Origin: Mesaphorura yosii
Taxonomy: Eukaryota; Arthropoda; Collembola; Poduromorpha; Tullbergiidae
Direction of reading: 5' to 3'
DNA: 64,000 bases
NCBI GenBank assembly: GCA_009869945.1
Contig: WIXG01000178.1
Location: forward strand, 62,001-126,000
Positions 1-64,000 of this stretch are shown in pieces; the first letter of the stretch is position 1; every line of letters starts with the position of its first letter. The position numbers were made by a program, and so were the translations under genes. A model generated the notes under the pieces. That model had not been told where the DNA came from and searched no databases. It saw nothing but the letters and a program-made list of their open reading frames with translations.

Positions 1-2113
1 CCTACGACTTCGACCGAGGTTTCAGTTCCACCTCAAGTTGTGAAAGAAGATGTGGGTGAGGCCGCTAAGCCAATCACAGCACCAGGAGCACCAGCACCAC
101 CGAAGCAGGAAAAAGAAGGGTACGTTTCAAGTTGGACATTAATAAACTGTGTTGCAGGCATGACTGGAGGATTTATAAATGTCTTTCGTACAGGCAAGTG
201 AAACAGCCCTGCACTGGCAACGAAAAACCCAACAAAGGAGGGTCTCAGCCCCCTGCTAACGCACAACAGATGAAATCAAATGCAGCTGCAGCTCCTGGTG
301 GAGTACGTCGACAGAGAGTGCAGAAATCCCCGATAGGGGCTCCAGGCATGAACCGTCAGTCTGAAGACGACGGAATGTTTACAATCTCCGCCATGCATCA
401 GGCCAATCCAATGCTCGTTTCTGGGTAAGGAAATGCCAGCATGCACAGAATTATGCGCGTGTCCCCCAAAATATGCCCTACAAGTATGTCAACTCACGAT
501 TATTCAATTTTGTCAGGTTGGAAGAGCGCAGAGGACAAATGCAACGAGAACGAGAAATGCTTGAAGAGCAAAACCAATTTGGCAACAACATGGAGGACGA
601 CGAAATTCTGCCCTGTTCAATCCGTTGCCCTGGAATGACGGGCAAAGTTCCTACTCTGCAATGCAAGAGCTGCCTGTGCCTCTACCATGGCGCTTGTCTT
701 GGCTTCCCGCCGAATGCAAAATTCTCCAACTTCATTTGCCCGGTATCATAGTCATTTTTAAGATCGTGGGTCGAATGCCCAAGCAGAATGTTGATGTTGT
801 TATTGTGTGATCCAGAATTGCGATGCGAAGCAAAACGCTTTGCCTCTCAACAAGCCAAGCATGAGCCAGAAAGTACCCATTCAAATGCAGAGGCAACGAC
901 AAATGGCAAAGCCTGTAACTCAACCAGTGCCGAACCCAATGATGACTCGGCGCATTGGTCAAACGGTGATTTCTCCAGAATTTCAGCCGATTGGCAAGGG
1001 CGGCATGAGTATCAAGAGGATGGAGATCAAGCCACCAGAGCTGCCTGGTACCAGAAGCCGTATGGCTGGTCGTCCTTTGCGTGGCCAGCTACCACCCAAG
1101 AAGGGGATGTGGTCCGCAGCACAAATCCCAATTCCGCCTTTATCAGTTGGTGGCAAAAATGTGACCATAACTCCAATGGCAAAAATACCGAGAGGCCGTG
1201 CACCGCCACTCCCGACTCTGCACCCGATGCTGCCCAACAACAGTAACAGCTTGGCACCACCGCCAATTCGTCCTGGCCGGCCAGGCTTCGGAATGCCCAA
1301 GTTGGTCAGGCTTGGAGGCGCTCGTACTGTTGTGCCGCTGCCGGATTTGACCAGGAAGCGCGGGGCATCATCGGGGCCTCAACCACCAATCCCTAATAAC
1401 ACTCAACGAAGGTCACTCTCCCTGCCCCAGGAAAGAAGCCACATGACCAAACAGTGGGCGGCATCCGCTGGGCAGTTCCGTCGGTATCCTCAATCTATCG
1501 TCACGATTGGAAACAAGAGATTCATCGCCATGCCTCGCGGACAGACTGACAACAACAAGAACGAGCTGGACTCTGCTCCTGAGGCAGATTCTAAGGTCAT
1601 GGACAATGGACATGAACTGGAAGAGAAACATCCAGGTGACTCCGACACCGAAGCTTTTGTCCTGGAAAAAATATTTCCCTATTTGTCAGTTCGGGATTTG
1701 CTCTCTGCCTCGCGTGTCAGTCAAAACTGGAACAAGGTTGCTTCAAATAAAGATCTGGTAAGACGTGAGAACACAATCTTAGCTTATAGCTTTGAGGAAT
1801 GTAGTGCTTAGAAGTCGTCTTGAATTTAAAATTTCTAATTTTAAATAATTTATTTTAGTGGAAAACTGTGCGTATGAAGAACGCGCACATCTTTGACTAC
1901 GATGGCTTCGCCACCTCACTAAGCCAACGTGAAACAGAAATCTTGGACTTGCGTAAAATGGCATTCGAGAACAAATTGAATTGGACTGCACTGGTGGAGA
2001 GCCTCACGAAGATCCCGTCTCTCAAGAAAGTTGTATTTGGCACAAGATCTTCGCCACCATCACTGATTGAGATGATAAATGAACGATGCCCGAACGTCGA
2101 TGTTGTCGTGTAA
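1..2113 (+). CDS. PHD-finger and F-box protein, 3' part (5' end outside window)
   Basis: Five exons join in frame: 1-119, 194-424, 517-742, 816-1757 and 1859-2113, giving about 590 visible residues. All introns are GT-AG, and the reading frame is already open at base 1, so the start lies outside the window. In visible-residue numbering, residues 118-135 are a charged helix. Residues 150-194 form a C4HC3 PHD-type zinc finger: CSIRC, then CKSC, YHGAC and a final CPNC that is completed across the 743-815 intron. Residues 195-470 are rich in Pro, Arg and Gln and look disordered. Residues about 473-515 are an F-box (LEKIFPYLSVRDLL...WNKVASNKDLW). About 75 residues follow, without recognisable leucine-rich repeats. 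F-box proteins usually link a substrate to an SCF ubiquitin ligase through Skp1, and PHD fingers often read histone tails, so a chromatin-linked ubiquitin adaptor is an inference. I could not assign a named orthologue; it does not look like the end of KDM2 because the repeats are absent. Confidence 0.8.
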
Positions 2114-2128
2114 ATTTCTTAGCTATAG

Positions 2129-2284
2129 CTGGATTTTTATTAACAGATGCACTTTTTGCGTAACGACAGAATGTTAAAGTAAAATATTTCTGACCCGCAC
2201 TGAGGTTGGAAGACATTTCATATTCCTTTTAAAGTTACGCGATTCAATTCTTTGCAAAAAGTGCATTTGTTACTAAAAATCCAG
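2129..2284 (+). repeat. Long inverted repeat in the 3'UTR of the F-box gene
   Basis: Two 31-nt arms, 2129-2159 and 2254-2284, are inverted copies with two mismatches. A second, shorter pair (GCGTAAC near 2158-2164 and GTTACGC near 2234-2240) nests inside. The transcript could fold into a stem with a loop of roughly 90 nt starting 16 nt after the stop codon. It may be a small MITE-like insertion or a functional 3'UTR hairpin; sequence alone does not decide. Confidence 0.75.
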
Positions 2285-2734
2285 TTGTAGTATTTAGTAT
2301 TCACATGGAACCGAAATAGTCTGCTTGTGGCACATTCTCGAATCCAGATAATTCAGCTAGATAATGTCCGATGCCTTAGATCTTGTTCTTTTCTATACAG
2401 ATATGCTGTGTTATATTTTAGTTACCCTTTTAGCTTTGAATGAAGTGCATGTACGCGGTTTACTTTATTCTTTTAGTTTCGAGAATTATGTTGAGCTATA
2501 TTCTCACTTTTCTTTACTATTCTCTTCGTTAATGTTAATTTAAGTTTTAATGCGGAATACAGAAACAATGGAAAGATAAGACTCATTAAGTCTGTAAATT
2601 TTAGGTCAAAAATTGCATGTAATTAAAACTAGCGCTAGACTCTTACAGACTTCGCTCTCCTCTTCTACTAATTATGTATTACAATAATCACATAGTGTAT
2701 GTTTTATGCTGAAATATTTTAATATTTATAGAGA

Positions 2735-2740
2735 AATAAA
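2735..2740 (+). terminator. Poly(A) signal AATAAA, F-box gene
   Basis: A canonical AATAAA lies about 620 nt after the F-box stop codon in AT-rich DNA. It is the best candidate for the 3' end before the next gene on the same strand. Confidence 0.55.
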
Positions 2741-3257
2741 ACCATACAGATTTTATGTAAACCCGAAAATATTAGGACTGACAAGAAGGACTGTTTTCAT
2801 TGATGTAATGGATGACTCGTAAACGTCGATTAATTGAAAAATTAAGTAAAACTGATCGCATTTCATTAGCTGATTGATCTCAATTTCAAGCGTGCTCGTC
2901 GTCGGTTCACATTTCCCAGATATCCATGCAGAGACGAGCAAGATACCGTTTCAAAAGTTGTTTTGATGTGTGAAGTTGCATATTTTTGACAGGTTTGGAT
3001 TTCTTGGCCTTCGTTCAGGCAAAGTCGTCTGGCAAAATTTAATTGATAAGAATACGGTCACCCGGCGGTCAGAAGTCACAGTTAAATTAATTCCACCTAT
3101 CAACCAATCCCCGAAAGCTTGAGTTAACGTTAGTTAATCGCTAATCGTACTTCTCTGGCTTCGTGGTCTGGTCGGCGTATCCTTAACTGCAGTTGCTCCT
3201 ATTCAAAATTGTTATCAGTTTATCCTGTCGGCCAGTTTCTACGATATCAAAACAGAA
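2741..3257. other. Intergenic region and UBLCP1 promoter/5'UTR
   Basis: About 500 nt between the F-box gene 3' end and the UBLCP1 start codon. I see no reading frame or repeat in it. It should contain the UBLCP1 promoter and leader, but no TATA box or other core element stands out. Confidence 0.5.
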
Positions 3258-4678
3258 ATGTCCGAGTCCATGGATACTCTTCAAATGGGAGATTCTTCAA
3301 GCGCGCAAAAAGGTGATTTTACGACCTCCACCGCAGATGACCTTCTCGCTGGCGACAAAGTGGCTAAAGCCGATCCGACGCCTTTGATAATCAAATGGCT
3401 CGGGAAAGAAATTCCTATCGTCGATGTTGCAGATTTCAAAACAGTCGGTGATCTTAAAGAGCACATTCATGAGAAAACTGGAGTTCAAGTCGCAAGGCAG
3501 AAGTTGCTAAATCTCCAATTTAAAGGCGAGTAAAATAAATTGACATATTTATTAGCTAGCGTAAAACGGAACGAAACTTGTTAGTAACCGTGAAATTCTT
3601 TATTAGGGAAACCTGCCGCTGATTCCACACCTATTGCTGATTTGAAGCTGAAGCCTGGATTCAAGATTATGATGATGGGGTCTCTGGAAAAAGACATTGA
3701 GAAGGTTGATATTCCACCTGAGGACAGACCAGAAATCGTCAACGATCTGGACTTTAACACATCCGACAAAATTACTCTTGTGGAAAGCAATGATGTGTAC
3801 CTGGGCAAAATCAGCAAACGCGTCCAAGAGTACGAAGCGAAGCAACTAAACCCACTTCGTCCAGACAAGAAGCTTCTTGTTCTGGATATCGACTACACTT
3901 TGTTCGATCACCGATCCCCAGCTGAAACTGGAGCCGAACTCATGAGACCTGGGCTGCACGAATTCTTACGTGATGCCTATCGGGTAAGCCAATGCAATTA
4001 TGAACAACTCTCAATCAAAATGAGTATTAACTCTTCTCCTTTCAATTTGCAGGATTACGATATCGGTAAGGAATTAAGGGACAGCAGGGAGTTAGTTTAC
4101 TTTTATCCCTAAAGCAATAACAGTTTAAAGTTTAAAACTGACAGGTGACGTATTTTTTCAGCGATCTGGTCTGCGACTAGCATGAAGTGGATTGAAGAAA
4201 AAATGAAACTGCTGCACGTTTCTACGCATCCTGACTACAAAATTGCGTTTTACATGGACTACCTCGCGATGATAACCGTGCACACTGAACGATACGGTAT
4301 TGTTGAGGTAGGAACCACTTATGGGTAATCCATTCGTATGGGTACGACCTTAGGAATTATTAACGATTGCAGGTTAAACCTCTTGGCGTCATATGGGGCA
4401 AATATCCTCAATTTTCGTCTAAGAACACAATAATGTTGGACGATCTCCGCAGGAACTTCCTGATGAACCCTCAAAGCGGTCTCAGAATACGACCTTTCCG
4501 GCAAGCCCACCTTAACAGAGACAAGGATCGGGAATTGAGCCTCATCGGAACCTACTTGCAACGAATCGCCCGCTTAGATGATTTCACTACACTTGATCAT
4601 CAGAATTGGGAGTCTTATGAACGAAAAGAACGTAGGCATGGTCACGGTTCCCGGAAACGTCGACCTCGAGATGAATAG
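3258..4678 (+). CDS. UBLCP1: Ubiquitin-like domain-containing CTD phosphatase 1
   Basis: Exons 3258-3525, 3607-3983, 4053-4065, 4162-4307 and 4373-4678 join to 369 residues with no frame conflict. UBLCP1 is a nuclear HAD-family phosphatase that binds the 26S proteasome through its ubiquitin-like domain and dephosphorylates proteasome subunits. Residues 1-44 are a Ser/Asp-rich extension longer than in vertebrates (human protein 318 aa). Residues about 45-118 are the UBL domain, from [11 protein letters not shown] to KIMMMGS. The phosphatase domain starts at the nucleophile motif [12 protein letters not shown] (DxDxT, residues 183-187), followed by [17 protein letters not shown] and the acidic [13 protein letters not shown] motif, all expected in the family. 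The first intron uses a GC donor and the third exon is only 13 nt. The 3' end faces UVSSA. Confidence 0.97.
3526..3606 (+). other. UBLCP1: GC-AG intron 1 of UBLCP1
   Basis: The exon ends ...AAAG and the intron starts GCGAGT, close to the GC-donor consensus AAG|GCAAGT; it ends at TTATTAG. This is the only join that gives the conserved family string QFKGKPA in frame. The nearby GT at 3530 would leave the next exon out of frame. The intron is 81 nt. Confidence 0.85.
4053..4065 (+). other. UBLCP1: 13-nt micro-exon of UBLCP1
   Basis: This exon encodes DYDI plus the first base of the next codon, flanked by TTTGCAG and GTAAGG. It supplies the conserved DYDI preceding IWSAT in the phosphatase core, so skipping it would shift the frame. 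Flanking introns are 69 and 96 nt. Confidence 0.88.
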
Positions 4679-4790
4679 CCGACTTTCCTCTTCCCGCATC
4701 AGCATGGCAGACCATCGACAGCGACAAACGAAAGTGCTTTACTAAAATTAAATGCCCGTCTTGTCGTACTAAATTAAATTATGTCGCGTG

Positions 4791-4796
4791 TTTATT
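4791..4796 (-). terminator. Poly(A) signal for UVSSA
   Basis: AATAAA on the minus strand, about 145 nt beyond the UVSSA stop codon. It lies inside the UBLCP1 3'UTR, upstream of the UBLCP1 signal. Confidence 0.5.
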
Positions 4797-4854
4797 AAAG
4801 CTGCTCATGTATGATGTATGATATTCAAAATTGTACCGTCAATTATATAATTTG

Positions 4855-4860
4855 AATAAA
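4855..4860 (+). terminator. Poly(A) signal for UBLCP1
   Basis: AATAAA about 180 nt after the UBLCP1 stop codon and about 80 nt before the UVSSA stop codon on the other strand. Confidence 0.6.
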
Positions 4861-4938
4861 GTATATTTGTATTGAGGAAAATAAGCTAAAGAACTGTTTA
4901 ACTCATAATGCTGTACTGCTGTCGATTGGGCAGGAAGT

Positions 4939-7798
4939 TCATTCATTGTAGGTATAGTTGTACTGATCTCCAAATTTATCCCTGTATTTTTTGTGATCAA
5001 CTTCGTCCAAAGCTCGGGCAACACGTTTTACGGCATTTCTAAAATAAACAGCACATTCAATTAGCGCTTTAAAAGAAGGTGGGCAGATTTTATGTTTTCT
5101 GAAGCTCAAACTCAAATACCTGCTGAGTACTTTCCTCTCCAATCGAGCCCTAGACGTTTTTCTCTCTTTGTCAATATCAGTCAGCTCGGGATACTGCTCA
5201 GAGAATGTTTTCTTCTTTCTGCCCTTCTTGGGAGGCTTCACTGTCAGATCAATTCCTATTTGAGCCTGAACAAGAATATAACAAAATAATAAAATAGTAA
5301 TAGTATCAACTGTTTGGGTTAATACACATTGATTGTTCCACCTCGTTTCTCTCACCTGCAGGTCTTTCAGGAACGCTGGATCCTGCCATTCTGGAGGCTT
5401 GTCTTTCTCTTCTTGTGCCTTTCGTTCAGCTTCCTTGACAATGTCCTCGGCATTTGTGGGATTCCCAAACTCATCACGTGCAATTATACTCCCATGAAAT
5501 GGACACTGATGCAAAAAAATTGACTTACTTAGAATTGTCACCAATCGGTTGACACTTGACATTTCCTTACGTTGACTCTGTCCCTTCTTGGACAGAGGGT
5601 TCCAGTTGACAGCGGAGCTCGACAAGCCCATTTCACTGGCTCAAATGCACCCGTGAACTCAATCGTTCGGGTTCTGAGTGCCGCAACTCCTTCAGCAGCT
5701 TCGATAACCTCACCTTCTCGGTCACTGGGCTGCCAGAATCGGTGTGAATCAGATTCAACTCTGAAATAGAGAGAAAATTTTGCAAACTAAGCTAACTATA
5801 GCACGAAGCCAATTATGCGAATTGGGCAACTAACAGCTCAACCGATGGCGCAGTCAGTTTTTCGTCTTCCCAATGGTACAAGTCTATATCATAAGGCAAC
5901 TTTGGTGCTTTTTGCAAAAGTTTTTCTTTACGACTCAACTCCCCGGGACTGCAAACTTCACTTTTGATTCTGGCATCAGAAGATGTACCCGGTTTTTGAT
6001 TGTTGTCATGGATTTGGTCTACTGTAGATTCCTTTAAGCTTCGTATTCTGGCACCCAATGTTGTAGGATCCTAATTTGCCGAGAAATGAACGCGGGTATA
6101 TTAGTTGCACAAATAGTACATTGTCACCGATTCAAGAAATCTTCCATACATTGGGATCGTTATCAACTGGGCCCCATAATGACCAGGAAGAAGTTTCAGG
6201 TATTCTTTTACTGGCAGCTACACTAGCACCGTAAGTTCGCGAGGTTGAGGGCACGGGAGACAGTGGTCGGACCGGTGGAGGTTTAACGAATTCTTCATAG
6301 CCATCCTTCTCTGGTACATCTTCAAAGTCTGAGTCGTTCGTATCTGAGAAAGAGAAACCCACGTAAACGGTTGTGATCAGTACACGGAAAACTTTGGACT
6401 TTAAATAACGTTCCTTGAATAATTTACCACTGTCACTGTCGTCTCCATTTTTCTCCAACCCTGAGTTAATGCTCAATTTATCATATCGATTTATTTCCTG
6501 TTCTACAATTTGCTTCAGGTCTACTATTCGTTTGAAGAGATCCAAATTGTCTAAAAATTGGCAAATAGTCAACAGATTTTTCACAATTGTCAAAATAATT
6601 AGCGACTAGGAATTTTGTAGAAATTTGCCTTACCTGCTTCTGTCACAACCTTCAGCCATGTTCTAATCTTCTTAATAAATCGGTTCTTAAGTACATGATA
6701 CAACTCCTTCAAGGTATCAAAAATGACTTGATTGTCTTCACTACGGGTCACAGTACTCATCGAACTATTGGGCACAGTGACAGTAATTGTGGACCATCCG
6801 AATCCCAAACCATGCTCACGCAGATTGATCGACTCATCATCACTGCCGCCGTTGTCAGTCTTGTTCTCGTCCGGAACAGCTTTCTTTGTGTCTGACGCTT
6901 CAAATAAATCATGGGGTTTCGGAATGAGTAGCTCGAAGCAATTGCCCATTTCGGCAACGACCTTGGAAATTTCTTCTGCATGGTCATTCACTTCAGCCTT
7001 CAATACCTTCAGTTTGGATTCGATGATTTTCCTCTGTCTCTCTTCTTTCTGTCGTGCAGATGCAACTTCGGCATTGGTTCTCTTCAGAACATCGTCAAAA
7101 TCGATCTAAAACCAGCAGACCAATACAAGCACAATACGTTATTTTATTAACCTTCTCTTTTAGGGAAACTGAACTCGATAAAGTCACCTTAAGCTTTTTC
7201 TTCAAATTTACGAAAGTTGTATGAAGTTGTCGGTAGTCTTTCCCAAACTCTTTATCCCAAGCCTGAATCAGCTGTAACGTTTTCCGTTTTAATTTTCTCG
7301 CCACTGAATAAGGTTTCGGCAGCTGTCTATCAAAATTCGTCTCCAGAGTAAGCTCCAGAAAAATTTCCATGTCGTCGAGCAGGAGTTCACGATAAGGTTT
7401 GGACCGTCTGTATAATTAAAAATAATGCAATGATTTCGTGAAATACTTCGGATTCCCAGACACAAATACTTACGATAGTAATACAGTAATACTTTCGACT
7501 TACCTGAATAGTTGTTCAATCACCAGAAGGGTTCCGAAACGAATTTCCGAGTGATCCCTTTCCAACTGCTGCATGACTTTCTGGTGACATACTTTTAAAT
7601 ATTCCTCAGAGCCACTAAAGAGTACAAGTACAGTGTCAAAATTTATATACTTTCGCCAAAGCTAAATTGCCAAAGATCTGCTCACCCAGCCTGGATCAGG
7701 AACTCCTTCAGTAATTTCGGATCCAAAATATCTTTCCCAGTTGTTGATAATTTCTCCAGGAGCTCGCTCATGGACTGACAGATCTTGACTTCCAGCAT
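4939..7798 (-). CDS. UVSSA: UV-stimulated scaffold protein A
   Basis: UVSSA binds stalled RNA polymerase II and helps recruit TFIIH and USP7 in transcription-coupled nucleotide excision repair. Minus-strand exons: 7798-7686, 7614-7504, 7407-7188, 7105-6634, 6550-6428, 6343-6150, 6070-about 5838, 5760-5571, 5505-5356, 5265-5120 and 5038-4939; about 683 residues against 709 in human. Residues about 1-150 are the VHS/ENTH-like helical domain (KLLKEFLIQAG, EIFLELTLETN, WDKEFGKDYRQL). The C-terminal DUF2043 region includes SDSHRFW, the zinc-binding CRAPLSTGTLC...CPFHG near residues 535-556 (C-x9-C-x7-C-x2-H), PEWQDP, and a terminal basic helix ending near DQYNYTYN. The start ATG at 7798 gives MLEVKICQSMSELL and matches the family N-terminus. 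The seventh intron is unresolved: a GC donor at 5837 keeps the frame and the expected spacing, while a 44-nt GT-AG intron (5830-5787) would add about eleven residues. Confidence 0.95.
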
Positions 7799-8186
7799 CT
7801 TGGAAACCAAACCGTGGCGAAGTGGCACGAAGGTCCCTTAGACACTGAACAGGAAATCACTGGATGAAATCTACAACTAGATGGACATGAAATCGTTTTA
7901 CCAAACAGATGAAGTTGAGTACTGTGAAGATTTGAATTTGTCTTCGCGCGCTTGCCCAATGCTCAGAACGATTTGTTGCATGATTCGAATTTCAGAATGT
8001 TGGGCTTGATTCCTTTTCAGCCAAAAACAAAGGACATTTGAGGTGACAAGATAAAACAAAATCAAATTAGACTGTGAATGACTACCAAATTAATGAAGTT
8101 CAGAGCCATGCTAAATCTACTAAGTTCTAAGTCAAGGAACAAAGTAACGACCAGAATAGGCCTTTTATTTTCATTCTGAGGAGGCA
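7799..8186. other. Spacer between DNAI7 and UVSSA
   Basis: A 390-nt spacer between two genes on the minus strand. It must hold the DNAI7 3' end and the UVSSA promoter and leader. No reading frame or repeat was recognised. Confidence 0.5.
8164..8169 (-). terminator. Poly(A) signal for DNAI7
   Basis: AATAAA on the minus strand about 18 nt past the DNAI7 stop codon, implying a very short 3'UTR. Confidence 0.5.
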
Positions 8187-11100
8187 TTAAGAAAACGACA
8201 ATGGGCGTACTGATGATAATAAGCTTCGCATTGTTTGCACAAACTGTCCACTGCTGCTCTCTAAAACTGCCTTTCCCTCGTCAGATACTATTTGATTCGT
8301 CAGGAGCTGGAGAAGGTCTGCGTGATACTGAAAAGAAACATGATGAATCAAATAATCAAGAAGTGGAAAGCAGGAGCGAAGACGCAGGTCTTTGCATTTT
8401 GATTTCGACTCACTTGATAATTCTCGACCGGTTCTTCGGAGTATGTTGGACTCACTTCCGTGCAATCAATCAGCGTAGCACTGCGAGGCGTATTAAGGAC
8501 CATTTGATAGTTACCCTACAATAATTATAGCCCTGCCTTAAGATTCAGTTCAACCTCAGATAACAATGAAGTCATCGACTTACCGGTGTGCTCGTTCCTA
8601 ATCTCTCTCGCATTTGGTAAATCATTTTCTCCCGACCAGCAAGCAAATTCCATCTACTCCAGTGAAAGTTGAAGGCTGTAGATCCCAAGGCCATGCATCT
8701 GGACATTGATTTGTTCAAAAAGCTTAGTTTTTCAAACTAACTGATATTAATGTGCTAATTTAGTGAGCAAACTTACTGGTACAAATGATCCTCTGTTTTT
8801 GTTTCTTTAATTAACACGCCATCAACGTACGCGTAGGAGTCAAAATCGGGAAAAACGTCCAATCCACGAGACCGCAGAGCCTGTGGCGACAACGAACTTG
8901 ATATCTGCCCGCTTGGTTTTTCAGCAACAAAATTGTGCTGATAAAAATATATAACGTACTTTTATTAGCTGCCGAGGCTTCATGTACTGGTTCACTATCG
9001 TCCTTTCCACCTCGTCGCTATTTCCAACATTTTGAAGCGAACTGACACAAACCAAATCATTCTGTAAAATTGGACAACGAATTAAAAATACAAACTTAAC
9101 AATTTATCTGATGAAAAGTCGACAATATTTTTCCATCAACTCACTTTTACGGTGAATTCTACCACAGCCATGGCTGCTAACAGGTTAAACGTGGCACAAT
9201 TTGGCCCACTCGGCTTAATTTCCCAGGATTGGTAAGGGAGATTCGACCATCTGTTGTGTGCAAGTCCAATGATTCCAAATCTTACGGTGCGAAAGCTAAG
9301 TTGAAGGGAATATTCGCTAAATCGAACATCGTAGAACCCATCCGTAGACCAAATTCGGTGCTCGTTCACCCACCGCACTGGGGTTGGAGGGTCGAACCAA
9401 AGTGCAATCTTTGGAACTCTGTGAGAATTGGATGAGAATCAAATATTTAGTTGCAATTGGAAATCTTCACCGCTAGCTATCGAGTTTGCATTACTTTATT
9501 TCAAGCAGAACCAATTTTTGCAGCTCTTCTTCCTGTCGTTTGGCATCTCGTTCCATTTCCTCGGGTGTTTTCCTGATCGAGCTGTCGGTCGACGGAGGCG
9601 GGATGTAGTCGGCACTAAATTCTATTTCCTTCAAACTCTGCTCTGCTTCAACTGTGAATTGACCAAAACAAGCATTGCAATCGATATTTTCTCCAACCGC
9701 GCAGAAGAAACAAAATCTTAAGTTCTAAAATTGCTAGCCTACGTGCTTTAAATTTTAAGCATGTGTGAAGTGAATACTGAAGCATAGAGCACTGTTAATG
9801 CAAAGAGGACAAGCACGTAATGACGAGTTTTGCGTATGACAAGTAAAAATGGAAGGCTCTGAGATTTCTGACCGCCGGTTTAATAAAAAACATTTACTTT
9901 GACAATTCCATTTCATGCGGAAGGAACTCTTGAGCTTGTAAGTAGCTCGCTAGAGCCTTTGAAATATTAACTTTGTACAAATAAATACTCAAAGTCCAAG
10001 GAGGCTAGTAGCTCAAATGAAAATCATACCAATTGACATGCAGCATGCAATTCTGGACTCAGTTTGGTTATTGGGACAGTCGCAAGTCGAAGTCGCTGCT
10101 TACTGAATTCGGAAATAGAAAACGTCTCCCGTCTAAGCGAACGCAAAAAGTTACTCCGAAAATTGTGCAATAAATCAATGCTACGCCACAATCGGCAGTC
10201 GGAAAAGGAAGAATCGCCATTAGAATCAAAGGAACGAAAGAAATAAATATTTTACGTTGGACACCGTGTATTTGTACTGCGAAAGGAGGAAACATTTTTC
10301 ATACATGAAACATGACTTTATACTCTGTTATGGATTGGTCAAACAAGGTTCAAAGCAGCGCAAGGACATTGGATGAACTTTACAACTATTTAAACAGGAA
10401 AGTGGAGCCGAGTAATAGAGTCACAGTGACTTTGGGTATACTGAACATCTCTTTTAACTTACGCGCAGTTCATTTCCACTTAGCTACGCGTTCCAACTTT
10501 CAAAACTAGAAATGAGGAAGGAGAAAGTCTTTTTTCGATTTCAAACTGACTTTGATGAAGAGTCCAGGCATTTCTTCCTCTTGATACGGGCTGTGGTGGA
10601 ATTTCAAACAACTTGAAGTTGTATACGCCGGCGAGGATCACATAGTTTCTCAAGTTCAGCTCGTTCAGATGGACAAGGCGTGGTAGAAAGTTTGCCTTCT
10701 CGCTTCTCTCCCTCTCTTTGGCCACTGCAATCCATCCGTGAAGGTAGAATCGACATGAAATGTTATAAATTGGCATGATTTAATAGTGGCAGGAAAACAA
10801 GGTTTCTCTTTTACTCATACTACTTTATTGCACTCTTTAACTCAGTTATTTATTGTGGCAGAGAGAACGCGGTACAGATTCTTCAACCCAGCAGGCTTCG
10901 TTAAATTCTACGCTGGTTTAATGCCTTCAAAAGTGCATCGACGTTTTCTTTGCCAAGAATGAAATGTTCCAGTATTAAATTCAATTGACTTACATTCCGC
11001 TTCAGTTTTTGGTCGAGCTTCCTGAATGACAACCGGCTTGGCTTTTGACTTCTTGCCTTTCTGAAATAGATAATTACAGGTGTTAAACGACTGCCCTTGA

Positions 11101-14100
11101 TAAAGGTGACTTATTCTAGAGTTTGGAGATGCGATTGGGTGACTGGGTATACCTTTGATGAAGTGGCGGTCGTCGGCGTGGACTTTGGGGCTGACCGCTC
11201 CTTTACATTTGTTTCTTCTTCGCTCTTCGATACTTTTGACTCCACTTCTTGCGCAACGTCCACGTCCGATGTGACTTTCGTGTCAACATTTTCCTGCAAA
11301 ACAATGGTGATGACACAAGATTAAGGACTTGCAAATACCATAAAAACAGAGTGATTTGAAGAATTTTCTGAATCCATAGACCGATAGTCCAAAATTCTGA
11401 CCTGCTCAATAAGATTTGAAAAGGAACACTAACAAAACAATTACAACCCTCTCACGTTAATTAAAGTTTAATTCTTTGCTTTGAAAAATTTTGACCTGAC
11501 CAGAATTTGAAATTGGAAGAGACACACAGCACAAGATATGTGACGTTACTCTCTCTGCATTGCATTGCGGGTGAAGTGAAAATGTGGACCTCGACGTCGG
11601 ACGTCCGAGGCGGAAGCACGGAAGTCGGAGGTGAAAATACGGATGTTTGCGAAGTCGAGGTCTGAATTCTTGGCCCGACTTCTTAACCTCGGATGTTCAA
11701 CTTATCATACACAATAATATAGAACCAAATGCACCCACTATTTCAAATCAATCAATTCTATTCTATTTTATTCTATTTCAATTTCAGCTCCTCCTTCGAG
11801 TTTTTCAGTCCTCCAGAATGTGGTCCTTTGATAAATGGGCGTACACCAGGTACCACTTGAATTAAAGTACGAACCTCTGAACCGTCAAATATATGCTCTT
11901 CGTCCAATCGGCAGGCCAGCCCAGCGAAGATGAACAGGAAGATACGAAGGACATCACTGGTAGCGAAGAAATTGGTGATCGGAATAACAGTCGTCAAAAC
12001 AGCGGAGAAAGCACGACTGAAGACCAATGTGGGGGTGGTGAGGGTAACAACACTGAAGCGAACAGCGAAAGTGAAGCCGATCCGTAGTATTCACCCTGAG
12101 TGGCAAATCGAACGACAGAATGGTTCGATTCTCGACAATAAAAACAATTTATTAATTTAGACAATTTTTCCGTGTGCTTAATAATGTTAAAAATAGTGTT
12201 TGTTTGTGTGTGTTAATAATATAATGTATTATAATTGGAGTTACATTTATGGAATTTCACGTTTTGATCATTTGCCGAGATTTCAGACCTCGACTTCGCA
12301 AACATCCGTATTTTCACCTCCGACTTCCGTGCTTCCGCCTCGGACGTCCGACGTCGAGGTCCGTATTTTCACCTTACCCTTGCATTGTTGCTAGCTAGCC
12401 GCTCTAGACATAAGACTGCTTTGGTCTTTACCACGTTTGAAATCGATGTTAATTTCAATTAATTCAACCAGTTTGACTCAACGCGAAGAAATGCATGCAA
12501 ATTCTTGTGCAGAAAACTGAGACGAATCAATTACATTAGCTATGTGTTGAAAAATTCGCGTCAGTATTTTTCACTACGCACGATTGAAGTGTAAAAGCTG
12601 ACATGGGGTTTCGGGTTGTTGTGAAGAAGTTCAGCTCGCCATGTAGACTCGAGTCTTAGGTTTGGGCGTTGATGGTAACCTTTCGCTTATGGCGTAAGGC
12701 ATTTAGTAAGCTCTAGTGTCAATTACAGAGGGTTGCCCATTCGTTTTGAGACGACTTCGAAACCGTTACCTGACTATGTGTATCGACGGTGTATCTGGTT
12801 TATGTTTTCCACGTGGTAGCCCTGATTCTTGACGACTGCCCTGAGCCTTCTTTTCCAACTTTTAAATGTATTAGTCACCAAATTTTGATCTATGTTGGCC
12901 CATTCGTCTTTTAAAATTTTCCACACTCCATTCAGCGATTTTGGTCGGCGACGAAAAAGTCTTCTTTTCAAATAACCGAATCCAAAAAAGTCTAATGGAC
13001 TAACATCCGGAGATTTTACTGGAATGTCCCTGTTTTTTATAATGGTCACTCCCAACCTCGCTTTTAAATCAGTTGCGTATGCTTTAGTTTTTCGGGCGGT
13101 ATGCGATGTGGCCTTGTCATGGTGCACCTTCACCTTGGACAGCTCCCCAGGGTACAGGCGCGGGAGATCTTCTTCTAATAATGGTTTCAGGACATCGTCG
13201 ATGTAGTATTGCGCATTCACCTTTACTTTTTTTGGAACTCGGATTAGTCTTAGTGTCCCACGCCCTGTTATCGCACCAATCACCATAAATGTTTTAAAAA
13301 AATTCTCATGGTCAACCACCCAATCTTTCGGTACGTCCTGGCCTTCTCGCACATAACATATTTTTCTTTTACCAGCACAATTCGATAACCCAAACATAGC
13401 CTCGTCCAGCGTCACCACATATTCCCATTTGGAGCCGGACAAAAAGTTTTCGCATAGTTTTCTGCAGTTAGTCTTGCGGTTGGCTCGGTGATGCGGCAGT
13501 ACTCGGTGAACTCGAGATTTTCGGCGTTTTTTTTTTACCCAGGGCCCTGATTATACGTTGCACTGTCTGTCTTGACACTTTTACTTCACGTGCAATCTCG
13601 ATTTGGCTCGGTGGATTTTCACGGGAGGTCAGAATATCGACCCTTTTCACTATGGCCGGGGTGACAACTCGGGACTTGGGTTTTCGAAGCGGCGATGGAT
13701 GACCAGCAGCTTTCGCCTGACGCTTTTTTCCAATGTTTTTAATAATTCTGCACACAGTGGCCTTCGAAATGATGATTTCCTTTTCCTTGCACTTGTCCAC
13801 AATCACGCGAGCCCGGAAAGCGCTAAAACGATGCCCTCCACTTTGGGGTCAATTTTCTTCGGCATTTTGAAAAATATTTACAATAGCTGACATTTTTAGT
13901 AAAACGGACGTATTTCCTACACATATGCAAGTTTCTATTTGAAACTGGTGACTATTCGCATGGAACATCGAGAACAAAGTCGTCTCAAAACGAATGGGTA
14001 ACCCTCTGTACAAATATTTGAAGGGGAGTCGGGCTTGCTCCGGCTACAAACCCCCACAATTAAAACTAAAGATAATTTTGCAAAGTTCTTTGCAGGGATT

Positions 14101-17100
14101 TGCCTCTCTGGCTTTCTCAGCCCGAAGGACTCGCTTTTAGACATCGTCCGTCCGAGGGATCATTAAACCAAACGATTTCGTCTGACTGCCTCACACTACG
14201 TCCATATTGCATTTACATTCGACTACTTTGCTGTACTGCAAATTTTATTTCTTCGAGATTGAAATTGAATCAGAAATATGCCAGATCTTAAACAGGAGAA
14301 ATTTCGAGTTTCGCGTCCGACGGCCCGCTTTGCTTGAACTTTGATTTTGTATTGCGTCGATATTACACTGGTTCTGTTTTACTTCTTATTCGTTATTTAT
14401 TTGCATGCTCTGCCATTGCAATGCTACTTCAGGGTGAACTTTCACTTTACAAAGCAGAAAGTTGTCGAGGCCAATGGGAACGAGAAAGAAAGAGGCCAAG
14501 TTGATTCAATTTTCCAAGAGATTACTTAACTCATCCTCTTTTGCCTATTGCCTTCTTGCATCGCATCGCATAAAAATAAAAATGGAGAGCACAGTAAAAT
14601 AGCAATAGCTTAGTTTCAAATCAAAGTTAAAGTCTCCAATCTGCCTGTCTTTCTCGAATTGCACTGCACGGTAAATGGAAACAAGAAAAGTTTAAATGAA
14701 ATGAAGGAAACGAGAAATAATTCAGACTGCATGTGAATATAATGGAGCGAAGTTTCACGACGTACAGAATGCGAATACCAACCGAAGCCAGTCAGAAGGT
14801 ACAATCAGACGAGGCATAGCCGTGGCCACGATCAACCATCAAGCCTGAGACATCTGAAAGATTCGAAGCAGATAAATTCATCTCCTGCCTCCGATACTTA
14901 AGTTACTAGCAACCGAATGGAGCCTTTTATTTTCACTAAACTGATTTCTCTCGCTAATTTGATTTCATGACTGAATCTCCTTCACGTACAACGCTTGAAG
15001 AACGCACACGCACACAGCGCTAAGAAGATTCAGTGATGGTGATGGATTTGGGAGGAGAGCTTTAATTGACTTGACTTGTCCACGTTCTGCGAAATTGAAT
15101 GTCAATGTGATCCCTGCAGCACAGATAATCTGATTATGGCATACTAATAACTAATAAGTTGATGTCATTAAGCTCCTCGTTCGTCTTTCAAAATTAATTG
15201 AATGTCAGATGTCAGCTACGCACGTGAATATGCGAAATACGCATCACGCATTGACTTCTGAATTAGCATTAATTTGCAATGAGCGAGAGAGCACATCAAA
15301 ATGAAGGACAGCGTAATTGCATTGCCACTTGAGAGCAGAGATGAGATTTTTAGCTCGTTCTTTTATCGGGAAGTGCCCCATTAATTTAATTTGTGGTCAT
15401 TCATTCACTTACCGCATCTGTCACTACGAGAGTCACCTCCGAACCTTGTCGCTCGTCATCTTCCTTTGGCTCACGCTCAGTGCCCACGGATTCTTTCTCT
15501 TTCTCTACAATGTCCATTTCGTCCACCGCTCCTGTGACACTGGACTTGGACTCATTTTCCGCCTGCTTGTCCTTCTCTTCTGACGGTGCAGGTTTGGGCT
15601 GGGACTTGTCGCAATTCGCTGATAATCGACCGCGGCCTTGCACCTTCTCATTTTCCTGCATTAGAATTTTGGGGTTGTGGCCGGGCCCTGATTTCCCATG
15701 CGATACATCTTTCTGGGATTCCTGCAATTATCAAATGTTTCAATTTACTTGTTAGAAAATAGAAAATTATGGAAAGATGCTTGCACTTCGATTTTCGCTT
15801 CTTGATAAAACGATTATTACGGGTCGTTATATTTTTGTATCATATTTTCACAAAACAAACGCAAATTCACTGAAAATGTCTTTGTAGACCAGATGATGTA
15901 CAGATGATGTACTGATGTGATGATGTTTAAATTCATTTTAGTTTGAGGAGGCCAAATTGTTGAATTCTACTGCAAATCTTTAGGCTTGCCTACTGCACGT
16001 TAGCCTCACCTGTTAGTTGAAGAAAGAAACCATCAATTTACTCACTTCCGCGCGCTTTGACCGGTTACTAAATTTCTAGAAAAGGTTCTTTTAGCCTTTG
16101 GAACTTCATAGAATTAAATGTCACACTGAGTCGTATGATTTTACACGGCGAATACAACTCTTGCTCAGACCGACCTCACTCGTTTTGCAAACTGCACTGC
16201 AAATGATAATCTTAATATTTAAGAAGCAGCTCACTGGATGCTGGAGGTGTGCAATGTGCAAGCGTACAAAAAGAAAAGAAAACTTTTCAAACATTATAAC
16301 TGCCTGTCAAATTGAAGCCAAAAATGTGATAAGAAAATCGACAAGAATGCATTGCCACCTGGTGGTGGCTAGCTGCACAATTTCGGGTTGACGAAATGGG
16401 TTTGCAGTCGTTCAGAGCCGCTGCTACCACTGCTTGCCCACGACGCTAATGTCCTGCTAATGCCTTGAAGCGGAGGCGATGTACATACGCAATACGCATG
16501 TTTGAATTATTAAATGAAAAAAAGTTAGAGAACTTGATGGAAAATGGAACAGGACGGAAAATTGGTCGAAACTCTCGCTCGATTACTGATTGAGGTCATT
16601 TAATTACCATTCTATCGTGGCTGTAACAAGATAAGTGCAAATAATTTACGGAAAATATGGTTAAGATTAAAGAATGCTTAAGTTTGAATTCATCTTAGTC
16701 TGAGGCCTGAGGAGGCCAAATTGATGGATTCTAATACACATGATTATGCTTGACTACAGCATTAGCTTCGCCCCACTTGCTTCGTGAGGCCAAACATCGA
16801 GGATGGCTTCTTCACTTCCGCGCACTTTGAACGGCTTCTGACCTCCTAGAAAAGGTACTTTCAGCCCTTGCGAACTTGGTGCAATTAAATATCAAGCTGA
16901 CTCAGAGTCAAACACACGTGTTATTTTGCACGGCGAATACTCAACTCTAAATCAGACCGACCTCGCTCTTTCCAATAATGTACTGCAAATGGTAAATCTA
17001 TTCGAGAAGGAGCTCGCTACTCGCTGTATGCTGCAGTTGTGCATGCCTACATATAGAAAAGAAAACTCTTCAGACATTATAATTGTCTGGCAAATAGGAG

Positions 17101-19260
17101 CCAAAAATTTTAAAATCGACGCGAACTTAGGTTGCATGATAACGTGTGACTCGTGTGGAGAGCGAGTTGTACTTTGGCCTCTGAACCCCTTATGCCATGC
17201 GATGAAAATGGATGAATTATTCTTAATGCATTCTTCTCAAGAATAGGATTAAAAAATCACCGTTATGGTTGCTCACATAAGGTCATAAGTCAAATTGGCC
17301 TATCGACCAAGTTATGGACCCCGACATTCCAAGCACCCTGCCGCCGAATGCATTGCTGCCTGGTGTCGACCAGCCGCACCATTTCGGGTTGACGAAATCT
17401 CTCGGCAATCGTTGAGAGCCGCCACTGCGGCTTGCCAGCGTGAATCCTGCCCCCTTCTAATAGTGCTCTTGATGTTTGTCTGTACAGCACAGTTTTATGT
17501 GTTGTTTAAATTAAATACAAAGATTTAAACGACTTTTAGACGAGCAGCAAGCCGAAAGCTTGCGGAGCAAGCTTGTTTACTGCTAATGCTTTGAGGCGGA
17601 GGCGGAGTACATGCTCATGTTTGCATAATTCTGCCTCCCCGAGTTATTAACAACTTCGGCGATTCGGTTGAGAATGAGTTGAGAGCCCTCAACTTTCTCA
17701 TTCTTGAGCAGAGTTTATCCGGTGACTGAAAATTGCCAAAAGCTTCCTACCCTGTCGATCGACAAATTAATCATGCATCGAGTCATGAGACACCACGTGC
17801 GTGGTAAAATTTCGCAAGTCGAATTCGCAACTCAATTATAGTGCACGACGTTCTCCCTTAAAAATCCAATTTCTACTCTTTCTTGCAAGGAGTAGATACT
17901 GCATTGGGTGACACTTCTAAATTAGTGCAAAATTTGATACCACAATTAAAGTGTAACAGTGGAAGGGGTTGATTTTTAATTACATCAAGGTCAGTTGCAA
18001 GTGTTGTAAAAGTGGTCGATTTCACTTACACCTGTCCCTTCTGCTGTTTCGTCTTTCTTTTTCTGCTGTTGTGGGGTTTTAAGAATCTCTTCCACGCATT
18101 TTCCGGATTTTTCCATCAATTTCCTGGCCATCCAGTTTTTTATTGCTGAAAATCAAGACTTGTCGCGTAAGCTTCGTCCTCATTAAAACACAAAATGCAG
18201 ACGCATTCTGGTAGTTTGCATGGAAAGTCGGAAAGGAACGTATTTTGTTGTGACTGTGACTTACACATTTGATGGAAGTTGTGTACATGTGGCGGATAGA
18301 ACGAGTTTGAAGACTGTGAGTAATGATCGTACTCCGTTTTCATGAGGCGATAAATTCCTTTGACCATGACAAGTGAGTCTGGCAGTGTGAAGCGAAAGTT
18401 CAATGATTCGAAAATGTGTCCACGATACGCTGGGCGTGAGAAGAGATTTCCCCACAGAGAGTGAACAATTTCCTTTGTTGACAGACTATTTTCGAAAACT
18501 CCAACTTCTGGATCAAAGAGATCTCTCAAATCAATCATGATATTGTACGAACCCTCGTTCAGAAATTTCTGTTGAGTCTCGCAAAAGTCGTGATAAATCT
18601 AAGACAAAAATGAAAACTTCTCAGTCGTGGGCACAGTCGTCGTGCTTTCACCATCGCCAACTTTCTTCCCGTGCTGTGGCGTGCCGACAGTAGAATTGTA
18701 GAATTGAATATTTGAAAGTCAGCTTACCAATCCCATTTCGTACAAGTTTTGAATGCCTGATGTACTCGGAGGAAGTTGTAAAAACTCTTGCATTTCATCA
18801 ATGAGCTGCGGAATAGAGTAAATTGCAAACACTTAACCTGAATTCAATTCGTGCCCGCCTTTCGCGCCGAGATGAACAAGATACACTAAACAAGAATGCA
18901 AAGTGAATTGACCTGCAGAATGGTCGACGTGTATTGAAACACGATTTCCAGCTTGACCTGGCCTTCCAGTATTAAATTAACCCACTCGACATAAAACGAG
19001 TTTACTGCGTTCAGCTTGGCAATATCCGGTATGTGACGGCACTCGATACGGATCTCACGCTCGAATGTGGAGTCTTCGGTCTCTGCTCCGCTCGATTCGT
19101 AACGTTTGATTATATTTCCTGATTCAATTAGCTGGTCCACTCGCAGAATGTTCTCCCTCGCGATGATTTCCTCACGAATTCTCTTCTCTTCCAGTTCCTT
19201 CTCTATCCGCTCCAGCCGCTCGCGTTCTTCCCTCTCTGCCTTTTGTTTGGCTGATTCCAT
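8187..19260 (-). CDS. DNAI7: Dynein axonemal intermediate chain 7 (CASC1 / CFAP94)
   Basis: Fifteen exons (minus): 19260-18913, 18805-18728, 18598-18265, 18145-18030, 15721-15413, 11293-11153, 11060-10994, 10724-10551, 9651-9495, 9418-9145, 9061-8960, 8937-8777, 8698-8584, 8515-8414, 8327-8187. They join without a frame break to 872 residues (human 716). The protein is an axoneme-associated component of cilia and flagella. Residues 1-50 are a charged Arg/Glu coiled coil. Exon 3 has the conserved LFDPEVG...HSLWGNL and ending YRLMKTEYDHYS. Residues about 293-460 are a poorly conserved acidic/lysine-rich insert, the counterpart of a variable charged stretch in vertebrates. The core follows: FDPPTPVRW, STDGFYDV, NLPYQSWEIKP, ALRSRGLDVFPDF, FHWSRWNLL, ending SLLSSVRPLSFS. 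ATG 19260 was chosen because no in-frame upstream ATG is visible. Introns 4, 5 and 8 (2.3, 4.1 and 0.9 kb) are much larger than the rest; introns 4 and 5 carry repeats. Confidence 0.96.
9652..10550 (-). other. DNAI7 intron 8 (0.9 kb)
   Basis: Long for this locus. Short open frames occur on both strands but none looks coding, and no repeat or mobile element was recognised. Confidence 0.6.
11568..12379. mobile_element. 812-bp inverted-repeat DNA transposon (non-autonomous)
   Basis: Two arms, 11586-11666 and 12282-12362, are perfect 81-bp inverted copies. Homology continues outward to the ends with mismatches (GGGTGAAG at the left, GGGTAAGG read inward from the right). Both ends are flanked by TTGCATTG (11560-11567 and 12380-12387), an apparent 8-bp target duplication as made by hAT and P-type elements. 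There is no transposase catalytic region inside, so it is non-autonomous. The interior carries the exon-like gene end described separately. It sits in DNAI7 intron 5. Confidence 0.85.
11788..12087 (+). pseudogene. Gene 3' end carried inside the inverted-repeat element
   Basis: A pyrimidine-rich acceptor (...TTTCAATTTCAG) precedes an exon 11788-11849 that can be read as SPPECGPLINGRTPG. A donor GTACCA follows, then a 65-nt intron and an acceptor GGCAG. The second exon, 11915-12087, joins in the same frame and encodes an acidic Ser/Thr/Glu/Asn-rich tail ending ANSESEADP at a TAG stop. An AATAAA signal follows at 12137-12142. The ECGPLINGRTPG string resembles the start of a sushi/CCP repeat, but it is too short to assign. 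It is either a captured host gene end or the 3' remnant of the parent element's transposase. It lies opposite to DNAI7. Confidence 0.4.
12726..14008 (-). mobile_element. Tc1/mariner-superfamily transposon (DD41D type)
   Basis: A 1283-bp element with 32-bp terminal inverted repeats (12726-12757 and 13977-14008, one mismatch, starting CAGAGGGTT) flanked on both sides by the TA target duplication (12724-12725 and 14009-14010). It contains one disrupted transposase gene on the minus strand. It lies in DNAI7 intron 5, antiparallel to no host exon, and splits an older dispersed repeat. Confidence 0.95.
12774..13865 (-). pseudogene. Mariner transposase, frameshifted
   Basis: About 364 codons from ATG 13865 to the stop at 12774. 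The N-terminal part has two helix-turn-helix-like segments (ISKATVCRIIKNIGKK and VSRQTVQRIIRALGKK) that would bind the terminal repeats. The C-terminal part is the DDE domain with all three acidic residues: VVTLDEAMF, VHHDKA and SPLDFF, the last two separated by 41 residues, which places it in the DD41D group. The gene is broken: a frame change shortly after the start (stop near 13805) and another in or near a T-run around 13528-13538 put the middle in a different frame. The two shifts compensate, so start and DDE domain are in one frame. As written it should not yield active transposase. Confidence 0.9.
14291..15412. other. Remainder of DNAI7 intron 5
   Basis: Single-copy-looking AT-rich DNA with no recognisable gene, repeat or element. 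Confidence 0.5.
15925..16515. repeat. Tandem diverged repeat, copy 1
   Basis: Aligns with 16680-17635 over its length. Landmarks: GAGGAGGCCAAATTG, CACTTCCGCGC, TAGAAAAGGT, ACACGGCGAATAC, CAGACCGACCTC, AAAGAAAAC, ATTTCGGGTTGACGAAAT and GCTAATGCCTTGA. No coding or terminal repeats were found. It sits in DNAI7 intron 4. Confidence 0.75.
16680..17635. repeat. Tandem diverged repeat, copy 2 (longer)
   Basis: Same landmarks as copy 1 and in the same orientation, with two extra blocks of about 200 nt (near 17135-17345) and about 120 nt (near 17450-17580). Either copy 1 lost these blocks or copy 2 gained them. Boundaries are approximate. Confidence 0.75.
17636..18029. other. Remainder of DNAI7 intron 4
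   Basis: About 400 nt without recognisable gene or repeat. Confidence 0.5.
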
Positions 19261-19743
19261 TGTCACTTCTCAATGCATGGAGCGACAAATCATTGATCGA
19301 TCAGGCTGATTAGAGATCGTATTGAGTATTGAGTGCCACAGCTTGAATCATCGACCCATACAATAGCAGCAGCATAAAGCAACAAAGAAACAAAACTCAG
19401 CCTTTAGAAGCCTACCCTCACGCGGTATGACGAGATTCAAAAACTTTATTTCGAAAACCCTCTTGTGGTGGTTTGGTATTTTTCCTTCCCCATTTAATTT
19501 GCTTGTACAGTTTGAAGTTTTAGATTTGAAATTAATTCAGCTCAGAGATAAGGCTATTGGGATCGGATTTGGATATTTTTTCGTGAAGTACTGATACGTC
19601 TCCGGTGACTTTGGAATTGAAAAACCCTGCTGTAAGTAACACACTTTTATTTATTGATTCTCATGCACAATGAATGTCACGGTCAATCTTCTTGTTTACG
19701 TTTTTACTGTGTTGACAATTGCAGGCCTTTCATCAAATCAATT
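19261..19743. promoter_or_regulatory. Shared divergent promoter region, DNAI7 / ETFRF1
   Basis: About 480 nt separate the two start codons, which point away from each other. A likely ETFRF1 5'UTR intron spans 19633-19724 (donor GTAAGT, acceptor TTGCAG), so transcription toward ETFRF1 starts before 19633 and the true promoter is shorter. No TATA box is obvious. A near-palindromic GTCTCCGGTGAC at 19598-19609 resembles an RFX X-box with one deviating base. Confidence 0.6.
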
Positions 19744-20132
19744 ATGAGCCATAAAACTATGCCGACGCGTTCTCGTGTAATTAACCTCTATAAAACGGTA
19801 AGCCGAAAATTTGATTCCATTACATCTCGTACTTAACAGAAATAAGATTCATTTCTTAGCTACTCTTCATGGGCCGTGACTACCCCGCTGGCTATCAATT
19901 CTTTCGAGAAAGAGCACATCGGGCCTTCATGAAGAACAAGGACGTAACTGATCCAGAAACCATCGAGAAGTTTCTGAAGCTCGGAGACTACATCGTGAAT
20001 GAGCTGAAGGCAATGTACTCGCTCAAGAAGTATCGAGCCCTCAAGCAGAGGTACTACGACAATGAAAATGACAACTTACTCACTAGGAAGCTGGAGTCAA
20101 TTCTGCGCGAGCCACAAAACCGCCCTCAGTGA
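19744..20132 (+). CDS. ETFRF1: Electron transfer flavoprotein regulatory factor 1 (LYRM5)
   Basis: Two coding exons, 19744-19797 and 19860-20132, give 108 residues; a second in-frame ATG at 19759 would give 103 and matches the vertebrate N-terminus better. This small mitochondrial LYR-motif protein binds electron transfer flavoprotein and promotes loss of its FAD. Family signatures are NLYKTLLFMGRDYP across the splice, then FMKNKDV, IVNELKAMYSLKKYRALKQRYY. The 62-nt intron splits the LYR helix right after LYKT. It is head to head with DNAI7, the same arrangement as in vertebrates. An AATAAA follows at 20282. Confidence 0.96.
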
Positions 20133-20281
20133 AGCTGGAGTAGATAATTTTGCTATCGTCTGTGATCAAAAACTGAAACTTGCTTTTACTATTGCTAGTT
20201 AAGTCGAGTTTGTTCAGGAATTCTTTATTCTGTTATCATGATAATGTAGGTTCAAGTTGAATTTGAATAGTCTATTTTACT

Positions 20282-20287
20282 AATAAA
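20282..20287 (+). terminator. Poly(A) signal for ETFRF1
   Basis: AATAAA 150 nt after the ETFRF1 stop codon in AT-rich sequence. Confidence 0.6.
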
Positions 20288-20330
20288 ACGCAATTACGCA
20301 ATACGTGATCTATTACAATGTACATTCTGT

Positions 20331-20744
20331 TTACTGGCAGCAATGGCAGAATAAATACTGAGTAGTTACAAGGTTATAGAGTGCATATCTACAAAACGGA
20401 AATACCGATGCATGAAACCACGCACATATCTTCATCCATGTTGAGGATTCCGTAGTCAAAGTTTGGTCGATCGTGGGATATTGACAAAATCCTGTGGCAG
20501 CCTCGCATTCCCATACTGGTTGGCAGGAACGACCGACCACACTGCAAACTGTAAGGGAAAGAACGTTTATTAGAGTTTCGGTACTTTCAAGTAGACTGTG
20601 CTGGTTTTTTTTGAGAAAGTTCCCACAGTCTCGAGAAATCCGGTCAGTCTCGCATACGTGAAGCTGTTTGTTGTCAGCACAATAAGTGCATTCGCGTACA
20701 GGTGAAAATCCCCGCCCAGAAAGTGGAAATGTCACAAAAAGCAA
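20331..20744 (-). CDS. Hypothetical cysteine-rich reading frame
   Basis: I do not recognise this frame. It is open for 137 codons on the minus strand. It begins near a short hydrophobic run (FLLFVTFPLSG), followed by cysteine clusters RECTYCADNK, HVCETD, RDCGNF, then VCSVVGRSCQPVWECEAATGFC, and ends CHCC. A pyrimidine-rich acceptor-like CCCTTACAG occurs near 20550, so the two cysteine blocks could be separate exons, and an upstream exon may supply the signal peptide. The spacing recalls small secreted disulfide-rich proteins, but it fits no family I can name. It could be chance. It converges on ETFRF1. Confidence 0.25.
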   Translation of the reverse strand: MLFVTFPLSGRGFSPVRECTYCADNKQLHVCETDRISRDCGNFLKKNQHSLLESTETLINVLSLTVCSVVGRSCQPVWECEAATGFCQYPTIDQTLTTESSTWMKICAWFHASVFPFCRYALYNLVTTQYLFCHCCQ

Positions 20745-21164
20745 AAAATTGATCTTCGTAATAGATCTTCGGAATTATTCCATAATTTGCCGAAGTCAGA
20801 GGCGCGAATTCCCCAGAATCGTCTAGGAAAGGTAGTTGGTCCTATGAATCTACTGACAACATGTCAAAATTCAAGCTCCGACCCACTTAATGAACTTGAA
20901 ACGGAATAATGCAATCCAAACACTTCAACTCCATTTAATTAAAGTTATATCACTTCTGTTTCGATTAAATGAAAGCATTTGAAAGTGGAATTGCGCGTGA
21001 AATTGTGGAGTTTGACGGGAACTCGAGATAATGTGACAAGTGACGCAGCTTCTCCTGTTAGCTGTTGCTATGCCGTGCTGCTTGTGCATGAGAAGGACTG
21101 CCGTACAAAGGCTCCCAATACTTAAAGCCTAATAGAGTCAGGATTAATAGCAAGTAGTTTAATC

Positions 21165-21650
21165 AGTTTAGGCTTGAGCCGGGAAAAGCATGTAAATTCT
21201 TGTATGGAAGAGCTTATTGTATCGATCTTCCCTGACAACTTCTGGCTAATAATTCATCCAGACATCAGTTAATTCAGTTGAAGTGCAAAAGCCGGCTTTA
21301 TGTTTTGGGTTGCTGACTAGAGGTCCGGTTCGCGATCAAGCCTTAGAATCAGGTTTCTGATAACGTTTCAATAGTAACGTGTTTAGTAACAGTAACATGC
21401 ATCACAAGTTTTCAATGGGGTGTCGGGCTTCCCGGACGCAAATCTCCCAAATTAAATAAAGAAACAATTTTGCGAAAACCTGGTAGGGCTGTGCAGCTCT
21501 TGCTGTGTTAGCGCGAGGGACTCGCAGTGCCCCATCATCCGTCCAAGGGATCATTAAGCCAAGTGATCTCGTCTGATTTCATATTCGATTACTTTCCTCC
21601 ACTGCAAATTTCGTTTCTTCGGCATAGAAATTGAATCAGAAGTATGGGAA
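21165..21650. repeat. Dispersed repeat, copy B (no mariner)
   Basis: Continuous relative of the repeat at 12470-14290. Around 21400-21425 it reads through (TGCATCACAAG...GGGGTGTCGGGCTT) where copy A has the mariner inserted at TA, so it represents the unoccupied state. Limits are approximate. Confidence 0.7.
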
Positions 21651-23471
21651 TACTTGCTTTTAAAGGTTTTTCACGCTAACTTGTACCTAATTTATGCGAC
21701 TGAAATCTAAGGCACACAAAAGTAGGCATCATTTAATGTAAGTATTAGCATTAACAAATGCCGTTCTTTGAACTGCAGTCATTGACGTGTTCACCCTCGC
21801 TGTAATTGCGCTTTAGCCTTCTTTCCCGAAAGAGTCAAACTTTTTTATTTTAGCCCTTCGAATGACGCGGAAATATGAAGCTTCTTAAAAGTAGAGTTCG
21901 CCCCGAAAGTTGAAAATCCTCTCGAGTTCGTCCAATTGCGATCGCTATGAAAATTACTGCGCGACTGAGCTCACGTTTGGAGTTTTTGCGCTCGTGCTTT
22001 CACTCACCATTAGAACTTCTGTACAATAAATACGAAATATAAATCATTATTATACTTCCTATTTTACAATTTCTTTGAATTCTTTCTTGTTATCCTCTTT
22101 GGGGACCGAAAGTGATCCTGTTGACTTGTGAGAAAGCATCGACATGGACACGGACAGAGACACAGAAGCCAATATATAATATAAAGATTTATTGATTGTC
22201 AAGTTGAAGTACAAACACAAATAATAATAGTAATGCCAAGCCTTGTTTTCCCGTATTTATTTATTTCGCTCACCCTCTCGGTCGTTGTTCGTCGTCTGGC
22301 TGGAGACAAGCCCCGTAAAATGCAGTGTTTGCACAAGAGATCACAGACTTTTGCTTTTGCAGATTTTATTTCCAGGCTAGGAACGTCATATGGATCCTGA
22401 GAAAGTGCCGATGTTTATGGCTAATGACTAAAGTGAGCGGGATAAGTCGCAATTTTTGTGCTTCTCGTTATTATTTTCACTCAAATTTTCATGGATTCAA
22501 GTTCAAAACGATGTGAAATGGTGTCATACTGCAAAAAAATTGAATGCGTCAATAATTAATTTGGGCAACATTGCCATTCGCAAAGAATTGAAATTTAAAG
22601 AATTTTTACCGAAGAGCAGCATTTTCCTTATAATTATCCTTGTGGATGTGTACAATTTACCATACGTAATATGATGATGCAGTGTGCACAAGTTCACAAA
22701 GCTTCGACCTCAGTGTAATCTTGAATTAATAATATTTGACAGACGCCCGCCTTCTGTGGCTGTCACGGAATGTTTATTCAACTACGCTCATAAATCACGA
22801 TGAATTGGCAATTAAATGTTTCCATTTCTCGCGGGTGCAAGTTCAAACTGCAAACTAACGGTTTCACTTCATTCATGCGCCAGACACACGACTGGCGAAA
22901 TAAATGGTTAATTTAAGACGGCGAACTTTACTCTTCTTGTAACTCTTCCCACTGCCTGCACTGCGTACGCGTGTTCCGTGTTTCTGCGTTGGTTGCTTAC
23001 GATAATAATCATAATAAATTATATCTTCATATTATGAATGATGACAATGAAATACAAAAGGGAAAGTAGAAACATGAAAGGACAAGACAAAGGAAGAAAG
23101 CAATAAATACCGGCGACCGAAATAAAAGAAACAGAAAAAAAGCTACAGACTTTTCTCCCGTTGAAAACTCTTCCTTCCTCTTTCCTAGTTATTATAAATG
23201 TCTTGTCACGTCCAACTCGTAACTTTCTTCCACTTTTTGTGTTGCAACTCCTGCCCTGCGTTTCTGTGATGGAATGATAACGCTTTGCCGTCGCCTCACG
23301 TCGTCCAGGAGTAGCAAAGCACTGTGGAAATATCTCGTCTTCCTGATCCTCAGAATGACTAAACACAACAGATTGTCACAGAGGCTTCAAGGTGAGATGA
23401 AACGCGGATCGTTGCATGTAATCATTAATTACACAGACAGACCGAAATTCTCGGGTTACCTAACCATTTTC

Positions 23472-23650
23472 GATGTGGATTGTCATGCGGATTCTGGACT
23501 TGGTTTTTTTGAAAGTCTAATTATTGCATTACTTCTGATTCTTGGGTATACACAAGACACGGGTTAATACACCTATGACAGCTGCTCTGATGTGCGTCTC
23601 ATTTTGATTTATGACTTGATTTGTCTCACAAAACAATTGCCACCAATTTC
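23472..23650. repeat. Local duplication, copy A (contiguous)
   Basis: First half, 23472-23519, is 48 bp matching 25421-25468 with one mismatch. Second half, about 23519-23650, matches about 26044-26165 more loosely and includes a shared ATTGCATTACTTCTGATTCT run. Confidence 0.8.
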
Positions 23651-25420
23651 TTACTTAAAATTCCCCGAGCTGGTTGTTTGACTATCTTTAACGTAAAAAT
23701 ATTGCTAATAAAGTCAAAGGAGAGTTCAAATGAAAATAAAGTGACAGAAATTGAGCCGAGCTTAGTTAAGTCAAGCACACACTAAAGTGGAAATGAGTTG
23801 AAACGCGACGCGTATAAAACAATTCGTTTATATTCAGTGCATTTGATTCTAAATTGTTTTAAAACTTTCTTTCGGATTTAAATTACATTTTTCGGGAGAC
23901 AGGAAGGCTGCGGCGGCGGTAAAGCTTCAGGAGTATTTGCGAGTATGCTGCTTTGTTAGGACAGGGCAAACAGGATGGATGGATGAAGCGTGGCGGAGGA
24001 TGAGAGAACAGAAAACAGAAAATGACCGAAAGCAAGCCGCTCCTTCGCCGTAGTTGCCATGTTCGTTTGTCTGTGAAGATATTACACGACCTGAAACCGC
24101 AACGCAGCAATTCAAGTGTGATTACGTCTCATCTTCATTTCATCCGCGTCTGTGTGGCCGTTGTCGTTTGTGTGTATGAGTTGACAAAAATAATGGCGAC
24201 GAGTCCTCCTCTAAACTGTAATAATAACTTTAAAACTCCCTGCCACGGTGAGTCGGCTTCAGACGAAATGGTTTATAAAAGGTGAAATGAAAGGGAGAGG
24301 CACAGAGCCAGCCCGAGCGAGAAAGCTGTGAAAAGAAAGCCTCTGCATCTGCATTTAGATTTTGTTTTAGATTAAATAACCAAAGGAAGCTCAGCCAAGC
24401 CAGAAGTGAAAGTGAACATTTCCAAATGTGAAGCCGCGGTGCAGGGAAGTTTTGAGTAGCCCGAAGGACTCTGCCTCTGTCTACATGTGAGGTTATTGCC
24501 TGTTTGGAGTTCAAATGAGTTTTAAAGAGTTGCGCGATATTGAAATGAAAGTACAATACAAAATGAAAGAACTTGTGTAAAATATTATGCCATACGAACG
24601 GAGAAAATCTAATATTTCTCTGGCTGCTTCTCCTCTGTTATTTACTTATATTTGGGTTTTTACATATTATGAATAAAATTCAAAGAAGTTTTATATTAAA
24701 AATGAAGAAGAAAAGACTCGCTGACTTTTGAGCTCGAAACATAAAAAGTTATAAATAAAATGAAATGCTGCATTTACGTCAAACTGGCCCATGTATCGCG
24801 TCGTGTATTGCAGACAGCCAGTTCCAAAATTCCTGCTCATTCAACTTGAGGAGGTTCAAACTGTATCCAAATTGGCTATCGTAGCTGCTTCATTAGGCAC
24901 GCCACAATACACTGAAACAAACGCTAGAAAAAGGGCGAGGCGAGTTTATTTCCTTGCAGCATCACAATCTAGTCAGATGAGACCACGAATGAGCTTTTTA
25001 TAGTGTCCCTTGTGGACGAATTATGGCTCTGCTCTTCTACGTCAATCGCATTCAAGGACGCGGATGTCCTGAAATGCTGAGTTGTCTGTGCGCCAGTAAT
25101 CAAGGCGATGCATACTTTTCAAGATTCGGGATGACTTACATCGCCAGTTTCATCTTATACTATTCGTGCCACAATTGGAGGTTAATTTTTGGCCTGGTTT
25201 ACAGCTGCCTGACTCCCTGCCGCCTGCTCTCTTCGTGTGCCTTGTCTCGTGCGATCGAGCATGCCTGTCTCGCGTGTTAATGCGAATTGTGAGCCAGCAG
25301 CACATTTATTACTCAACGTATTCAAATCCCCGTGTGTGATTGATCGAGTCGTCGAAAGCATGACAATTTCCAATTTTGGCAGTGGAAAGTAGATCACGCA
25401 GCAGGCGTGCAGCAGCACCA

Positions 25421-26165
25421 GATGTGGATTGTCATGCGGATTCTGGACTTGGTTTTCTTGAAAGTCTAGCAGACACATAATTCTAGAACATAAAATTAAG
25501 AAAAGTTTACGATGCAGCTCGGTTGTATGCATGAATCATTAAATGTGTTATGCATAATCGATGTGGAAGAAGAAGTTGAAAGGGCACGAAGCGACGGCCA
25601 ATGGTTGGCTGAGACTTGTCTGCCCTTAAAGCGCATTTATCAGGATATTGTAAGCGAAAAAATCTATGCAGAGCTACCCCGAAGAAACTAGCTAATTACA
25701 CGCAAGCCGTGCAAAATAACTATAACATATCGTATACTCGATTTACTTTATATGCTAATTGCCGCTGCATTGACAAAATACAACGAACCTCTTCTTAAAA
25801 TCCAAAATCCTGTCACTTGCATTTCTCTTATCTGAGGCAAAGTATTACTTTTGTCGTCCGTCATCGGTGTACTTGCTTCTGCAGCTTCGATCCAGCCTGC
25901 CAGCCTCCTCATTTTATTTATCCCGGCCCAATGGTCAAGCCAAGCTACTTACGTAAAACTCCCCGAGCTTGTACGCTGTCGCTTTGGATGAGCGAGTTAA
26001 ATGCATACACACACGGGGAGCATTTGCTTTATCTCTATTTGTTAATTATTGCATTACTTCTGATTCTTGGGTATACACAAGAAGACACGAGTCAATACGA
26101 CTATGACAGCTGCCCTGACGTCCGTCGCATTCCTGATTTGTCTCAAAAGACAATCGCCAGCATCC
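25421..26165. repeat. Local duplication, copy B (split)
   Basis: Same two segments as at 23472-23650, in the same order and orientation, but about 575 nt apart (25469-26043). The spacer has no obvious terminal repeats or coding sequence. Confidence 0.75.
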
Positions 26166-29100
26166 CCATTTTGCTTTCTGTCTTTGTCCGTCTAAACAGG
26201 CAGTACATTCACGCCAAGAGAAAACTTCTCAGGTGATGGCACCATATTAAATACATTTAACAGTTCGATTTTATATTTCAAAACTCTGTTTGGGACTCTT
26301 GTGTGTGTTTATTTCAGACTCGTGCACCTGGGAAGAAGACTACGGCATATGTTTCGCTGAGAAGAGACAACAAAAAGCTTGGTGAGTATCCTTCATCTAA
26401 TACGCTTTCGGCGTTCCTGCTAGATTTTCTAATTAGTAAAAGTTCCGTCCCGTCTAAATTTCATCATACAGACCGCAAGCTAATCCAAAAATGTTCTGCA
26501 GAACTGTGGTACCGTGGCCATACAAAATCTTTCTTTTTCTAATGAGTATGACATGGGGTGCTTGGAGACAAAATAGCCGCGCACGGCTGGCTGGCCATCG
26601 TGACATGGCGATTAGTACACACGGCATTCTATGCATGGAAATACAACTTGATTGAAGACGAGCAGGAGCAGGCAGGCACGAAATTTCTCAAGAATTATTA
26701 CAAAGCAGTATACATTCATGCCTGGTGCATATTAGCAGTCACATTTATTTTATCAGCACCAAAGCTTGGCCACTGTCCGAAGGCCGAATGCTTGCACGAC
26801 CATAAAATATGCCCTTTGTTTTTGATTTGGTATAATTTACGATTTCGCTTTTAACTGAATGAGGGCAGAAGAAATGAATGATGCCTGTCCTCTTGTACGT
26901 TCTCGTGTGTCATGCATCGTAAAAGCCGTACTAAGCGGTCCAGGCCCGACAGCACTTTGCTTTTCGACTTATCACCTTCGAATTTGTCGTTCGCGGGAAC
27001 GACAGAATTCTTTTCAACGGGCTTGGTCAAAATCGGAGCATGAAATGCCAGTAAACTCCGAGCATGAATTGACAATTTCAACATGCACACAAGTGCTTAG
27101 GAACAGAAATTTCAGAAAGGCTTTATGCCTTATTTAGAAGAAGCACGCATTTTCTCAAACTTTCGTGTGATGTGTGATAAACGGTTAAATAAAAGAGCAC
27201 AGCAAATGTTTTAACCTGATTTCCAACAATTGGCTCAACATATCATGCTAAACTCTTTTTGACTTGACGTGGCTTGAGCTCGGTTGCGAAATTGGAATGG
27301 AAATCATGAGCCGCTCACTTTCGTGATGGGTGCAAGTAACATGCGTGTGAAGCGGTGACAAAGATTTTGCAAAAACCGATTTGACTTTGCATTTTGCTAG
27401 GCAATGATTATTGGAGCACGAACCATGCACGGTTTATGAGTTATGAGTCTCGAAAATGTTGGCGAGGAATGGCATGGAATCGGAGATCAAATACCACACG
27501 TACTGTGCAAATCGGGCAAGGACACGAAATCTAAATTCCGTGCTTAATCCCGGAATTTAGAGCACACCTATATTTATGCCTATGTCATGTATGCTCTTGC
27601 CAGTTCAAGTACACGGATCCGTGGCATTATATTGGTAAACAAATTATGAAAGTTGATCTGCTGTGGTAAAGTGCAAAGTTTTCATCCTTTGTCGTGTTGG
27701 AAAAATTAAAGTTTTTTGACACTTTGCGAGGCTGAGATCAAGAGAGAATTTACAAGTTAATTGAGAAGATCGGGAAATGGAAATTCGTGGAATATCAGCA
27801 CACTAAAAGCTTGAGAACAGAGGCGCGGCAAAAGCCAGCCCAACTCAACTAGCAATGCGACTGAGAAGGCTAAACACAACTTTGGTTTGGTCGCCCAAAG
27901 TGAAAGTGTAAAGTCTCCAAGTTAATATCAAAAACATGTTTTACATAACATTATTATTGATGTAGTAAAATTAGAATGAAAAAGTAGACGAGGGCTGAAA
28001 GCACCGTTGCTGTTCTGCTGTTCCTATGATGTTTTAAGTTTATAATAATATTATGGACACGTGAAACGGGAAAGTGTTCGGGGCTCGCGTGGCGGTTTGC
28101 ATTTTCAGTTTTAGGAAACAGTGACTAATTACTGAATTACCGAAAACAAGTTAGCAGGAAACAAACTCCTGCCGTCCTACTTAAGCCGCAGCTGAAATGA
28201 ACTCTGAAAGCCCGAAAAATTTTATTCATTTCGGGGCAAAATGAGAGCATGTATATTGATTGTTGACTTGCATTTAAATTATAATTGCGGCGGTTGGCAA
28301 TTACGTAAATAATTTATGGCCGAATTTGAGCTGTCGAAAGAAGATAAAGTCTGAAGGGTGTTTGGGCTATTATGCGCGAGATCAGTTAACGACTAGTCAG
28401 TGTTTCGTACGTAATTAAAAAGGAATTAAAAGAGCAGTGCGCATAATGCGTGATCGGAAAGTCAATCTCCTGGCAAAGTATTTTTGGACATAACTCATGA
28501 TAAGCATGGTCAAATTGAGTTGTGCGTGTCACCCGAATGCTAAAACCAGGCGGGCTGTATAAATATGCGCAGTAGTAAAATGGGCCATGAATTTAGATGC
28601 ACGAAAGAAAACACCGGATGCAGGAAGTAATAACTCACGGTATTTGTCGCCAATTCCGAATTTTATAATTCACTGAATTCAAAGGGTAACGAGCATTAAT
28701 TTGCCTAGAAATTCTACTCACTCAGCACAGACTTTGCAGATCTTTAAGCGAGCCTCTGTGATTCAGAGTTCTTATTTCAACAAATGTATGGGTGTTTATG
28801 TACTATTTCTCACTCACTTCTTTGTTATTATTTCGAGAAGATTAGCCTTATCGATGAACTCACGGCCTCTTTGGCGCAAATGCCAGACACGTAATTTATT
28901 ACTCCTTGCTGACAATAAACAAAGAACAAGCACTACTAGGATTTGTATTTATGAACATACTCATCCTTGAACTTGTTAGAAATCTTGCCAAATTAATTAA
29001 TGTGCCTTGAACTGGAGCTTTTCGTATACATTTCAGAAACTTGCCCAAAGCGCGTGTCCAGCTCAACTCCTAACTACAAAATGTAGGATTGTTCAAGAAA

Positions 29101-29757
29101 GTTTGATTGAGTGTGAAACTTTGCAATTCAAGCATGGTGCAATAATAAATAAATATGAATCCGTATTTAATTAAAGACTTGACATTTCTTGGAAGTGGCA
29201 TTCTTCATGTTGGTCGATTGGTCTTCATCCACCGCACTCTAGACAGAGGACGAGTGTCAAGTGGAAATGTGGTATAAAACAATTTGTCAGTAATTCTAAT
29301 CTGTGGTTACGTTTCTTGTTCTTGCACAACTTGGACGCACGGTGAAAATATTTCCACTCTTGCTCACTTGAAGGTAGAAGAAAATTTTGAGAGTTGTTCA
29401 CCGAAAGTTTCCGCATAAACTTTTTGTCCTCTTTCCGTTCGTTCGTTTGGGACTAAATACTTTTACAAATATAAAGTTGTTTTTCTATTTTAACAACTCG
29501 GTGGGAGGCATTTTTGAAGAGATGGGAAACAGAAACTTTATGACATCAAAGCCATAAATAGACCGCGACATTCGCAAAGAAATTTACTGGAAAAGCGAAT
29601 TGTGCCTCGAGACGTACGCACTTGAGGACTCTAATAATAAGGCTCCTCTCCAACACAATCCTGTCGGCCTCGGCGTGTATCTCATGAACAAATTGGAAAA
29701 AAAGTACGTACTTCATTAATATCCTTATCGATTGCTCTCTAATCACAGATTGACAGG

Positions 29758-31759
29758 ATGAGCAGTACACCACTCTTCACGTACCGCCCCGCCCAGGGCC
29801 ACCAAAACAAGCCACTGGTTGTGGTGTTGGGCAATCGGGACTACTTGATTGAGAACATCCTGCGCGATGTGGCCGTAGTGCTTACTTTTGGAGTGCGGAG
29901 CGTCAAGAAGCTGAACAGATACACGTATCGTGAGGTCAGAGGACTATTTCTCACACACAACTACAGCTTCACTCTTGAAGATGTTGTCAATTTTAGCAAC
30001 TTGAAACTGATTGTGCGAATTGGATGTACGCACGATGGTATGGACTCTGACGTAAGCGCCGACGGATTGAAGCAACTCAGGCTCATGTGCACCATTTAGC
30101 AAGAGCATTTATGCAATTGTTGCAGGCTGCTGGAGAGTTTGGAATTGCCGTCAGCACCGTTCCAGGATACGGAGTGGAGGAAACTGCCGACACAACAATT
30201 TTCCTGCTTCTGAGTTTGTACCGCAAGAATTGCCTGAAAATACTTGAGGAGTCTGAGCCACGGCTGAGTCCCCTGCAGGTACACAAAATTTTGATATGCT
30301 GTTGCAATTTTATTGAAATTTAATGTGTCGTTTTGCCGTGTGTAGATTTACAAGGAGAACTTCAGAGTGCGAGCAATTCGGGGCGACACTCTTGGCATCA
30401 TTGGATTTGGACGCACCGGGCTGGCCGTTGCACTCAGAGCACAGGCATTTGGAATGAACGTCATCTTTTACGACCCTAACGTGCCTGTCGGGATCGAGGT
30501 GAAGTTGGGAATCAAGAGAGTCGGCAACCTTAACGATTTGCTGGCACAATCTGACGCAGTCACGCTGCACTGTCGCCTCACTTGCGAGAACAGGAATTTG
30601 ATCAATCCTGATAACATTCTGCGCATGAAATTCGGTAAAATTCAAATGATTATTTAATCATCATCACTGTTTCTTTGGTTTCTTCATAAAATGAAAATCT
30701 AATTGGAATTTGCTCCAGGATCTTTTTTGGTCAACGCCTCGCACTCTGGTTTGGTTGACAAGGAGGCACTTCAGCCATATTTGAAGGTTCGACGAATCGA
30801 CTGCGCCAGCCTGGACATACACGAGAGCGAGCACGTGTCGTTCTGCAAGCTGGGACCACGGCAAGCGATGCCGGTGTCAATGTCCGAGTACTTGGACGCT
30901 CGCAGCATGGAGCTCAGGTGAGTTGCATCTTCTTTGAGCCATTCACGTGCATGTGCATTCATAAATTCGTATTGATGGTAATAACAGGACCATGGCGGCT
31001 GTAGAAATGCGACGTGGAATAATTGGAACGATTCCGACTTCATTGTCAAGCTGCGTTAACGAACAGTGCTTATCGCGTGGATACGGAAGCCTTTTCAACC
31101 CACCGGCAAGCCAAGGCTCAAACACATCGCCGGTTGTGTCAAGCTCCACCGACTCGGATGACACGTGGATCAGTAGCGCACGCAGCTCCTCCATGCCCGA
31201 TCTGATTTCGCCCTCTGTCGAATCTCAGCTGATGCCATGCCGAGCAGCAGCAGCTCCAGCTCCAACCGGGGCGGCAAAATTGGAACCAGATTCCAGCCGC
31301 GTATTTCCATTAATTTGGATGTCGGAGTCGAATCCTCGTTACGCGCAGCCGGATGTCTTCAGGATAACTGGTCCGGGACTAGCATCTGACCTTCATGGAG
31401 GGCAAGGTGGTTGGCACAGAGTTGAGAATGAGGATGGCGGACGTGGAGGTGATACAAGCAGTGACTCCGACTCGATGTCCGAAGACAGACCTCTTCTGCA
31501 GGATGGACACGAAACATCTCCCTCACCTGCACCAGCATCCGCACCCGTGCGAGTGCCAGCGATCTTGCCCGCACTGGAGCCGAGACAATTCAGGCAGCTC
31601 CCAATACCGTTTAGCCAGAGGATGCTTCCGGTGCCCATACAGCCAATTCCGGCACCGATACAGTTGAGGGAAGGCCCTCCATCGGCCTACGTGGTTCGTA
31701 TTCCGAGACAGTATCGCTCCGACTCGCCTGCTCCGTCATCTAACGAGAGATACGTTTAG
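29758..31759 (+). CDS. Divergent CtBP-family protein, probable pseudo-dehydrogenase
   Basis: Exons 29758-30051, 30126-30278, 30346-30634, 30719-30917 and 30988-31759 join to 568 residues. CtBP proteins are NAD(H)-binding transcriptional co-repressors of the D-2-hydroxyacid dehydrogenase fold. Family signatures are [25 protein letters not shown]...[22 protein letters not shown] (GxGxxG, residues 169-174), VIFYDP and DAVTLHC. NAD binding therefore looks possible. Of the catalytic Arg-Glu-His set, the Arg of the usual NTARGG motif is His254 (NASHSG), the Glu of HESE is kept (residues 281-283), and the His of the usual CTPHAAW is gone (MPVSMSEY, residues 296-303), as is its Trp. A tail of about 225 residues after SSCVNEQCL is Ser/Asp- and Pro-rich and looks disordered. 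Human CtBP1 has 440 residues. This looks like a diverged paralogue, not the canonical CtBP gene. Confidence 0.9.
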
Positions 31760-32254
31760 AATCGCGAAGGTTAATCCAAAAACACAGCACAAAATAATAT
31801 AAAATAAGCATATATCAACCTTAAACAGGTTTGGGGTTCCGTAGAGTAGAAAAACATGAATTGAGCTGAACTGCTCACATGAACCCCAATTTAGTTGTAG
31901 TTGCGGCACAAAGTTTAAAGTTAGTTGCATAAATTAAAGTACGAAATCGGTAGATTTTACGTGTTTTGGTGCTAAATCGAGGTGCCAAAAGTTAGTACAC
32001 CTGAGAGGAAAGCCTCACATTAGTAATTGTAGACTGATTATACGAAGACTATCAAAGCCTGGCTGATAAGCAATGAGTTTGGTAAATGAGACTGAAGAAT
32101 ATCCGAATAGACTTTATTTGGGACAGAATGCTTAAAGTACAAGAATATTAAAATATTAATAATGATGCACTTATTTTCTTCTGGAGCCTGTGAATCCAAA
32201 GATATCAATTGTATTTTCTGTCTGTAGCACTAGATTGCCTGATAGAGAAATAAA
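31760..32254 (+). other. 3'UTR of the CtBP-like gene with AATAAA at 32249
   Basis: No canonical signal occurs directly after the stop codon. AATAAA at 32249-32254 is the first good one, giving a 3'UTR of about 500 nt. No repeats were seen in it. Confidence 0.4.
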
Positions 32255-34969
32255 AACTTTAGATTGTGGAGAATAAGCAACATGGCCGCATTTTCTGCAA
32301 GGCTGCGGCAAGATTTACAAAACCCTCGGCATGAAGAAAACATTTAAGCCTAAATCCAATGCTCCCATGCGCCAAATATGCGTATTTGTTTATGAATGCG
32401 ACAATTTCCATGAAAATATTAAACATTGCCAAATCTTCGCATGCAAAGATGGTACTCAAGTGATAGTACAATTTGAAATCCTCCACCCAACCGCAGGCGG
32501 CATGACCTTCGGATCGGAATTGCGCTGCATGCAGTTTACTACAGAATATCTGCATTTACACTAGGAAATCTTTGGAGGGGAATCGGGTGAGAAAAAAATG
32601 CATCTCTACCACTTTTGTTTTTGTGAGTTATGTGATTGTTAATGTCCTACGCGACGTCTGTTCGGGTCGACGCTTGAGCCCCTTCTCGTTTTATTCATTT
32701 TCCACTTTCTACTATCTCCGGTCTTCTTAAAATATTGCTTTTCTTTGCATTCAAAGTGCAAAACCTCAAGGCTAGATCACCATTTATATTTGCATTTGCG
32801 TCCTGAAAATGCCTCCTCCTTTTCTGCCATTCACGTCGAATTTTTCAAGTTGAAGAGAAAGAAACGCTGCCAGTTTTTACATCGCAAAGTTTTGCCAAAC
32901 TTTGTCCTTTTATAATTTACAATTTTGTGTCGTCAATTGAATCGTCAAGAACGAAAATCTCATGCAGTTATGGCTTTCTTTTCAGATTGCAATTACAGCT
33001 GCACAAAATGAATGCACATTTCTAATTTATGATCTTCTGGTTTCCATCTCGGAATAAATGCGATGCACTCAGAACTGAACCAAACGAGCGAAAATGAGAA
33101 ACTGCCGCAACAAGAAGGGAGTTGGGAAACACGAGCGGGAGGGTTTCGTTGTAAGGGAATAAAATTTATTTTAATAGCAACTTATTATTGTTATGAAGTC
33201 TTAAAAAGCAAAGCAAGGGATCTGCTCTCTGCTCTCAACTATAACTCCCTCCGGCTCTCATCGGGATTATTCTGAATCATTAATTATACGAGCATTTCTG
33301 CTGTAACAATTTGAACTTGTTATGTCTGGTCGATTTATTAAATTGCACAGCAGCGATTATTACGCATTACGCCGGCGTTGAAACGTCTTTCCGGATCTCC
33401 GTAATTCATGAACAATAATTTAATAGCCATGATTATTATTGCTCCGACGACTACCACCCGATCCTCTTCCTCATTTCACAGGACTCACGGCTTAGGCCAG
33501 AATTTCTGCACTTCAATCGAAGCAAATGTTACTAATTCCAGAATTTGTAATCAGCGAAGCAAAACTCAGATCCTAACATCTTGTTACATGATAAATTCGC
33601 ATTCGCACCTTTCTCAATCGAATGGAATTAATAAGTTTCACCTCTGATAAAATGACAGTTTGATTGAAGTATCCCAGAAATGGATGACACCGCAGCACTT
33701 AAGCGACTCCGTGCATTTAATTCGTGGTTCTTCAAAGAACACTCTCCAAGCAAAGTGCAGATTCAGCGAAAAGACAAATGACAAATAATTCGATACAGAT
33801 CTAAAACAGCGAAGCACAAAGAATGGGGCCACGGTAAGAGAGAGTGTGTCATCGCCGAAGTGGAACCGTCTTGATTAATGAATTGTGAAGTAATTGTTGT
33901 GGTAAGTCTACAAGGGATCAGCAATGATCGCTTTCATCTTGAAAAAAAAACATTCTAGTGACTTGGACAGTTTGCACTTCATACGAGGAATTTAACGAGT
34001 AAATGTGACAGTAAGCAGTTAAAATTAAGAGGCTGGGCTCCTGAGACTGAATAAAATGCACACTTTCGCTGAAAACGGAAAATATTTTAAGAGCTTGGTT
34101 GACAAAAATATTCCACGACACGCGGCACGAGAATCCTTCTGCCTCCTTCGTTCTTAATTCCATTTTTCTATCGCTAAAGTTTCCAAAAAGCAGAATTCAA
34201 GAGGGGGACGGTCAGACCACGGTCGCCTGCCGCACTTGACAAGAGTATCACACTTCTGAAGTGCAAATTCGTCTTCGTCATATCGCACCCTTGTGCTTCA
34301 CTCCAACGTAAATAAGAAAGACATTAGCGCGACGGCATTGCATTAATGCAGAACATCATTCACAGCGTCGAACGGTAAACATTGTCCTTGTTGTCACTGA
34401 TTTTAAGTAAACAATGAATCAAAAGGATGTTGATAGTGCAAAGGTGGGACTGAATTTGCACTGAGCACTTTAAAATATGCTTTCCTATTTCAACTGCATT
34501 CAAATTTTAGGCGAGATGACAGGAGGAAGGGAAGCAGGCGAAAGCTTTTATTTTAATGCATAATATTGATCTCAGCATTCACATTTCAATTTATTAAAAG
34601 TACTATTAAGTTTATTGGATCAATTTTAATGTTATTTGGGATTGCAGCTTATGCTTTACGCCTTCCCTTGCTTGCCGACTCTCTCAACCCCACGTCATCG
34701 TCCCGTCGTGCTGCATTTTCGCTTTGTGATTTTATTTATTGGTGCAACAAATACGGGACGTAATTTTCGTATTTTACAAGACTGCATTACACGAAATGCC
34801 TCGAATCGAATAAAGCGCATTCGCGCCAGGAAAAGGACGCGCCTTCATCATATCGAAATCATTATCTCTACGACCAGTACGAAGTTTGATGTGGTATCCT
34901 GCTGCTGAACTTTTTGTCCTCATCCAGAAAGAAAGAATGCTACACAGGAATTAGTCAAGATACTAGGAT

Positions 34970-35122
34970 ATGAAAATCAAACTGGAATTCTACCCTCAAG
35001 AACGACGTTTGATGGGTCAACTGCTCCGTAATCTTCTTCCCGATGATGATGAGGAAGACGACGGCCGCACTCCCTGGACCTTGGACGAGAAAGACGCAGC
35101 ATTAAACCCCGGCTTAATTTGA
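34970..35122 (+). CDS. Possible small coding segment (50 codons)
   Basis: Runs from ATG 34970 to TGA 35122 and starts MKIKLEFYPQERRLMGQLLR, followed by LLPDDDEEDDGRTPWTLDEK. The amphipathic start and acidic middle look more protein-like than the surroundings, and a TAG|GATATG acceptor would enter in frame. The ERRLMGQLLRNL stretch loosely recalls the N-terminus of Cys-loop receptor subunits, but nothing downstream supports this. The acidic part may just reflect a GAT/GAC-rich repeat. Confidence 0.2.
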   Translation: MKIKLEFYPQERRLMGQLLRNLLPDDDEEDDGRTPWTLDEKDAALNPGLI

Positions 35123-38100
35123 AATTCCAATTCTTATTGTCCGATCAAAATTCAGTGCTCACAGAGCATCTCGTCGCATCTTCTTCGCCGAGTCCATTCA
35201 CTCTGTATCCTTTTCTCTCCGAATGAAAGGGAAACTCTCAATTTAGATTTCGTATTATCTGAAGTACCAGCAAAAAAGAAGAATGTGCGCTTTCCTTCTT
35301 TCCCTCCTGATTCTTGGCTCAGCTGTTCTTGTTCATCATTCTTTTCTTCACGTTGCCGTTACGCACTGTAAGCCCAATAAGAAAGAACAACAAAGGCAAA
35401 TAAAGCCCGAATACTTTCGACTTAGGATTTGAATAGGAAATTGAAAGCGGGGTGTCCTTTCTTCTTGCTCTGCAGTCTTGCACGATGTGTTGATGCTCAT
35501 TTCTGGCTTCACATTCGAGAATCGACTGCTACCATTTTGCAAGGCTTTTTATTGAGTCATTTTATGCCTTTACTACTTGCGGATTTTACTCAAGTTTTAG
35601 GCTATTTTTGGCGGACATCGCAATTCGGTGAGTGTAGTTTTGATCAGATTCAGGAAAATTATGCAATATGAAATTACTCGAACTTCATGTGGACGAAAAA
35701 TGCTTCTTTTCGCCTTATAGGCGCTTTTACATGAAAATTAGCCAATGATGATGGCGATTAGATGGAATCAAATTACAATTCAGCCACGAGGAGCCAGGTT
35801 TCATTAGATTGAGTATGGAAAACCGGAAACAAAGTGTTTGTTTGCCACAGCCTAAAAACGACAAACAAGTATACTAGTAAGCAATCTCGTAAACGTCGAA
35901 AATGTAGCGTGTTTCTCTTTTTAATCGTGCTCCTGAGATTTACCAGCTCGGATGTGATGTACGTAAGGCGCTGGTCGTGTGTATCAGAAGAAATTGGAGA
36001 CGGAGACTGCCGAGGCTGAGGAAGTGGGCTTGAAGATTTTGCAGAGAAAGAAACCACATAATAAGAAGACCTGGTTTGTATTATTACATGAAGAAATCAT
36101 CTCGTTCACTTGATTCCATTGCTTTGGCTGATTCTCCTCGAGTTTTCTCCTTTGAGGTCTCTTCCATCCTTCGCTTTCTTAAATATTGCATAAATATATT
36201 ATATTCAGCCTTTCCTTTGTTTTTGTTTTTTCCGTAGCAAGCAGCATATTTTCCTCGTACCAGCACATCATCATCAACACCATACAAAAGAGTTTACTTG
36301 AATAATTCCACGCAAGGAGTGACTGTTTATCTTTTCAAAAACTTTGTTTTTCTTCTTGGGTGTCTTTCTTCCTCGCTGTTTGAGTAACTTAGCATCAAAA
36401 TTCTCAAGACGCTTTTATTTCTTGCAAGTGAAAGCAGCGGAAGTTGCAAACGCGTTCCACAGCAAACAAACGAGTGAAAGCTCAGCTTCAGTTCGCTATC
36501 TCCCCGTAAATTTGAGCAAATTTACGTCCCGAGTTTCGGCCCAAGCCGAAGCACAGCACAATGACATTGAAATGCTAATTTTTCTTCGTTCTGGGAGGCT
36601 TTTGTAGTTTGTTTGAATCTGGCAGCGTACAACCTGCGCAAAGTCAACATCCAGCAGCGTGGCAGCGTGTGTACATACACACTTTTACTGAAGGTTGCTA
36701 GACTATTTTCCATATTTCTGCCTGCTTTCACATTCTGTCAAAGACGTGACTGCTCATATTCAAGTTCAAGAACAACGAGACTGCGCTTGCGAACTGCAGA
36801 GACCCGACCAGGGACATGTACGACAAAGATATATTGCTGTTCTCTCTCGCGCATTTGATTTATTTTGCATAGCATTTGAGTTCAAATGTCAATGTCACAG
36901 TCACGGTGGCTTCCCCGTTGTTTCAAATTACCGGATCGGTGGACCAAATGATTGATTTGCGTATAGAAAGACTGAAGACAAGCCGCGCCTTGTCTTGCTG
37001 GACTCAGCAGATTCAATTACGCAATGAATTCGCTTGACGTAGAAGAATTGTGATGAATGAAGTGGACAGTTATGATGTCCGCACTTTCTTGTTGTCATAA
37101 TTATTGATCTGCCATCTGGCATTACACCAAATAGCCAAAGCTCATCGAAGACATTGTATCATGGAACAATGGAAGTACATTTCTATCTGTCACCACAAAA
37201 AAGTGATTTCATGAACACGCTTGCGTGTGAGTGGAGTTGTCTTCCCACATCAGACTTAATCTGCTCTCCTGCTATGCACTTAAAGAAATTAACCACATTC
37301 TGTTGCGTCAGCATCCAGGTGCTTCGCTTGGCAAATGGCAAAATTCATTTTTGTCGACCCACGCATTTGTGCTATTTGTGTAGCCTTCTAATTAGGAAAG
37401 AATTCTAATGCGCCCATAAAGTCATCATTGCGTCGGCACTGTGCGTCATCGCTGAAGAATTTTCGTGAAATTTTAATTATGATTGGCAGGGTTAAATTAA
37501 AGGCTTTTATTGTGAAGTTTGACCATTATTGTGGAATTATTCAAGTATGGTTTCATGTTTTATTTATTACGATTGCATTACAAGGATGATTGCTATGACG
37601 TACGGTTTTTATTCCATAAAGAAATTGAGTTCAGTTTCCATTTTGTTTAATGCTCCATTGAAGGAAAGTCTCAAGACCCGGAGGAAAAAATGGAGAGGAA
37701 TTCTTATTTTGAATTCTAATTTTTGACTTAACGATTTCCCCAAGAGCATTTGCGTTTATTATTTTCACCATGTAATTTTCGACACTTAAAAATGCCAATT
37801 CGTTCGAAATCCGACCAAAAGCACTCATTTTTGTCAGCCGACATGCCAATACTCCATTACGTGAACTAATTTAAACTATAGACGCCGAATTACATGTGTT
37901 CCCGTGAGTAATGGGAGAAAAATATCCTTAAAATTATGTCACACATTTCCGTGGAATTGGAATCTTTAATTTTTTATTTATATTTTACTGCTAATTGGAT
38001 TGCTCATAGTTTAATGACAATTGAGCACTCAAGCAATATTGGCCCTCGATGGATTAACGTATATGACCCTCTAAATCTGAATGAGAACAAATCAAAAATA

Positions 38101-41100
38101 CGATTGCCTAAGTTACGATTGTTAATAAATCGTTAAAAGTTTGTCGTGGGTCTTGAGTCCTAAAAATAAACCGCTTCCAATGACTGCTTACTGCGGATTG
38201 CTTTCTCAAAGTTTTTCTGACGAGAGCAAAGAAACGAAGCAGAATCCATACTCAAGCCAAGGCTTCCGACTTTGATAGATTACAAAGCTTTCTTTCTCTA
38301 GTGTTGTCTTACCGTCTTATAAATTTATTGTCTCCACTGCTGTGCCCATGCTATGCCAAGTTTTCCAGGCCTGACTTGTCATTTGCTACAACGTCCATTG
38401 GCTTCTTGAATGATGATTTCTGCATAACTCTTAAATCAATCTGAATGCTCAACGTACATGATATTCGTGATGACAGCAAGTGCAAGTGTAAATCAGCGGA
38501 GGAAGATCTCTGATTTCCATTCCACCGAATTTCAACACATACGGAGTAAATTTTAGATTTGGCACTGCGTCTGACTTCCTTCCGCCGTGCGGCATTCAAT
38601 AATGTTTGGGTACGAAGAGTGCGAGTCGGGCAAGCGAAAGGGAAAGTCATTTGGGCCCATTGGCAAATGCGCGAACCACAACAACGGCGACGAGTACCGG
38701 GAAAAGAACGCTAGACATCGTAATTTGTTTCAGTCGACGGTTGTGTGTTTTCTAAAGACAAGGAAAAAGAGTAATTATGTTCAAGGTGATGACTCTCCAA
38801 GTCTATTGTTTTTGTATTTCTCCTTGTAAAGGCTGCAAGACCAAAGTCAGTGGACTTGCATGAGAGAAAAGAAATTCGTTGCCTTTGAGGCTGCTCGTTC
38901 ATTACCTTCTTTGTAGAGTTTCTGCCCTGCAAATGAAGTCCATGCAAGTAAATCGTGACATGAGAATTTTCCATCGATAAGAGTTGAACGTGATGTGGAA
39001 GTCAGTTTAATGGCGCATTCCGTGATAATCATCCAACATGTACCCGAAGCTAAATGCGTAACCCAATCTAACGTCGTGTATACAAGGAAAGCAGCAAAAG
39101 CACAATGTCAACTGTGTACTTTGTATTTTCTGAGGAATTGCAAGTCAATTGTCAAGCGCTAGTTCCTTGTAAAAGTCTTTTATAGCCTAAAATTAATGAT
39201 TTTTTTTTTACAAATCAAGTATTTTTCTTGGAAAAGTGCAGAAGTCTGAAACCTGAAACAGCTATTTGACTTGCTGAATTGACTTCTTCAACTTTAAGTC
39301 AAGTCCAAACTGAGATCAGTTGTTAATAACTAGCAAATGCGGACATGATGCAAGTTGCCAAATATCTCGTCACAGGTCGCTCGAAAATTGCTGTACGATT
39401 CTCCATCAATTGACTGTGGTTAATTCTCACATGCAAATTAATTCGGCATTGAAGCACACTCGATTCGAGCAATTAAGGGCGGTTCGCATTCATTAAACCG
39501 TAATTGTCTGAGCACTTCCAGGACGAACTTCAATGGAGTCTTGTAAATGTGATTCGTAATCTCTGGTAAATTCCTTTGAAGCGCCATTCTTGCTTTGAAT
39601 GTTTTTATATGCCATGATAAAATGCACCTAATTATACTAACGACCTGCCATTAGTACTTTTCTCCAGCTTCGAGTCCCATTTTATCAATACTTGGCTTGG
39701 GCTGCTACTCAGATCATTCTGCCTGCACGTTCAGAAAGATCACATCGTATATTATATATGCATATATGGAATTAGAATGAAGTGATTTGGAATCATTGAA
39801 CATTTCTTAAAGTCTTTCTCCGTTCACCTTTCTTGGGAATTTGCATTTCACTCGTACCCTGTCGTCTTTCCGATTCCAGAATTTTTTGCTAGGAAAGTGC
39901 GACCTGGCAACTTATAATTTTTCCTCCGAATGTGAGGAATCGAGGTACTTGAACATGCAGATTCTCTCTATTTATAACTTTTTTACTTGGGTAAATAGCT
40001 CGTGCACGCCACGAAACTCTATAAATGATCAAGACAATTTCCTATTTTTCACCATGCACATTTACATACTCTTCACTGTTTTTTTCCAAGCTCAACGCGT
40101 TCCCCGCAACTTCATCTTTACACAATGTATACACATTTCGCATCACTGATCGTAAAAAAACAAATTTGGAAATTCAAAACTGGCTTCATTCGCTTCGGAG
40201 TTTAATTACCCCAATTAAAAGTGATCATCAGTAGAGATTGTAGCGCTTTAAGTAACTTTAGCGTTCTGAGCATTTCACTAATGTGAATGTTAATGGCACT
40301 GATCAATCTGTTAAAACCTTGCAACGTTGTAACACTGGAAAAATAACTCAAACCTTTCTTTTCTGACCGCCAACTATACACAGCCGGCGGAGGAATCAAA
40401 GATCTGGACACTGCACATCGCTCTGCAAGCGCAGATAAAGGAAAGAACCAATCTCTTGTTTTTCCAGCCGATTGATTTATAACTATCAGCTTGCGGAAGC
40501 AGAACTGTGAAAATTGAAGGAAAACAACACTTGAGCTGCAATTGTACAGTAGTCGTTGGCTTCCCCATAATCATGGAGCGGCGTAAAATGGCCGGAGTGA
40601 AGTACATAATATCAGTTACCTAAAGCATTATGAGCGTCTGGAGAAATGCGATGCGAGCCTAGTGCAAGCGAACATGGGAAAGGGAGAAGATCGGCCGGCC
40701 AAGAAATGAAGATAACAATTCCGCGTAATATAACTTATAAGAGGATGCAACAGCAGAAAACCATCCAATTGTTTTTCAAGACCATCAGGGATTGAGAGAA
40801 CTCTTCGCTCCTGCACTGTGCTCATTCGCTTGTCGTGATTTATGTATCGGAAATAGAAAAAAGAAACCAGTGCCCGAGAAATAGAGAAATTGAAAGAGAA
40901 ATAATAATGCAAAATCACTCTCCACTTTCTCGGTCGCAGTCGTTTCTCTTGCTTACTCAACTACTTCATTTCGTCCGCACTGACGTGAGATGTATTTAAG
41001 AAGATTGACTTCTGCTACTAATAAATAACCTCAAAATACATTGCTTTGCAGGCCGTTGGCTAATAAAAACTGAAGTTGATTAAATGCGTCCCACTTCATC

Positions 41101-44100
41101 ATCTGTTCCTGTAATCCAATCTGAGGTAGCCGCGCCAAAGATCAATATGTGAGTATTTTCTGGAGTTCTTGCCTTTCAGCTTTCAGCTCAGACTTTGCAT
41201 TGATTTAATCTTGAATCATACATTCTCTACTCATTTGTTATCTTCTTAATATCTGAACCGGTTTTACCAGTTGGCAAATTAAGTACTTCAAGTCAAGTTA
41301 CAGAAAAGGAACCGAGTTACAGTCATCAAGTCAAGAGGAACGAAAACTAAAAGAAAGCTGCAAAGGAAGGAATAATTGCATGCTTCCGTTTCCGCTTTCA
41401 CCAATCTCCATTTCCCCTCTCACAATACTTAACTGTCTCTTGCTTTTCTGTGGACGTGCATTCTAATTGCGTAACGAAGGTTCAGCAGACACGGCGGCAC
41501 GGCAGTCGTCACTCAATGACTGAATACGCCTGTGCAATGCATGAAATATTAAGTGACAGTTGTTCCTGGTAGTAAAATCCGTACTCAGGCACGTTTCACC
41601 GTTTTTGTACTTCGAGCCCACTGCTCAAGTGTTCAGACAGTTCGTCCATATGACAAGTGAATGAAAATTTCTTTGTCAAAGAACAATCGGAGAAGGAGGG
41701 AAAGCTCTGATGTGAGTTTGAAGGCTTGACACTTTTTTGCTTCAAGTATTATTATGCAATCTGGGAAAGTAACAAGGAAAGCAGAAGAGACAGAGACAAC
41801 CAAGGCGAAAACTAAAGAAAGGAAGGAATGAAGTGAGGCATGCACGATTTTGCTGCTTTTTCTATACTCTCTGCTCCCTTTCCACAGTTTTTGTTGATTT
41901 CACTGGTTTGGTTTGCTGGGTTCATTCGAGTCTAGAAAGAAAGAAACTGCCGCTCGACTGCATTTTCTGTACTTTTGCGTGTGGATTTTCTCCTGACATG
42001 AAACTTTTATCTCCTCCACTGATTTCGTTTTGATTGGCACTCAAAAAATATGACAGTGTGTTATACTTGGAGACTGCGCGGCGTGGCAGGAACAAACGAC
42101 CAGCAGTGAATGAGAAACCAAGATCAGCGTGAAATGGCCTCGCTTGTTTCCCGATGCAAAATTGGGAAAATTGTTGTGGAAACACTGAGGAAGTTTCCCG
42201 CGTTTGTTATTTATACACAGCTGACCGCTTTAGCAGGCCGACGTGCACGGAGAAATGACGCACTTATTGCGATGGCAGGCTCCACCAATTATTATTCGAA
42301 AAATGCCAACCCACAAATGCTTTTATGTGAATGTAACCAGAAGAGACTGCTTACTTCATTCACCCGCTGTCTCGGCGTATGAGTAGGTTATTCGATCAGT
42401 TCATTTCCAATTTTAGCGAGTGTTTTATTGCCAAAATAATGGATTCGGGAGCTGCGTTTCGCAGAGGAAGAAAGTTTCCTGAAGAAGACAATAAAAATTG
42501 TTTTTACTTCAAACAGACAAGATTTTGAGAGCGATGAGATGATTTGCTTAACTCGGACTGGAGGAAGTTTGGGCCGGGTGAATCTGTGCTCCGGACATTT
42601 ATCTCTTACTCCATAAAATTGATGCAATGCTTTGGACAACCAGTCTGATATTTATTGCATTTCAGACGAAGGTAGTAGTCGACACCAGGCACAAGGATCG
42701 TTGAACTAGCCGATCGTAAGTGTAGTTTATGATTGCCGAAATGTATTTCTTCATTACAGTCTCTGAATTCTATTTGTAAAGCGTTCGCTCATTTCGTAAT
42801 TTAAACCATAGCCGAGCACTGCGTATTTGATGGGCAAAAAATAAGGAAATGATCAAGTGGCTGAACAAAGGAAGCGGTGAGCGGTTCTTGTCCAGGTTTA
42901 TGATCACTCCATTTATCGACAGTTCCTGCATTCGGAATGTGTGCGCTACACACGCACCCGAACACTAATAGCACGTTGTGGGGAGGAGACTTAATGGAGA
43001 AAATGTGGAAATTTCTATGAAAAATTCTTTGGTCTGGCCAAACAAGCAGAGCCTGAGTACGGCATGAGAACAACTCATCCTTCAACACACTAACCATTGA
43101 TTTATAGTCTCGGTGTATGTATTTATGGTATCGCGTCCCGCCGGCGTGAAAGATCACATGCAATGCGTACTTGTAAGTATCATTCTCGATACCGTTATTG
43201 AATAACCAATCCCGGAAAGTGCCATGACCTCACCACCGCACGGCCGCAACTCCGCAATGAGCGCCAAACCCTTTCTTTCGCTGGTTGGAAATTCTTGAAC
43301 GGGCCAGGCCTCTGAAGAGCAATTCCCGGGTTAGAAATATTTCATAAATCAGAATATGGGTGGATACGCATCATTTATTTTACCGTGTGCGCTACTTATT
43401 CGAAAAGTGCACATTATCAAACAATAACGAAATGTGATATTGGTGCTAGATTTCAGTGAACAGCGTTGCTAGAAATTGGAATGAGTAGCGAATTCCCTTA
43501 AGGAACTTAGAAGACAAAGATAGAGGAAAATTTGGACGTACTGAGCGGTTAATAAGTAGTAGTTTCCAATACGCAATTATGACGTTATACACGTAAAATC
43601 AAGGTTCATGTTCACGTTCTACTAAAAGCACACGTCAGCTCCCGTTCCTCTCAAAACATGAAATTTTTGGTGCCACTGACACTGTAGAAGGACCGTAGAG
43701 AAATACGGAAGGAGCGAGTATGTGGCGAGAAAAATTGAGTAATAAAAATACTCTCATGTAATACAAGGGACCGTATGTAAACAGCAGCGCCAGTTTTCTC
43801 GTCTTGGTGTTTATATGCTTCAGCCAAGTGAGAATTAGCGCAACATGTCTCCGCTGCGAAGAATTGTGTCATACATAGTTGGTTGTTAACGCAGATTGAG
43901 TCACATTTCACGAGAAGTCTTTCCCGTCCCGGGGTGTCGTCAACAACGAAAAAGCCATACCGGCGTGGTTATCGTCTTCTTCAGTGTCGTCATTTGTTTC
44001 TAATCCTCCATGCTCCGTCTTCCCCTCCAGAATTCCAGCCACATGTTCGCGTCACACAGCGCAGCACACTAAATTTGTAACAGGCAACAACGGTATGCAC

Positions 44101-44858
44101 ATTTTTAGTTGTTCTTTCTCCTTCATAAACTCGCTCATAACATGTAATAATAATGTGTGCAACTTCTGCAGTGATAATATCATCACGGGCACAGCTCGGA
44201 GGCTTCTCGTGTCGGTTTTAGCAAGACAAACATAAACTTTACAACCTGCAAACCCAACTGACAACGGATAGAAGCGTAGCGAGAGGCGGGCAAGTCAGTA
44301 CTTTTGAGTTTAGTACTCGACATGATGTAACATCATTAGTTTTAACACGGGATATAAAATGGTATGTATAATATTTATGTTGGCTCCACATTTATGTCCG
44401 TATAAAGTATTAAAGTCTTACATGCAGACAAAAGTGTCTCAACTCGTGTCTTCTGATTTTATTATTGCGTATCCGGGCGACTTTGGCCTGCAGAAGTTGT
44501 GTCATCATTTGTGCCTAATAAATTTCGTGGCTGACTTCTCTTTGGCAGGCCGGCCCGGAGACTAGTTGGCTAGCTAATGGCCGGCCAGGACGTTTTTAAA
44601 ACGTACATTCTGTAAGTATTGAGTATATTTGAGGGTTTCAATGGCGTGAACATGCTTAAACCGGGAAAATATATAACCACAGTTTTGCTTTCTCTCATAC
44701 GTGTAATGAAATATAAGAAATGTTTCAATAAAAACGGACTTATGCTTCCACACTACACTTTCTGACTTTCTTCTCGTCGTTTGCCTTAGAATTTCCTTTC
44801 ATTCTGTCGATCAGTCAAGCACCAAGAGAAGAAAAAGCCAATTGTAGCCACTGCCACT

Positions 44859-44875
44859 GCCACTGAGTCAGTGGC
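44859..44875. promoter_or_regulatory. 17-bp palindrome containing an AP-1-type site
   Basis: GCCACTGAGTCAGTGGC has 8-bp arms around a central base and contains TGAGTCA. It lies in a short stretch of CCACTG and ATTGC repeats. Function is unknown. Confidence 0.3.
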
Positions 44876-47800
44876 ATTGCCATTGACGCCACATTGCCAT
44901 ACATTGCAATGCATTGCGGTCAAAACTGGAAAAAGTGCTTCCCAGAACTTGAGTGTGTTATATACCATTATTATTACTTTTACTTTCCCATGTGCCACGT
45001 AGTACGTATTCAATCTCCTGCTGCTTCTCTTGCCACCGACATTTCCAGCCAATATTATTATTTTCCTTCCTTTTTGCAATGTTATTTTAGCTTAACTTTG
45101 GCGAATGCACAGCGCAGCGCCCCGACATCGGCCCGCCGTCACCCAGCAGTTAATAATACACCGTTTTACTTTTACTGCAAGCACATTCCATTCTTTAAGT
45201 GCATATTTATATTCGCATTTCCTCGTAACTAACACTACCGCGTATTGCGCCCATAAAAGCGGATATCGCCGCATGGTCGGAGTGATAAAGGAAATGGTCT
45301 GCAATACGCCACACGCTGTCCTCCAGTATTTGCAATTACCAATATTCCGACCCGATGAAGGTTGAAGTCACGATAATGAGAACGGAAATGCGTTTCCAAG
45401 TACGTTTGCATATTTAATGGCTGGTTGTCCAATTACCTTGCTCCCGTGAGTGGTGAATTTCCACAGGAAGCGACGACGATGGAACGCGACTTGGCATTAT
45501 TCAAATTGTAGGCTTGGCTGAATGGTCTCTCTCGAAGTCTGATTGCATCGCACAAAACTCTCGATGCAATTGTGCAATGTTTTGTTGCACTCTCGCCGAT
45601 GTCTTTCACCTTTGCCATTCATTTGCTCTCTCAGCTTGCTTAGACGCAGCCTTGAAGAAATTGTTTCCTCACTTCTAATTTAATCCTTCCCTGAAGGAAT
45701 GAGTTGAACCTCAGGAGAAAATGTGTGAAAGAAACGAGCGCGTGAAGAAAAGAAAGCAAGAAGTTGGGTGCAACCGATAAATCTTTCTCTTCTTTTTTGC
45801 CTGGTCTTTTCTTTATCCTTCTTCTGCAAGAACAATGTTTCAGTGTGGAAGACAAAAGAGTAGAATCAGTTACACTCTGCCACGGCCCTTTCCATTGCTA
45901 ACTGGCTGGTTGTTACCTCCATTCTCCTTTTCTCTCCGTCACGGTTTGTCTGAAATTACATTTCTTTTAACGTCAGGATATGTGAAAACTTCGCAAAGCC
46001 ATTTCTTTCTTTCCTCTTCTCTCTGGTCTCCGGTTTTCCTTCTCCATTGGTCATGTCGTACAAGGTGTTAATTTAGAAAACTGATGGGTTACTTCGTACA
46101 ACGTCCAAATCTGCAATGCTCGGTTTCCGCGCAAAAAACTTTGGTTACACGTTGTTTGGCAAGCTAATGTGAATCTACTCTTTTGTCTTGTCATCGTCAT
46201 GTTACGAAAGTAATGAAACTTTCTCTACTTGGCGTGATGCTCAGCTTAAGCACGTTTGTTTGGAATGTAAATGAAAATAAAGGCCACAGCCACCAGTATT
46301 TTGGAAATTTGTATTTTGGTTCCAGCGTCTGATCAGCTTTTACTGCCGACGTGAAAGTATTTCGGCCGGATAAAATAGTCGTATGCAATTACTCTACATT
46401 ATAAATTCATTCCAGGCCCATGCACCCGGCTAAATAGGTCCGGAAATTGAAACTGCAAATAACGGGTTCATAATTTTGTGTTACCAGACCAGCGACCGAG
46501 CGACGAAACGACGTAAATCGTTGAGTCATTAATATAATTTGTCTTTGGAGTATTTCATGCGCTGTCGTTCATCATCCATGAAACCACTGCAAATATTCGG
46601 TCAAGCGTATTTTATTCGTGCTACGACTTTGGGCACGAAGGAGTAGACAGCATACACCGCTTGGAGCTTTGAGTACAGGTACACGTTACACAGTTTATTG
46701 TATCTGCTCTAATATTAGTTCAACAGGGTGAGTAAAACTTGATGGAGCATAATAAGCATTAAAAGGATTGCTCTGTAAATACCGCCATGAAGTGGGCACT
46801 GTGTTGAGAACTTTATTAAGGTCATTTAGAATATTAGCATACACATTCTTAGCAGTGCAAGGCAGGCATAACATTGGAATTCTTTACAGTTTCATCCCAG
46901 CGCACTGCACGCGCCTTCGGCTTTCCTTTGTCGTTGCTACATTATTGATGACTTTCCATTAACCTAAAGATTGTCAGAGGAGCCTGGATGAAGAGAAGGA
47001 AGAAAGTACCGAAGAAATCTTGTGGCCGCGGTCCCGCTTCAGGCAACTGGCGAAATACTGCGCGAATTCGCAGGAATTTGCAGTATAACACTTTGCATTA
47101 CAATGTCTTCATTGTCGTTTATGCTGTAATAAATGAATCTTGTGCGACGGAGACAGCGCACGACTTACACGTGGCTGGCAAGTCTTGCAGAGTACCATTT
47201 TTATCCTTCATGCGAGTGAAAGAACTTGTCCCCCTGTCTAACCTTGCTGCTGCTATTAATAAATGTGACAGAAGAGAAAGGAACCGGAGAAAACTAATTT
47301 GTGTTTTGTATAACTAAACTAGAGCGGGGAGGAAAGGAGAAAGTCGGAAAGAGAAATGATTCCTTCTTTGCTCTTTCTTCCTCCAAGAAATTCTTTTGCT
47401 CTGCACCTCCTCACAACTGGCGAACGCGCTGCCTGTGATAAGCCTGTTCGCAAACTATTCAGTATACTATAAATAAATATTATGCAACCAAACCTAAGAA
47501 ATACTTTAACACTTCGAACTTGGTACTCGAAAGTCGAGCTGCTGGCTTCTCCTGCCTGGTTAAAAACTTAAACTTGTTATTGGAATGTTACACTTAGCTT
47601 ACAGGGTCTTCGGAATGCAAAATATTAAATGGTATAATTCTTTTAAGTCATAAATCTCTCTCCTTTCTGAGGTTTGTGTGGAGTTGGCGTAGCGCGCGCG
47701 CCCGACAGACGTGTGAACGCTGAAGTGAAAGGAAGAAAAACCACGGCGAAACGGCCCGTCTCGTGTCGCGCCTTTGCTTGGGTGCCCCTTTCACGAGCAC

Positions 47801-50264
47801 AATGCAAAGCAGGTTCAAGTGTGCAAAAGGACAGTGTAAAGGGCACGTGAGTACGTCGCTCAAGGCTCTTCCTTTACAACTGCGACTAAAATGAATATGC
47901 AACGTGTATTTAGGTAGAAAGTATGGGAGTCCTTTGCTTGCCCTGACTTTCCTTCTCCGGGCTTCGAGTTCCCTTTGTTTAAAAATCCTTGGGATGAAGG
48001 CACGCAATACAAGAGGCAAATAGCAAATACGCGAGCCATGCAATTTGCATTATAGTAAGTGCTCTGATCTGCAAGCTGCATCTTTGAGATTGCATTTTTC
48101 CGCATGGTAAGCAAAAGAGAAGGATCAAACGCAATACGCAAAAGAGTGCAAAAACTGTAGTTTTCTCAAATCTTCCAGCGGAATGAGAAAAGGCACACAG
48201 CAGGACAAAACTTTCCTTGTGTTTGCTTGAGCAGCAGTTGCTGATTGCAGCAGAGGATAAGGAATGGCGCTTTTGGGAACGTGTATATTAACCGTAAGAG
48301 AATTGCAATAAAAGCAGCAGACAAAAATAAAGTCCAAAACCTCACGCCTTGCCAGAACTTTGTTGTCTTGCCAGAGTTTGTGTCTTGAAATTGCCTATCT
48401 TCATCTTATAGTGCGGGGCGTGCAGTTCTAAGCTCAAGTCGCCCTCAGGACGTCTCAATTTGATTGTACTAAATTATTCCTTGTCGTGCCTGTAAAACAT
48501 TCAATTTACTTTTGCACAGTTCCTGGAAGTTGGAAAATGACAAGGGAAGACGAGGCGACACAATTTTATTCCTGCCACCCGACCCGAATCAATTCCGCGA
48601 CAATCTTCGAAGGGAACAATAAGCAATGGAAGCAGGGACGGGTTGGGCTCACAGTTTAACGAACTGAAATATGAATCTGATTCGAAATTCGTGGCAGCCA
48701 TTAAACAGGATTCGTGATTATTATTATTAGGAAAATTCTTGGAAAGAAAAGAAAAAACCACAAGAACATGAAATCTGAGGAAGGAATTGACTGGCCGGGC
48801 TTTGGGGGTTCGCAGTTCATATTCCACTGTTTTTGAAATATTACATTCAGATGCACAATCAAGTGGAAGAAAGTGCATTAGTGCGTCTGGAGAACACGCA
48901 ACCGCTGCTAACGAAGGACTGTTAACATGGGAGCGAGAAAAGAGTTAAAGCATGGATAATTCCAATTTTGTCAGATTTCTTCATCAGTCTTCCGGGACGC
49001 CGACAAGCTTTCTTCTTCCTTTTCATTTTCATGGCACGATGATGTGGCCGTGACAAGTGAGGAGCGGCTCTAACGAGTCAATGATTCATCTCGCTTGATA
49101 AGGAAGTGAAGGCAAGGAGAGGTTAACGCGACGTTATTTAATGCACCACACGAACGGTTTGAATGGGGTCGTTCTGCTTGTAGGAGAAGAACAGAACGGG
49201 TTTTACTACAAGACAGCAATTGTACGTTGATGAGCTGACGGGGACGATGACATGGCGAATTCGATGGAGCAAGGGCAGAGCAGGAAGATGAACACAGAAC
49301 AAGCCAACTGAGTGAGAAATAACAGAATTGACGTTTTTTGTTCTTTCTCGCCAGCCTGAATAACCTGTGCAAGAAAAACAGGAGAAATCGTAATAAAATG
49401 AGGAAAGTCAAGAGGAACAGGAAGCAGAATATAAAATAGAAGAATCTGCCAGAGTGAACCAGTCGAACGTGAGTTATTTCCTGGCAGCCATGTCGCTTGT
49501 CGTAGCTGCTGTCCCGAAATGGGTGCATTGATTCAACGCTTTTGTGCGAGGGAACACATGCAAACAATGGATGCGTGTGAAGACCTAACCTTTAGAAATC
49601 TGTATTTTAGGCATTTGTCAGAACGCTTGAAAAATCAGATCCAACAAAACCAACACGGAGTACGTGAGAATTATGTACAAATTTCATTGCATATGCATGT
49701 AGAGCACGGAGCAAATCCAGGCTAAAGCGAGGAAAAGCGTGCATGTCTTTATGTGTTCAATTCATACAACGAGAACCGAAGAAAAGAATTCTATTCCTTA
49801 AACAATGGAAGCTCAGGAGATCATAAGACCGTAAAAGATCAGATTTGTGAACCTACAAATACGCACTGAACAGTTGAAGCGCAGGCACGCAGAAATCATA
49901 CAATCTGTCTCGGAGACGACAACGCGGTGTTTTGCCTGAGTACACTCGATGGCTGAATTTCTGTCCTCAATTTTACAGAAAGCTGGAGTCTGATGGTGCG
50001 ACGCGATTCAGAAGAAGTTCTTTGCTTGGAGCGCCCATGATAAAATCAGCACATAAAGTGGGAGTCCTCTGCTCGATAAAAATGAAATATTTGCCAAACT
50101 AAATGCACACCGAAAGAAGAAAAGAACAAAGAATATATTGTGGTTTTCGGTTTAAATAAAACTTATGTGCTGTGTGCGTAGAAATAAACCCCGAAATATC
50201 AAAGGGATTTCTTCAGCAATATTTGGCTAATGCCAAAGAAATTATTGTTCATAAATTATGGAGA

Positions 50265-50353
50265 TTTCCCTCCATTTCCCCTATATCTCCCATTCCCCCC
50301 TATTTCCCCTATTTCCCCCTAATCCCCGCTGTTTCCCTCACTCCCCCCCCCTT
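50265..50353. repeat. Polypyrimidine tract with C-runs
   Basis: Almost pure C/T over about 90 nt on the plus strand, with at least six runs of four or more C, ending in a run of nine. The minus strand has matching G-runs separated by short A/T-containing loops, so it could form a G-quadruplex or triplex. Confidence 0.8.
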
Positions 50354-53300
50354 AACTCATCTTCGGTCTTGTGTCCAATTGTTACTTGACACTCGGGTGA
50401 ATTCATGGTAGACGCTGGAAAGAGTATCAAACTTTCATCTTTACACTGGCAGGACAGCAACACAAAAAGGAAAGCACGAGATCAGGAGTTGTCATCCTCA
50501 AGAATGGAGTAACAGTGAGTTTTCATATTTCAGATGCTCATAATGCGTTTGAAACTAACGGAGGCCAACCGCAAACTTGAAGTTTTGCAAGGATGAAAAT
50601 CGATAGCCTGTTCTGAATAAAAAATTGAATATTTGTATGTTCATGGTCCGTTTCAACCAGCATAGAAATACTGAAAACATTGCAGCACAAACGGAGAAAA
50701 AATTGCGACAGAGTTCTCGTGCTCCGTGAAATAGCAAAGATCGGGAAACTCATTCTTGCCTTTAGCACAAAAAAAAGTACTGAATATTTGACTTTCATTA
50801 CGAAATGCTAGAAAATAAAACTGCACATAATTTGAAAGAAAAGAGAAACAAGAAGAGTCATCCTCATGCAAAATAGCAGCATTTATATTACATCCTGTAT
50901 CCTTGCACAAAGAAAATCAAATTCCGGACACAAGGAGACAGAACCCATGCCTTCACGCTCAACGAATTCACAATGCATGCACTCCTGCAGGAAACTCGCT
51001 GCTTATCTCTTCCAAGAAAGCTGCCTGAAATTTGTGCCAGCAGAATCCAATATTTACGCTTTTCACGTGAAGTGAAATGACCTACTAAAATAATATTTAT
51101 GCGTCCGTGTATGTGGCAGCGCGAGGAATTTAATACCAATTCCATGCCACCTTAAATGAAATTCATTCACCCTTTCTACGGAGAAATACGCTAGACTGAA
51201 CGGAGAATCTTAATTGAGATAACGCGAATCGCAGGCGTTCGTGCTCTCGCATTTTTTTGCTGAACCCAATCCGAATAACAAGAACAAAAAACAACCTGGC
51301 AAACGGAGAGTTCAACAGCTACACAACCGACATTGACAAGGCCAAGTTAAGCTTATTGATGAGATAACAAATGCTGCTGGTCTCGTTGGCTATGACGACG
51401 TGGACACAATCACACACAAGACCTGTGAGACGAGGAAGCAAGAACGGGCAAGACGAAGGGAAATAATATGATTGAAAATGGAATGACACGCTAAATTTGG
51501 ATAAATCATTTTTCACTTTCTCTCGTGTTTTCTCCTCCGCTCACTTTCGTCGTCCGTGTTTTGGTGTCCTGAAAGAATAAAATACGGAGCGAAAAGAAAC
51601 TACATTTCTCGGTCAAAATCACACGCCAACATCAATTTCCCCACACCCGCTGCCCCACCACCAACCAACTTTGAATTTTGGGTCTCCCTTTCGTGTTCCC
51701 ATGAATCCTCGCGCCAATGCGTGCGGTTTCGGGCTGCCGTTGCAGAAGCGAGCGGAATTCACGTGCATAATGTAAAAAGAATTGTGAGTGATTCATTATT
51801 TAAAATAAAAAGGAGAGGAAACATTCATTTACGGTGGTGATAAAAGAAAGAGAAAAAACGACGGCGGAGAAAGTCGTGCAGAGTAACACGAATGAATAAA
51901 ATGAATGAATGAAAGGTGGAGCGGCAGAACGCGAGGATTCCAAGGTGTGCTTTTCCTGTATGAATGGAACGACGGCTCGGAGCAGCTGAAGAAAGAAAGA
52001 ATGGAAACGTGAGAAGAAAGATTTGTTTTTCAAGGATTAGCAGATTCCGAGAAGGAGGAAACACAAGATGTTGTGGCACTAGAACAACTTATTTCTCCTG
52101 AGCCATTCGCTACGCTCTGAGAAGGTTCGAAGATGATGATGAATCTTTCCATCTTCATGATGAATTCATTTGGAGTATTACCGTTATGGCGAGGAGCGAC
52201 AGACAATATAAGACCTCGTCTGCTGCTGCCGAGAAGTGTGAGCTTTCGCTGCTAAGACCTGGGACAGGTTTTCCTAAATCCAGGCGGCTCTAATTTACAT
52301 TTCCACAGATTTTTCAGAAGCCTTGTTAGGACGGGGATTGGCGGCTTTGGTCGAGCCATGGCGCCTTTTCCCACGAACAAGTTTTTCATCACTTTTTCCC
52401 TGCCTTCGGAAGCAAGTTGGAGAAACAGCGACACGTGGAATGAGACAAAGGCGCTGGCTCACGTGCCGCATATTGCACAATTCGCATTTGCGACGACAGA
52501 AATTGCCCTTGCATGTTAATCTCGCAGACAAGGAGAGAATTCAGGATGACACCCCGCGAAAGACATTCCGGACGTCTTAATTTTATTTCCGACCCGAATA
52601 CTTTGAATTATTTACATCCATTAAGCAAGTTACGGCAGACAAAATTGCATGTTTGTGTCCTTTCCATTTTGAATAATGTATTTTATGTCTTTGTTACACT
52701 CTCCAACCGAGTCGTAAGTTCTCCTAAAAAGTGGCTACAAAATGCATTGCAATTGGAGGCATTTAAGAAGGTGCATTTTGTTATAGTTTTATAACCCGCA
52801 GCCATTTGGTAGATCAACTTGCAGAGTTAGTACTTGTTGTGTTTTGCAGACAAGAGAATTATACCGTCTTGATGAGACAGTAGTCATGTGGCCCATCTTC
52901 TTGAGATATAAACCTCCTGAATAAAAGAAGAGCAAGTGCAGGATGCTTGGCACGACATTGGTTGCTTGAAATTTCGTAGTAAGAACAATTCGCATAATTT
53001 AATTTAATAATAGTAAAGTTCAAATGTCTCATAGACGAATCCTGGCGAAATTTTCTTGAAGCCTTCGTTTTGCTGGGCGAATTTTAGCACATGATTCGTT
53101 CCTTTTGTTGGCGTCCGAGTCGCCATCCTGATTGTTCTCTCGGATGCGTCTCTTGTTCACTGCACTTCACAGCCTCTTCTTCAATCTCGCGTCACAACTC
53201 ATTCTCATTATCTAGCGCAAAGCAATGAATGATTAATGACGCCTTTCCTCCTTCATCACATCGAATCATCTCGACAATCCGTCTTTCTCCCAGATGTATT

Positions 53301-56300
53301 ATCTTTCTCTTTTTCTCAAGTCAGCACAGCCTGCTTGCCGCGTCAGTCTTTCTCGTGTCCTTCGTCTCTTGTTCTCTTTAAAAAGATAATTTTATGGGAT
53401 GATGAAAGTTAATGTCTTTCTCTCCCAGCTTGTACATATTGTTATACGATTATTATTAAGTGCTCTTATAATTGAACTACTATGCGAATGCACGTAATAC
53501 AGCCAGAGTCACAGTCGCGTCGCGTCAGCACCAAACTTTGTTTCAGAACTTGCCACCATTGTCCGGTGTCATTCTGCGTCCTTCACTAATCCCAAACTCA
53601 ATGACCGAGCAACTGCCCGCGTGCCACGTGGCCTCTTTCTTCCCTCTTCGTGCACCAAAATAAGTTCTGAGTACGCATAACGCAGGACGAAAATCTAATG
53701 AGCCCATTTGTAAGTTGAGAGTGTGAAGAAAACAAGTAAACGACAGCGGTCTGCTTGAAGAAATCTGCAACTTTGCGCATTTGACTGGGCAATATGTCCG
53801 AAAATTAACGAAAGCTGCTAAGAATGCATGCCCATGAGTAGAATATTAAAGATGCCGAATTTCATGGAGTCATTGAAGATCATTGAGAAAAGTAGATATG
53901 TGACATGGGTGGAATCGAATTATCTGACGCCAGTTGTCCTAATGAACATGAACGCCACTCGTTAGGGAAGCAAGGCAGTGAAATTGTTGGCGCTAAAACA
54001 GTGTCAACAAAAACATCTACGCATATACGAGGGCAACAAATAGAACGGCGAGTGATGACGAGTGACTCCCAGTTAAGCCTGCGTTTCAAGTATAATTTGG
54101 TTTGTTTACCGTTGGCATCGTCAACAAGAGACAAGCAGCGCATTAGTAAATCATTACATTTCCATTCCACACACATTGGATGAAGTCTAAAGGCAGGAGC
54201 TCCTGATTGAATTTAAGGTTGTTCACATCGCAGTCGCAACCTCATCAGTTGATGAATTTATTTACAGTGCTCTGAACTTCAGTATTACAGCAGAGAGCTG
54301 TGAAAGGCGAATGCGTGCTGATGTACTTATTCACTCAACGCATTAAACTCGCATTACCGTCGCACGCATAAAATATTTACCTTTCTCCAATCCAATTTAA
54401 CATCTCTTTATGCAAAGTGTTATTGCCAAATCATGGCACAGTGGAAATGGAATTATGGCGTAAAAGACGCGCCAACTGAAAATGCATCCCGATGTCGATT
54501 ATTGGAAAGTACTTAGACATTCACGCACTTGGCTCAGGACAAAAAAAAATTTGCTCCCGAAATGTTATTGCGCCCACCAACGTGCACCTCCACCCAACCT
54601 CTCTCTGTCGTTCCGTGCCCCGCGTGCGAGCCATTTCCCCATGTCACACAGAAAACAACTGCATTTTATGCCCTTCTTAAAATGGATTTTACAGACAATT
54701 CTGCTGCAAAGTGTCGACTTTCGTTGTCGAGTTCAAACGAATGCGTCATGCAACCAATTCTCTCTGGCGTTTGTCGCTTTTGTAATACAGTTTTATGGAA
54801 ACTTATTTAAAACCATGTTTAATTATCAACGTGGGTTCAATCCCTCCAATGGCCAATGGATTAACAATTTGTGAATGACACCGATACAGGCAACTTTTGA
54901 CTTTCGAATGGTGGCAGAAATGTTGTATCTTTCCCCCTTCCGTGTCATCGTCATCCTCCACACGGGGACTTGCCTACTTTGTTTCGAGTGCCTATTACGA
55001 GAGCAATAATAATAAAAGCACACCTAACACCAGCACGAAAAATTACCAAACTCGCGAAAAACTTGTGTGTCATCAGTTTGTTGATTCGTGGTGCACATGG
55101 AGCAAGCACATGGCTGGCAGCTGGGCAGGGCAGACTGGCTGGTAGCATTGCACTGGAGACTTTGTAATGGATTTTGTTGAATCCTACTTTTTTAGTTTGG
55201 TTGTCCCAGAAGTTGGTAAAGTTGTTTTATGGTGCCAGTTCTCGATTTCTCTGTTTGGCTATCCGAAACTCGCCTTCCCTCCGCAGAGTGTAAACAGAGT
55301 GGGCTAGTGTGACAGAAAAAGTTGGCTGACAGTAATAATGTGACGGTTGCATACGGGAAAGCAAAGAGAAAGCGAGAATAATTGCAGCTATAAAGTTATT
55401 TCGTTTTTTTGTTTGTTTTTTGTCAAGTTGACTCGAAGGCACAATAATCTGCAAGCAGGCTCCAGCAGGATCCATAGCAGGAGCAGGTCGCATATATAAT
55501 TTCACAATATGTTACGCCTGTTTTGAAATGTAGTACAAAGCTGTCTGTTTCTGGCTCACTTTCTCCGTTGAGGCGTGAAACACGGAACATTTAGACTCTA
55601 CCGTGCAGTAACACAAAAGAATGGCTGATTCGTCCCTTTCTTTCTTTCGTGTAATCTGTATTATTGGACGTGTGTCCATTGAGTTGATCATAATTTTCTT
55701 GTCACTCTAGATTTGTCATACGACTACAGTTGATATATAACCTACGCGCGTGTAATCTAGACTTCACGAGTTGTGATAGTTTCGACTTTCTTTCTCCCAT
55801 CCAAACTTGTATTACTGTTATTATTGTTTCCATTCCAATTGTGCCAACAGCAAGGAAAACTTCATCAGCGACTAGAAACAGGAAAGACATATTTCCAACT
55901 TCAAAATGTCAGGTTTTCTTTACGCACTGCCTCCGTCCAGCCGTTTTCACGCACTTCCTCGGTCTTTTCAGCACGAATCCACTTCCGAGTTGGCATTATT
56001 TATTGCTTCTCGACGGATTTTACACATTAATGAAACAGCATAATTTATTGCTCTACGCAGCTTAACTCTAAGCTCCTTATTACATTTAATTCGACACTTG
56101 TGTACGCTTGGCGAAGAAACCGAGTTTCAAGTTCTGCACACAAATCCAAATATTTTGCTAATCTACCAGCCACGGAGAGAGCAGGTATAACAAGATTAAG
56201 AGATGCTGTTCTCGCGGTTTTCTCTCTTTTTGCCCGGCCTGCACGGGACAGACATTTCGCACTTAATTCGTTGTGGGCACTCGCAAAGACCTGAGCCTGA

Positions 56301-59300
56301 TGCAAATTCTGGTCTGCCGCATGCCATCGCGACCGATGAGTCAGGATTCTTATCTGCCAGCCCCAAAATTGCATTGCTCCAGATCCGCAAGAAGCTAGGG
56401 CTTTTGTACTTGTTCGCTCGCAAGAGTCGGCTGGCCGTCGGTTTGGCGCATAAATAAAGAAGCAATAAGGAAAAGATGAAGAGAGAGAAAGGATTTGGAG
56501 CAAGTAAATCTAAGAATATTGTTCCCAGAGGAATTATTTGGAGTTATAATATGTAGTTAGAAGCATCATACCCCAACCCAAGAAATGGGAATTGTGTATA
56601 ACGGTTCCAGTAAACTGCTGCGCGGCTGTTGTGATATTTCTGAAAATATTACAAAACTGGAAGCCCGTACTGAACGTAAAGCAGTCATTGAAGGCGTACA
56701 GAGCACAGAGGCCCTCTGAAGAAAGTGGGCAAGCGTGAGGAGTGGAGAGAGAAAACGCAACTTGAAGAAAAAGGAGAATTTTCCTTCGACTTGACACCTT
56801 TTATCATCACAATAAAACCAACTTGGTTTTCTTTCCTCAGACTACCTTTCTCCACAATGACTCTCTTTCACCATGATGATCGCGATACTGCACATAATGC
56901 AGATGCTGCTCGAGAGCAGTGTGCAAAATACACAAAGGAATGATCCTCCGGCCTAATAAATTTGTCACTCTGACTGAGAAAGGAAGGTCGTGGACTTGAA
57001 ACTGGGTGAATGGGCAACGCCGCTGTTCACTGCACGCCACGCAAACCATGAGAAATGAATTGCACATTCAGAACAGAACAGATGTTTCATTCCGGAATCC
57101 ACGTTATTACTTTACAATCCTCTATTCTGCTTTCTGCTCTCTGTTTTGCAGTCGGTTATTTGAATAATAATATTATTTTAATACCGTACGCTCCTCGGCC
57201 GATTAAATGCGTCCACGTATTTTGTCAAAACAAAATTCTACGCCTCAATCTCCGGCAAGTGGATCTGCTCTCGAATAATCCTGTGGAAGAATCCCGACAC
57301 ATTTACTACCATCCAATGCAGGCAGATCACAAGCATTTTCCGTCCACCGTTCACAGTTCGCTGGTGATGTCGAACGGGAGATAAACCCGAAACGAATGCT
57401 TAATACAGTGTGAAAATATGCATGAAGACCACATTTCGCCACATTCCTCGCGCATTTCTCCGTTGCTTCATGAAAATATGTATTTTAAGTTCTCAGCTAC
57501 AGTGTCATTCGGAAACGCAGTCTACTTGGTCTTATTTACAGCTTTAACCACAACATTGAACTCGGGTTTAAACGTTTCATGTCAAATAGATATCTGAAGG
57601 TACAATGCCCTGGTTTCAGCACAACTTTCAAATGTTTCTAGGATAGAAGGCCTGGGACGCTTACGCCAGATGTTGTACTCTGCAACTGTGCATCCTTTTT
57701 TTGTAGCCCATCGTTGGTAACATGCAAAACCAACACAGTGACTTTTCCAGAAATTGCAATAGAACATTGAAATTGCCATTGCAATGTTAGTCAAGCTAGC
57801 TTGGTTCTGAATTCAGAGAGACACGGAATGACACACCAAGATAAGATTCAGCGTGCAAAGAAAAAATGCGGCTGTACCCTCGCAAAAATGTTGAAACGTC
57901 GTCGACGTCCTAGTCAGTCGAAATGCTGGCAAATGACTTGTTGCAATCTCTTGTCGACGTTCGGTTACATCTTTTGTACACACTTCCTTCTGTTTTCTCT
58001 TTCATGTGCCACATAATAAATCAGAAACGAATTTTTTCTCGCTGAAGAAAGGCAAAAAAGACATTTATATCGAAAGAGAGAAAAATATGCTTTGGTTATG
58101 TTGCGATGTATTATTTTTTCTTCTGGCGTTCTTCGTGTCTGTCGCTCGCCGCCGTGTTTCATTTTCATTCCACAAGAAATTCATAAAAGATTAATGGCCT
58201 GTGTATATTTTTCTCGATGTCACTGGAACGTCTCCCAGCATACTTTCTCCTTGCCAGGCGGAAATCGATGTTTGCGTCTTGAAAAGTATCCAAGCTCAAT
58301 TTCTGAATATGCTGCTTTCGAATGTCGCACCGCAAACTGGGTTGATGCTGATACTTGAACTTCCAATTTAACCTCCAAGACACGCTTCAGATGATGTGCG
58401 GTTTCGATCGTAACCGCAGTGTTTTCCAGCGAAACTAAACACAACCAAAATTTTCCGCAAGAGGGGGAGTACACTGGACATCGGTTTACTAATATTTACG
58501 GTTTGCTTGTCCGCGTTTACTTTAATGCCTTCCTTTTAAGCATCATTTCATGCGTGTGTGTTTTGACATGTCCTTCATTCGTTCAAGGTTCAAGATTCAT
58601 TCATCTCAACTCTTCATTTTCCGTAAAGTCCATGAACTATTCACACAAGTCTGACAAGAAAAATGAGAAAAGTGCGTTCCACATCGGACGGACAGGTGAG
58701 TTGAACGGAGAAGTATGAGAGGACAACAAATTGCGCTTTGATATCACCGGAGTATAAAAACGTCCAGCCACGCCGCGTCGTAGAGAGGAAATTGGATCGC
58801 ATCTCTCAATCTGTCTTTCTTTTGTCTTTTCGGCCTCTTTCGACCAGCCCATTGTCCGCTCACAATGAAAACTCATCAAAATACCAATTTAAGCGGAAGC
58901 ATGAAAGGAGTGCCAAGTAGACACAAGCTGAGTGGCATCACTCATCCACATTATGCAGCCTCATGCATGCATGAAACCTTGCGAAAAACCCAATCAGAAC
59001 GAAAGACAGTGTGGGCCTTGAGCAAAGTTATATTGTTCGTTTAATTTGCATGTCTTACGACTTATGACCTTTTTATTTGCAGGGAAATAATGGAATTTTC
59101 CTTCATTTTACGATTGTTCTCAATAAATTTGACAAATATGCCCGATCTTAAAAGCGTATCCCGAAGCAATAAGTAATAAATTCGCGTATTGCTTTCTTGG
59201 AATTGAATTGCTTAATAATCGAGCTGCTGCGAGGTACAAAACAGGAGCAAATTCTTAAGCCTCGGGACTCTTAAACCTCTCCCGAACTGCGTCATAAAAC

Positions 59301-62300
59301 ACTAAAGGCCAAACCCGTGCATAAACTCAGCGCATTACTCAATTATACTTAAAATTTGCGCTACGAGTCCTGCTTGGCTGGGAGTTAAAGACCCATTAAA
59401 ATATTTTCTGCCGAAGCGAAACGAGAAGCCAGAGTTAAGTGGCAGGCTGGGTTGACTTCAAAACGTGTGGCTGCTTATTACAGGGCATAAAAGATGAAAC
59501 ACAAAGAAAAACGAGTTGCTTATTGTATTATATTACAAGTACAACACATTATGCTGCCATTATATTTTATATCTTATGTATTTTAATATGTCGAAATTTC
59601 AAACTACTCGAGTTTCATGCTCTCGAATAACTTAAGGGCATGCTCTACAAAGCGACGGCAGAGGATGACGACGAAAGAGCAGGAATTCAGTTCTCTTTCA
59701 CCGCCAGTTTTTTTATATTCTTTCATTTCCTCATTTCATGTCATCTTCCTCCTGCATGACTCGTGTTCTTCGTTACTTTAAAAGAAGATTATACAATTTT
59801 ATGACAGTTTTATTAGGAAACCTTTTTCCTCGTTCGCGTTCCCCGTGCCACAGGAATTCAGAACGCAGCGACAGCGGCATTGCGAGTACATGTACGACTA
59901 TCGTTGTGCTTTGTACTTCTTTTGAGGATGTGTCGTGCTTTCAACAATCAAACTCCTTGTTATCCCGCAGAAAGGAAGCTACTTCATAAATAGTTTCGGG
60001 ACTGAAAAATATGGAAAGATTTTTGATGTTTGGCTTCCCCTTCCAGTATAACAGCATAAGAAGCTTCTTTGCAACCTGCGACTGCATTTCGTTGGTGATT
60101 CTTTTGCATATTGCAACAGTTGATTTAAATTTATAATATCCGCTTTCAAGATTTCGTAACTATTCGTTCAATTATCACTCATTTAGGAAATATTAATCAG
60201 CTGATTGCGAGTCACATTTGTCAGTTCTTGAGAGTGAACGGCTCCGCTTCAATTTTGCGTATCTGCACCTTTCTCGCGCAAGTCATTTCCGTATTTCGAC
60301 TTTTCAGCTTAGCGTAGTGCAAAATAATATTAAATGTTCTCGATCTGGGCCTGCATTAGAAAAATGAAGCTCGGTTGCGTTCGAGTGTAACTTACGTATT
60401 TCGCATTACACGACCAAAACTTTTCATAGGCCATTTCTCGTTTCCATACGCATTTCCTTCCATTTTGTGTCTCCTCATAAATATTTCTTGGTCACGTCTC
60501 CAGTTTGACTTGAAACATTCTTGTCACGTTCTCATGACTTGGAGAATTACGCCGCTATACATTATAACTGGACCGAGCGCTGTAAATGGCATGCTGCTTC
60601 ACGCTTTATACCGCAGATAAATTTAGTCCACCCGGAAAGACGAGTGTACGTATCGCAATCGCAATGCAGCGTAAGAGAAAGCCTTTTTATATAATATTTA
60701 TTTTGTCCTGTTTGAAAGGTTCCAATTCGAGCTGCCTTCTCTCTTGTAAATGAAGAGTTGGGAAAGAAAGAAAATAAGTTAATCCATGTCCAACTACTTT
60801 TCTGCTCTTTGCGCAATGTATGGCGTACCTTTGCTTATGCACAGGCCTGCCGTTGCATGCACTCTGAAAAGTTTGCTCTGCCCCTTACGCACATGGCCGC
60901 TCTGACTTTTTCCAGGTTTCTTGTGGAAAGGCAAGTCACGGCACGGCAAGAAAGATTTGAACGTGATTAGAAAATGTATAAAAAGGAGTGAGGAAAATAT
61001 TATAGCATGAATTTTTGCTATTACCCGTAACTCTTTCAGCTCTTGTCGGTGTATTGCTTTCACCAATGCAATGAGTGCATTACCGGACGAAGTCGGCGCA
61101 TTCATTTTTATTACTACAGTGCTCTGATATCATTTCCCGTTCAAAAACAAAACGGAGGCGAATATTGTTATTACTGAAATTGTTCCAGCTTGCTTGGTTT
61201 TAATTCAATCATAAGGTCATAACAAACCCGATTTTTCTCGTACCTTCCAAAAAAATGTGTATGACATGCGTAGCATATGAGAAGTGCATAAAAATCAAAC
61301 GGAGAGTAGTTTATCCTGTTATAAACATCATTTGATTTGTAAAAAAAATGATATGGGAAAATCAATACCTTAAAATTCAGCGCTTAAAGAGTGACGACTT
61401 CCGAATATCTCCTTACCAGTCCAATTGATTCTTCAATTCAGTTGAACGCAGTCTTGCGCAGTGAGCATCTGGTCTTGTTACTCAAGCTGACATTTACTAA
61501 TATGCAATTTAGAATTACAGTTCCTCGTCATTTTTCTTGTGCTGGTAAAGCTTTTGAGTTTAGCGGCAAAGTCGTGCTGAATATAAGAAGTTTGTCATGA
61601 AACATGAACGTTTTGCTTGTTAACAATATAATAAAACTTTCGTTACGCGAAGTGCAGTATTCCGTAATAAGCGCACGCAGCAAGGCAGCAACCCAGCAGA
61701 AAGTAAAGTGAGGAAGGTTAGAAGGAAAGAGAAGAAGGTGAAATTGACCGGAAGAAAGTGGGAGCAGGAAGAAGAAAGCTGGAAAGGCAACGGCGGCAGC
61801 GTGACCTCGCCGAATTTGACTGTCGTTCAACAAAGGAGAGTTTTGCGTAAGACTTTCGAGATAAAAACCAGCTCAGAACCAGCTGAGTTCAGTTCTTTCA
61901 CCTTGCACAATGGAGAGTTTACGCTCGTTCTCTTGCATAACGTCTACCCACACACTATTATATAATTTCAGGTCGATTTACATGCATTTAACCATTTCAG
62001 TAGCATTCGTAAATAGTTAACTCCGTACATGAGCATTGTATTTATAAACCCAGAAAGGGGTTAACGGCTCTTCTTGAAGAAAGTTACGCATGCAATCTTG
62101 TCATTAACTCATTCCATACAAACTATATCATGTATCATGCTATTACTGGAACAACCGTAAACGGGAATTCTTGAACCACACAAAATATAAATCCATAGTC
62201 CGCAAACTTCAAACTAGAAACTGAAATTCCCAGAAAGGCGAAGCACGCCAAGGCGGTATTCCACATGCACATGTGCGCCTGACATTAGTATAGATTTTTC

Positions 62301-62479
62301 TGCTCAACGAGCTCCTGGCATATGAGCTGCATGCTGGACCCGTCTCGGGTTTCGCAATTCCCTTTCGCTTTTTCTTCGTTACCCGCTCGATTATTGCACA
62401 ACTTTGCATGGGTTCTCCTTCCTGTGCCTTAAATAATTTTTACCTGCATGCAAATTTTTCCTCACTAACAAGCTCATGT

Positions 62480-62495
62480 AATAATTATAATTATT
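62480..62495. repeat. 16-bp perfect AT palindrome
   Basis: AATAATTATAATTATT equals its own reverse complement and contains two inverted AATTA cores of the type bound by paired homeodomains. It could also be chance in AT-rich DNA. Confidence 0.4.
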
Positions 62496-64000
62496 GGCCT
62501 ATTAAAATGTCTTTCACTGCAAGACGCATTGTGTATTTCGCATTCTCACCACCCGAAATGTCATGCGGCTCTTAATTGTGTCATTCTTCCATAAAAGTTC
62601 GTATTTCACTCGTTCGTGTAAATCCTGTGCATGTGCAGGTGCGCTCGACCCGGTGAAAGTCAAAAACCGATTAAACCGACCGCAACAACAGCGAGAGTTA
62701 AAGGCGGCCATTCATTAGTACGTTAAAATAATAACATGCTAGCAACCCAAATCGCAACATGCCATTGTTTTAACTATTCATGGATCGTGGGCGGTGTCCA
62801 CGCTTTGTGAATTATAATACAAAGTGAGAAATGAGATGTGTAATAAATATAACATTAGCGGAACCACCTCATTAAAATTCGGTCAAGTTCGTCTTTTATT
62901 CAAGATTCTTCACATGACTTACCGAAATCGGAGGTCAATGCACACAGCAAATAATTAAATTGAGGAAGTGGCTGACATGTCAGACTATCAGTTCAAATTT
63001 ACATACAAGTGTCATTTCGATTGGTTTAGTGCACGACGCGCTTCATCTCTTTTCAGCGTAGATTCTCTGAAGTAGATGCACGTATTTATTTATGTTATGG
63101 CCAAGTCATTTCCATAATGTTAACATTCGAGGCCTAATTTCATCATCGTCCCATTAAAAATAATGTGAGCTAATTAAGCACTTGTTTTTCTCCTCGTTTC
63201 CAACACACTTTACCTCGTTCGTTTGCGCCGTGCAATCACAATCGTGCTTCTTTCACAGTTCTTTTTCGTTTCTAATTATAAATCTTTCCTGCTCATAGCG
63301 TCACGAGCGACTCGTATACACTTCTCAACTTCTCACTAAACGTTAGTCATACTATTTAGCCTTTCAAGTTCTTATTAAACAAAAACAAGAACATGAGAAA
63401 TTATGAGTTTCCACTCGCGAATCTGCTAAAACATCAAGAGCAAGGATTTGCATTAAAAAACAAAAGCTCTTTCCAGTTTTCACCAAGCTCACGTTCACGG
63501 TCTCTTTCTCTTCTGTAATATTTTCTCCGTAATTCCATTAAAGAATCAACAACGCGTAAATGATTATAAAGTATTTGTGTAATGCATAGTTTCTCTCTTC
63601 TACTACATCTCGCCTATGATTCATTCAAATGTGTCTGATTTGGCAGCACACCTTTACGTTGCACGCGCTTAACCCGAACTGCGCTATGCAATATGTGTCT
63701 GCAATAATTCCAGAGTAAATGATCGGAGACTCGGGTCGTTCTGGTTGAACTTCTCTCATTCATTTACTTTCAGCGAAAACACGGGAAACAAATAGGCTTA
63801 ACCGCCTCTTTTCTATGTATTTGCGTAAATTATTACTGTCATCACATCATTATCACTGCTCCTAATGATTTTAAAATGCTAAACCGTTCCAGCGAGTCAA
63901 TGAAACGAAAAGAGTCTGACTAATACATTTCCTGGTTGTTGCAACAGTGAATGCGATTTCACGAATTAGAATTCATCACGTGTGATGTGCGTTAATGTGG

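Follow-up and report, generated by a model that had tools for sequence, protein, structure and literature searches.

Beside an intact canonical CtBP, the genome studied here carries a second CtBP gene, which lies in the window (the whole 64,000-nucleotide stretch analysed, C178:62001-126000) and encodes a protein that has kept its NAD-phosphate site and lost two residues of the catalytic triad along with much of the PXDLS-docking region. Judged from its sequence, this protein is a CtBP by descent, and I would give an even chance to the reading that the gene is a kept CtBP duplicate turned into a non-enzymatic, NAD(H)-binding scaffold with rerouted partners. In outline, a DNA-level duplicate of CtBP would have been retained under selection beside the intact canonical copy, and the loss of the Arg and the His of the triad would have left it without an enzyme centre. 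NAD(H) would still be bound, mainly through its phosphates, and the assembly of the protein would change with NAD(H); most PXDLS partners would no longer be docked, while a tail grown from 67 to 231 residues, together with altered surfaces, would recruit other partners. The outcome would be a scaffold that responds to NAD(H), for which ANGUSTIFOLIA of Arabidopsis offers a parallel, rather than an enzyme or a standard corepressor.

Two CtBP genes in one genome

The gene and its exons are as follows.

29758..31759, forward strand: CtBP-like paralogue, five exons, 568 aa plus stop
29758-30051, 30126-30278, 30346-30634, 30719-30917 and 30988-31759, forward strand: its exons, with GT-AG introns and an open spliced frame

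A first-pass annotation, made from this DNA alone, had placed the gene correctly, as is confirmed by the five-exon spliced model, in which all four introns are GT-AG and the frame is open over 568 residues. The protein matches the Pfam families 2-Hacid_dh_C (E=1.5e-33) and 2-Hacid_dh (E=1.6e-8). Among the best 60 of 148 matched sequences in a search of solved structures, the top 15 were all CTBP1 or CTBP2, at 251.5-269 bits, and the next family scored 95.3 bits, so that the likeness to CtBP is beyond chance.

The genome (93.0 Mb in 1127 contigs) holds a canonical CtBP of 417 aa on another contig (C20:244698-246738), with NTARGG, HENEP and TPHAAF, and hence an intact Arg-Glu-His triad. The first-pass annotation had taken the window gene for a paralogue and had suggested a genome search for a second, canonical CtBP; the copy on C20 with its intact triad bears this out, and the window gene is not the only CtBP in the genome. 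A search with the Pfam domain gave 14 matches; the window protein gave 16 (five in the window, five on C20 and six elsewhere), and the canonical protein 17 (five on C20, five in the window and seven elsewhere). The other places were 27-40% identical to these two queries, bar two exceptions: a 26-residue piece at 54% (E=6.3) and a match of the tail on C881 (E=0.10), which I take as chance. Further CtBP copies were not seen among the best-scoring candidates considered, where a fragment could be missed. In locus L021 (7082-8663, forward strand), two frames that follow the canonical CtBP resemble 7tm chemosensory receptors, below the Pfam cut-offs. Together with a Crust_neurohorm gene (2 matches) and the arthropod-like look of the canonical CtBP, they make an arthropod genome probable. 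A COX1 search gave no match (8 of 14 controls were detected), and a search for 7tm_6 gave none, in its controls either.

All four introns of the window gene agree with those of the canonical copy in position and phase (0, 0, 1, 2), which marks it as a DNA-level duplicate of CtBP and rules out an origin as a retrocopy. Across the core, taken as residues 28-352 of CTBP1, 253/325 positions (77.8%) of the canonical copy match human CTBP1, human CTBP1 and CTBP2 are 88.6% identical, and the window protein matches the canonical copy at 154/317 (48.6%).

The placement of the window gene changes with the outgroup. With two dehydrogenases of the same genome as outgroups, the four CtBPs are set apart at 100/100, and within them the window gene and the canonical copy group together at 43/0, with the alternative not rejected (AU p=0.44). 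With eight bacterial outgroups the CtBPs are set apart at 90/90 (not starred), and the window gene falls outside the other three at 78/87, with an AU p of 0.068 for joining the canonical copy. Both placements are unsure because of the long branches. At the 49 sites that are the same in human CTBP1 and CTBP2 but different in the canonical copy, the window protein matches the canonical copy nine times and the human proteins eleven times (P=0.82). A search of genome contigs gave 21 bacterial loci at 28-39% identity, and a search of viral contigs gave ten pattern matches and no relative. Two of the bacterial relatives, L029 3875-4510 and L030 673-1305 (39% and 38% to the window protein), contain PHSGFY; on a simple pattern look both are without the string N..RG at the catalytic Arg, which is present in the other six outgroup rows.

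Catalytic residues, NAD site and docking region

The sites compared with CTBP1 are listed here, all by alignment.

30742..30744, forward strand: catalytic Arg R266 replaced by His254 (NASHSG), codon CAC
30829..30831, forward strand: catalytic Glu E295, kept as E283 (HESEH)
30862..30894, forward strand: His loop, residues 294-304, in which H315 aligns with S299 and the W318 position is E302
30403..30420, forward strand: GFGRTG dinucleotide-binding motif, residues 169-174, including the counterpart of the phosphate-binding Arg
29878..29958, forward strand: residues 41-67, equivalent to CTBP1 51-77, strand and helix of the PXDLS-docking region, aligned without gaps

One of the three triad residues that characterise the canonical corepressor, the Glu, is kept. 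That two of the three are replaced had been proposed before, and both changes (R266 to H254, H315 to S299) are seen under four MAFFT settings, which put the counterparts of R266, E295, H315 and W318 at the same four positions. Five residues are absent in frame between P297 and V298 of the His loop. Exon 4 has 199 nt, against 211 nt in the canonical copy, and this in-frame shortening by 12 nt corresponds to one residue gained and five lost at the His loop; all differences in exon length between the two genes are multiples of three. The first-pass annotation had also pointed to the loss of the Trp next to the catalytic His. Its position is indeed occupied by E302, but a Trp is not constant there: its counterpart in the canonical copy is a Phe (F315), so that the argument is weak and only the loss of an aromatic residue is notable.

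The losses are unevenly spread over the core. I defined as invariant the 239 sites that are identical in three canonical proteins (CTBP1, CTBP2 and the canonical copy), of which the window protein keeps 131, with six falling in gaps. In ten regions, which were drawn after this tally was seen and whose P values are uncorrected, the best kept is the NAD-phosphate site at CTBP1 178-206 (18/21 invariant residues, P_high 0.002) and the most eroded is the PXDLS-docking region at 51-77 (5/24, hypergeometric P_low 4e-4); the H315 loop at 306-322 keeps 2/11 (P=0.013), the dimer-arm region at 141-175 keeps 6/18 (P=0.049), the C-terminal helix region at 323-352 keeps 16/21 (P_high 0.031), and five regions show no departure (36-50, 7/12; 97-104, 4/7; 118-128, 4/6; 207-221, 6/8; 260-270, 7/10). 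A region-free scan in windows of 20 sites found its lowest value at CTBP1 50-70 (3/20, permutation P=0.015) and its highest at 171-197 (18/20, permutation P=0.042).

At the NAD site both GFGRTG and the acidic residue that follows it (D192) are present, as had been noted earlier. The Arg of GxGRxG (R184 and R190 in CTBP1 and CTBP2) is described as binding the adenosine phosphate and triggering tetramers, and the nicotinamide contacts as dispensable for assembly (PMC7949142). This Arg is kept in the window protein, followed by Thr as in CTBP2, and a response to NAD(H) without a catalytic site is thus plausible, even though A265 to Ser, R266 to His and the loss of H315 could weaken the binding of nicotinamide. 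All five residues named for tetramerisation, the hinge GY, R, G and L (PMC9907507), fit the bilaterian pattern given there (G112, Y113, R172, G198 and L203). D209, which lends a main-chain carbonyl to the tetramer contact, is replaced by Val. In the arm (CTBP1 141-175) R142 is Lys, W145 is missing, R163 is Tyr and R171 is Ala. The arm, including its arginines, presumably forms dimer contacts, and with several of these residues changed, dimer and tetramer may fail.

These sites bear on the proposal that the window protein is a modulator or dominant-negative, which forms mixed oligomers with the canonical CtBP and tunes or blocks them through its poor PXDLS cleft. The tetramer contacts and the NAD-phosphate site that it would need are kept, as is most of the C-terminal helix region (16/21). 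However, only 6/18 invariant residues are left in the arm, where the arginines taken as dimer contacts are replaced. The canonical copy furthermore has near its N-terminus a KRPR cluster, the one occurrence of KRxR in that protein, to which I ascribe a nuclear role; KRxR is absent from the window protein, and the two proteins may therefore occupy different compartments. I consider such mixed oligomers unlikely, though they deserve some weight.

In the docking region A52 is replaced by Leu, F53 by Thr, V66 by Thr and Y76 by Thr, with V51 and H77 kept; I assume that A52 and V66 line the PXDLS cleft. The docking sequence of a canonical corepressor is thus not found in the window protein (5/24 in CTBP1 51-77). 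A literature search for the classic mutants of the A52/V66 type returned nothing. PXDLS-type motifs are described as pairing with beta-strand 2 of CtBP (PMC11187106), and in the CtBP2-G9a complex contacts are made by V57, F59 and R42 (PMC12809078). These correspond to V51, F53 and R36 of CTBP1; the window protein keeps the Val and the Arg and has Thr for the Phe, and since R36 and V51 are retained, docking may persist in part.

Could the protein still be a corepressor, with an altered cleft that docks changed motifs, and with a loss of the triad that was neutral, since the protein had never needed to act as an enzyme? The retained R36 and V51 agree with this, as does the description of CTBP1 as minimally enzymatic (PMC13066321), and CtBP tails are described as varying widely between lineages (PMC9907507). 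However, with A52, F53 and V66 replaced, 19 of the 24 invariant residues of CTBP1 51-77 lost and the KRPR cluster missing, this is to my mind quite unlikely. As both the triad and the docking sequence fail, I do not file the window protein as a canonical CtBP corepressor. The main story lies in the docking region rather than in the active site: its erosion, which the first-pass annotation had missed, probably bears more on function than the loss of the triad, given that CTBP1 has little enzymatic activity anyway.

Tail, constraint and setting of the gene

31064..31756, forward strand: C-terminal tail, residues 338-568, 231 aa, rich in Ser and Pro, with one lysine and a disorder-type composition

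The tail contains 15.6% Ser, 14.3% Pro and a single lysine, and 62.8% of its residues are disorder-promoting, compared with 42.9% in the core. Its FoldIndex is slightly positive (0.052, with 0.053 for the canonical tail and 0.233 for the core), so that disorder is likely from composition and not clear from FoldIndex. The earlier description of a new disordered tail of about 225 residues stands as to its length and its disorder-prone composition. However, the tail has 231 residues, and it lies in a last exon that matches the one with the 67-residue tail of the canonical copy, which makes it an expansion inside an existing tail exon. Between the two tails there is no significant similarity (best E 4.3), and no PXDLS-like motif was found in that of the window protein. 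It has one acidic-dileucine motif, DRPLL, at 478-482 (P=0.054 by shuffling), and one SUMO-like site, AKLE (P=0.027), which as one of 12 motifs tried is not significant. A PDB match to a sodium channel (E=0.015) I take as chance. By codon usage, a weak check, the coding frame of the tail, which is stop-free, outscores the other two forward frames; one reverse frame, with four stops, scores higher still.

Decay alone accounts poorly for the gene. When the canonical core was left to decay neutrally in a simulation, down to 55% identity, at least one stop arose in each of 400 runs (mean 6.9), so that stop-free runs numbered 0/400; the window gene has no stop in 568 codons. Pairwise, dN is 0.52 and dS 2.34 by LWL85, a dN/dS of about 0.22 that averages both copies and was obtained near saturation of synonymous sites, LWL85 being the only one of NG86, YN00 and LWL85 to give a ratio (NG86 was saturated). 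At four-fold codons common to both copies the third base agrees at 29/74, with 26% expected at saturation. The protein branch of the window gene is about ten times longer than that of the canonical copy (1.22 vs 0.12 with the own-genome outgroups, 1.11 vs 0.11 with the bacterial ones), and since that branch carries almost all of the protein change, its own dN/dS is probably higher, perhaps 0.4.

Constraint on the gene thus looks relaxed but real. One could hold that it has no distinct function and is on its way to loss, and the branch of 1.22 next to 0.12 for the sister copy, the joint erosion of catalytic, docking and dimer-arm sites, and a ratio on its own branch that is probably above the averaged 0.22 all point in this direction. 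However, the 568 open codons, the intact splice sites, the exon differences in multiples of three, the lack of stop-free runs under neutrality and a loss so uneven that it spares the NAD site make this very unlikely in my estimate.

An artefact of assembly, sequencing or gene model, or a contaminant contig, I find barely credible, although a single assembly is the source. Within this one genome, the changes involve several nucleotides, keep the frame and lie inside open exons, which makes an error of sequencing or exon model unlikely. The intron positions are those of the native canonical copy. A contaminant is unlikely because a transposon-like stretch in the window recurs on other contigs (11 matches, the best foreign one at 91% on C235, the others weaker), and the contig thus belongs to the genome.

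This transposon-like element lies at 12724-14010 on the reverse strand; its first 34 bp (12724-12757) recur inverted at 13977-14010 with 97% identity, and it has copies on C235 (91%), C662 (70%), C43, C237, C586, C101 and C319. One of its frames has weak HTH/Tc3-type matches below the cut-off, the larger frame has no Pfam match, and the Tc1/mariner type is my guess. Other features of the window are the following.

795-1808, forward strand: F-box-like, Pfam
3594-4109, forward strand: NIF phosphatase, Pfam, below cut-off
4942-5640, reverse strand: DUF2043, Pfam
18889-19269, reverse strand: Casc1_N, Pfam, below cut-off
42804-43229, reverse strand: SH3_retrovirus, weak Pfam match, below cut-off
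50264-50337: short C-rich tandem repeat with periods of 9, 10, 19 and 28

Neither a tRNA nor an Rfam family at gathering score was found within the 64 kb. The part from 32000 to 64000 looks gene-poor compared with the first 20 kb, though frames of at least 110 aa are present; in the few frames chosen there for Pfam (37076-37405, 38354-38710, 42804-43229 and 60797-61129) no match reached the cut-off.

Comparison with known systems

Why CtBP keeps a dehydrogenase triad is an old question, as corepression seems hardly to need an enzyme. A natural paralogue that spared the NAD-phosphate site while giving up two residues of the triad and a large part of the docking region would pull these functions apart within one animal. 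A 2023 survey describes the triad as conserved across bilaterians save nematodes, which lost one residue (PMC9907507), and 172 CtBP contigs from 116 pancrustacean species are described with the REH triad, with a single copy indicated in crustaceans that awaits confirmation from genomic sequence (PMC12897451). In the open-licence literature (titles and abstract starts, among the matches listed) no CtBP paralogue was found in which an animal has a broken triad, though print may hold one.

Compared with animal CtBPs (CTBP1, CTBP2 and the canonical copy), the window protein has a fully alignable core, with GxGRxG and its Asp, the Glu and the tetramer residues, but is without the Arg and the His of the triad, has an eroded docking region and ends in a tail of 231 residues instead of the 67 of the canonical copy. 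The vertebrate duplicates CtBP1 and CtBP2 and the lamprey CtBP-like gene are likewise paralogues by duplication, with a diverged tail in the lamprey gene (PMC9907507); the human cores, at 88.6% identity, have diverged far less. Nematode CtBPs share the loss from the triad and the lineage-specific tails, of 200-720 aa in Trichinella, but they lost one triad residue and not two, their core is about 60% conserved with invertebrate sequences, and they are described as the CtBP of their lineage, whereas the window gene is an extra copy (PMC9907507).

Closest in its described workings is ANGUSTIFOLIA, a CtBP homologue in which the triad is absent, a domain of the NAD(H) type is present and a long additional C-terminus follows (PMC5469197; PMC9907507); the triad loss and the long extra C-terminus are both found in the window protein, on a comparison drawn from these papers. 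ANGUSTIFOLIA seems to be no corepressor and is described as functioning outside the nucleus; when its NAD(H)-type domain is mutated, dimerisation and the binding of one partner are reduced, with NAD(H) binding itself unproven there (PMC5469197). For the window protein, the absence of KRxR is at most a hint of a non-nuclear role. It belongs to a plant lineage, is reported in print as one third identical to CtBPs, and is likened here by description only. It is possible, if doubtful, that CtBP has been split within one animal into an intact corepressor and an independently ANGUSTIFOLIA-like, NAD(H)-gated scaffold that lacks enzyme activity and PXDLS docking and finds its partners through a new disordered tail. 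If true, such a split would part NAD sensing from catalysis and corepression within a single genome.
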